Shown here piece by piece: positions 1-64,000 of a stretch of DNA of 64,000 nucleotides. The position numbers were made by a program, and so were the translations under genes. The stretch comes from Bolinopsis microptera (taxonomy: Eukaryota; Ctenophora; Tentaculata; Lobata; Bolinopsidae). Location: the NCBI RefSeq assembly GCF_026151205.1, contig NC_087075.1:5324858-5388857 (forward strand), in the 5' to 3' direction. The notes under the pieces were generated by a model. The model did no database searches. It was not told where the DNA came from and saw only the letters and a list, made by a program, of their open reading frames with translations. Within the stretch, counting starts at the first letter, position 1. Each line of letters opens with the position of its first letter.

Positions 1-75
1 TGCACTGCGCCATACCTGCGCACTGCACTATACCTGCGCACTGCACTATACCTGCGCACTGCACTATACCTGCGC
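1..75. repeat. Short tandem repeat, about 19-bp unit
   Basis: The window opens with about four copies of a unit reading roughly CTGCACTATACCTGCGCA. It lies in what appears to be an intron just upstream of the first recognisable exon at 108. No coding role is seen. Confidence 0.75.
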
Positions 76-107
76 ATAAGCGCAATACACGGTTAACCTC
101 TCCTCAG

Positions 108-3100
108 GTATCTCAACACAGAGCCACTACAACATAACCCCAGCAGCTGCTCAAGTCAACCCTGTCAACCAGGCACAGGCGATATACGCTGCTGCATCTC
201 AGATGATGATAGGTACGTTGCTCTAGACTACACTTATTACTAGACATTTCTAGCTTTTAGTGTAATTGTATTGCTATTTCAGTGGACAACTCTTCGCGGA
301 CAACTTATGATGAACTAAGGATAGTGTCATGAATTTAGACTCTCAAAACTGCTCCAATCCATACGTTTTCTAACAACATATTAAATGACAATAAAAACTG
401 GATATATATTGTAACACTCTAACTCAGGTAATATGATGATGGACCACTTGTCTAGCAACAACAACAACAACAACAATAACAAGAGAAGAAAGAAGCGCAG
501 TGGTTCACCAAAGCGCCGCATGCGATCCCGATCTGAGAGCCCTCAGCGCAACAAGAGAGCTAGGGATGGCAAGAGACGTAGAAATAGGTCCGTTATATTC
601 ATTGGTCAGGGTAGAAATTGTTGGTATCTAAACTTTATTAAGGTGAACTTTTCTGAAACAAGTTAGAATGGTGTGTTTATTTTAAATTTAAATGCATAAT
701 TAAATAACCCACTATGTCAGGTCCCCTACTTACAAGCGAAGTTACAATCGTGGCTCGGACTCTCCTCAAAAAGTTCAGAGACGTGAGGAAAGGAAAAGCG
801 AAGAAATGAAAAAAGAAGATATGAAGATTGAGGAGAATGACGAGAACTTGTACCAGCCTCCTACTCCTGAGGAAAACGTCGTAGCGGTGGAAGCTGAAAG
901 TGAGAATTGTAAGTTAGATCGTGTTTGTATATTTGAACGTTATTTTTTACAGTTATTCTTTTTCTTATTTCTACAATTTAGTTATTTATTTAAGAGACTT
1001 TTACAAAATCCAAACTGCTACAAAAATGTCTGATCTCTCTTATTTCAGTAATCATAATTCAAGATTTAATAGAGATGGTCTCCCTAAATAACATGAGTTA
1101 AGAAAGTTGTATAGTGTACAGTACCAATGCAACATGAGCTCTAAATAGAACTATTCAGATGTTCCAGACGGAAACAAGACCCCTGACTACAAAGCTGATG
1201 ATGGGACACCAAAAACACCTGAATACGACGCCGTCACCGTAAGTAACACCTTTTATAGGTGTTAGTCACCCGTAAGCAACACCTTTTATAGGTGTTAGTC
1301 ACCCGGAATATTCTTCATTCCTTCAAAAACTGCATTTTATTTAATCTAATTTCTTTTCGTTATCAATAGACTCCACAACCTGACTTGTACCCACATCACG
1401 CCCATTTACCTAATAAAATGTTCACTTTACAGGGATCAGCAGTCACTCCCCCTAGATCCGCCTCTCATCAAATAACTATGACGTCATCATCACAAGACAA
1501 CAAGACGTCATCAAATAACAATAATCAATCAGACTTTATCACTTCGCCCCCTTCGGTTTGTTATGGAAATATAACTTATCGTTGTCTGACTTAACCAGTT
1601 TATAGCATATAAGCTATTGTCTGCTTCACACATTTGATTTTGGGTTACTTCGATTTTTCATTTTATATTTATCTTAAAGTACACCATAAATTGGATCTTA
1701 TCATGTAATTTAATCTAACTGCATTTCAGAGGAAGACAGTAGCATCAGTGAAGGCCACATTGTCACTCAGCCCTAAGATGATCTCTCTAAAGAAGATAGG
1801 AGATACTCCAGACTTGTCAAGTCCTGTTCCAGATGTTGGAATAAAGTCTTTAGCAGGTAGCTTGTTTCTTTGAAATGAAATGAAATGAAATGAAATGAAA
1901 TGAAATGAAATGAAAAAATGTGCTTGTAAACTGTAAAGGGTGAGGTGAACATATTTAGCAGTAAACCACTAAAATCATATGAATTATTTATTCAATTATT
2001 ATCTATAACGATACGCAAAATGTTTGATCTCCTGTTTATCTCTGGCAATCTGCCAGCAAACTAATTTTTTGTGGACAGTTATTGGTCGTTGGAAGAGTAT
2101 TCGCTCTACAGGTTTTCTAGCAAAATCAACTTTTATAGGAAGAACGTATATAATTTACCACTTTCCCCAGACATCCTGCGTGAACAAGCTCTGAAGTCAA
2201 TGAAACGGAAACCGACACCAGAAAGAGAAATTGAAAGGGAAAGTGAGAGTGGGAGGAACACACGTGATGTCACACCAGATCTGGATAACTTCAGAACCCG
2301 CGCTGAGTCGCCCACTCTTGGTAAAACCCTCTCCTTCTACCATGCAGAATATTTCTTATTTCACGTTTAAAAACTGCTGAAATGATCTGCTAATTATAAG
2401 AATTTGTTTTGGTTCCAGCCAACTAGTAAGTTAAACGAACTTTAATCAGATCGTTCAACTACTGAGACAGCAAAGTTGGTTCGACCATTTGATGACATCG
2501 ACAGAAACATGTTCAAACCTGAGAACAGTCTCAACTCAGATGAAGACGAGTAAGTCAGCATATTTAGAGTAATTTAGAGTAATTATCACTTTCTCTTACA
2601 AATTAGTTAACCGTATTTGAAGTCATTGATAGAGTAATGACTATTTAATTACTTCGTTATTACGAGATGGTGATTTCAAATTTCTTCTTTTGAAATATTT
2701 CTGTTCTAGTTTTTACTCGGACGATGAGTTTGATCCAAAGAAATATGAAAAGAATTCAGAAGACGAATTATTAGATAGTCCAGAAAGAAAACACGACTTT
2801 ACTGGAATTACTATGAACTTTAAAGTTACTCCAAAAGTGGTAAGTTTGTGAATCCTTATTTAAAGAGTTTTTATTGTTCGTGTTTTTATTGGTTCGGTGA
2901 TTTCAAGGAAGTCAGACTCCCATGAATGTGGAATTCCTCGTTATTGGTGGTAGAATTTGTTAGTGGAATTTTCTATGAAGACTTTTTCGTTACATTGAGT
3001 AACGATTGATCAAAACTAAAACACTGTTTTCGATCTGACGGGTGATGGGCTCTCTCTGATGGGACACGGTTCTAAGGGGTACCCGGGGTACGAGTTAACG

Positions 3101-6100
3101 AATAGTGTTCGTGTCCTTCCACAACCCCCTCTCATTGTGTTTTTGACGGAGGAGAAGCCTAGTTCATCCGCCTGCATCGCTTAATCGAGTTGAAAATTTA
3201 GCCAATAACAAACTAAATTACATGTTATACTGATAGCAGGTGTAGAGTTTATAACATACAAATTCTAAATTTTTGACGGCTGACGGTGGTAAGTCGCTAT
3301 GTTTAATTCGGGACTTTTATAGTCTTGGAGCTCAAAATGTCTCGTGCTGTGAGCCGTATAAACGGCGCACACCACCGCCCCGCCTTTCTGCTTACATTAC
3401 TTCATGGTTGCGGGGCGGAGCTGGTGCCGTTTGTCTCGGCCTCGAGTGGCGAGTGCTTGCCCATCGAATACACAATTGAAACACTAATTATTTATTGGAA
3501 TTCTACAGTTTCCAAAACGAAGTACGAGGATATATTAACTTTGAGCTTTGTTTTGGCAACTGCTTCATCGATGGGCGAGTAGGTATTTGTTGTTTAGCAG
3601 TGTTGAATATTGGAGCAATTATATAATGCAATGTATATCTCCATCATAATATAGGCTAGTGTAAACATATATAATTAATAATACAAACAAATGGTATTAG
3701 TAACTCGCTAGATTATAGATGTTATTTAAACACATATGTTTACGTCAATTATTACTAAAATTAATATTCTTTTTGCTTTAATATAATTACATGTCACATA
3801 ATGGATTAGTTGAATGAAACGTGTGCTACAAATGTCTACACCTCACGCAAAACTGCGTACCGCTTAGTACTTCATGCTTGAGCGGTACTGCGGTTGACAG
3901 TGGCGCGCACTCAATTTAATCACAAATAACGAGCGCGCGGTTTTTTGGAATCTCTCCATTATTATATTAATTAGGTCGCAGTGTTCACGGCCTGTACTGC
4001 GTGAACGTCAGAAATATCTTTTAAATTATTTTGCTTCTGAAATTTTGGCTCTAGAAATTAAGAAATGTGACATGTAATTGTAAGATAACAATTAAATAGA
4101 TCATGTGCGCGGCGCCTACAGCTGACCTACGAATTTCTGAACATTTTTAAATTGTGGCTGTGTGCGCGGCGTACTGTATATGTGTTTGAAATTGAAATTT
4201 GAATTTATTTATGAATATAACATTATGTATTGATTGTTTTGTGGTAAATAAAAATTTTTCTTTCCTAAAAAATTTTTCTTTCCTATTTCTCAAATAACCC
4301 CACATTCTTACTATTTCTTATTATCCCAGACTAAAGATGAGAAACGTAAAGCAAAGATTGAAAAGAAGCGAGCTAAAGAGCTGAAGAAGAAAAAGAAAGA
4401 GGAGAAAAAACTGAAGAAACTCATCAAAAAACAAGGCCAAGGTTTGTAATATTATTTTAAAGCGCTTAATTTTTCATCGACTGATACCGATAAATTTGTA
4501 TCATAAAACTGAATTGTGATTGATTAAGGTAATGTATCATATCGAATATCAAATTAATCGAAAACATTTCAGCAGATAATTTGGAGACTGAGACTTCTCC
4601 CAACAACTCAGATAGAGGTTTGTTAACACGTGACATTAGCACGTGACATTAGCACGTGACATTAGCACGTGATACTCTTTGTAAATTGTACCATCGAATT
4701 TCGTTCAAAGATTGCGGCACAAGAACATTTAATTATCTGTGTGCTTGTGGAACTATGATTTGTTAGTTATTAAAAGTATGACGTAAGCCCGCCATTGTTA
4801 TTTTTCTCGAATAATAATCATACCACATTGAACTCGACCATGATATTGAGATAGGTCTACAAATGTTAGCATTCGGAAAGCCCAGACGTGACTAAAGTCT
4901 AATATTTTAGCATTCAAAAAGACGCGCATTTTGACATTACATGCACTAAATCCATTGCGCGCAACAAGTATTGACTGTCGCGCGCGAAAAGTGGCATGCA
5001 ACGTATGTCAAGTTATTTCGGGAAATGCGATACTAAATAATAATCAAACCCAAATCATTTAATTTAATTCGCTGTTAGATTTACACTCAAATATCCTTAG
5101 CGGCTCCAGCCTGGCAACGAAGGTTAATCAGCTCTCACCTTACTGGAGCTGACAGCCCCGCAACTAAGTAAGTTTAAAGAAGCACAAATTCTTACGATAA
5201 GAATAGGCCAGGACTTCTCAAATTTCATTTATTCACTCCTTATTAAGGTTCATGTTTTAAGGAAAATGTTTGCGGTTAAGCAGATGTGTCCTTCTTGTGT
5301 ATCCACAAATTAGTTACAAGTTTAATTTCAGTTCGCCCGATTCTTCCCCTCCGAGTACTCCTGATAATGATGACTCTGAGTTTCTTAAAACGCCTGAGAA
5401 GTGCGATCAGATATTCTTTGAGGTGGGTCTAGAAATTATTATTTTTGGGACAAAATTAGCTGACTTTTTTCGGGTTCAAGTAATTAAATTAAAACTGTGA
5501 TAACGAATGGTTTCCAATACTACCATGAGATTATAATCTCCATCCTACACGGACTGTATAGCTTGTCATGTTTCATTTCTCGATAAAGAGCAGAATCAAT
5601 AATAATAAAACTACGTAACTATTTTAAAATGAAAACTCCACCAGACCTCCCCATCTACTGAAGAACCGAGACCCAAAAGAAAATCCAAGAGAAAAGTAGT
5701 AGTCCTAAACAAAGATCCCACAAACAACACTCCCCAACAACCTGAAGTACCAGAACCTAAACCTGAAGTTAAAACAACTTCGCCCTCTGCTAGGAAACCG
5801 TTAGCAGCAGTGTTTAGTGCTACTATCAGAAGTCTTGTGCCGCCTAAAGCAGAACAGAGCAACACTGTATCAACTACTGCAAACAGACAGGTAATGTTCG
5901 TCATAGAAATGTGCTAACTGCTTATTAGTGCATAAACATTGGTGTAAACCAACTTTATCCAAGCTATAAAACCTTTAAAATTTCTCCTCGAAACAGCTGA
6001 ATTTTTCCTTGTATAAACTTATAATTTCCCGCCAGGTTAAAGGATTTAACCCGTTTGCTCCATCATCCTCCCAACCTATTAGACCCACCCCTGCTCCAGC

Positions 6101-6795
6101 CGTTCCCACCATCACACCTCTAGTTAGACCAACTAGACCAGATACCGTACCTCTAGTTAGACCAACTAGATCGGATACACGTAAAGTTACAGCTGAGGTT
6201 AAACAGACAAGGAGGCTAGGAGGTGTTAAAACTATAAAGATCAGGAAAACGGTTCCAACAACAGTTCCTACAACGGTTCCAACAACAGTTCCTACAACAG
6301 TTCCTACAACAGTTCCTGAACAGAGGTTTACACCAGCAGTTACTAGTGTGAAACCTGTTGTTAAACCCCCTGTTGAACTGTCGCCTCCCCCTATTGAGTA
6401 AGTGTTTATTTAGTGATTGTTGTGGAATTAAAGAACTTGATTCGTCATTTAGATAATTTTCCTGACATTTTCTACCTCAATTTATTTTTATTACGCTTTC
6501 GCATGATTTAAGTTCTGACACCGAATGAATGATTTGTAGTCAAAATAAACATTGGTTCACTCCCATGATACGTCATTCTAATTCTATGTTTTAATAATTT
6601 ACTAACTAATAAGTTTATAACCGTCACAGTGACGATCTTGACGATTTGGACAAGGAACTAGATCTCCTAAATGCAGCCCTGGACATTGAACCAGCTTCCT
6701 TCAAATCCAAGTCTAAACCAGAAACTAAAGATGATGATGACGATCTGTTCGCAGATATTGAAGAGTTCCTGAACGAAGAAAGAAGAAATCTTTGA
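108..6795 (+). CDS. Unrecognised RS-rich / acidic nuclear protein, 3' portion of gene (about 756 aa in window)
   Basis: The 5' end lies before the window. Sixteen exons keep phase throughout: 108-212, 428-587, 721-908, 1159-1238, 1370-1555, 1730-1856, 2171-2320, 2450-2549, 2710-2839, 4330-4441, 4573-4617, 5101-5122 (microexon), 5332-5422, 5645-5890, 6036-6397, 6630-6795 (TGA). In order, the protein has an Ala/Gln-rich start, a poly-Asn run, a Lys/Arg block with RS dipeptides (SRSESP), a TP-rich stretch, a LREQALKSMKRK motif, an acidic SDDEFDPKKYE segment, a Lys/Glu helix-forming block (exon 10), a Pro/Thr region with five near-identical VPTT units, and an acidic C-terminus (DDLDDLDKELDLL, ending EEFLNEERRNL). 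I see no catalytic or zinc-binding domain. Composition suggests a nuclear RNA-processing or transcription-associated protein, which is inference. I do not recognise the family. Exon chaining is well supported; the microexon rests only on phase. Confidence 0.65.
1873..1916. repeat. (GAAAT)n microsatellite
   Basis: A run of about nine GAAAT pentamers sits in the intron between the exons ending at 1856 and starting at 2171 of the RS-rich protein gene. Confidence 0.9.
2840..4329. other. Long intron of the RS-rich protein gene, no gene seen
   Basis: This 1.5-kb intron holds GC-richer islands (around 3040-3200 and 3340-3460) inside AT-rich DNA, and a short direct repeat of AAAAATTTTTCTTTCCTA near 4250-4285. 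The 85-aa and 68-aa open frames near 3270-3580 resemble no family, overlap each other in different frames and have no splice support. I treat them as chance. Confidence 0.5.
4627..4672. repeat. Short tandem repeat containing E-box-like CACGTG
   Basis: CACGTGACATTAG is repeated three times with a fourth partial copy, just after the donor at 4617. Each unit contains the CACGTG palindrome, but the intronic position and low copy number give no basis for a regulatory claim. Confidence 0.7.
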
Positions 6796-8673
6796 GAAGA
6801 TTTATTTTTTTAGTGGTTAAATTATTAGCTTTTAAATTTGCGCGGTCGTTGGTTATTGGAGGAACTGTGGAAGAACTATTATTGTTAGCTGAAAGTGTTT
6901 TATAGGTCCAGTAAAATAATTTGTATGTTGGTAAATTATTTACATCAGTTAGTGGTTTGAGAGGTCAAGTTGAATCTCGTATAACCTGCTTAGATTTGGA
7001 CTGGGGGTATGACTGGCATAGAATTGTGTTTAAAATGTGACACGCCACAAACTATGAATAATTCGACACCTAATTCAAATGTAGAAACATGTTGAGATGA
7101 TGATAACAGAAATATTATATAAAGATCCGCTTCATTAATGCTACAAAGTACAAATGCATGTAGTGAAACTTTCAAATAACTTACAGCTGTTTGAAGTGGG
7201 TCCAAATTATTTTTGATGGGTTGAAGTTACGGTGTTTAACATATGCTATTACCTTATTTATCTTCCAAAAATAACGAAAAATGTTGAAGGTCTACTGTGT
7301 ACTGAATTTTCAATTTTTGTCAAATCGTTCATGTTCTTGGGCTTGATTTCCTGGTTATTTGTGCAACTGGACCTTCATTGATCTGTTTCCCCCCTTTTTA
7401 TTAATTTTCCGTTTTTCTGCTTGGTAAATTGGATGATTGTTAGCGATGGTTTTCCTCAGGCAATCCCGATAGTAATTGTGGAAACTATTTTAATGTTATC
7501 TGGTAAAATCAGTTACATTTTATCTACACATGATGTTTTGTCTGGTTAATTACAGTGAAAAATGTGGGTAATCTTATTAATTTCGCTTATTATTTCAATC
7601 AATTCTCAAATCTATTATTTTACTTGTATAAAAGAAGCATCGATACCTTACCTGGGAGTAATATGTAATTCGATGTACGAGTTCAGACTCAGAGTTGAAC
7701 TGGAATGATCGCATATTTATATTGATAAACAATGCAAAGTGATTACAATCGCTTGGTTGTACTTGTAGGTTTATAACCTATCAGGACGCGCGCCGAGTTG
7801 AAACAAATATTTTACGAGTATCACCGGCCGTTAATCGCTTAGTCATAACATTACTAATTTACCTAACTAATTGCTAGTCTATTGCTCACTACTCTCACGT
7901 ATAGAAGCGCCGAGCAGTGGTATTAATTAATTGGGATTTAAATGGCGCGCGTGCCAGGTAAATTGTTATTAAAATAACAAATTGCTCGTCCATATTAATG
8001 AACTCGGTATGTCGCACAATTCGAAAAAATATAGACACATTCTATTTATTATAATATTCGTTTAGGGAATATAATAGTAACTAATCGTTATGGAATACAT
8101 CATAACTATTCTGCAAATTGAACAAAATATTAAAAACAGAAAAGCCGCACGCATGCGCGTTAGATATTTCGCAATAATAAGTGACAGTGCTTACTAAAAT
8201 CGAGCGCTGCGCTGTATATTTTGAAACTGGCGTTTAAACATTAAACGAGTCTTCCAAATTTTAATTTTTTTTTTCTTTGAATGAATCTCTGTGCGGGGAT
8301 ATCATAAAGTCATTTGGAATTATTTTGAACTCCGGTAGAGCTTGGTGAATCTTTAAATTCTCATTCATGGTGTGAGATCACGTGAGATTGGCTAAAATTA
8401 CACATATTGCCACATGCAGATAAGTCAGGTGGTACAAGAATCTTCGATTTGAAATCCTTAGAACAACAGTGATTTCTCTCCGGGGAAACAGAGGGGCAAG
8501 AAAGAACTTTGTTATGTGGATATAGAGAGTCTAGATTTGAACTTGGAGACACAAGGCCAACTAGGGTAAATTTCAAATGTTTCTGCCAATATTTAAGTTG
8601 GGGAATATATTGAATTTTTGAAAGTTTCATTTTATATAGGGTCATTCATCATTGTGAATGAATAAGTTTATAT
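6796..8673. other. Intergenic, AT-rich, no gene recognised
   Basis: This holds the presumed 3' UTR of the RS-rich gene followed by AT-rich DNA with scattered GCGC-containing patches (7790-7960, 8140-8220). Short minus-strand frames at 6990-7205 and 8361-8645 resemble no known protein and lack context. No RNA gene was recognised. Confidence 0.5.
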
Positions 8674-9108
8674 ATGAGTAATTATTCAATGATTGGATGC
8701 AACATATCAGCTTCACCATTTGAAAAACCCTGCAGATCCTGGTGGCAAGTGGCCTTCAGGAAAAATTCACTAAACTTGCTAAATGTTTTAAGAAGGGCTT
8801 CAATAACTGCTCTTACTGACATAATAGCAACAAAACGGCTACGTTGGTTTGGACATGTCAGTAGAATGCCTGAAGATCGGTTACCTAACTATCTACTTGA
8901 ATGGAAACCCAAGCATGGGAAACGATCAAGAGGCAGGCCTAGGAAGAGCTTAAATGATGTATTTATTGAAGATGCTGAGCAGAGATTGGATCGTAATGGA
9001 CTCACGATTGATTGTATGAGAAGATTGGCTGCAGATCGAAAAGGATGGAGAATTATTACCCGTCGAAGTTGTATAATACAAAGTAATGACGCAGATGACG
9101 CAGACTAA
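8674..9108 (+). mobile_element. LINE (non-LTR retrotransposon) ORF2 C-terminal fragment
   Basis: About 144 codons carry the pattern found after the reverse transcriptase core in many non-LTR elements: RLRWFGHVSRMPEDRLP, then KRSRGRPRKS, then an acidic helix and a DRKGWR motif near the end. Only the C-terminal tail is present; the RT palm motifs are absent upstream, so this is a 5'-truncated dead copy. The TTG that opens the frame is not a credible start. The tail ends in a short repeat, NDADDAD. Tail and UTR sequence probably continue to about 9340, ending in AT-rich DNA. Confidence 0.8.
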
Positions 9109-10041
9109 TCCTTTTGGATGGAGATCTCGCCATGTAACATGTGTATGTTGCTAAATGATAACACTTTCTGCACTGACTGTGAGAAACAGGATAGATCTGT
9201 TTTTTTGTCTAACATTCTTTTTTAAACCTTTTTAAGAGAGGTTGGGCCAAGATGGCCCACGAGAGGATAGCATTGAGATGCTCTGCCTACCTCTGGGGTA
9301 TGGCTACCCAAACAGTATATATACAATAAATTAAATCAAGTGATGCAATTGGCAGAGCACAATCGTAAATCATGAGCAATAAATATCATCTATCCCTCGT
9401 AGCTCTTCTCTTCAGGTATCAGGTTGAAGGAGACACTGGATATAGGGGTGGTTCATACCTTCTTTGCCTTCACACGTACACCTCTAACTGCTACTAGAAC
9501 ACTCCTCTTTATATCCATGCTCAGGCGTGTCCTGATGTTGTACATCAACTGGCTGTAGTCTTCCTTCATCTTGATGGCTATCAACACAGCAAGTCTCTTA
9601 TGAAACGCTTGGCCTCAGGTGCCATTCCTCCTGTTGTGGTAAATACAAGGGGGAAGAATGACCCTTTTTTCCAGTTGTAGCACAAGATAGATTCGTTTAC
9701 ATTTCTTGCTTGGTGGTGTATCAGGCAATAAATCACTTGACAATACATTCATTGTCTTATTTTGCAGTAATGACTTACGATGTTATTACTTATTGGAAAT
9801 ATCTCTCTCCAATATATATGTTCTTTTAGAGTATTGGAAAAGCATCATTTATTTAACGGCAATTTTTTTCTTCTGGGCCTAAGGTCATACTTTTTGATCA
9901 CTTCCTTAAAGAATATATGCTTTAATCTGAAGGCTTAATAAAGACGTATTTTGGTAATTAACTACCTATTGTAAGGCATTTGTGTGTGGCTGTTTTTATT
10001 TATAGTTGATTTAACTATTCAAATATTCTTCCAGCTTTAAA
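9109..10041. other. Intergenic between LINE tail and mS22 gene
   Basis: The first part is likely the 3' region of the LINE fragment. The segment around 9400-9700 has higher-complexity sequence but no long open frame and no recognised gene. The last 100 bases hold the presumed promoter and 5' UTR of the mS22 gene; no TATA box can be assigned with confidence. Confidence 0.4.
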
Positions 10042-12081
10042 ATGAACATTGCTCTTCGTCATGTGATAAGAAACTCACTTGGATTAGTCAGAAATTTTTC
10101 CACTGAACCTGCAAATGAAGTAAGTGCATTTGAAATGTGTCAGCAATTTTTGATATAATTTGAGTTGCTCCAGTATGCCATTTTGATAGAGATATTATAA
10201 TGTATTATATTGCATATCAATACGATCATAATTTACATTTTCGCTTTAATTAGGTTGCCCCACCAAAACAACAGGATCCTTATGTGGAGCACCATAAAAA
10301 GCACCATTTTATATATCACATAGGTAGCAAGTAACAAAATTTAATGTGTACTTTATGAGTATATTTTATTAGCATCTAAATTATTGAACATTCGTTATTG
10401 TTGCGAAATTTTATAATTCAATTCAGTACTCATAAAATCAATTCTCTCAGGTTTATCACGTCAAAAGGAAGAATGCTACAGATAAATCATTTGAACAACA
10501 AAATGCTCCGTATTTGTCCCATCCAAAATCTTCAATTCCATCCCAGCAGTATGTAAAAATAGATAAAACATTTCAAAAACGATTAGAAGAATCAAAGGAT
10601 GTCTTCAATCAAGAAATAACAGCAGAAGTTATGAAATCATCTCATCAGTTTCGTCAACCTTATTCATCTCAACCTACCTCCCAAATAGCATTCCTCACTA
10701 AAGAAGAGCTTGAGGTGGCCAATGAGAATGCTCGGAGAAGGGTTGTAGAAATATTAGACAGCAAACCTGTTCCTTCTACTGTCAGACCAGATGTTTCTCA
10801 GGCTGTAGAAAATGATCCGGGTTTGGCATGGCTTTATGACAGTTCAATAACTTTTGTTGATTGCAGTAAAGATGCTTCTGATCAGGTGTGTACACTACAT
10901 CATTTCTTACTTTAACTGTAATCTATTGGATTTCTTAAAAGTCCTGTTCTTTGAAAAAGTATGGTCATAATTATATTTGTATCATAATGAAACTTAATGG
11001 TGCTTTAATTTCAGGATAGATACATCGTAACTCGAAACATTGATGGGTCTCTTACTCATGACCAACACCCAGAAAGAGACATAATCCACGGCAACTTCTT
11101 TAAAAGACCTGATCAAATTTACCCACCATTCGATTTTCTGGAATCGGATGAGCTTTTCTCAGAGATTTTAAGTTCAGATGAGTCAGACAAATTGGGCATG
11201 CTTGATGCGTTGCCACATTGTTACACTTCTGACCACCCTATCTTTCAAAAGCGTTTTAATCAGATCACAGATGCGATGCTTAACAACACTTCATTAATGG
11301 ATTCAATGATTCTTTCCAACCATTTTGTACCTATGATAGAGAGAGCGTTGACCAACAAGCATCATGATGTCTCTCTCCTAATCAATCATCTTCATAATAC
11401 AGGGAGGTTGGTGTTTCTGTAATTATTTCGTAAGAATGTGACCGCATTATAATTAATCTCTAATGATGGCTTAAATTTAATAAGTGGCCCTACTTTTTAT
11501 AACTGGTCCAAACTTTTGACACTTGTAAATTTGTTTCACTTCCAGGACACAGATTGCTGCAGAACTGACAAGTTTAGTCTACTACAAAGATAAACGAGCT
11601 TGTAAAAAGATGGAAACATACCTTGCCGGTCAAGTTCTCATATTTAATGGGGCAGCTATGAAAGTTTCGCTTGATAGAACGCGCCGGCTGAAAAAAGATG
11701 AGAAGACTATCAAGGTAAGGAAAGTATTAATTATAATAATTATAATTATAATAATTATAACGTCACACCCAATATTGCCCCATTATTGCCAACTCTGATA
11801 TGATACATATTACATATTCTGTAAATATCAAAACTTTAGTATCACAGAAATTATACATATCTCTTTTATTTCAGGTCAGCTTGATATGCGATGTGGACGT
11901 ACAAGAAGTCAAATCTGTAAAAAACAGCTCAGACGGAAAAGCCTTCATTGCCACCTTGAAAGATCACGAAGTTGCAGAAAGTCTCCATAACCTCGGGAGA
12001 GGAAATTGCAAATTTGTGAACTCTAATAAATTTGAATTCTTCCCTGTTAAGGGAAAAATTAATAAGAAAAATAAGAACTGA
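10042..12081 (+). CDS. MRPS22: Mitochondrial small ribosomal subunit protein mS22
   Basis: mS22 is a component of the animal mitochondrial ribosome small subunit with no bacterial counterpart. Six exons give a closed frame: 10042-10119, 10254-10330, 10468-10885, 11015-11406, 11546-11714, 11875-12081 (TGA). The first 26 residues (MNIALRHVIRNSLGLVRNFS...) look like an Arg/Ser-rich mitochondrial targeting peptide. Family signatures recognised by eye are FLTKEELEVANENARRRV (vertebrate family: LMTQAQLEEA...), then a SITFVDCSKDASDQDRYIVT segment followed by IDGSLTHDQHPERD (family: [35 protein letters not shown]). The C-terminus is basic. Exon 2's junctions are the least certain: an alternative acceptor at 10451 shifts the frame to an early stop, so 10468 was chosen. 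The distance to the next gene is about 600 bp. Family call is confident. Confidence 0.88.
11727..11761. repeat. (ATAATT)n microsatellite in mS22 intron 5
   Basis: A TAATTATAATAATTATAAT-type repeat starts a few bases after the donor at 11715. Confidence 0.8.
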
Positions 12082-12088
12082 TGAGACA

Positions 12089-12094
12089 AATAAA
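12089..12094 (+). promoter_or_regulatory. Candidate polyadenylation signal of mS22 gene
   Basis: AATAAA occurs 8 bases after the TGA stop. This is very close to the stop, but no better hexamer is seen nearby. Confidence 0.45.
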
Positions 12095-12679
12095 AAGTTA
12101 CTTACAAGTTTTTCTATCAATAATGTCTAACATTTGGTTGCCATAGTTCCTCTAATTTATTATGAGTTAATTTATTCTGACTGTACAGTGTACTTAAAGG
12201 CAGGAATTTAGATTAATTGAACTTTTATAAGAATCTATTTTCAACTGTTTTATAACTTATAAATTGCTTGTTCTACAGTTTGGCAGTTAAGTAGACCCGC
12301 TGTCACGCTATATCTTCTTCAGAGCAACTTAAAAACTGGACTGTATAGTTTTAAAATAACTGGCTAGAAATAACAGGCTGTTATATTGATGCCGAGAAAC
12401 AATTTGAAATTGATCTAATCTCAGCTGAATTTCGATATGTCTGTAGTTTAACTGCAATAAACAAAGTTTACAAAGTAGCTTAAAACTTCAGCTACTCCTT
12501 GAGGATAAAATATGTAATATTACCAATTGCGTCATGAATTGTATATTTCATAATAATCCGTCCAGGTAAAACCAATATGGCGGATTAAAAGAAAATAGCA
12601 ACGTCTGTAGTAACCAGTAGTAACCAGTAGTAACTAGTTGTAACGTCTGTCAAGATCTTATCTTGACTGCCAACATTTG

Positions 12680-15550
<2,871 letters not shown>

Positions 15551-15709
15551 ATTTTACTGAACTTGTAAAGGCATGTTATCAAGTGTGCACTGTGCAGTTA
15601 TCACCCTTAAACTTACTCAGTTTCAATTGAGTTATGGTTAATTTGACATTATATAATATCGTCCAGTTGTTTCTTTTTTGTAATGTGATTTTTAAAAGTC
15701 CAGTGGGTT

Positions 15710-15715
15710 AATAAA
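15710..15715 (+). promoter_or_regulatory. Candidate polyadenylation signal of KIAA0930 gene
   Basis: AATAAA lies 160 bases after the stop codon in an AT-rich 3' UTR. Confidence 0.5.
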
Positions 15716-16523
15716 TTATGTTTTTGAAATTTTGAAGCTCTATTTTTGATCATACTGAAGATTTACATGTTTTAAGGTATTTTTTACCTATCTTTTTATC
15801 ACTAAAATTATTAAACATAATTCGGTGGTACGTGTGATGTGACACTGTTGATTGACCCAACAGGTTATAGCAGATATTAAGTTTCTCTTTTTGTTGAGTT
15901 TATGTATATAATTACAGAAAGATATAATTAATGATGGGTAAGAACAGTAATTATTGTACTATATATACTTATATAGCTGAGTTGTAGAAAAAAATATATC
16001 GAACAAAATGGAACATTCTCGAAACGTGGTGAATCAAATTGCTCGTTCAGCTAAATATGTGGCGACGGCATCTTATGTATTTATATGTGTAATACAAGAC
16101 ACATCTAAACCAGAATATTCGGGTTAATGAGGTCCCATCTATTCAATTATCTCCGCTTACCGTGCAAGTCAGCTGTTCTTATCTCATTAGACACGTTATC
16201 TTGTGACTACACCACAAGGAGTATCTCAAGGAGCAGTATATCTGTCATGTAAGACCACGTTTCCAAAACTTCGTCAAAAGTACCACTACCGCTCGGCGTG
16301 GTGGACACTCTTTTGAGTTCTGTGCCATGCTAGCATATTCTACAATCATTACTGAAGTTGTATCTCAAGTATTGTTACTCGTCATTTATGTGCTTCTTTG
16401 CCGTGGACTGGAACATGAAGTACGACAACCCGGACACTTTCGGATAAACCTCATCAAACTATTGAAATAAGTACCGTACCCCCTTTAGCCCCCCCCCTTT
16501 CTATTTGGTACACTAGACCTCTA

Positions 16524-16550
16524 CCCCCCCCCCCCCCCCCCCCCCCCCCC
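16524..16550. repeat. 27-base poly-C tract
   Basis: An uninterrupted C run follows TCTA and is followed by GGCCCCCTGG. It resembles the poly-C ends of the small elements at 24562-24951 and 40776-41102, but no partner poly-G end is seen nearby. Confidence 0.9.
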
Positions 16551-17355
16551 GGCCCCCTGGAATCACATCACATTACCCTGCTGACCAACCTTCCAGAACT
16601 ATTATTGTACTCTTGCAGAATATTCTCGTGATCATTCATTATTCCTTGGTAGATTGTTCTCCTCTCCCATTAATGTAATGCATTTTGTTATTTAGCAGTC
16701 TGCCTATTGCTGAGACACGAGATTATTGTACCGCTAATATGTGTGCTTTTTAAATTATAATTGCATTTAACAGTAATGAATTTATTAGTCAGTAAAAGAT
16801 CCGATTGTGATCGGCATTTTTGTTTTTCCCTCTTTTTTGTTTGTTTGTTTGTTTGGTTTTACGTATCAGATGCAAGGCTAGATTTAAAATTGTCCTTTAA
16901 GGTCAAAATCGTTCTCAGTAGAATGTTCTCAAGTAAGTTTCTAGAATTTTCTAAATCTTATAAATGTTAGTCAGATTTTATAGAAAAAGCTGTTTTTATT
17001 CTCTGGTTAAAGTTTGTTTCTATATTAGATTTAATTTATGTTTTCGAATATATAATTATAATCATTGTTTTAGTAAATTCTTTTTGATTCATTACAGAAT
17101 ACAGGTAATAAATGTATTATATAAAGTTTGTGAATTTGTTGAGTTTTAGTTCAAGTAAAGGTTTCAGAAACAAACTTATATGCGATTGATGTTGTTTATT
17201 AAAAATTAGCACAAATAATCATTAATCACTTGAATTTAGAGCTTATCTAAAATTGCTATCGTAACTGTTCAAAAAGTGTATTTATTATTTATCCTAAATT
17301 TAACCATCCATTTAACTAATTATTCAACTTATTTTCTAATTGATAGATTAACTAA

Positions 17356-21718
<4,363 letters not shown>

Positions 21719-22411
21719 AGCCTGCTTAGTAGCTTTCAATATTATTATGTTTAGTTTATGAGTTAGTAGTCCAGGCTAGTGTTTTTGGACTGAACAGTTT
21801 AAGCTTTGATTTATTTCATATAGTACTATTAATTATGGTTCTGAATTTTTGAGCAATATTGTTTTCCAAACTTTGAATTTTTCGTTCGCTATGTTTTCCA
21901 CGTTTTAGTGCATACAATTAAATTTTTCTAACTTTCTTTTGGAAGACTATTAAATTATTAATTTCGCACATCTTCATTAAATTATCTAGACGCATGGTTT
22001 AGATCTAAGAGTTTTAATGTTCGTGTGACAAAGAATGTCAAAATTAGAATATATTTATAACTAGCTTGTCATGTTTGATAAGAATTTGTTGTAAAGTCAC
22101 GAGTTTTAATTCTAAGACTAATGGAATTATTTCTAAATTTATTTTTAAACTAAACATCAATAATGAAGATTAAAGATTAAATATAAATGTGTCATGTGGT
22201 TGATTATGCCAATTTCCAAACCTTCGCCGTAAAATTGCAAAAAAACTGACTTTCGGCCCAAAAGTAGACAAAGGAACCATTAATTTTGTTTCACGTCGTA
22301 ACCCCCATTAATTGTTCACTTAATTTTACTTATATATAGTGTATCGGCCATCGGGGCGAAAGCCACGAAATAGGCGCGCACTCGTGCGGCGCGGGCCTAC
22401 AACACGTGTAT
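21719..22411. other. Enolase 3' UTR and spacer
   Basis: AT-rich downstream sequence with no recognised gene. No perfect AATAAA was found close to the stop. The right part leads into the inverted-repeat element at 22412. Confidence 0.45.
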
Positions 22412-22553
22412 TTGTAGCGCGATGCACTACTGGGTCGCGCGCGCATCAAATAATGCTTCTCGCAACCACAAAAGCCACCGTATGCAGATCGGCGAGATGC
22501 GAAGGATCGACATCGTGAATCAAAAATAGTATCAAAATTTAGCCATTATTTTA

Positions 22554-22595
22554 GGATTTTTCTGCCGAGGAACATGTTCCTCGGCAGAAAAATCC
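22554..22595. repeat. Perfect 42-bp palindrome
   Basis: Each 21-base half reads GGATTTTTCTGCCGAGGAACA then its exact reverse complement, with no spacer, inside the inverted-repeat element. Confidence 0.95.
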
Positions 22596-22926
22596 ATCGA
22601 ACTAAAATCAAAATTTGAAACTTTTTGCGCACACTTCATTGCATTTTTGGTACTTTAGTGCTCAATATGCTATATTTTACGCAAATTTTTCCACGTATAT
22701 TACTTTCGCTTTTACTAAATCGCTCGCCCAAATTTTAAGAAAAATCTTGTGAAAAGGCCCTTTGGGCATGAAATTGAAAGTAATCTGAATCGGTGTATTT
22801 TTGGACGCTGATTCCGAATCACCCCCATACCATGACGTAGGGTTAAAATGCTTCCCTGGAGAGTTATGGGAAAAAAACCGTTTTGGTCACGTGACAGGCT
22901 AGTAAAATACTAATTTGATTGTTTAG

Positions 22927-23015
22927 GGCTCGGGTTAGGGTTAGGGTTGTGGTAAGGGTTATGGTTAGCTTCGGCCCTTTGGGGTTATGGTTAGGGTTAG
23001 GGTTGAGATTAGGGT
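22927..23015 (+). repeat. Interstitial telomere-like (TTAGGG) tract
   Basis: GGGTTAGGGTTAGGGTT, a degenerate middle, then GGTTAGGGTTAGGGTTGAGA and AGGGTTT give roughly six TTAGGG matches. TTAGGG is the common metazoan telomere repeat. It is embedded in the element, so it is probably part of that repeat rather than a fossil chromosome end. Confidence 0.85.
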
Positions 23016-23250
23016 TTATGTAAAACCGTTTTGTACGGCTGCAAAACCATAAATACCAAAGTCACGTGAAATTTTTGGGCGAGCGAATTAGTAAGAGCCT
23101 TGATTCACGATGTCAATCCTTCGCATCTCTCCGATCTGCATGTGGTTGCGAGAAGCATTATTTGATGCGCGCGCGACCCAGTAGTGCATCGCGCTACAAG
23201 TAAGAGCCATATTACTTTACACGATATATCGTGTAATATAAGGATTGTTC

Positions 23251-23325
23251 CCGCAAGATCGGCGAGATATACCATTGGGCTGCACGCCGATCTGCGGAGG
23301 TCGAAGGATAGACATCGTGAATCAT
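23251..23325. mobile_element. Extra degenerate inverted-repeat arm next to the MITE
   Basis: The sequence AAGATCGGCGAGATATACCA, then CGCCGATCTGC and GGATAGACATCGTGAATCA, repeats the inner arm of the element at 22412-23199 in direct orientation to its left arm. A short palindrome (TTACACGATATATCGTGTAA, 23216-23235) precedes it. This suggests a nested or second partial copy. Confidence 0.6.
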
Positions 23326-23790
23326 TATTTAAAATGATATTTGGAAATCGAACAAAAATTTGAGGCGCGCATATTTTCGACAACTTACACTTTAATGTGA
23401 AAATCGAGCGCTAAAGTGAATACAGTTATATTTTTACAAGAATACCTTTTTAGTGATATCATAATTCACTTCAGAACTAACTCTCGTCTTAGCTGTTTGG
23501 TAGTAGTTGCTCGTGCTGCCTGATGCAGTCTCCCAGCCATACAATGCAACATTGGTACCCATTACAAATTAATAATACACGAACTTTATCTTCTGCTTTC
23601 CTTTTCTTACGTACCTCCTCAACAATCTTCTTACTAGCTTTTGTTCTGCAGCACACCAAGTCAGGGCAGATGATCTAAACACTGCTCTAGTGCATAACAG
23701 TTCATATACTTACTCTTTTTCGAAATCAAAGCTCTTCAGGTTAACATGATTATCCACAACCCTCATCTTCAATAGAGGAATCTGGATTCA
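23326..23790. other. Spacer before LINE fragment
   Basis: No open frame or recognised gene. The last part (from about 23640) may be degraded upstream ORF sequence of the LINE that becomes open at 23793. Confidence 0.35.
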
Positions 23791-23792
23791 AC

Positions 23793-25012
23793 GTGCAAGG
23801 ATATGCAGATGACCACCAGGTATACAAAACCTTCAAACCTTGTGATCAGGTTAATGTTTTGGGTGTTCAACTTTTAAATTCCGCCAGGACCATACAGCGC
23901 TGGATGGTTGAATACTGCCTACAACTCAACCCAGGAAAAATACTTGTGATTGCCTCACCTCATGTGTTGAATCAGATATCTTTAGGAGGAGTACAGCTGA
24001 CAAATGACACGTGTATCAGATTTGTCAGCACAACAAAAAATCTTGGTTTGCAAATCGACCATCACCTTACCTTTGAGCCTCAAATCATGTCCCTAAAAAA
24101 ACATTGTTTTAGACTCCTCAGGAATGTTATCAGAAGAAAGTATCTTTTTAGTAAAACTCAGCTTAAGCTCATTGTTAATAGCATTATCGTCTGCAAACTG
24201 GATTACTGCAACGCCCTTTACTTTGGAATCAGTGACTACCTCATCCATCAGCTTCAACTTATTCAAAATGCTGCTGCTATAGCAATAGTAGGACTATATA
24301 AACATGATCATTTAGGAGATACTCTGAATGACCTTCATTGGATGCCTATCAGTTACAGAATTCAGTACAAATTATTACTTCTTGTTTATAAATGTCTAAA
24401 TGGCATGGGACCAGATTATTTAAGTACAATGTTTAAATTTGCAAACTATAATCATCTTATCTATTTGACTGAACCTAGAGTGCATACACAATATGGAGAA
24501 AGATCTTTTCAGAAAGTTGGCCCTAAATTATGGAATGAACTCCCATCTGAGATTAAGAATTGGGGGGGGGGGGGGGGGGGGGGGTAATGACTACTTTTGG
24601 GGACTTGGGGAATTACGTCAACGATTTTACCCCGAGTCCCCATGATTTTTAGTCCCCATTAGTCCCCAAAAGTCTCCATAAGTCCCCATTTAGATGATTT
24701 TTAGTCTCCATTAGTCCCCAAAAGTTTCCATTAGTCCCCATTTAGATTTATCCTACTCTTATCTTGGACAAAACATCTCGATCGTATCGTTATTAAACTA
24801 ACTTGAAAACCATAAATAACTGTCAAAAATTCTGGGGACTTATGGGGACAAATGGTGAATTACGTCAACGAGTTGACCTCTAGTCCCCACGATTTTTAGT
24901 CCCCATTAGTCCCCAAAAGTCTCCATTGGTAGTCATTACCCCCCCCCCCCCAGAATTGTACAACATTGGACTCTTTTAAAGTGTATCTGAAAACATTTCT
25001 TTTCAAACGTGC
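23793..25012 (+). mobile_element. LINE (CR1/L2-like) reverse transcriptase C-terminal half, interrupted by a 390-bp insertion
   Basis: The frame begins inside the RT palm, with GYADDHQVY matching the family's YADD active-site box. It continues through QRWMVEYCLQLNPGK, NLGLQIDHHLTF, the thumb region CKLDYCNALYFG, LHWMPISYRIQYKLLLLVYK, GMGPDYL, and a GERSFQKVGPKLWNELPSEI segment typical of CR1/L2/jockey-type elements. At 24561 the frame runs into poly-G. It resumes in phase after 24957 with CTTLDSFKVYLKTFLFKRAH, showing the inserted element split a previously continuous ORF. The 5' part of the LINE is missing, so it is inactive. The CR1/L2 assignment is by motif only. Confidence 0.85.
24562..24951. 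mobile_element. 390-bp element with poly-G start and poly-C end, flanked by AGAATT duplication
   Basis: The element starts with 23 G and ends with 13 C, next to an inverted GGGTAATGACTAC / GTAGTCATTACCC pair. It is bounded by AGAATT on both sides (24556-24561 and 24952-24957). The interior consists of AGTCCCCATTAGTCCCCAAAAGTCTCCAT-like repeats (given here only as a pattern), oriented so that both halves resemble each other. No coding frame is present. Removing the element with one AGAATT copy restores the LINE frame, which is direct evidence of insertion. Confidence 0.9.
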
Positions 25013-25293
25013 TCATAATGCTCATATGCTTACTGATTTTCAAAGCAGTCAATGGTGTTGCTCCTGCATATCTGTGTGATCTAGTAACATTTGTTAGTTC
25101 GAGTAGCAGAAGAACTTCCTCCTTACACCTACCCGTCGGATCTACAAGATCGCACCCAAGAGCGTTTCAGACTGTTGCTCCGAAATTCTGGAACCAACTA
25201 CCAATTGAAATTAAGACTTGTTCCGATGTTGATCTGTTCAAAACATTATTAAAAACGCACCTGTTTAAGAAAAGTTATGGCATGAGCGATTAA
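25013..25293 (+). mobile_element. Second LINE C-terminal fragment, joined to the first
   Basis: The peptide LLIFKAVNGVAPAYLCDLV, then RSHPRAFQTVAPKFWNQLP and a closing SDVDLFKTLLKTHLFKK, is the same terminal region as in the preceding LINE but from a different family member (GVAPAYL versus GMGPDYL). It starts where the first copy ends its own FKRAH motif, so the two copies lie head to tail. ATT-trinucleotide tails at 25546-25565 and 25788-25807 may be LINE 3' ends. Confidence 0.75.
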
Positions 25294-26666
25294 TTGACAA
25301 TATAACTTTATGTTATTTGCTTAAACTGTTTAGGATGCAACCTAATGTCATGATCTTTTTGAACTTATTAGCAATTAGACTGTTAGCACGCTTCAAAAGC
25401 ATGTCATCTTCGTTCCAAAACTTTTTATGTCCTATGCATACACTCCTTGATAGTTATCTTGATCTAGTATCTTTGTTTCACGCAATAGAGCATAAGTTTT
25501 GTGGTTTATCCACTGGGCTTAGAGTTTGTGTTTAAGCTACCAAATTTTATTATTATTATTATTATAATATTGTATCTTAATATTTTTCAATCCTAGTTTT
25601 CCCTATTTGTTTCTACTGGAAAATGCATACACATTATCGTTTATTTAGTGAATCAAGTCTAATCACCCTTATCTGGTTTAGAATATAAATGTGGGTTGCT
25701 TTTTCAGGTTTTATTGTATCCTGAACTGTTTTCGCGGCACACCTGTGCATTTTAAGTTGTTGTGCCACTATAATATAAAAGTTTAAATTATTATTATTAT
25801 TATTATTTTTCAACTATAGTACAGTATTACTGATGAAGTATCCTTAAATGATTCTTGATCTTTGGGCAGACCCTCCACATTTAACCTACGATCATGTTTC
25901 CGATCATTCGGCTGAGTCGACTGAGGAGACATTATGAAGATGATTAATTTCGCATCTGGATCTAATAGATCCTTAGCTACTCCCTAGATTAGGTGACAGT
26001 TATCTCTGATACATGCAATGATGGGTGTGGACTGTGGGTCCCCTTTTTTATTTATAGTTATAATATGGTATGGTGGGATATGGCAATTTATAAATTGATT
26101 TGCTGATTTTCTGACAAAAGTTGCATGCTTGATAGCATATATCTTTAAAAGAAAGATATGATTTTTAAGGATATTTCTAATGATTCACATTTTTGGAATG
26201 TTTCAAATGAAGTATTAGGGAGAATTGGAGGACCTAGCTATGTTAGTAATAAAGAGAAGCATAACGATTATCTTTATTTCCACCCTTTTGTGGCAAAAAA
26301 GCGATTTATAAATCTTTATTACACTGGGAAGTATGAATAGGGTTATCTTATGGGGATGCTTTTTGAATTTATTTGAAATATTTTTAATAAAGTTGTAGTT
26401 AATAATTTATTAATTTTGGTGGTAAGATATTTATATTTTTCCATACAGTATAGTGATTTGATACTTTGTAGACATGTGTGATGATGTTATGTCATAATTT
26501 TTACTTTACTTTATACTTTATAACTTTGGTGTGAATGAAAATGTTGATCCCCTAATGTCCCCTAATTTAAATCACTTTTTTAATCGCTTAGCCAATTGAG
26601 TTTAATCTTTTTCTTTAATTTTAAATAATTGACTAGTCTTATGTTCCTAAATGATCAATTTTACAG
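25294..26666. other. LINE 3' region and spacer before the TFIIIC90-like gene
   Basis: Two (ATT)n tails suggest ends of LINE copies. A 60-codon frame at 26158-26340 has no recognised homology. A candidate acceptor at 26665-26666 (TTTTACAG) just before the TFIIIC90-like start codon suggests a 5' UTR intron whose upstream exon I cannot identify. Confidence 0.4.
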
Positions 26667-26685
26667 GCGAAGGGACATCAAAAGC

Positions 26686-29600
26686 ATGGCTGAAATAGTG
26701 CTATCAGGAGCACCGATTGATTTGGATATCAACAAAAGTGGTGATCTTGCAGTTCTCACAGAGTCAAAAGTGTTTATTGTCAGTTTATCAAGAAGTAAAG
26801 ACTCTGACCTTTTGAGTAATATCTGCTTGCCAGTCAATGACTTGTTCCCTCTTTACTCCAAGGTGGACTTGCCTTTTATGGTTGGAAAAAGAGTCTGGTG
26901 GCTTCCCTCAACCAATAAGTATGATAGAGTCCTGCTCTTGACGGCAAGTTTGCAATGGTTAATTTACCGCAGGATTATTGGTTCATTGCAGTGGAGTCAA
27001 TCAAATAAATTTTCTCCTGAGCTTGACAAATATTTCAAGCATCTAAAAGGGTTGAAATTCAACAAATTTGTTGACATGCTCATGATTCATTCTACATCTA
27101 AAGCAAAAAGTATTGAGGTTAAAGAATTCCAAAGAAATTCTGCTGTTAAACAGACTTTGGTAAAGGGACAATTTGTGATAGATCATGATACAATGCCCCA
27201 ACAATATCATCTTGGTCTACAAGTTTTACAAAGGAGAAAACAGAAGAAGAAGAAAAAGAATAAAATCAGAGTAAAAAAGGAAGTAATAACTCCAGCACAT
27301 TTTGTTAGTGAAGAAGAACTTGAAAAAGATAAGGAAGAAGATGAAGAAGAAGAAAAACCAGTCATCAAACAGATCGTCAAAACCGCTTCATCTGGTGAGA
27401 AAAGGCTCATAACTTACATAATGGATGGTAAACAAAAAGGAGACCAGGTGGAAAACAATGACTGCGAGGAGAAAGTCCAATGTGTTTGTGGTGCTACTGA
27501 AGAAAACAGTTCCGAGGATGAAGAGTGGGTTGAATGTGAACTTTGTCACACTTGGCTGCATGTTGATTGTGTCGCTTACTTTCCTGAGGTACAAGACTAT
27601 TACCATTGTGATGACTGCTTAAAAGCCGATGCAAAGAAGGCTGCTCAATCTAAAAAGAAGTTGTCTAAAAAGGGAAAGAGAAAAGGGAGGCCACCAAATG
27701 AAAGGATAAACAATTCAACAATCATAACATCCCTGCCAAAACTCAATGGCTCTTTTAATAAACAGCTTTCAGAGCACAGATCAGACGACGTCAATGAAGC
27801 TAGCATAGATAAAACTTCTATCCCTGCATCTGATCTGACAAAATCTTTGAATAAATGCTGGTCTTCAGAGCAGATAACTGAAAAATTGGATAAAGTTAAC
27901 GTTGATAAAAGTCCTATCCTGGCATCAGATCTAAATAAATCTCAGGATAAACAGACTTCAAAACAACGATCTGACAAAGGTAGTAAAGCTGACAAAGATA
28001 AAATTCCTATCTCAGTAACAGATCTTAGTAAATCTCTGAATAAACAGACTTCAGAGCAGAGATCCAACAAAGATACAACTCAAATTGATGCAATAATGGA
28101 AGGGGAGTGTTCATCAAAAGACAATTCCAAACGTGTTGAAGAGGTTGTATCATCTGACTTGGACAGTGACTCCAGTTGTGGAATGATACACCACGGAAAT
28201 CACATCAACTGTCCCTGTGGCGTGGAATCAAGTGAATCAGGAGAGGAATGGGTTCAGTGTGATCAATGTGACAAGTGGCAACACCAAATATGTGTTAATT
28301 ATGCAGATGAAGATAAGACTCATTATCAGTGTCCTTCGTGCAAGCAGATCCTCACTTTCTTTGCTAACAAGAAGTTTGCACCCATAAATGCAGATTCTCT
28401 TGCTGCTAAAAAAGTTGCTCCTTCTGCAGCTAAAGAAAAGTTCAGGATACCTAAAAAATCGAAAGATAAAGATGAGGGGTTCAAAGTTGTCGGCAGCTCA
28501 AGTTGCAATCCATCAACCTTTCTTGCACAGGTTCAACCAGTTTATCTTCCTAAATCTCTAGATGAAGCTGCTCTCATTGGTGTACTGAAGTCAACAATTG
28601 GTCAGACCAAGAATAGATCTCAGTCTTCACAGGGTACAGTTCAATCATCAACTTCTCGCTCTGGCTCTGGAGACCAAAACATGTCGTCTAACAATCTATC
28701 AGGAAAAGACAATAGCAATAATAAGTTAACTGATGGAAACAGTCTTTCAATAACTGAACCCAATTCAGATGAAGTCAAAAACGGCAATCAAATCAATTCT
28801 TTTGCTTTAGTACTTTGCACGGATCGTCTCATAATTTTAAGGGGTTCTCCCAAATCCCCCTTCCAGATTTCCTCCCTTTATACATTCGATGATAGAGAAA
28901 TGTCCATGATGTCAGCTTTCAGCAATGCAGAAAACACACAACATAACATTGCAATGGTCGATTATAACTCTTGTAATGTCTTAATTTGGAAGCTTTGTTA
29001 CTGTAATGATGATGATGCAGACAAATACAGTAATAGTGTAGTGAGTCTACCTTCACTTGTGTTGACTGCAGAGACTGTTTTAACAGTTGGGGACGATAAC
29101 ATTGATAGGATGATGTGGCTAAATCAGTTTCAAATCTTAATCTTCCAGATGGGGAATGTAATCTGTTACGATGTCGGCACATTGCAGTCTATTTGGGTTA
29201 CAGTGGTTAAGTTTGTTTTCGTTACTGAATGGTTCCTCCAATCTGATAAAAAGTTAGTTGTGTTTGATAACAGCGGGTCAAATATAGTAATAGATACTGA
29301 CAATGGTAATGTTTTACACCGGAATGTAACCAATCAGAAAGACGATCTGGTTGTAAATTCACGAATTTCACCATCAAACCTGCTGAAATATGAAATGAGA
29401 ATACCATCTAACCAACTCCTTCAGTACTCCACGCCCTGCAAACTGCTTGTTTCACGCAATGAACATTTCACACAGACTCAAACTAACGATTGTTTGAGCA
29501 GAGAGCAGAACTTTCTAAAGATGAGCTTCCAATCACCTGAGCAGACTGAGAGTCTAGATATCACTAAAATACCGGAGGGGCTGTCGTGCACGATATGTGA

Positions 29601-29784
29601 TTGTGCAAATTTGACTCCATCTGACCATCCGTTCGGAGTTGTGTGCTCCAAAAAGCACACTCTTTTTATGGATCCTAACAGTAAGGTTATACTTGACCCG
29701 TTTACTGCTAAGGAGTGTGTTAATTGCAGTGTTTTCAATCATGAAACAGTGGTTAAGTGCGGGTCTTGCAAACAGACTTGTTGA
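26686..29784 (+). CDS. TFIIIC90 (GTF3C4)-like protein with two PHD fingers, 1032 aa, single coding exon
   Basis: TFIIIC90 is a subunit of the RNA polymerase III factor TFIIIC. Residues 1-175 resemble the TFIIIC delta-type beta-propeller: SGAPIDLDINKSGDLAVLTE, a VLLLTASLQWLIYRR blade and an EFQRNSAVKQTLVKGQFVID segment (human GTF3C4: FAEFQRRHSMQTPVRMEWS). A Lys/Glu-rich linker follows. PHD finger 1 is near 265-310 (CVCGATEE...ECELCHTWLHVDC...CDDC), and PHD finger 2 near 510-550 (CPCGVESS...QCDQCDKWQHQIC...CPSC), separated by three KSLNKQTSEQRS-like repeats. More propeller-like sequence resumes near 705 (SFALVLCTDRLIIL). The C-terminus has paired cysteines (CTICDC, VCSKKHT, CVNC, CGSCKQTC) like the TFIIIC zinc-binding domain. 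Start: the ATG at 26686 follows a good acceptor; an ATG at 26641 lies upstream of it. The lack of coding introns is unlike every neighbour. The PHD insertion is the odd part. The TFIIIC call is by motif and moderately sure. Confidence 0.75.
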   Translation: MAEIVLSGAPIDLDINKSGDLAVLTESKVFIVSLSRSKDSDLLSNICLPVNDLFPLYSKVDLPFMVGKRVWWLPSTNKYDRVLLLTASLQWLIYRRIIGSLQWSQSNKFSPELDKYFKHLKGLKFNKFVDMLMIHSTSKAKSIEVKEFQRNSAVKQTLVKGQFVIDHDTMPQQYHLGLQVLQRRKQKKKKKNKIRVKKEVITPAHFVSEEELEKDKEEDEEEEKPVIKQIVKTASSGEKRLITYIMDGKQKGDQVENNDCEEKVQCVCGATEENSSEDEEWVECELCHTWLHVDCVAYFPEVQDYYHCDDCLKADAKKAAQSKKKLSKKGKRKGRPPNERINNSTIITSLPKLNGSFNKQLSEHRSDDVNEASIDKTSIPASDLTKSLNKCWSSEQITEKLDKVNVDKSPILASDLNKSQDKQTSKQRSDKGSKADKDKIPISVTDLSKSLNKQTSEQRSNKDTTQIDAIMEGECSSKDNSKRVEEVVSSDLDSDSSCGMIHHGNHINCPCGVESSESGEEWVQCDQCDKWQHQICVNYADEDKTHYQCPSCKQILTFFANKKFAPINADSLAAKKVAPSAAKEKFRIPKKSKDKDEGFKVVGSSSCNPSTFLAQVQPVYLPKSLDEAALIGVLKSTIGQTKNRSQSSQGTVQSSTSRSGSGDQNMSSNNLSGKDNSNNKLTDGNSLSITEPNSDEVKNGNQINSFALVLCTDRLIILRGSPKSPFQISSLYTFDDREMSMMSAFSNAENTQHNIAMVDYNSCNVLIWKLCYCNDDDADKYSNSVVSLPSLVLTAETVLTVGDDNIDRMMWLNQFQILIFQMGNVICYDVGTLQSIWVTVVKFVFVTEWFLQSDKKLVVFDNSGSNIVIDTDNGNVLHRNVTNQKDDLVVNSRISPSNLLKYEMRIPSNQLLQYSTPCKLLVSRNEHFTQTQTNDCLSREQNFLKMSFQSPEQTESLDITKIPEGLSCTICDCANLTPSDHPFGVVCSKKHTLFMDPNSKVILDPFTAKECVNCSVFNHETVVKCGSCKQTC

Positions 29785-30328
29785 CCGCACAAAGTATTTT
29801 AATTGCTTTATTTTGTTTTAGAAAGAATGTTGTTTAATTGTTCCAGATTATGATAACCCATTCATGAATAGTGGAATGTTATTTAATGATTGATACCTGA
29901 TAACTGATAAGGCTCAATATATTCACCGATTAAAACTACATTTTAAGTTTATGTTTAGCTCTGATGTATAACTTTGACTTTCAGAAATTTTAAAAGAACT
30001 CACGTTTTATCTTTTAATACGAATTAACTTATTTTACGATTATTTATTAAGCACTGTATACTTTTGCTTGCACTTCTAAGCTAAATCTATTTCAAATCAA
30101 TTGCGAGTTTCATTCTTAACATCTTATCACACGGAAATCTAACATTATTAAAATCAGTTGCAACAAATAATAATTTCAATCAAAGCCACAATTAAAGTGG
30201 CCATAAATGTTTCCACTTTCCATCTTGTAACTGTAAAGAATCAGTTATTATTATTCCAACTTAATGATTAATTTTACAAAATTACCGACATAATCATTCA
30301 TAATCACCCACATAATTATCCACATAAT
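29785..30328. other. Spacer between TFIIIC90-like gene and p110 gene
   Basis: AT-rich, no gene seen. It must hold the 3' UTR of the TFIIIC90-like gene and the promoter of the p110 gene unless p110 has upstream non-coding exons. Confidence 0.4.
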
Positions 30329-33300
30329 ATGTCCAGGATGGTGTTAGCTCCCCAACTGTCAGTTTACAGTAACGCTAGTGACCACGACAGTCTAGTAGAT
30401 GTTGATGTTTTGCTGCCCATTCCTAAGGGAATCATGATTTCTGTTAAGGTCAATGCTGACTGCACTTTCGCTGATATTAAGGTAAGTTAAGGGTGATTGG
30501 AAGATTAGGGAGGGGGGGGGGGGGGGGGGGGTGCAGCCATTAAAGATTGGGGTATGTTGATTAGCCGGGTTACAATTTTAGAGGTTTTTCTTTATCTTTA
30601 GCTTCCTGCTTTTAAGATATAGCTGACTATTTCAAACGGGAACCATGAATCCTGATTAGTGTTATTGCTATTCATTTTTGGTCATATTCAAAATATTTGT
30701 AAAGTTCATAATATTACCTAGCACAGTAAAATCCTGATTTACTGCAGCTGTTTCCTTTCCCCAAACTCTGTGGCCTGTGGGTCATACTTTCTTTATATTT
30801 CAGGACAAAGTGTGGCAGAAGATAGCCAACATGATGGACCTGGGACCTAAAGAACGGTTCTCGTTTGAAGGTGAGTTTTATTTGCCACAACAATTAGTCA
30901 TTAGTTGTGAAATTGACGAAACAATATTTAAAAAAAGGTATTAACTTCGTGATGTTTCACAGCCCAAAATTTTATCATAAAATTGTGAGTATTTATGCAC
31001 TCACTTATTCTGTCTCACTTATTTGTTTAGTGTGTGAAAGTGAGGAAAAGTGAGGGAAAGTGAGGGAAAGTGAGGGAAAGTGAGAAACTCCGCATCTTGA
31101 AAGCTCAGCTGATCGAGTATTTTGATCTTCTGCCAAACTTTCGTTAAATGTGAGTCATGTATATGGCATGTGACGAGTGAATAATAGAGAAAAAAATAAA
31201 ACAAGATTATTTCAGTGTTTTTAAAACTGTTAAAATCATGTCATGCTTCTTATATCGTGTTTTTATTGATGAATTTCTGTTAAAACCATTATTATCTTAA
31301 CATCTCAAAGACTTTCAGGCATGAGTGGAAATCAAAAATATTTTTAATACTGGTCATCAGTTACAAAAATTATCACATTTTCATCAGCAGGGCCCTGCTA
31401 AAGCTGAAACAGTGTAGCCATCAAGCATCAGATTTAGGTGCTTACTGTTACATAAAGATTAGTTTCCTCTACTAATAATGAAATAAAGAAATAATTTACT
31501 TGAAACATTTTAGTAAGTTCATAAATTGGTCATTGAAGAAAAATTCAGTCAAAACAGTGAAATTTGGGCCGCGGAAAGCTGAAATCTGAAAATGTCATAC
31601 CAGACATTTTCATAAATTTCCTTTCATCAAAGTTTTCTCCAGATATACTGGTTCTCCCTTGATGGCGACTTTTTTCACTCTCACCAACCTCACTGATTGG
31701 TCACTGGTCAAAAATTCAGTCAAAAATAATGCGCAAAATTGTGTGGAAAGTTGTATGTTGATTCTGTCACCCAGCTTTTTAATCGATCAATCAATTGATC
31801 ATCCCATTAATTAACCAATTAATTAACCAATTAAAATACAGGTATTAACGAGAGTGCGATGATCGAGAGATTTGAGGATGACAAAATGACACTTCGTGAC
31901 AGTAAACTATTTACCTACCTCCTAAAGCTGGTGGAGATGAGGATTGTTGATGTGGATAAGGTCAGTTCGTTCATTGTGTAAATCTTTGTGGAAGTTTCAT
32001 CTGCCTTTTATCATGAAAATAGATTTCAAGATGATTTTAAGAGTTTATTTTCTAGAGGCATCCAGTGAGAAGCAGAATATTAGGTCAAATTATTTTTAAA
32101 GAGAAAATCTTTAAATCAGTTACAAAATTCAGCGACTTATAAACCATGATCCGGGACCTCTTCCACGAAACTTGTACTTAACTTTCATGGTACATAACAA
32201 TCATGTTTTGCAGAAGTTCCTAGCCAACCTGTCCATGCTGGCCGGAAGAAATGTCATAATGGAGGTTTCCAAGTTTCCTTCTTTGGAAGTGGAGGAATTT
32301 CATGATCTGATGGAGGAAACAGCCCTCAACTACAACAAGGTATTATTAAATATACTCCTTATATGGGCATCACGTGTAGTATACATATTACCTCCTTATA
32401 TGGGCATCACGTGTAGTTTACAGACACTGTGTTAGCTTCCAAGTGTGAGGTGTGTTATTGTGTGGTAGTCACATAGATTATTTTATCATGATAAGTCAAT
32501 AATTACTGTATGTATACTGTATAAATATAAAGAACTGACGATTGCTTTAGATTAATGAAACTTGAGGTTGAACTTATCATTTGAACTTTCTTTCATTTGT
32601 TCTTTACTTTGCTCCTTGATCTCAAGTAGAGCACTGTAGTGCCGATAAAAGAAATAACACCATTATTGTTAGTATGAATATATATTAACTGAATAATTAT
32701 ATTATAAGTAATAAAATAATCACTTTATTGTTCATCATCAGTTACGTGCCACACACGACTACAGGACGTTACTAAAGATAAAATACCCACTACGACTCAT
32801 GAAGATAGAAGGAACTATTCTAGAACACGAGCAACTGTACAATACCATGCAGTACACGCTGTATATTGACTCTTCTTATCGGCTTATTCCTAATTCTACT
32901 TCCGGGAATTGGGAGAAAGTTGAAAACTTTATGGGTGAGATAATGTTTCACTTTCTGTTTCACTTTTTGTTTCACTTTCTGTTTCACTTTTGTTTTTGTT
33001 TCTATTCCAGTATTCATGTTTCTGCTTGTGAATTTGTCCTTGTAAACGAGCTAAAAGCATGGTTTGAAGTGGATAACGGCGAATACCCTGAACCATTATC
33101 AATTTATATTTCATTTTCACACCAATCAAAATGTTACATATTTAATAGTTAATTACTTAACAAACTTGTTAACAGAACACGATCCCCAGTGCCATTCCGT
33201 GCCTCAGTACAACTTCTACTAGACGTTCTTGTAGAGGTTGAGAAATTGGTTCCCAGTAACAACTACCTGCTCAAGATATCTGGATGTGAGGATTATCTTT

Positions 33301-36300
33301 TTGAGGATAAACTGATTCTACCTGAGTACAAGGTTCGTTATTATTATATTTAGAAGATCAAATTAACTCATCAATGTTCTTTTCAAGAGGATATTGTTTT
33401 TACTTCATAGAAATTGTACAGTCTGCTATATTAGTCGAGAATGCATCTGTGAATTATTTGTGACTGAGCAATACATTCCAGTACATACAAGATTGTATTC
33501 GAGATAACAGAATACCAGATCTTATCCTTACTACCTACGAAGAGTTGATAAAATCAAACCAAATCACCATGAAACCAAGCAACACCTCTAGAGAAACATT
33601 CAAACAACACGAGATATTCCCCATGTCACCTTTACACTTCGAGGGTGAGTAGAATGAGTAAAATTATTAACCTTTATCGAACTGTTTTCCGAACATCTAA
33701 CTTTTGTTTTGGCGCAATGGGGCATTTTTGTTTGTATCGACTTCCTCACCTATTTACGTAGCGCGCTTGGTCAGAGAGTTGACTTAACGGCGCGCACGTG
33801 ATTATCTTTTTTATGGAAGACAGCTAGCTAGTATAAGCTATACTAGTGCGCTGCATGCACGCAATTGTGCATGGAAATTATATTATGGCATATTCCAGTA
33901 GCCGGTAGATGAATCCATAAATTTGGAAACAAATTTAAAATCATGATTTTTGGTGCTTCTTTGATGTCAAAGTTCAAACTTCTATTAAAATTCTCTGGAC
34001 CAATATGGTCTTACCAAATACTGGTTGACAAATACTGGATGAGGGTTTGAACTTTGATAAGGGTGTAACGAGTCTGACAAGCTTGCCGTATATGTACAGA
34101 TCACGTGACATAAAACTAAAAATGAAGAAACTTTTTTCTTAATCGGGGTTTGACTGTAGTCATAAATTAGTCTCAAAATGAAATTATAGAGATGATACAA
34201 AATATAAGAACTCTTCGATTATCAATTCTTATACTGTTATATACCATTTTTACTGTCAGTAATAGGAATTAGGAAATGGGAAGTTTGGATCGCTAAAGTT
34301 ACTATAATCAAGGAACATAAAATCAAACTTATAAATTTCATAAAATTGATCTACTAGTCCTTTATCCAACGTAGAAAATAATTCCCTTGCTTTAACTACA
34401 GATTCCTGTAATCTCGGATCACTTTGTCCGTCATAAGATCCTGGCAAAGTAAAATCTATTCCAACTTCATTAAAAAAATCAGTCGACATTTCTTCTGCAA
34501 ATTCCATTGGTATGATGTAGTCATACCGGACTTTGGTCACCGTCAAAAACATGTGCTGAGGTCTGAAGTGAAGATCATCGATCATCGAATGCTTGTTTTC
34601 TACCGTGTGCCTAACATACTCCTCAAAAGTTGGAGTATATACCCCGATTTGTATCATGTACTTTAGCTTTTCTATAGGAATGTGAGACACATTCCGCTCG
34701 GATTGAATGATCTCAAACCGAAGGTCCGGCAAAGTATACCCATGTTTTATCTGGACACATTGTAAGCCACATAGTTTCTGTCTGTATGCAGAGACAGCTC
34801 TAACCCAAGGGTTCCTCAATGCCACAATACTGGTAGCTGTTTTGATCCTGTCGTCGTATTTCCCGTTCCATGTTTTAGCGAAATTTGGGAGTTTGTAGGG
34901 TGAGATATCGGAATGTACATCGGAAAGATACTTAAGTCTACCTTGCAGCACGCCCTCTGCTTGTAGGAAGAGTTCTTTCCAGTGCGAACATCCTGTTTTA
35001 GGTATTCCCGTAAACACTATGTTCATCTTCGGGAAATAATACGTTGCGTAGGATGAGGCATGCTTTCAGTGCAAATCGGATGGCGACTGGTAATTTTTAA
35101 TCAATTCCCCATATATACTGTCAGTTTGTTCTTTTATCCACTTTTGAGATGGGATCTTGTAATCGACCTTTGATGAAACTGCTCTTAAATTGAGCTTCAA
35201 GTTTGTCTTTACGATGTTTTGGTAAATTTCCAATAAGGAGAAGCAAAGAGCAATCAAAATGAAAACTGATTTGTAGAATTTTAACGATATCATCAATAAA
35301 CGGGGAATTTAACGGCAACAAACGGTTTAACGCGTGCGTTTTCGTACTGGTCCACAATAATATTAATAAAGCCACAGCAACATTTGTAATGATAGTCGTA
35401 CAAACTTCCATTGGTAGGGATCTGGAGATGTAATTATAGTGTCTGTTTATCTTGGTATGTCAGTGTTCATTAGATTATTCAGAAGATTGGTGTATCGGAA
35501 GGCATTCGCCCAATCGCAGTGAGGGGGTATCAATTTCAATTGTGATCAACCCGTTTATGCTTCGATCGACAAGAAGGTAACAATTTGAAACCGGGGAAAG
35601 ACCCTTTTTTAACAGCTTGTGAAAAAGTTGCTGCTATGGGGGGGGGGGGGGGGGGGGGGAATCTGGCAATGTGAAGTGACAATTGTAACAATTTTGGACC
35701 AGTGGGCGAAGTTTTAATGTAAATTTTGCATGATAATCATCTTCTGATTGTCATGTCATCGTTTACTGCAAAACTAAAATTCAAAAGTTTTTCACTGTGA
35801 TGATGATTGATTAATGAGATCTCACGAAATCATGAAAATTTCGTGCGAAAAACTTTTATACCATATATTTCGGTTCTCATATTGAAGCTTATTAAAATTT
35901 GGAATTTACAGTCGACCGCTTGAAGCTGACATATCTCTACAGAGCAAGTAGCAACCTGAAAAAGAGATGTTAACCGCCAAAAAATAAGCTAATCCGAAAC
36001 TGTGGAATAACAATAAATGGGGCCCATTTCTCTTTGGTGTTATTTTCATACTATTTTCGGTTTGAGCGTGTAGTTTGGGGTGAAACAGCTAATAAAAAAG
36101 ACGACAAAATAGTGCCTCTATTATGTTAGTCAAAAATTATTTATTTTAGTCAAAAATTACCAATAATACGATGGGTCCCCTGAATTTTAAAATACAAACT
36201 TGAATAATTATCATGATTAAAAAAATAAAATATGCTCGACCATTAATTAAATCGACCATTAATTAAATAAAAAATATTGGAAAGCAAAATTTAACAATCA

Positions 36301-39300
36301 TCATATCAAATCTAAAATATTGAAACATCACCATTTACTATAAAGACGACGTTTTATCACTATCTGACTGTGGTTCATTCGTTCTTATCACATTACTTAT
36401 TATTAGTGTATCGGAATACACAGCTGTCCTCTTATTTAGCACATCTATCTCTGTATTATTACTATCTCTTTCACTTTCACTATCTCTTTCTCTTTCACTA
36501 TCTCTGTCCCTTTCTGTTTCTGTTTTAACACCTTCACTGTTTATTTCTCCTCCTCTAAAAACTCCAGCCTCCAGTTCTATGACCTCCCCCTCGACCTGGA
36601 CTGGTTCTGGTGTCTTGTTGTTCAGTTTAAAGAGTAACAGTGCTAATAGTGCGAAAATCAGGAGGAGGAGAAGTGCGCCAAATACTTGAGACAGCGCCAG
36701 TATAAGTCCTGAAATAAATTAATTTTATTAGAGATTTAATGCGAAAAAACTGTTTCTCCTGAAAGTTACCAACGTCCTTAATGAAGAATCTCATCAAGTT
36801 ACTTTGAGATTGTATCGATATAGACTGGACTTTATGCGCAGTTCTCTGTTTCTACCGTGATGTTTAAAAAGATTTTCTGTGAAAACACTACCTTTGTTTT
36901 TGTCGTTAGGAATCGCTGTTCTAGGTTCGCCCGTCCCACCACCGTCTCCATCACCTTCTGTATCATCATCATCAACTTCCGTTCTTACATTGCGTAACGT
37001 TGTGGTACTATAAGTAAATACAGTAGTCCCCCTCGTCTCATCACCACTTCTAGAACTATCACGTGACTGTGAACTTGATGCCGTACTCCCGGAGTACCAG
37101 ATAGGTACTGGAGCTGAAGTGGTCGAGGATCCTGGGTCTGTCACGGTATGCTTAGTTTGGGTACCGGACCTTGAGTCTGTGTTCACTGCTGTACCAGTTA
37201 CCCGGGGTTGAGGTGTAGTTATCTCTGGTTGAGGGGTTGTGTTTTCTGGTTGAGTGTTTCCTGGTTGAGTGTGCTCTGGTTGAGAGGTGGAGGATCCACA
37301 GCGTCCTACGCAGGTGGCTTGAGTTGTATCTGTGGAGTGTATCTCTGTTGTTACCTTTTCCGGGGTAACAGCTTCAGGTTCTGTGGTGTTGCGTTTTTTA
37401 GTGTGAGACTTTGTGGTGTTATGCTGTAAAGTGCGAGGTTTGGTTGTATTACCACCGGAGGTTGCTGGTGGATGTTCTGTTGTATTACCACCGGAGGTTG
37501 CTGGTGGATGTTCTGTTGTATTACCACCGGAGGTTGCTGGTGGATGTTCTGTTGTATTACCACCGGAGGTTGCTGGTGGATGTTCTGTTGTATTACCACC
37601 GGAGGTTGCTGGTGGATGTTCTGTTGTATTACCACCGGAGGTTGCTGGTTGATGTTCTGTTGTATTACCACCGGAGGTTGCTGGTGGATGTTCTGTTGTA
37701 TTACCACCGGAGGTTGCTGGTGGATGTTCTGTTGTATTACCACCGGAGGTTGCTGGTGGATGTTCTGTTGTATTACCACCGGAGGTTGCTGGTGGATGTT
37801 CTGTTGTATTACCACCGGAGGTTGCTGGTGGATGTTCTGTTGTATTACCACCGGAGGTTGCTGGTGGATGTTCTGTTGTATTACCACCGGAGGTTGCTGG
37901 TTGATGTTCTGTTGTATTACCACCGGAGGTTGCTGGTGGATGTTCTGTTGTATTACCACCGGAGGTTGCTGGTTGATGTTCTGTTGTATTACCACCGGAG
38001 GTTGCTGGTGGATGTTCTGTTGTATTACCACCGGAGGTTGCTGGTGGATGTTCTGTTGTATTACCACCGGAGGTTGCTGGTGGATGTTCTGTTGTATTAC
38101 CACCGGAGGTTGCTGGTGGATGTTCTGTTGTATTACCACCGGAGGTTGCTGGTGGATGTTCTGTTGTATTACCACCGGAGGTTGCTGGTGGATGTTCTGT
38201 TGTATTACCACCGGAGGTTGCTGGTTGATGTTCTGTTGTATTACCACCGGAGGTTGCTGGTGGATGTTCTGTTGTATTACCACCGGAGGTTGCTGGTTGA
38301 TGTTCTGTTGTATTACCACCGGAGGTTGCTGGTGGATGTTCTGTTGTATTACCACCGGAGGTTGCTGGTGGATGTTCTGGGAGGTTGTCCAACAGTTGGC
38401 GTGGTAGCAAAAGGGTAGCTGTCGGTGATGTTACCCGTACACAACACTACCGCAGAGAACATCAGCAACAAAACGTACATCTTGAGGAGTGGAAATGATT
38501 ATTTTCTGTCTGTGTAAAAATCTACTCAACCTCCTGATTGCTTTAGTTGGAGATGGGTGAAATACGACCCATGGTATGATGCTGTGGTGATGTGATGGGG
38601 ACGTTACGATGTAGTGTTGAGTGATCTCTGTGACGTCATTGTGGTTAGCTGGAGGAAGCTAACACTACCATTTCTGGGCTTAGAACTGTTCATGTTTGCA
38701 ATCTCGTGCATATTTCTTTTTGTCACCCGTCGCGTTGTCATGACTTATTTTTCTACTCAAAGCACTGATTTAAAATTTATTGATAAGATTTATTTGGTAC
38801 ATTACCAAATCACCTTTGGGGCGTCGGAAATGACATATTGTCCTAAGGTGTGATGCAATGAAAATGTAGGAAAACAATAGAGTAATAGATAAAATGAACA
38901 GAAATTTAGCGAAAATATGGATATATTGAGAAACATTCAAACACCGATTTACCTCGGTTTAAAGTAATGTGCAAACATTATTTACTGGAACTTTCTTAAC
39001 TGAGCTTGATATTAAATATTTACTGAGCTAACTGTATATTTAACGTATCGGTATAGATTATAGATACCTGTTATCTTAAAGTATAGAAACCAAAATCCTA
39101 TAATCCGAAAATTTATCCAAATTTGAGATTCCTGAAGAGCCCGGCTACAATAGTATCACACCATAAAATAAACGTTAAAATCAAGCTGCTAGTTTCGTAT
39201 GCACTATTGTCAAGCTAGGCATTGAAATTAAAATGCACGTGCAACCAACGAGTATCAAATAAAACACAATAGAATAATAATTATTGATATTCTGAATATC

Positions 39301-42300
39301 CATCACTTGTCAAACTACCAATCATTAACTCAAACCAACAGTAAAATAACAAAACTCAACACAAACACCCTCCAGTTAGAAAGTTGCTTAATAAATAACC
39401 AAACCACGTGCAAGTTTCGACCAATCTCCACTTTAAAGATAAGAATCGGCTCCCAAAACAAAAACCAATCTAGAGAAACCCTCTCCAATGACCGATGACG
39501 TTATACACCAGATATTTGACGGGCTTATGTTTCAGGAAACCAGGGAGACAAGTACTCGAGCGAGATCAAGGAGAAGTTTAGTGTCTGTGTCCGATCACTG
39601 TCTGATCTAAACCTTGATCGGAGCCATCTGGTAAGTAGACCCGCTAATTAGTTAATTAGTTAATTAATCAAATTGTTTTGTACTCAGATGACGAAGTTGC
39701 TGTAAGGTGGCATTGGATCGAACAAATCGTTGCGTAGCCGTATCTAGGGTTGTTAATTAAACAATTTTATTCCATTAAATGGACGTTTTGGCTTGGTGAG
39801 ACCCGGGAAAAGTCACACACGATTCAACTAGACGCCACCTGATCACCTCACTCGATTGTTCGTAGGGTTTAATCTCATTATATTTTTGTGGTCATATTGA
39901 AATATTCTAAACTCTCGTGTATTTCTAATATTATTGAGTTAATATTATTAAGTTCAGTTGGAACGGTGTGATCAGTGATGTCATGAAAGGATTGTTGAGG
40001 GTATTTTATGAACTATGAAGATACTAGGAAGCCCATGGACACAAAGAGAAAGCTAACCTATGTGACCTATGTTGAGTTTCGTCAAAACTTGACGGGGCCA
40101 TCACATCTTTTGACCACCCCATAGCGAAGTAAAGTCTCGCTCGTTGCGCCAGCATAGCAGAGAATTTGTATTTGGAGCAGTATATTCCTGATCGAAGGCT
40201 TATCAGAGACTAGGGAGAGACAACATGAATTTTGTGAGTCTATCTTTGAAAGTTTGAAGTGCTCCAGATCTTGAATGACATTCAAATAGTAGGGGATTGC
40301 ATTCCACAATTTAGGTCCCTGAACTGCAAATGAGTTGTCAAACAAGGTGAGGTTTGCTGTTGAACTGGTTCTTTTGATGGAATTACTGCAAGGTTTCCAA
40401 ACCTTGGGTGTAAAACAAATAGAACGTTCAGATCATTGCTGGTCTTTCCGTGGAGGATTTTCCACATATGGAGAATGATGAATCGCTCCCGCCTTCGTTG
40501 AAGAGACATCAGAGATAGATAGACCAGGCGATCCCAGAGTGGAGATCGCGCATTCCTGATATTCTGGCGGTGAATGCTTTCTGTACACTCTCCAGTTCTT
40601 GGATATCGCTGATTTTTGAGGGATGCCATAATGGACAGCAATATTCAATCAGACTTCGAACCATTGATTTGTATAGCGTCAGCATGATGGAGTGAGATCG
40701 TGTGTGAAATACACTGAGAACCCATGATGACTGAGAAGTATTCTGTGATTATCAGTTTTTATCGCATCAAAAAATGGGGGGGGGGGGGGGGGGGGGGGGG
40801 GGCAACCATATTAAAGTATATCCCCGGGTCAAAATCGGAAAAAAACCTACATTTAATAATATACTTTAATATACCTACAATTAATAGATTAGAAGATAAG
40901 CCAGTTGCTAGTCCCCTGAACTCATACTTCATATATTTTGGCTCATAAATTGGTCAAGTATCAATATCTTTGAACTAAACTAACTTTACATGAAAGGTAA
41001 ATCTAATCTATACATTAAATAAAACAAAATTGTTCGCATATTTTTTTATAATGTAGGTATATTAAAGTATATTAAAGTATATGCCCCCCCCCCCCCCCCC
41101 CCAAATATCCAAACCTACCGAAGAAACAGCCGCTTATTGATATGTAAAAAACTCCTCACAACGTAATCACAAAAAAAAACATATCATAATGTCGCCCTAA
41201 GGGGTTTTAATAACATATTTTATTATATTACATGTACCTTACTATATCGTATTTTTAATCAAGTTATACCACAACAAGGATTTAAATCTTCCATTTTTGC
41301 GGGGATATTTACTTTTTGATGATATTTTTAGAAGGTAAAGGTAAAGGGAGGTAAATAATGGATCTCTAGAAGTATAATTATTATATATCTTTATATTTTC
41401 AGTTTCTAAGAGAAAAGATCATTACAAATAAGCTAGTTTTATTATTTTTATAAACATATTTTATGGTCAATATTTCAAGGTCCATATTTAATGGTTCACA
41501 CTTTTAAAACTTGGGATGGACACACATTTTTTCAAGTAATTAAACGTTAATTATATCACAATATTTCCACTGTAGGGTGAATCGATCAGGAGGACTGAAA
41601 GAAAAGTGTCAGTGTTTCAGCAAGCATTTCATTGTGTAGTAAGGTGTAGCTGTTAACTCAGTAGAAAATAGTACCTGCATCACTGTGTACTATATATGTA
41701 TAGTGTATTGTGTACTATATATGTATAGTGTAGTATGTACTATATGTATAGTGTACTGTATGATTCCTGTATGAGATACCATGAACACTACAAGATTAGC
41801 ATACTCAATACTCGTATAATTCATTTGACTATGTATTAAATGTTCATTATTTTTGTTCATTGTAGTGTTGAGTTGAATTATGGACAGTTAAAATCCCGAT
41901 TTACGTGCGTAGCGTAGATTCTCCTCAATTTAACGGGAAATTCCGTTTTAACACTCTCAATAAGTCTGGGGTTGACCAGATGTTATTATTATTGTACGTG
42001 TTTTGTTGTATCTGTTCTGAATTTTGGACTCGTTTAACCGATGCAACTTAACGCGAAGAAGCTTGAGAAGACGTTAATTTTTTTTCTGTGTATGTTTATG
42101 CAGTGGTAAAAGCGGGGTTCGAACACGTGACAGCGATTAACCAATGAGATTGTAACATAAGATCATTGCTTTATTGAACAAAACCTTTGTCACAGTTTTA
42201 ATGTGAACTTCATTTACCACTTATCACTAATTCTAATGTGAATTTATTGAAGTCTACGATTAATCAATCTAATAATTCCATTTGTGCAGTTATTATGTTT

Positions 42301-45300
42301 AAACAAATTAAATAATTAATTAATTAATTAAGCTAATCAACTAATTTCCCAGGTGCGAGTGTACGTAGCGCTGTACAGTGGCAAGAACCGTCTTGAACAG
42401 CTCGTTACGTGTGAGAAACCCATAACTTCTGTTATTGAATGGAATGAAACACTTACTTTCAAGATAAATATTTCTGATCTGCCCAGGTAATAGATATTTT
42501 CAGGTAATAGATATAGGCATTCAAAATTTTAGGAAATTAAGATGTTTTAAGACATTGTAAAAAAGTATTCAATGTTCTGACTCATTTAAAAAAAACAAAT
42601 AACAGTGTTGTTGACCCAACCGTATTTAAACTAACAAACCCAACGAACAGGAACGCAAAACTCTGTTTTTCAATACAAAAACGTCGTAAAACGGACGACA
42701 CAAAAAAGAAGAACAAACAAAACGCAGCAGACGAGCAGATTATAGTACCCAGCAAGTCAGCTAACCTGTATTGGATTAACCTGACTGTGTTCGATTTTAA
42801 GGGCACTCTGAGGCAGGGTAAGTTGCTGGACGTAATGACGCGCACTGTTCACTTGTAAAACATGTGTTATTTTGTTACAACGCCGATTATTGTGAAGGAG
42901 TCGTTTACTTTAAGGGGAGATACACCAAAACCGTTTTTGCTCCGAACATCGATTTTATTTTATATTATTTTTAAATAGACAAAAAGAATAAGATTGTACA
43001 CCTTCAAAAATTTTAAAAAATATTCCCTCCTCGAGAAAAAAAATATTTTTCTTTTTCGAAAATTTTTAAAATTTGGAGAAGTCTGTCACTGTAATACCGA
43101 TAGTTCGGCCATTTAAAAAGTTTTTTGGCTGATTTTTTTACTGAACATTACTTACACTCCGTACTAGAAGCCATTGAAAGGATTATATAATTGAACAATA
43201 AATGACCAAGTTACAGACCGAACAAGGTGAAAAAAGAAAAATTGGGATTTTTGCCTATCACCAAAGTTGTACATTTCACCACCCGCCCAGGTCATCAGAT
43301 ATCGCTTCAAAAATTCTTGTGAGTGTAGTTAATGATCATGGCAAGCTTTTTGGAACCGGATTTCTCTCAATTTTGAGTTTTAAGCTATGCAATGTGGCCT
43401 CAAACGACTTAGTAAAATTCATCGTAAAAAAGGGCAAAAAAGGCAGATTTAAGGCTTAAAATGCCTATAACTCAAAAAGTATCAGTTTTTTTGAAATAAT
43501 TTTTACAGGATCGTAATCAGCTTGGTAAGACGAATCTTTTAGTACCAAATAGGTGCTTTTAGAAGACAAATTGTCTTAAATAATTTTCTAGCTCGAACAC
43601 AAGGGTCCCCCCTTGTATAAATTTTGTACAAATTATACACATTTTTTTACAAATTTTGTGGCTTTGAATATTATAAATGTCGTACTAAAAGATTCGTCTT
43701 ACCAAGCTGATTACGATCCTGTAAAAATTATTTCAAAAAAACTGATACTTTTTGAGTTATAGGCATTTTAAGCCTTAAATCTGCCTTTTTTGCCCTTTTT
43801 TACGATGAATTTTGAAGTCGTTTGAGGCCACATTGCATAGCTTAAAACTCAAAATTGAGAGAAATCCGGTTCCAAAAAGCTTGCCATGATCATTAACTAC
43901 ACTCACAAGAATTTTTGAAGCGATATCTGATGACCTGGGCGGGTGGTGAAATGTACAACTTTGGTGATAGGCAAAGATCCCAATTTTTCTTTTTTCACCT
44001 TGTTCGGTCTGTAACTTGGTCATTTATTGTTCAATTATATAATCCTTTCAATGGCTTCTAGTACGGAGTGTAAGTAATGTTCAGTAAAAAAATCAGCCAA
44101 AAAACTTTTTAACTGGCCGAACTATCGGTATTACAGTGACAGACTTCTCCAAATTTTAAAAATTTTCGAAAAAGAAAAATATTTTTTTTCTCGATGAGGG
44201 AATATTTTTTTAAATTTTTGAAGGTGTACAATCTTATTCTTTTTGTCTATTTAAAAATAATATAAAATAAAATCGATGTTCGGAGCAAAAACGGTTTTGG
44301 TGTATCTCCCCTTAAGGGTACTCTAAGGCAATGTACGCTGTCTTGAGATTTAGATTGGTTTTCGATTCTATTTGAACTCGTGTTTATTCATATTTGATGC
44401 TTTTTGATAAATAGTCTGGTTGATTCCCCAACGTATTAATGCTCAGAACTTCGCTGTTTTTTGTAGCGACTTTTTTCCCTTGTGTCATAAGGGCACGTAC
44501 ATCCAATCAATTAGATAACCAATTAATCAACAACATGTTGTCAACCCCCTGCTGGCTGCTTTAGTAACAACGATCAGTTTCACTAGTTGAATATTATGTA
44601 CATAACAATCACTTATATTTGTACTGACAAGACGTCATGAATCATTGTCATGGATTATTAGTTAAATATTACCCAAATTGTATAAAGTCACACAATACTT
44701 CCTTGTTTTAAACTAAGCACAATTCCGTTATTAATACCAAGGTTATAAAAAATTAAAAAATGTTTCCTTGTGTTTAACAAACCACTGACAGGAGCTATAG
44801 AACAACATGTTTGGACGGACCTGAGATCAGAGAGTGGATTCAACTACACCGGACCTAGCTTCCCATACGGGCTTTCTGACACACCCATATTTACAGTATG
44901 AGCCTTGTTTTCTGCTTTTAATTTTTATAAGGACAAATTCATATTCCTTCTCCCATTATTTCCACTTCCCTAGACCGAACATTCACTGTGTATGTTCTAA
45001 CCACCACCCCTCTCCAGGTGGAACTACCAGAAAGCAAGTCCCCAGTAAGGTTCTACCCACTAACCACCACCCATCTCCAGGTGGAGCTACCAGAAAGCAA
45101 GTCCCCAGTAAGGTTCTACCCACTAACCACCACCCCTCTCCAGGTGGAGCTACCAGAAAGCAAGTCCCCAGTAAGGTTCTACCCACTAACCACCACCCCT
45201 CTCCAGGTGGAGCTACCAGAAAGCAAGTCCCCAGTAAGGTTCTACCCACTAACCACCACCCCTCTCCAGGTGGAGCTACCAGAAAGCAAGTCCCCAGTAA

Positions 45301-48300
45301 GGTTCTACCCACTAACCACCACCCCTCTCCAGGTGGAGCTACCAGAAAGCAAGTCCCCAGTAAGGTTCTACCCACTAACCACCACCCCTCTCCAGGTGGA
45401 GCTACCAGAAAGCAAGTCCCCAGTAAGGTTCTACCCACTAACCACCACCCCTCTCCAGGTGGAGCTACCAGAAAGCAAGTCCCCAGTAAGGTTCTACCCA
45501 CTAACCACCACCCCTCTCCAGGTGGAGCTACCAGAAAGCAAGTCCCCAGTAAGGTTCTACCCACTAACCACCACCCCTCTCCAGGTGGAGCTACCAGAAA
45601 GCAAGTCCCCAGTAAGGTTCTACCCACTAACCACCACCCCTCTCCAGGTGGAGCTACCAGAAAGCAAGTCCCCAGTAAGGTTCTACCCACTAACCACCAC
45701 CCCTCTCCAGGTGGAGCTACCAGAAAGCAAGTCCCCAGTAAGGTTCTACCCACTAACCACCACCCCTCTCCAGGTGGAGCTACCAGAAAGCAAGTCCCCA
45801 GTAAGGTTCTACCCACTAACCACCACCCCTCTCCAGGTGGAGCTACCAGAAAGCAAGTCCCCAGTAAGGTTCTACCACTAACCACCACCCCTCTCCAGGT
45901 GGAGCTACCAGAAAGCAAGTCCCCAGTAAGGTTCTACCCACTAACCACCACCCCTCTCCAGGTGGAGCTACCAGAAAGCAAGTCCCCAGTAAGGTTCTAC
46001 CCACTAACCACCACCCCTCTCCAGGTGGAGCTACCAGAAAGCAAGTCCCAGTAAGGTTCTACCCACTAACCACCACCCCTCTCCAGGTGGAGCTACCAGA
46101 AAGCAAGTCCCCAGTAAGGTTCTACCCACTAACCACCACCCCTCTCCAGGTGTAGCTACCAGAAAGCAAGTCCCCAGTAAGGTTCTACCCACTAACCACC
46201 ACCCCTCTCCAGGTGGAGCTACCAGAAAGCAAGTCCCCAGTAAGGTTCTACCCACTAACCACCACCCCTCTCCAGGTGGAACTACCAGAAAGCAAGTCCC
46301 CAGTAAGGTTCTACCCACTAACCACCACCCCTCTCCAGGTGGAACTACCAGAAAGCAAGTCCCCAGTAAGGTTCTACCCACTAACCACCACCCCTCTCCA
46401 GGTGGAGCTACCAGAAAGCAAGTCCCCAGTAAGGTTCTACCCACTAACCACCACCCCTCTCCAGGTGGAACTACCAGAAAGCAAGTCCCCAGTAAGGTTC
46501 TACCCACTAACCACCACCCCTCTCCAGGTGGAGCTACCAGAAAGCAAGTCCCCAGTAAGGTTCTACCCACTAACCACCACCCCTCTCCAGGTGGAGCTAC
46601 CAGAAAGCAAGTCCCCAGTAAGGTTCTACCCACTAACCACCACCCCTCTCCAGGTGGAGCTACCAGAAAGCAAGTCCCCAGTAAGGTTCTACCCACTAAC
46701 CACCACCCCTCTCCAGGTGGAACTACCAGAAAGCAAGTCCCCAGTAAGGTTCTACCCACTAACCACCACCCCTCTCCAGGTGGAGCTACCAGAAAGCAAG
46801 TCCCCAGTAAGGTTCTACCCACTAACCACCACCCCTCTCCAGGTGGAGCTACCAGAAAGCAAGTCCCCAGTAAGGTTCTACCCACTAACCACCACCCCTC
46901 TCCAGGTGGAGCTACCAGAAAGCAAGTCCCCAGTAAGGTTCTACCCACTAACCACCACCCCTCTCCAGGTGGAGCTACCAGAAAGCAAGTCCCCAGTAAG
47001 GTTCTACCCACTAACCACCACCCCTCTCCAGGTGGAGCTACCAGAAAGCAAGTCCCCAGTAAGGTTCTACCCACTAACCACCACCCCTCTCCAGGTGGAG
47101 CTACCAGAAAGCAAGTCCCCAGTAAGGTTCTACCCACTAACCACCACCCCTCTCCAGGTGGAGCTACCAGAAAGCAAGTCCCCAGTAAGGTTCTACCCAC
47201 TAACCACCACCCCTCTCCAGGTGGAGCTACCAGAAAGCAAGTCCCCAGTAAGGTTCTACCCACTAACCACCACCCCTCTCCAGGTGGAACTACCAGAAAG
47301 CAAGTCCCCAGTAAGGTTCTACCCACTAACCACCACCCCTCTCCAGGTGGAGCTACCAGAAAGCAAGTCCCCAGTAAGGTTCTACCCACTAACCACCACC
47401 CCTCTCCAGGTGGAACTACCAGAAAGCAAGTCCCCAGTAAGGTTCTACCCACTAACCACCACCCCTCTCCAGGTGGAGCTACCAGAAAGCAAGTCCCCAG
47501 TAAGGTTCTACCCACTAACCACCACCCCTCTCCAGGTGGAGCTACCAGAAAGCAAGTCCCCAGTAAGGTTCTACCCACTAACCACCACCCCTCTCCAGGT
47601 GGAGCTACCAGAAAGCAAGTCCCCAGTAAGGTTCTACCTACTAACCACCACCCCTCTCCAGGTGGAGCTACCAGAAAGCAAGTCCCCAGTAAGGTTCTAC
47701 CCACTCCTCACTGCCCGGAACTTGGCACTACAAGATACCGGACCTGGGTCACTGAGTCAGGCGGAACAGAGTGAGCTGACAGTCGCGGAGAGAAGGAAGT
47801 TGGAGACTCTACTGAACCACTCATTTGGGACTTATCAGGTTTGTAACTACAAGACATCACATGTTCACAACTACAGACAAGAGCCCGTCTTTTGTGTGCA
47901 AAAGCTTTCATGCTCGCCTATTTCTTGACCCTTTAGTTTTCTGTCTCTATCCAATTAGCAGTCAAGGAAAAAAGTCATGCACCAAATGGGCAATTGTTAT
48001 TAATTTGTTAATTCTGTAAAATGTGCTAAGAATATTAAATTTCTTGTTTCACCGAAATTTTTTATTTCATTGGAATGTTCTATTGTAACCAGTCACTCTT
48101 ATTTATATTAACATGATTAAATGATAGCCAAATATACAATGAAAATGTACAAGAAAAAGTCTTACTATTCAAAAAATCATCATTTGTACATAATTCTACA
48201 TGCATCAGTTGACAAAATCATCGTTTAATCGATTCTTATCTATTCTTTGCAAAAAATAAATAAATAGCCATAATGGATAGCCTGAAAAATGAAATATAAA

Positions 48301-51300
48301 AACTTGAAAATTACAACTTAAATTTTAAAAAGACAACAGATATAAAATCCCAAAAAATAGGGCGGAACAGGTTAAAAAAACAGAAAGTCCATGCAACAAA
48401 ATATACAGCAAGCCACTATGAGCTCTACATCAAGCTGATAAAATCGACGATAAAATATACATTGCAGTTGGTTATTCACTCACTCACACTGCATCATTAT
48501 TAATCATAAACCACACCGTCCACCAATCACCAATCACCAATGGTCATAACCGGTTGGCGACTGATGAGGAGTATGATAAATTATTAACAATTCTGAGGTT
48601 CTCAGCTGTTCAAGTTTTAAGCAGTACAGCCATTTTGAAATAAGAGGAAGGGAAGCTTATTAATGAGGCACTGAGGTTACTACTTAGTACCTCAATAGCT
48701 ACTTCATTAATAACTTAAAGTGCAATTTAAGTACCAACAGCGTTGCTTCAGCTAATATTCTCATTTAAACAAAGCCTACATTAAATTCTCTACTAATGAC
48801 ATAATTTCCTTGGAACCTTTATTCATAATAGTGATGGTTGTTTTAAAATACTGTTTTGCTTAACTTTAAAGAATATTAGCTTTATATATAGAACAGTTTC
48901 CGAATGCCAAAACTTAAAATAAAACTTACAGCATATTTTTTTAAACTACAGCTTCGTCTCGAACATAAACCCTAACTGGGACGTCAAGTTTGCTTGGCTT
49001 TCTTTGCTTTCCTCTTGATCAGCATCACCACCCTTTATATCCTGAACCTCAGCTTTTTTTGGTTCTTGGAGCTGATCGGCATCTTCACTGTTTTTCTCTT
49101 GACCCTCAAGTCCGTTTTCTTCTTGCCCAATGTTTTCTTCTTTGCCAGTGTTTTCATTGTTGCCCTTATCGTACTCATCATAGTCATCAGTATCTTGACT
49201 GTTTTCCTCTTGAACTTCTTCGGTTTTTTCACTGATTTTCTCTTGAGCTTCTTCTTGAATTTTACCATTTCCTTGCACCCTTATCACATCTTCGTTTTCA
49301 TTACCATACTCAGCGTCCTTAAGATCTATTTTTATCTCATTATTTTTCTCTTGAACCTGATCTCCCTCTTCCGTCGATGTTGCCTTTTCAATTATCTTCG
49401 GACCGTTTTCAACATCTTCATAGATGACACCTTCATCTTCTTTTGGGTCAGTTGTGTAATTTTGAGCAGTAGTTGTGTAACAGTTTGACACAGCAGAAGA
49501 AGCCTGAGTAACACTTGCTTTACCTCCCTTCTTTTGCTCCACACCTAACAAAGCAAGGGTGTGACCCCAGACATCTTCTTGCAAAAGTGCCATGCCAATA
49601 AACAACAGAGGTCCCTGGAGGCCAGTCATCACAATAAAGAGATATTGCATGACCACAGCTCCCGGACCAACTGCCAGAGCTATTACAACCCACGGACACC
49701 CAACTGATACAGCTACCAACGCCATAGCCTTTGCAGTCTTCGCCAACTTTGGATCACCACCACCAGAGGTTGATGATTTCCAGATGACCCTGGCTATCAT
49801 TACAAAAGACACGCAGTTAAAGAGAAGGATACTGTATGCTGGCACCATAAACCCCAGAAACCTCCACGGATCTTCAACCCAGCAGTTAGTCCCGTTCTTT
49901 CTAGCTGCTCCGATGTAAGGTACAGAGTAGTCATCCCCGTTCATTGAAAGTGAGGTTAAGAAGGCTGCCAATGGGAATACTAGGGGAAACAACCAACTTA
50001 GTGCTGTGCACTTGTGAATAAAAAACTTGTCTTTCTTTCCGTAGCTCTTCAATGCCATCACTATCTTCCCGAAGAAGGTCCAGGCAGTGCAACCCATCCA
50101 ACAAAGTGCTGACAATAAGAAGTATTGTGTGATGATGACCCCTACAACACATCCCGTGTTCAGTGACAGAAGAGGGTTTCCAGCCTCGTCCACACTGATT
50201 TTAGTGGAAGCAGAGAGACATGTAAATGATACGTTACCTAGAATTAGAGCTAGGATGAGATTCAGCTGGATCAGTACTACTTGTTTGCTTCGGAGCTTCT
50301 TGAACGGGGCTATCAGACAGAAAGTTAGAACCAGGAAGATTATGTTTATCCCAAACATGACATAGCTAATAACATCCTGGGTTGGGTCTGTTACTTTAGT
50401 CGGGCTGAGCAGGACTGCAAAGCTAGTGGTGTGGGTGCAGGTGCAGGTGCAGGTTTTGTCTTGTTGGAGAGTTGTTGTGCAGCCGTCAGTTAGCCACTCG
50501 TTAGTTGAGATGTTCAGGTAGCCACACTCTCTCTTGGTGGTGTATCCGGGGAGATTGGGGACTTCTTTTTCCTGGAAAATCAAAGAGAAGTCCAGGTCGT
50601 TTCTTTCTATTTCGCTGTTCGTGTTCATGAAGTTGAGCGACACTATAGAGGAACCTACGGTTGTGTTAGGAGTCTTGGGTATTGGCAGGATACTTTTGTA
50701 GGATTCGTCCATGACTGCAAGCTTGGTGGTTTTCCCTTTTTGGTTTCCTAACTTGAGTGTGATGGGGGGAGCGGTGTTTGGGACTTTGATGGACAGTTCT
50801 TCTTCTGATGAAGTGAGAGATTGCATAACAATCGAGTTGGTATTGATAGTCATGTCATCTTTTAAAGACTTTGACATTGTCTCCAAAATGTCTATAATCT
50901 CCGATTTCTTTTCATCAGCTAAAAAATCAGGTTCACCTTTTTTCAAGATTTCCATAGATTTTGCCATGCTCAAACTGAGATCCTCTACCTCTTCAGATGA
51001 GTAGTCTTTAATGTAGTTTTTGCACGCTGAAAGAAGGTCGACTATGTTACCAACATCACTGGGAGACGGGATCACTTCATCACCAATTTCAGCTATTGAG
51101 CCCATAGCTTTCCCCAACTCTTTTTTATTTTCTTCAAACGATAGTTCGGCAATTTCTTTTGCATCTTGAGTGTACTTTGATAGAGGGGTACTACAACTTT
51201 CTGTGTTGGTGTACGAGTCCCATTCACCTGAAGCCTCGCACATCTTGTACATTTTCTGACTTTCATTCTCTGTGCCCGAACAGCTTACTATACCAGTGCT

Positions 51301-54300
51301 TCCTGCTGAAGTTTCAGGAAACTCTATTTCTTCTCCTCCATTCAACCATGATATCTTAACTTTGATAGCACCACACTTTGCACCTGCCTGTATATCACAC
51401 TGGGTTCTATCTGGGGTAACTGTTCCTGCACAAGACATGCACCGAGTTTGTTGAAAGTAAGGTTGGTATTCAGATGCATCACAAGGTTTGCAGTTGGGTC
51501 CCAATCCCCCGTTCTGCGAGAACCAGCCTGGATTGCAGGGAGCTGAAATTGTGTGTTTATTTTTATACTCATACTATATTATTTATAATGCTTACTACAC
51601 TCTTTAAAAATTCACAGGCTAACTCGGGACGTCAAGCTTTAACTCTATCCCACAGGGGGATTTCGTAACCGAGAAGAATATAGTATTTTGAATGAGTTCT
51701 CTCAAATAAAGGACCACTTTAAATGCTTGTAATATGATTTGTTATTGAGAGGAACAAATACTGTATAATGCATGATAAAACTTACCTGTGCATTCTGTTC
51801 TTTCCTCGTTAGAAACCGTTCCATCAGCACAGACTTTACAGCTGCTTTCTCCTGACTGTCCTGTCTGATCATTGTACTTCCCTGCAGGACACAGCTCACA
51901 ACTTGTCATACTAACTTCGTACTGACCCTGTAACAGCAGATAAATAACACACACTAATAATAATAATATTTAAACTCAAGAAAAAACACATTGAGTAAGT
52001 GAGCGGTAACAAGATGAACGGAAATTTTAAAAATAAAATAAGAAACTAACCACGGGGCATTCTGTGCAAACAGACGCTCCAGCAGCAGACATCCATCCAG
52101 AATCACATGGAATACAGTCGTTGTCAGATATCCCTCGTCTCTCACCAGCAGGGCAGTCTTCACAAGTATTACCAGTACTATCTCGTATCTTGCCCTGGTA
52201 TTTAGCTTATAATTAGCAAGGCCAAACACAATAACAGTTAATTAGTTTACAGTTGAAATAAGAAAATTACAGTTCGAGATATTATTATTCCACTTACCAC
52301 ATCACACATCAGACATTCTATTTTGTCCGTGGTGTACTCCTTCATATGAGTGCAGCTGTGACAGTAGTCCGAACTCTCTGCTGTGTTACGGGTTCCGTCC
52401 GGGCAATCTCTACATTCAACTTTGGTGCATGTTGAGGGATCAGTTACAGCGACAGCAGTGGCAGACGCTCGTTCAGGGTTAGCAGGATAGTTGCAGTCCG
52501 CATCAACGCCTTCTGCATAATATTCCTGTCCCTGAAAGAAAGAACAGGTTTCAATATACAATAAGATAAGTAAAAAGCTAGGAGTCCTCCATCTCTGAGA
52601 AACCGAAATATTAATTGTCATTATCAGAAACTTCTCTGAACACAATAGCAGTCTTGCAAAAAGGATCTACAGTGAAATAAACAACTAAAACCCAAATTAA
52701 GTATATCATTCGGGGTCGTTCACATAATATTACGCAATCACTTTTTGAACAATTTTTAACCCCCCCCCCCCCCCTCCGTTATCAGTTTTACACATAGTTA
52801 TTGTATCAAAATTACACTAGCGTAATCATTTGGAAACCTCCCCCCTCCCCTCGGCTGATTACGTAATATGTGAGCAACCCCTGAACCCCTTATCACCACT
52901 CTTAAAGTACTCACAGCTGGACACTTAACGCAAGTTCCTTTGTCAGCGAGGATAACTGTCGGAGCAGCACACGACTGACACTCGTTCATCTTCTTGTGGT
53001 ATATTGTCCTCGTGTAGAAGATCTTCTTCTCTTTGTTGTCACACTGGGTGCAAGCTTTAGCTTGTTCTGGGTCTGAAGTGAAGTCTGTTCGTGCGTCGTG
53101 TGAACCTGAGATGAGAGGGACATATTTTCTTTAGTGCTCTTGACATTGAGGTTCAGATCAGATCACAAATCGTTTGAAGATCCCTATTATAACTTAATTA
53201 CACTACAGTGTACTTTCTACTGATTCAATTGAATAAACAATAAATATTTTGCATTAAAGCCAGAGTAGAAATTGTTAATAAAAGAAGATTGTGGGCTGTA
53301 CATACCATCATCACAAACTTTACAGCCATCTCTTGCCGTGTCACTGTGGGTACCAGTGTCTGTGTTGTAGTATCCCAAACCGCAGGGATAGGTTGCTGAA
53401 ATTAATTAATTAATTAATTAATCAATTAATTGATTACTTTGTTAGCATATTATTCTAGAGGTGTTATTCTGGTTTATCTCATGAGTAAAACAGTTGTAAT
53501 ACTAGATATTAGAGATAAGTACTAAGTAGATACAAATGTGTTATTATGTTCTTCATAGTCATTTGAGACCTTGGCTGACCCAACTTACCCCAAGTTTTTC
53601 CGACCACGACAACTTCAGCAAGCCCTCCTGACCCAGATTGGCGATCCCACATGATGATGACTTCTGTTGCAGCAAGTCTTTCCTGGCAGACGAACTCGTA
53701 ACTATCCGTACCTTCACTAGAATTGTTACCGGCTGTACATGGGACCTCTTCAGTCAGGTTATTGTACTGGGCATCTGATTTTTGGGCACTTGTGTCTTTT
53801 ACGTACACCTGAAATATGAGCTTGTCAGCAACATTGTCTACAAAAAGACGATGTTATCATTTTTAAGTTGAATTAAATTTCTCTGGAAATGATATTTGTA
53901 AAAGCATCTTCAAATCTCCTATAGTTTCTGTAATGTGTTACACACAATATGATTACTATTGTTATTACCTTCCACCCTGCAATGGAGATGTCAGTGCTTG
54001 TTGCAGAGAGGATAACTTTGTAGATCCCTTGCCTTTGCCACCATTTAAAAGTGAACGGTGCGTCATCACTGCTCACTGTCCTTTCCAAGTTCATATCTTT
54101 TAATATACCGTCGTTGCCATTAATGATTTCGGCAGTTGTTCCAGAGAGATTCTCGAATCCGTTCAAGTCTGGTTGGGGTTTTTAATACTTCAATAGCGAG
54201 AAAATAATATTAGTTCAGATAAAATCGCAAATGAAGCTTCATAATCAATCAGTCAAACGTGCTGATTCCTCGGGCTATTTAATTAACATTGCTCTTGAGG

Positions 54301-55442
54301 GTAGTTTTTATTTTGCCCCCATTTGTATTGGTGATACCGCTAGAAATTATGAATCCTGTAAGGACTTAATGCATCAAACTGTATATTCAACAACACCCAG
54401 CTAAGGTATTAATAGCCACTGACAGTAGTTCTCCAGTTTCCTCTGAACGTTTCACTTTCAGCTTGTTATATTGTTGAGACTACATCGTCTCAACAATATA
54501 GACAACTCACCACATTCAAACCCCTGTTCATTGTAAAATCTACAACTTCCACGAGCGCAATTGTGTAAAATAAATAGTAGGATTCAAATTAGAGGGCTGG
54601 ATGTTAAAATAGGGAGCTAAGGTTGAAACGGCAAAACGCGGCTACGGCTGTGATGTACCTGACAGTACATGAAAAAGCACATCTTGGCAATGCGCCAATA
54701 AATTATAACAATAACCCCCCTCCCCCCCCCCCCCCCCCACCCAGATGATATCTTGGCAATGCGCCAATAAATCATACAATAACACCCCCCAGATGACGGA
54801 GGAAGATAACAACTTCCTGTGGAAGAACCGAGTCCACTGCAGATCCTACCCTCACTCCCTCCCCAAGCTCGTGTTGTCCACCAGTATGGACTCTTTGGAG
54901 AAGTCCACCCAGCTCTATACTCTGCTATTAGATTGGCCTCCTATCAGTGTGGTTACTGCGCTGCAGTGTTTTCTGCATGAGATAAATGACCCTCATATTA
55001 GGGAGGTAGGTTGTGATTTTAGGAGAAATTTAAATTTTGTTTGTATTAATTAATTGTTTAATTAATTAATAAATATTGACATTCTTTGTATACCCTGTTA
55101 GAAACAGCCGAACCAGACATTTTTTGCCGAACGCGAACAAACCGAACCGAACTTTCAGTTTAAAACAAAAATGTGTTTCCTAATACATTGCTTGGTGTTT
55201 TGGCTCAATCATAAAGACTGGATCCCATATTGCAAAGTACAGCAAAATATCACGACTATAGTAATAGTATTAGAACATAATATTACTATTAACATTTGAA
55301 ATTTTGATGATATTTTATTATCCTTTCAGTTTGCAGTGTACTCACTCGACACACTGCTACCGGACGATATGGTCTGCCTATACCTGTTACAGTTAGTAGA
55401 GTGTATCAAATACGACCTGTACTTGGACTGTGCACTTACACG
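30329..55442 (+). CDS. PIK3C: Class IA PI3-kinase catalytic subunit p110, N-terminal two-thirds (about 670 aa in window)
   Basis: p110 phosphorylates PIP2 to PIP3 at the plasma membrane. Fifteen phase-closed exons: 30329-30481, 30804-30870, 31842-31960, 32214-32339, 32742-32934, 33011-33041, 33176-33332, 33482-33644, 39536-39630, 42353-42486, 42651-42817, 44792-44895, 47662-47838, 54793-55005, 55330-55442. Exons 1-4 encode the p85-binding ABD (VDVLLPIPKGIMISVKVNAD), which marks class IA. Exons 6-8 are the RBD (YLLKISGCEDYLFEDK; human YILKVCGCDEYFLEK). Exons 9-13 are C2 (EWNETLTFKINISDLPR). Exons 14-15 are the helical domain (MTEEDNNFLWKNRVHCRSYP, LLLDWPPI). The kinase domain is not in the window. 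Introns host two minus-strand genes, several repeats and part of an adhesion GPCR gene. The isoform (alpha, beta or delta) cannot be told. Confidence 0.9.
30512..30531. repeat. 20-base poly-G tract in p110 intron 1
   Basis: A G run, preceded by AGGGA, 30 bases after the donor of p110 exon 1. No matching poly-C end is seen. Confidence 0.85.
31036..31084. repeat. GTGAGGGAAA decamer repeat
   Basis: Four to five copies of a 10-bp unit in p110 intron 2. Each unit contains GTGAG, which resembles a splice donor core; no exon is associated with it. Confidence 0.85.
32943..32995. repeat. TTTCACTTTCTG 12-bp repeat in p110 intron 5
   Basis: About four units lie just after the donor of exon 5. The FHFL repeats read here belong to intron, not protein, if the 31-nt exon at 33011 is used. 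Confidence 0.8.
34256..35293 (-). pseudogene. Type II membrane carbohydrate sulfotransferase with an in-frame TGA at codon 76
   Basis: Golgi sulfotransferases of the Sulfotransfer_2 group (CHST8-14/HNK-1ST type) move sulfate from PAPS to glycans. Read as one frame from ATG 35293, the product has a short cytosolic end (MISLKFYKS), one membrane anchor (VFILIALCFSLLEIY), a stem, then a catalytic domain. The 5'-phosphosulfate-binding motif is VFTGIPKTGCSHWKELFLQ (family PKxxCTxWK), and the 3'-phosphate-binding motif is ALRNPWVRAVSAYRQKL (family RDPxxRxxSAYRxK). The frame is open from 35293 to 34256 except for TGA at 35068-35066, between stem and catalytic domain. No intron can remove it. ATG 35026 would give a soluble domain lacking anchor and stem. 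The gene is intronless and nested antisense in p110 intron 8. It is either a recently broken gene, a readthrough case or a sequence error. Family call is confident; functional status is open. Confidence 0.8.
35294..36337. other. Spacer in p110 intron 8 between two minus-strand genes
   Basis: Contains a 22-base poly-G run (35638-35659) and AT-rich DNA. A frame overlapping 35121-35411 on the minus strand is an antisense-frame shadow of the sulfotransferase N-terminus. Confidence 0.45.
35638..35659. repeat. 22-base poly-G tract
   Basis: A G homopolymer flanked by GCTGCTAT and AATCTGGC. There is no poly-C partner within view. Confidence 0.9.
36338..38480 (-). CDS. Mucin-like single-pass membrane protein with 12-aa tandem repeats
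   Basis: Exon 1 (38480-36892) begins with a signal-peptide-like MYVLLLMFSAVVLCTG. It then enters about 26 copies of a 12-residue unit, TEHPPATSGGNT (some EHQP), rich in Pro, Thr and Ser, with an NTT N-glycosylation sequon in each unit. A further Thr/Ser/Pro-rich stretch follows and then an acidic DDDDTEGDGDGGG patch. Exon 2 (36708-36338) gives a transmembrane helix (LILALSQVFGALLLLLIFAL) and a charged cytoplasmic tail with RDSERERDSE repeats, ending TSSL. This is the layout of a heavily O-glycosylated cell-surface mucin. Oddity: the signal-peptide frame is one base out of register with the repeat frame, so a frameshift, sequence error or missed exon lies between 38437 and 38400. The whole gene sits antisense in p110 intron 8. 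No named family recognised. Confidence 0.75.
37441..38384. repeat. 36-bp coding minisatellite, about 26 copies
   Basis: The 36-bp unit encodes the 12-aa mucin repeat on the minus strand. It is so homogeneous that five frames on both strands stay open. Variant units carry GGTTGATG instead of GGTGGATG, changing Pro to Gln (EHQP). Near-identity suggests active length change. Confidence 0.97.
38481..39535. other. Right end of p110 intron 8
   Basis: Probable promoter region of the mucin-like gene (minus strand) near 38500-38650, then AT-rich intron. The frames at 38614-38853 and 39307-39498 resemble no family. Confidence 0.4.
39536..39630 (+). other. PIK3C: p110 exon 9 (start of C2 domain)
   Basis: Listed separately because it is isolated by 5.9 kb and 2.7 kb introns. 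It reads KFSVCVRSLSDLNLDRSHL, matching the first C2 strand of p110 proteins, and its phases (1 in, 0 out) fit exons 8 and 10. Confidence 0.85.
40082..40690 (-). mobile_element. LINE RT C-terminal fragment, frameshifted
   Basis: On the minus strand the sequence reads a MVRSLIEYCCPLWHPSKISD segment (typical IEYC..W.P box after the RT thumb), then LESVQKAFTARISG, then RRRERFIILHMWKILHGKTS and FAVQGPKLWNAIPYYL, split over three frames. The frame breaks and 5' truncation mark a dead copy. It lies antisense in p110 intron 9. Motifs suggest a jockey/CR1-type element. Confidence 0.8.
40776..41102. mobile_element. 327-bp element bounded by poly-G (27) and poly-C (19)
   Basis: The same end structure as the element at 24562: a long G run at the left and a C run at the right. 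The interior carries ATATTAAAGTATAT motifs near both ends. AATATACTTTAATATACCTAC at about 40858 pairs with its inverse near 41053, giving a hairpin. The flanks (AAAT before the G run, AAAT after the C run) may be a 4-bp target duplication. There is no coding frame. Confidence 0.7.
41103..42352. other. Right part of p110 intron 9
   Basis: AT-rich with a tandem TGTACTATATATGTATAGTGTA repeat (about 41685-41760, shown here as a 22-base unit split as TGTACTATAT/ATGTATAGTGTA) and (TTAA)n before the exon 10 acceptor. No gene seen. Confidence 0.4.
42911..44315. mobile_element. Foldback element: 635-bp inverted repeats around a 136-bp loop
   Basis: The left arm 42911-43545 (starting TTAAGGGGAGATACACC) and right arm 43682-44315 (ending GGTGTATCTCCCCTTAA) are near-identical reverse complements separated by 43546-43681. 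The same 80-codon frame therefore appears once on each strand (43202-43459 + and 44023-43775 -). These are arm copies, not two genes. No transposase is present. The element lies in p110 intron 11, where transcription would give a long hairpin RNA. Confidence 0.93.
44987..47704. repeat. 63-bp minisatellite carrying the p110 exon-13 splice acceptor, 43 copies
   Basis: Each unit contains a pyrimidine tract and acceptor (CCACCCCTCTCCAG) plus the first coding bases of p110 exon 13 (VELPESKSPVRFYP). The first acceptor precedes 45018 and the last precedes 47662. That spacing equals 42 units less two bases, matching two single-base deletions seen near 45873 and 46048. One unit carries a TAG (46153-46155). 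From 46213 on, all units are open in the p110 frame. Units differ mainly at GTGGAGC versus GTGGAAC. The opposite-strand frames are shadows. Confidence 0.95.
47839..48945. other. Left part of p110 intron 13 and 3' flank of the adhesion GPCR gene
   Basis: AT-rich, no open gene seen. The 3' UTR of the minus-strand receptor gene begins at 48945 and reads leftward. Confidence 0.45.
48818..48823 (-). promoter_or_regulatory. Candidate polyadenylation signal of the adhesion GPCR gene
   Basis: AATAAA on the minus strand, about 125 bases past the receptor stop codon. Confidence 0.45.
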
Positions 55443-57591
55443 GTTAGTTTTATAGTTCTTTCAATCAAATTTCTGATTGTTTCTGAATAGACTCAGTGAA
55501 GACAGATTCTAATGGAAATAAATAGCTGAATAATGTATCGACATTTCTCCGTCATACTCATATTCTCAAATTATTTGTTATATAGTAGTGTTTAAAGTAT
55601 TAAAAAGAAAGAAGTTCTATCAAATTATGCGACTCAATAACACTACACGAATCCACCAGGTTAGTATTTTTCGCTGATAACTCGTCAGGGATGCATTTTA
55701 ACCCTATGTCATCTGGAGTGAATCAGCGTTCAAAAGTATGTTTCAGTGTAGAGTGATTAAGCACGCTCGCCAAAAATAGATGTGACGCATCATGTCGAAG
55801 AATACAATATTTTAGTCATAAGTTTTACGTAGTTACAAGTTTTATACACTATATACTAGTAAACTATATACTATACTAACCGTCTTAACCGTCTTAAAAT
55901 ATTCTCTTAATCTAATGTAGCTTTAAAATATATAGCTAAGTATAACTCATGAAGCTGCGACATGGTATAAATTGATAGGTTTCTGAATAATATCTGGTAA
56001 AACAACATTTAAAGATCTATGAGTTCAATAGATTACCTGATAGTAATTGGTCGATGATCACTATTTCAAGCACTTCGACATATACCTTCCCATTAGCTGT
56101 TATTTTTACAGTGTCTCCAAGTTTACACCCAGAGGGGACATAGTCTCCAGAGACCGTGTTTTCATGGTACACTGTGAGGGGCCACTCATCACAATAGACT
56201 CCCTCACAGGTACACGTGTCACTAGAGCAGGTGTGAATTCTCTTGTGAAATGAGGACCAATAATGCACTACCTGCTTAATGCAGTGTACCTTATCTAGAG
56301 ACGCTCTAAACCAGGCATTACTATACCCTCCTGGTACTGCCCAAGCCCGGGTGTTCAGGTCCCTGTCTATAGCATTATCTACTCCCAAATTAACCACGTC
56401 ATTATCCCGAGTCGCAGACTGAGACACAGACGCAGGTTTTATCTCTCCTGATTCCTCTGGTCTTAGAGCACCTGAAGTAGTGAAAACTTCACATTGTTAT
56501 CATACTGTTTTCAATCGGTCAAATTAGGAAAAAATCTGGATTTTACCTCATGATTATAACCAAACTTGTATAAATCCTGAAATTGGAGAACTTACTCAAA
56601 TCTAATGGAGTAATGGCACTAATAAATATCATTCAAAGTAGAGATATAACCATTAATTCAAGTGTATCATTGATTCACTTTTACCTTTGAGGGGGGACCA
56701 AAGCAATGTCGTAATGATGATCAAGGTTGTCCCGTCATGTTCGGGTTTCATTTGTCTTAATATCCTAATATATGTAACTTATTAGAAATTATTTGCCTTA
56801 TATTTAATATTTTAACAAAAGTTATGTTTTGATGTTTAATGAGTAATGACCTGATGGCATTTTAACACAAACCAATATTTTACTTTTAACCATATGATAT
56901 CATATTTTTAACAAAAGATTGACTCTGGTAGTGCACCTGAAGTAGTGAAAAAAGTAGTGAACATTTTAAGAGATTGTCACATTGTAATTCATACTATTTT
57001 AATCAGTCAAATTAGGGAAATAGCGATTTGACTAAATTACAACCTGAATTATGTTAATAATAGAAGCTAATATATTCTTTCGAAGTACGTTTTTATCACA
57101 TCAAAAAAAATCCATCCCATCGAAAGACTAATACACAAAACATGCAACGTAATATGACAACAAAACCGAACAAAATGTTGCTCTAACATCTTTGCACTGC
57201 ACGTGCGCCTTGTCATATTCTCATATCCATTAGTACCAATAAGAGGAGGTTTAAAATAAAGATTCTCATTCATAATTCTATAACACCTTTACTTAATAGG
57301 CCATAGTTATCGTCAGAATCTTAGGAGGTTGCTTGAAATTCTATAAAATGTATATTTCAGATAATAATAAGTTTACTACTGTTAAAGTCTTGTTGAATCA
57401 TTATATTATAGGGTTACTCATAGGAGACGATAGCTATATAATTTATGTGCGATAGCTAAAAATGATTTGGTGAAAAAACAATAATTTGTCTAAAATATTT
57501 GTCGTTGTTTGACATTAAAGTACAAATTCTTACCGTTCGTATCAGCACTTGCAGTCCCAACAAAGAAGAGGAACAAAAACAATTTCAACAT
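48946..57591 (-). CDS. Adhesion G-protein-coupled receptor with FTP-like and Cys-rich (GCC2/GCC3-like) ectodomain, 1436 aa
   Basis: Ten phase-closed exons, 5' to 3': 57591-57534 (signal peptide MLKLFLFLFFVGTASA), 56471-56037 (fucolectin/F5-8-like domain: NAIDRDLNTRAW, AWFRASLDKVHCIKQVVHY), 54168-53969, 53808-53589, 53395-53306, 53105-52915, 52531-52298, 52194-52051, 51927-51786 (Cys-rich modules such as CEDCPAGERRG and CELCPAGKYNDQTGQ, like ephrin-receptor/GCC2-GCC3 repeats), and 51542-48946. The last exon holds a hormone-receptor-like segment (CEASGEWDSY), a GAIN region, a GPS motif (CTCTCTHTTSFAVLLSP), seven hydrophobic helices (first DVISYVMFGINIIFLVL, last LFIVMTGLQGPLLFIGMALL) and a 160-residue Glu/Gln/Asn-rich tail with QEEN/KEEN repeats. 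GPS has HTT/S where HL-T/S is usual, so self-cleavage is plausible but unproven. The ligand is unknown. The gene is interleaved with p110 exons on the other strand. Confidence 0.88.
52711..52887. mobile_element. 177-bp MITE with GGGGT(C/T)G(T/C)TCACATA terminal inverted repeats
   Basis: The left end GGGGTCGTTCACATAATATT is the imperfect inverse of the right end ATATGTGAGCAACCCC. Subterminal GCAATC / GATTACG blocks also pair, and two C-rich stretches (52760-52775, 52840-52850) are inside. It lies in an intron of the receptor gene. No coding frame. Confidence 0.75.
54674..54792. repeat. Tandem duplication of the acceptor region of p110 exon 14
   Basis: ATCTTGGCAATGCGCCAATA with a following AATAACnCCCCCC tract occurs at 54682 and again at 54750. 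The first copy ends CCCACCCAGATGATATC, and the second ends in the real acceptor CACCCCCCAG followed by ATGACGG. The intron end with its poly-C tract and acceptor has been duplicated. Confidence 0.8.
54793..55442 (+). other. PIK3C: p110 exons 14 and 15 (helical domain) inside the receptor gene
   Basis: Exon 14 (54793-55005) reads MTEEDNNFLWKNRVHCRSYP...LLLDWPPISV, and exon 15 (55330-55442) FAVYSLDTLLPDDMVCLYLL...LVECIKYDLYLD. Human p110 has equivalents EQEKDFLWSHRHYC, KDWPPI and LVQVLKYEQYLD. They follow exon 13 (0 phase) after a 6.95-kb intron filled with the 3' half of the receptor gene on the other strand. Exon 15 ends in phase 2 before GTTAGT. Confidence 0.9.
55675..55745 (-). repeat. Dispersed repeat R1, minus-strand copy
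   Basis: The reverse complement reads GAACGCTGATTC...ATAGGGTTAAAATGCATCCC..GACGAGTTAT. It matches copies at 22791-22870 and 57822-57896. Confidence 0.8.
56472..57533 (-). other. Receptor intron 1, first copy of the duplicated block
   Basis: The sequence near both ends is also found in the upstream block (60693-60935 and 62245-62564). The middle differs, because the other copy contains the 1.3-kb poly-G element. No other gene recognised. Confidence 0.6.
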
Positions 57592-57821
57592 TCCTAATTT
57601 TAGAAGATTGGGAATTAACTGAGACAGATCAGAGAAACGCATGAGGGACACAGTACAGGCAGGTTGAAGCAATTAGAATAATTATCATCAAATACAAATT
57701 CTAAACAAGGGATAGTTAAAACGAACGTGCTAAATCACTCTACACTCGAACTTCGAGATTTTTCTTAAAGGACCCCCAACCGTTGAAACCAACTTAACTC
57801 GATATAGTTTCAACGGTATAT

Positions 57822-57970
57822 CGGTGTATTTTTGAGCGCTGATCCCAAATCAACCCACCTGACACAGGGTTAAAATGCTCCCCTGGCGAGTTATCGAGAG
57901 ATTGTTATTTTGTCTCGTTAGGGTTAAGGTTTTAGCATATGCTTCAGTTAGGGTAAGGGTTAGGGTTTTA
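57822..57970 (+). repeat. Dispersed repeat R1 with TTAGGG-like tail
   Basis: TCGGTGTATTTTTGAGCGCT, then ACAGGGTTAAAATGCTCCCC and GGCGAGTTATC, followed by GTTAGGGTTAAGGTT and GGTAAGGGTTAGGGTTTTA. It is the same arrangement as inside the element at 22791-23015. Confidence 0.85.
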
Positions 57971-59886
57971 TGTAGTCCCTCAGGGCCATCTAGAGAGCTT
58001 GTTTACTGTTCAAGTGAGTCACGTGATATTATAATGTAGAGTGATTGGTCATCATCCAGTTAAAAACAATACCCAAGTCTAACTTCACTGTAGTTTCTAC
58101 CAATTTTGAATTTTCTCTTATCTCTTATCAGTGTAGTTTTTACATAGTATGTATTTATAATTTGGTGTAAGTGGTGGCCGTTGTATTCTATAAAACCGTT
58201 TTTAACGAGTTTTTTTACGATGCAGTATTTTGTGAGGAGATTTAAGCAGCATGAACTGTGGCTCATATTTTATTATTTAAGCTGCTCTACGAGCACACAC
58301 GCTAGCTAGCTGGTTTTTAGGTAGTTAAGAGTATTAGTTACTTAGTTAGTTAGTGTAAATTAGTATCAGTCAGGATCTGTTAGCACACAGAACTGTTAGT
58401 TTTCGCGAAGCAGGTCTGACTTTCATATATATTCTTATAGTAGACTTCATCATATAAATTTATTTTGAACTTAGTAGCAATTTCAGGGAATAAATAGAAA
58501 TTTAAGATTTCATTTCTATTCTAATATTCACGTATATTAAATACAATTATATTGTTATGTATCATATGATTTTGTAAACATTGGCCGGTGTACCAAAAAA
58601 CCGGTCCCCAAACAAACATCTTAATAAGCTAAATTACGGTTAAAGCAAACAAAAATAGAAACATTGTTTTTGGGCTGCTTTAAAACGAGAGCACGGTCTC
58701 AGCTGACCTATCCTCAAGTGTGCTGCGCATGTCACGTCATTTGCTCTCACCAGGATTCTCTCTGGATAATTTAGTTGCATTGTTTTTGAAGAGTTATCGA
58801 CGAATAACCCAAGGACATGGGAGAGCTTATTGCTGAATTATTCAATAGCTCGGGGACTCTGGGTCTCTCCGGGGTCCCTTATATTAACTACTACCCTTAT
58901 ATTAACTACTAACCCTTATATTAACTACTATTATAGGTGTAAGAAATACTGTTATAAATGTCAAAGCCTTACCACATTGTATAGAACATTTTGTATTGGA
59001 GTAATAGAGAGATATAGAGAGAGAATGGGAGAAAGAACCCAAGGAATTTTATGATCGTTCAACGATCTCTCCTATTGGGGACTCAAAAATAGCCTACCTA
59101 GAGATAAGATACTTGTTTGAGTGACCATGAAGGTTTATCATACGAGGGTGAAGTGTTAGAAACACACGAATTGTTAGATACCAGCATGGTCGTTTTGGTA
59201 AACAGAGCAAGAGTCTATATATATATCACAACTGAATTTTCATGAAAATATACCGTTTCGTATTAAGAGTTACAAGTTGGTTTGTCCACACTAAATTAAG
59301 TTAAATAATGAACGTTCCTTTCAAGGCAATGGCATTTTACCGTGCCTCTATACAACGGAAACGGGATTCAACTCCCGGAGTTACAAGGATTGTCGATTAA
59401 ACGGGAAATTTGTACTATAAGTTCCCTTCATCCAAGATTCCCTGTAATCGGGGTACGCAGGTAACAGTGCAAGGAACACAAAGAGAATAAGGAATATTAA
59501 TACAAAGTAAATAAACATAAGTGATATATACCTGATCAGTATAGATGTGACGTATAACATGACGTTATGATAATGTCGAGGAATAAAATATTTTAGTCGC
59601 AAGTTTTACGTAGTGTTAAGTAGTTACAAGTTTTATACACTATATGCTAGTAAACTATATACTATACTAACCGTCTTAACATATTCTCTTATTCTAATGT
59701 AGCTTTAAAATATATTATATATTGCAATCTCGAAATTCTCATTTTGCTCTGTGGTTTAGTTACCAAAGTATCTCGCGCTAATTGAAACGAGAAGTTCGCA
59801 GTATCTATTCCTCGTACATGACATATATATTAATTTAAGAGTTTAGATAATAATCTTATGAAGTTGGTATTAAGGTGTTAACATAC
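57971..59886. other. Spacer between the receptor 5' end and the upstream Sushi exon
   Basis: Contains (TTAG)n near 58315-58345, a three-copy 19-bp CCCTTATATTAACTACTAA repeat (58876-58933), and, at about 59580-59720, a stretch duplicated from 55798-55935. A hydrophobic minus-strand frame at 59602-59381 is discussed under rejected items. No exon assigned. Confidence 0.4.
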
Positions 59887-62625
59887 CTATGATATCACAA
59901 AGTGGTGCATCATAGACAAGACCAACTATCTCTCCGTCCATACACCTCGCATTTCCTCCTCTGTTGATGAACCCTGTTTCACATTGTACCGTCATCAGTG
60001 TTCCATTTGCTACAGGAAGTCCAGGCTCCGTTGATGACACGCTCTTCAGGCTCAGTTCCTCGCAACCTTCGGTAGATATTATAATTTTATAATGTCGTTT
60101 TTTCGCGCAACTAGTAAACTTTCGTGAAATATCGTCTTAACCTAATGTCACTTTAAAATATATAGCTAAGAATAAATCATGAAGCTGCGACATGATATAA
60201 ATTGATAGGTTTCTGAATAATATCTGGAAAAACAACATAAGATCAAATAGTTCAATAGATTACCTGATAGTAATTGTGCGATGATCACTATTTCATACAC
60301 GGAGACATATATCTGCCTATTTATTTCAACAGTGTCCCCAAGTGTACAACCGGAGGGGACATAGCCTCCAGGGACCCTGTTTTCATGGTACACTTTGAGG
60401 GAATACACATCACACCCTCCTCCCTCACAGGTATACGAGTCACTAGAGCAGGTGTAAGTTCTCTTGGACTGTGAGGACCTATAATGCACCACCTGCTTAA
60501 TGCAGTGTTCCTTATCTAGAGATGCTCTAAACCAGGCCTCACTATCTCCTACTGGTTTTGCTAAAGCCCGGGTGTCCAGGTCCCTGTCTATAGCATTATC
60601 TGCTCCATACTTAGCCACGTTATCACTCGCAGTCGTAGACTGAGACACAGAGGCAGGTTTTATCTCACCTGGTACCTCTGCTCTTAGAGCACCTGAAGTA
60701 GTGAAAACGTCACATTGTGATCATACTGTTTTCAATCGGTCAAATGAGAGAAATAGCTGCATTTTACATCATGATTATAACCAAACTTGTATAAATCCTG
60801 AAATTGGAGAACTTACTCAAATCTAATGGAATAATGGCACTAATAAATATCATTCAAATTACAGATATAACCACTAATTCAAGTGTATCATTGGTTCACT
60901 TTTACCTTTGAGGGGGGACCACAGCAATGTCGTTATGGGGGGGGGGGGGGGGGGGGGCAATGGCATAAATGGAGAAAATGGAGAATTACTCATAGGTTTT
61001 TCCATTTTTTCCATAGAAATAGTCTCCATTTTATGCCATTTTATGCCATTTTATGCCATTGAAAACCTGAAAAATTTAGAATTTCGAGAAAAATTATTTA
61101 AAAAAAAGATGTTTTCGGCCAATAATGAACAGGGTAACATGAAGTTATTTTCGATACGTACCTCCCGTATCGAGAGCTCCCGATTCCGAGCTCGTGTTGC
61201 AAAGGGGAGGCCTGCCTTCCGAGATCGCATTACCTCGAGTCCAAAATTGTGTATCGAGGGGAAGGTGTGGACTTCGAAAAACCGAAAAAATAATTTCGGA
61301 AAATAATGAACAGGGTAGCATGAAACGTGGAGAAAAGCGGTTTTCAGAAAAAAATTTGACCGAAAAAATATTTTCGGCTTATAATGAACAAGGTAGCATA
61401 AAACAAGGAGAAAAGTGTTTTTCAGAAAAAGTTTTTTTCAGAAAAAAAGGCAGGCCTCTCCTTTGCAACACGAGCTCGGAATCGGGACCTCTCGATACGA
61501 GAGGTACGTATCGAGAATGACTCGGGCCGAAAATTTTCTAAGTCAACATTTTTCAAAGTTGATAAAGTCCAATGCGTGACGAAAATTTGGTTTTACAGTT
61601 TACTTAGTTCCTTGTTTCACTTTGTTCGCAGTTTTATTTCGGGAGACGTGAAGTCTCAAATGAAAGCTAAAGTCAAAGTTTTTCTAAAAACCGCTTTTCT
61701 CCACGTTTCATGCTACCCTCTTCATTATTAGCCGAAAATATTTGTTTGGTTTTTCGGTTTATCGAAGTCTGCACCTACCCCTCGATACACAAATTTGGAC
61801 TCGAGGCTTCCCCCTGGTAATACGATCTCGGAAGGCAGGCCTCCCCTTTGCAGTGCGAGCTTGTTTCGACTTTCGAGGATGTAGGTTTCACTTCTCAGTG
61901 CCTATTACTCTCCCCTATTACTCACTCGGCACTCCTGCTGTAGCCTGTAAAAATAACTTTACACTAAGCTTGAGTAATTATGAGTTTGCCTGAAGTGTGC
62001 CTCTACTAACCTAGTATAAGCATCTAGTAGCCTACTATGAGCTTTCATAAGCTTGTTACGACCCTAGTAAGCGTAAATGAACATGTTAGGATGTCCAATT
62101 TAGGTGTTAAATGGTGTTAAAGATGAAATTTCGAAGACAAAATTCATGGCATTAAATGGAGAAAATGGAGAATTACTCATGGGTTTTTCCATTTTCTCCA
62201 TAGAAAAAGTCTCCATTTTATGCCATTGCCGCCTCCCCCTTCTCAGATTCTCATATCCATCAGTATCGTAAAGTAGTAGTAAATATTCTCATTTATAATT
62301 CTAAAAATGATTTTACTTAGGCCATAGTTGTCGTCAGAATATTAGGAGGTTGCTTGAAATTCTATAAAATGTATATTGTAAATAATAATTAGTTTACTAC
62401 TGTTAAAGTCTTGTTGAATCATTATATTATAGGGTTACTCATAGGAGACGATAGCTATATATTTAGTATATAATTTATGTGCAAAAGCTAAAAATGATTT
62501 GGTGAAAAACAATAATTTGTCTAAAATATTTGTCGTTGTTCGACATTAAAGTACAAATTCTTACCTTCGTTCGTATCAGCACTTGCAGTCCCAAATAGGA
62601 AGAGAAACGAAAACAATTTCAACAT
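59887..62625 (-). CDS. Duplicated receptor 5' module: signal peptide, FTP-like domain, Sushi domain
   Basis: Three exons in order: 62625-62565 (signal peptide MLKLFSFLFLFGTASADTNE), 60692-60264 (FTP-like: NAIDRDLDTRALAKP, AWFRASLDKEHCIKQVVHYR, closely matching the receptor's FTP exon), and 60066-59887 (a Sushi/CCP-like module: GCEELSLKSVSS, GTLMTVQCETGFINRGGNARC, APLCDI). All junctions are phase 1. No terminal exon or stop can be found before the next copy of the signal exon at 57591. The model is therefore partial: the exons may splice into the receptor FTP exon at 56471 (also phase 1), making this an alternative first part of the receptor gene, or they may be an incomplete duplicate. Intron sequences around the exons are also duplicated, showing a recent segmental duplication. 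Confidence 0.7.
60937..62242. mobile_element. 1.3-kb element with poly-G end and GGCAATGGCATAAA(A)TGGAGA inverted ends
   Basis: It starts with 21 G followed by CAATGGCATAAATGGAGAAA and ends TCTCCATTTTATGCCATTGCCGCCTCCCCC (two joined motifs), an inverted match. An 80-bp subterminal block is present in direct orientation at both ends (about 60958-61052 and 62147-62228). The interior has large inverted segments: 61150-61220 pairs with 61440-61520, and 61195-61350 pairs with 61680-61860. The open frames inside are palindrome artefacts. It lies in the intron of the duplicated module, absent from the other copy. Confidence 0.75.
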
Positions 62626-63370
62626 TCCTAATTTTAGAAGATTGGTGATTAACTGAGACAGATTAGAGGGACACACAGTACAGGGAGGTTTAAGCGATTA
62701 ATTTAATCATTATCAAATACAAATTCTAAACAAGGGATAGTTAAAACGAACATGCTAAATCACTCTACACTATGGTGGCCGAGGTGGGTCATTGTAAATT
62801 ATTTCAAAATAAATTTAGAAAACCAAAAAAAACCAAAAAATAACCAAACTTTTAAAAAATAAACCAAAAATAAATTAAAAAAAAACAAAAAAAAAACTAA
62901 ACTAAAAAAAACTTTAAAAAAACCAAAAAAAAAACAATTTAAAACAATAAAAAGCCAAAACAAAAAAAAAACAAAAAAAAATTTAAAAAAAACCAAAAAA
63001 AATTCAAAACAAAAATGAAATCGCTCCATATGGCCGAAATGTGCCATCAGCAGTCCTCACTGCGCGCCACAAAGAACGTACGTTGCGCGCGCGCGCAGAT
63101 GTCTACAATTGTACCAAATGGCGATCGCGCTAACGCGTGCTTATTGTTCCCTCACGTGTAGTCTGATCCAGTTATTATTATCCACCTATTATTGTACTTC
63201 AGGTGAAATATATATGGCATACCGATAAACTCCTGTATTTGACGTGTGATTTAAGCGTGCTTGAAAACGACTGCAGACATTAGGTTATTGAGATTGAGTT
63301 CAGCATCTTGCCCGGCCCCATTGGCCGGACAAATCTCTATATAAATTTGTGTTCAAAGTTGGGAGATTAC
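62626..63370. other. Upstream flank of the duplicated module
   Basis: Up to about 62770 the flank matches the flank of the other copy (57592-57745), then diverges. An A-rich tract of AAAACC/AAAAAT-type repeats fills 62800-63015; the Phe-rich minus-strand frame there is an artefact. A GCGC-rich patch follows at 63060-63140. No gene seen. Confidence 0.5.
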
Positions 63371-63384
63371 TTGGGCTTTTTATA

Positions 63385-64000
63385 TTTTGTAGGATGATGT
63401 TAGCAGTGAAACAAAAATGTCATCAAAGTCAATAATTTAATAATCAGACCCATATATAAAACAACCAAGTATATGTTATAATTTAACAAAACATTGTAGT
63501 AGGATGATGTTAGCAGTGAAACAAACATTTTATCATAATAACTTACTTCGTATTCTAATCCTTAGAAAAGAATTGTACCAACTTTATAATTTACGGAGTT
63601 TAACATTTAAACTTTTAAGTTAACTTGAAATCCTTATAACATGATTTTATGGGTAATGGCTGGCTGTACCGAAGAAAAAACAGTACAAAAACCAACAGAA
63701 GAATCAAACCCACATATAAAACAACCAAGTAAATGTTATAATTTAACAAAACATTGTAGTTCTGCTAAAAAGAATTCAATGTTAAAATTTAATGTTAAAA
63801 ATTGAATGTTAAAAATCTAAAAATCAATTTCATGCGTTTAATCGAGGTTTAAATGTGTTTAACCAACCAAGTAAATGTTAAAACAACCAGGTAAATGTTA
63901 TAATTTAACAAAACATTGTAGTTCTGCTAAAAAGAATTCAATGTTTTAATGTTAAAATTTAATGTTAAAAATTGAATGTTAAAAATCTAAAAATCAATTT
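63385..64000. repeat. Complex tandem repeat at the right edge
   Basis: AGGATGATGTTAGCAGTGAA occurs at about 63391 and 63500. AACCAAGTAAATGTTATAAT followed by TTAACAAAACATTGTAG occurs near 63466, 63722 and 63880. A GAATTCAATGTTAAAATTTA / AAAATCTAAAAATCAATTT tail occurs twice, the second running off the window. The larger period is about 160-170 bp. Confidence 0.8.

Follow-up and report, generated by a model that had tools for sequence, protein, structure and literature searches.

How is a 3′ splice site chosen when that site, together with the start of its exon, has been copied dozens of times? This question is raised by a PI3K-like gene of the ctenophore Bolinopsis microptera, located in a stretch of 64,000 nucleotides (the window; positions below are counted from its first letter). 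A first-pass annotation had described here a 43-copy minisatellite built from a splice acceptor and the beginning of a p110 exon, and had concluded that the cell must either pick the last acceptor reliably or make a ladder of isoforms. The features on which the argument depends are as follows.

30329–33644, plus strand: 5′ part of the gene, seven modelled exons; exon 1 matches a paralogue.
42353–42817, plus strand: two C2-domain exons (42353–42486 and 42606–42817) from the exon model and PDB alignment; the first matches PF00792.
44792–44895, plus strand: p110-like exon 12 (our numbering), modelled to end in phase 0 at ACA/GTATGA and aligning to the p110-beta C2 domain.
44896–44996, plus strand: unique intron sequence upstream of the array.
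44997–46191, plus strand: array units 1–19, whose acceptors lead to a stop or the wrong frame (Tandem Repeats Finder, unit splitting).
46192–47640, plus strand: array units 20–42, stop-free and in phase with exon 13, which would add 1–23 copies of VELPESKSPVRFYPLTTTPLQ.
47641–47661, plus strand: CTAACCACCACCCCTCTCCAG, the final acceptor (unit 43), presumably the authentic one (p110-beta junction alignment; score 8.8).
47662–47838, plus strand: p110-like exon 13 with the last C2 strand, the C2–helical linker and the start of the helical domain; donor CAG/GTTTGT.
51475–62771, plus strand: outer portion of an inverted-duplication arm, whose counterpart lies on the minus strand at about C4:5560474–5604441.
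54793–55005, plus strand: p110-like exon 14, which codes for helical-domain sequence and starts in phase 0, from a PF00613 match and the exon model.

By homology, the gene is class I PI3K catalytic-subunit-like, as the first-pass annotation had proposed: its C2–helical region finds p110-beta as the best PDB match (E 3e-28), and the Pfam matches are PF00792 (C2) and PF00613 (helical domain). We call it p110-like because its kinase domain is discontinuous as assembled. Exon 13 alone retrieved no PDB entry and, as a lone peptide, no Pfam family up to E 1; a longer protein query was needed for the p110-beta match. The exon model assigns it 59 codons from phase 0 to phase 0 and agrees with the earlier statements on the phase-0 end of exon 12 and on the in-frame length of the 21-codon unit; the p110-beta homology likewise puts the repeated coding bases where the C2 domain ends, as had been stated. 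As exon 14 starts in phase 0, skipping of exon 13 would also preserve the frame. The phases fail to join across 32934–33176 and 33644–42353, each of which must hold at least one unmodelled exon (Ras-binding/C2 start region).

Splitting on the unit start resolves the minisatellite at 44997–47703 on the plus strand into 43 units arranged head to tail; 41 of them measure 63 bp, and units 14 and 17, with one 1-base deletion each, measure 62 bp. Tandem Repeats Finder returns 44997–47705, a period of 63, 43.0 copies and 99% matches, as is characteristic of minisatellites or VNTRs with their highly identical, head-to-tail units of 10–100 bp. The 43-copy acceptor-bearing array is thus real, although the extent first given to it, 44987–47838, has to be reduced to 44997–47703. 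Every unit contains CTAAC, a pyrimidine-rich tract and CAG, followed by the first 42 coding bases of exon 13, so that the description of a full 3′ splice site plus a coding start stands, with 42 instead of 45 coding bases. With its 21 intronic and 42 coding bases the unit spans intron end and exon start, as in the mirages of amphioxus (PMC3087553), and unit 43 continues directly into exon 13 proper. When 188 array bases were searched against the whole genome, all 20 matches among the best candidates, which alone are scored, fell on the array locus. Folding of four units gave no special RNA structure (minimum free energy −49.9 kcal/mol, compared with −54.3 on average for shuffled sequences, z 0.98), and concealment of the upstream acceptors by such structure was rejected.

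Identity to the consensus is complete in 31 of the 43 units. The variant G27A (GAG to GAA, silent in frame) occurs in seven (1, 21, 22, 24, 28, 37 and 39), C14A in unit 2, C62T in unit 42 and G25T in unit 19, where it creates TAG at 46153–46155; the array edges accordingly show G27A in unit 1, C62T in unit 42 and the plain consensus in unit 43. Private variants in so patterned an order make it very improbable that the array or its copy number is an assembly artefact. No N is found in the window or in any fetched stretch, and 2.7 kb would be within the reach of a single long read. Such a fault would have a precedent in a mirage that was aberrantly assembled in the amphioxus draft genome (PMC3087553), and another part of the present locus, a G-depleted arm edge described below, is suspect.

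In the p110-beta alignment of the exon 12/13 junction, TVELPESKSPVRFYPLL pairs with HITFPENKKQPCYYPPF and there is no inserted unit. The one gap, of a single residue, lies two residues upstream of the junction and leaves no room for 21 residues. The protein with zero extra copies therefore corresponds to the ancestral one, as judged with p110-beta as the single reference. An array-free second copy was not detected: the upstream DNA (44300–44990) matched only itself in the genome, and the downstream DNA (47705–48940) produced, in 40 scored out of 492 candidates, one full match, to itself, and 39 matches confined to query positions 189–398, a dispersed repeat. With exons 1–13 as protein query, 11 of 12 matches were this gene and the twelfth was a 32%-identical paralogue. 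Aligned globally, exon 13 and the C7 paralogue show weak similarity, with a score reached by 5 of 1000 shuffles, and the local alignment stops short of the repeated part.

We consider it probable that this boundary-spanning minisatellite arose by tandem duplication and turnover and that its last acceptor is the main one in use, the others mostly being spliced out. A tandem duplication across the intron 12/exon 13 boundary, apparently joined at a shared CT, would have doubled 21 intronic and 42 exonic bases, and repeat turnover would then have led to 43 near-identical copies, each of which retained an intact 3′ splice site. The last acceptor, which would yield the ancestral protein, is favoured because it alone precedes the whole of exon 13 and its donor; the other 42 would for the most part be removed within the intron. 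Minor leakage would be expected to add one or a few 21-residue units in frame, or to generate frame-broken transcripts from units 1–19 or in-frame skipping of exon 13, and the decoy acceptors may reduce splicing efficiency as copy number grows.

The repeated signals are of good quality. Using matrices built from only 11 acceptors and 13 donors, the unit acceptor scores 8.8, above 10 of the 11 other acceptors of the gene (leave-one-out −2.5 to 9.9); of 1252 decoy AGs, 0.96% score as highly. A full splice signal in every unit, as in a VNTR of the ABCA7 type, is hence borne out. The exon 12 donor ACA/GTATGA (1.6) scores lowest of the 13 modelled donors. From this donor, the acceptor of the first unit would define an intron of 122 nt (44896–45017), a length similar to that of the shorter introns of the gene; measured intervals are 119–402 nt in 7 of 12 cases, and two of the 12 hide unmodelled exons. 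If intron definition rules in this organism, the first acceptor would be preferred to the last, with a truncated product as the result. Its use would lead to a stop after 287 codons, an outcome absent from the first-pass reasoning.

Use of the first acceptor need not end there if some units acted as mini-exons, or a stretch of the array became a new intron, and the remaining repeats were removed afterwards. The consensus unit contains both AGGT and GTAAG, and a donor CCA/GTAAGG in each unit would create 27-nt mini-exons (VELPESKSP) separated by introns of 36+63k nt, all in frame. Its score of 1.4 is near that of the exon 12 donor itself. A potato gene gained an intron by duplication of a boundary that copied branch site, tract and AG and carried a cryptic exonic GTAAG donor, as here, although this was a single duplication (PMC4974935); the same source describes two fission yeast genes that splice across tandem AGGT repeats, and the amphioxus report proposes mirages as a route to new introns (PMC3087553). 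The donor scores are nevertheless weak, with 16% of 1461 decoy GTs scoring as high as CCA/GTAAGG and 37% as high as or higher than the unit-internal CAG/GTGGAG. The best donor in the unit, AAG/GTTCTA (5.7, reached by 2.7% of decoys), would result in a 32-nt mini-exon that breaks the frame. We regard this route as distinctly unlikely.

Reading from the AG of each unit to 47838 shows that 24 of the 43 acceptors, those of units 20–43, are in phase and stop-free, with first exon bases from 46213 to 47662, whereas the 19 acceptors of units 1–19 run into a stop or the wrong frame. These 24 sites had been noted, as had the TAG at 46153 and the two 1-base deletions, which we locate in units 19, 14 and 17. 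Being near-identical, in frame and open, they could in principle be used side by side, and the resulting p110-like isoforms would then carry from 0 to 23 additional units of 21 residues where the C2 and helical domains meet, but we hold this to be decidedly unlikely. By our own estimate chance can account for the open frame, since 63 is a multiple of 3, 42 bases of the unit were already coding and only seven new codons had to lack a stop. All three frame-breaking changes fall within the first 19 units with a probability of about 0.08 under random placement, which is no evidence for translation of the last 24 and was not taken as a sign of selection on their coding frame. The translated array (46213–47838) matched no Pfam family at E≤0.01. 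AlphaFold2 (one job, five repeats plus exon 13) predicted two strands per repeat with a mean pLDDT of 65.4 and a pTM of 0.61; the model found no PDB fold at E≤0.001 (28 at E≤10), and a known repeat domain was dismissed. As AlphaFold2 is reported to produce unrealistic beta-solenoids from perfect repeats (PMC11795689), we set the model aside as an instance of this bias.

Experience with comparable arrangements also bears on acceptor choice. For the amphioxus mirages, RT-PCR suggested undisturbed regular splicing (PMC3087553). This speaks for splicing to the last acceptor, with at most minor leakage, and against a series of isoforms. Beta-globin constructs resemble the array in that tandem identical acceptors are separated by exon pieces, but they comprise two artificial copies in extract rather than a genomic array; whether 14, 55 or 205 nt of exon followed the upstream copy, splicing went exclusively, albeit very inefficiently, to the distal site (PMC5389562). 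Two reported observations count against the last acceptor: the length of the upstream exon piece influenced acceptor choice (PMC5389562), and two U2AF35 bound to a construct in which a strong acceptor was duplicated. The VNTR in intron 18 of ABCA7 likewise starts at an exon edge and repeats the splice signal of that edge, but on the donor side, with a 25-bp intronic unit whose retention breaks the frame (PMC5954066). Retention there ends at one unit and is minor (2±1%), independent of length, yet in 90% of BA10 samples the canonical form is outweighed by the alternative forms taken together, mainly exon 19 skipping, and skipping rises with VNTR length (PMC5954066). Such arrays can therefore disturb splicing strongly, while the mirage report points the opposite way. 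Of the alternative put forward by the first-pass annotation, the 24 in-frame acceptors are sustained; judged from the amphioxus and globin cases, which splice normally or downstream, use of any upstream acceptor appears unsupported. That the spliceosome samples 24 equivalent acceptors, so that copy number heritably sets the amount and form of the p110-like protein, with 0 to 23 inserted 21-residue units, is in our view highly unlikely; none of the mirages described in PMC3087553 is said to act on protein amount or form in this manner.

The gene itself may be broken, given that it lacks the catalytic exons as assembled and has two exons unmodelled. The kinase catalytic exons are found at a distance of 186 kb, past the inverted duplication and in the reverse orientation: the exon of the catalytic loop and its two predecessors occur only on the minus strand, from C4:5559050 onward, exons 1–13 occur once, on the plus strand, and the plus-strand gene stops in the kinase N-lobe, where continuity is lost. 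An inversion between the arms could have split the 5′ half from the kinase and left the array, which is outside the arm (the latter starts 3.6 kb downstream of exon 13), to drift without consequence; the unmodelled exons in 32934–33176 and 33644–42353 would fit. The two arms, however, differ by 20 synonymous and only 4 non-synonymous changes in 221 codons of the downstream exons (Poisson P about 2e-13 if one branch were neutral). Both arms are thus under purifying selection, which suggests that the gene works and that the assembly is to be doubted. In agreement, the inner edge of the plus-strand arm, inside the kinase N-lobe, adjoins a G-depleted region of about 2 kb in which 676 consecutive bases lack G; an assembly fault fits this better than a natural break does. 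A broken gene hence seems rather unlikely. The loss of the catalytic exons as assembled is a caveat that the first-pass annotation had overlooked.

A search of the open-licence PMC literature found no acceptor-bearing VNTR in a PI3K gene, in line with the earlier claim that no such case was known, but the kind as such has been described in other genes. One earlier study reportedly dealt with a minisatellite supplying repeated splice sites, there donors, as opposed to the acceptors seen here. A chicken MUC2 paper considered as a parallel was not relevant. The closest counterpart is amphioxus BflGb6, in which an intron 3′ end and the 5′ part of an exon are repeated with AG signals in many units, as here (PMC3087553). 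Its units measure 150–160 bp at 81–100% identity, versus 63 bp and 99% matches, and number 6 and 3 in two haplotypes, versus 43; the 10–72 bp units of Adh3 include the present length (PMC3087553). Unlike these mirages, the array resides in a PI3K-like gene and its unit length preserves the frame. Boundary-spanning minisatellites are thus already known from amphioxus, and what is new is the copy number, the preserved reading frame and the gene.

Were copy number to alter p110 output, the locus would represent length-dependent control of a growth pathway, though nothing yet shows that it does. With the array, boundary-spanning minisatellites gain an example that is very large, almost perfect, frame-preserving and located in a signalling gene, and its 43 near-identical acceptors in a shared frame offer a natural test of the role of position alone in 3′ splice-site choice.

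The minisatellite array lies across the boundary between intron 12 and exon 13 of a p110-like gene, which resembles class I PI3K catalytic subunits and for which 13 plus-strand exons were modelled from frame, splice sites and homology. The two exons that flank the array are:

44792-44895, plus strand: exon 12, ending in phase 0.
47662-47838, plus strand: exon 13, starting at the last acceptor (that of unit 43).

Repeat finding and splitting into units resolve the array (44997-47703) into 43 units, of which 41 measure 63 bp and two 62 bp; 31 of the 43 equal the consensus. Each unit consists of CTAACCACCACCCCTCTCCAG (21 intronic bases) followed by 42 exonic bases, and unit 43 is continuous with the remainder of exon 13. 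A DNA search of the genome (264.65 Mb in 232 contigs), with the best candidates scored, placed the array at a single locus. When the frames were read unit by unit, the unit, the 24 in-frame acceptors, the TAG and the deletions described in the first-pass annotation were all confirmed; the underlying observation is sound. In-frame openness is unremarkable, because it takes no more than a length that is a multiple of three and seven codons without a stop. The three frame-breaking changes occur in units 14, 17 and 19; the probability of all three landing in the first 19 of 43 units is ~0.08, which does not warrant claiming that the repeated frame is under selection.

In the PDB, p110-beta is the top match to the C2-to-helical part of the gene (E 3e-28), followed by alpha and delta; class II PI3K members stand lowest among the best 60 of 96 matches. 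At the junction of exon 12 with the last acceptor, TVELPESKSPVRFYPLL aligns with HITFPENKKQPCYYPPF of p110-beta; the alignment has one single-residue gap, two residues upstream, and a 21-residue unit would not fit. The alignment thus identifies the product lacking any additional unit as the ancestral form, and the coding portion repeated in the array as the end of C2. Exon 14 starts in phase 0, so that skipping of exon 13 would preserve the frame. Further upstream, the modelled exons flanking 32935-33175 and 33645-42352 are out of phase with each other and additional exons are required; exons filling 32934-33176 and 33644-42353 were sought in the gene and not found. Missed exons, sequence error and decay are the alternatives here. 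The window holds several other features:

22923-23016: about 15 degenerate interstitial TTAGGG-like repeat copies.
34259-35065, minus strand: sulfotransferase open frame (Sulfotransfer_2 E 3e-21), inside the 8.7-kb gap separating two p110-like exons.
36797-38446, minus strand: 550-aa Thr/Pro-rich open frame (EHPPATSGGNTT), mucin-like by eye, with no Pfam match at E<=0.01; it contains a repeat of 36 bp x 26 (37443-38379, 98% matches).
43202-43459, plus strand, and 43775-44023, minus strand: fold-back element, located upstream of exon 12 and made of near-identical open frames (MTKLQTEQGEKRKIGIF...) ~0.3 kb apart.
48949-51573, minus strand: exon of an adhesion-type GPCR within p110-like intron 13/14, on the opposite strand (Pfam 7tm_2 E 8.5e-21, GPS E 7.4e-8; HRM under its cut-off).

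Scored with a matrix built from the 11 other acceptors of the gene, the unit acceptor reaches 8.8 (leave-one-out range of the others, -2.5 to 9.9); of the 1252 other AGs between 30 and 56 kb, 0.96% attain 8.8. We take CTAAC at the unit start, 17-21 bases upstream of the exon, to resemble a branch site. Each unit also offers three candidate donors, AAG/GTTCTA (5.7), CCA/GTAAGG (1.4) and CAG/GTGGAG (-1.6); the 13 modelled donors score 1.6-12.3, that of exon 12 being the lowest. Use of CCA/GTAAGG would cut each unit into 27 nt of mini-exon and 36 nt of remaining sequence, with the frame kept in both, while AAG/GTTCTA would split the unit into 32 + 31 nt and break the frame.

If the acceptor is defined by the exon and its donor, the last one would be chosen, giving a 2766-nt intron. 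Recognition of short introns as units would instead select the first acceptor and an intron of 122 nt; translation entering there meets a stop after 287 further codons. Were all acceptors equivalent, a ladder of isoforms would arise, which is possible but not the best bet. Since published cases lean towards exon-defined use of the last acceptor, we favour its use, probably with minor leakage. In the ABCA7 VNTR, a donor-side relative, one-unit retention is 2 +/- 1% with no dependence on length, exon 19 skipping increases with VNTR length, and the alternative forms combined exceed the canonical form in 90% of BA10 samples (PMC5954066). On whether splicing efficiency drops with copy number, the precedents disagree.

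The first-pass interpretation had presumed an intact gene. Downstream of the array lies an inverted duplication (C4 denotes the contig holding the window, which occupies C4:5324858-5388857):

Window 51475-62771, plus strand (outer part of its arm), versus C4:5560474-5604441, minus-strand copy: inverted duplication, matching pieces ~80-97% identical.

The minus-strand arm has its outer edge near C4:5604441 and its inner edge near C4:5560474. Both arms carry p110-like helical and kinase N-lobe exons, and the array is outside the duplication. Exons 1-13 were found once in the genome, beside one arm only; the catalytic-loop exon and the two preceding it were found on the minus strand only, beside the other arm. 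Exon 13 and the catalytic-loop exon lie 186 kb apart. Translated searches of the plus-strand arm, which ends at C4:5439272, recovered N-lobe exons and no catalytic exons. Among the best 40 of 69 candidates, a DNA search gave a single other place outside a dispersed repeat, C4:5438856-5439272, ending short of the catalytic-loop exon and the two preceding it. The Pfam kinase search matched only the minus strand at the locus; it missed the plus-strand N-lobe exons too and is therefore insensitive to some short exons. Just beyond the plus-strand arm, on its inner side, ~2 kb (about C4:5439457-5441557) are G-depleted and A/C-rich, including a G-free run of 676 bases from C4:5440026. Equally low G or C occurs in 15 of 2022 300-base steps over 207 kb, 12 of them in this stretch, which is possibly an assembly fault. 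Over 221 codons, the arms differ by 20 synonymous and 4 non-synonymous changes (dN/dS 0.049), where ~41 non-synonymous changes are expected if one branch were neutral; the comparison omits 11 codons at the start of one kinase exon, where the plus-strand copy has 36 extra bases. Constraint has therefore acted on both arms. On the sequence read, which lies outside a ~117 kb spacer, a recent real inversion could have split the gene, yet the most economical interpretation is that the gene works and that its assembly around the arms is faulty or mixes haplotypes.

The array belongs to an already described type, the boundary-spanning minisatellite, and is a large example of it. An interferon-induced transcript is reportedly another donor-side relative. 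The literature searched yielded no example that has as many acceptors, lies in a PI3K gene and is in frame. A potato intron gain is a one-copy relative (PMC4974935). The amphioxus study describes such minisatellites, there named mirages, as differing in length between haplotypes, and proposes them as a source of intron gain (PMC3087553).
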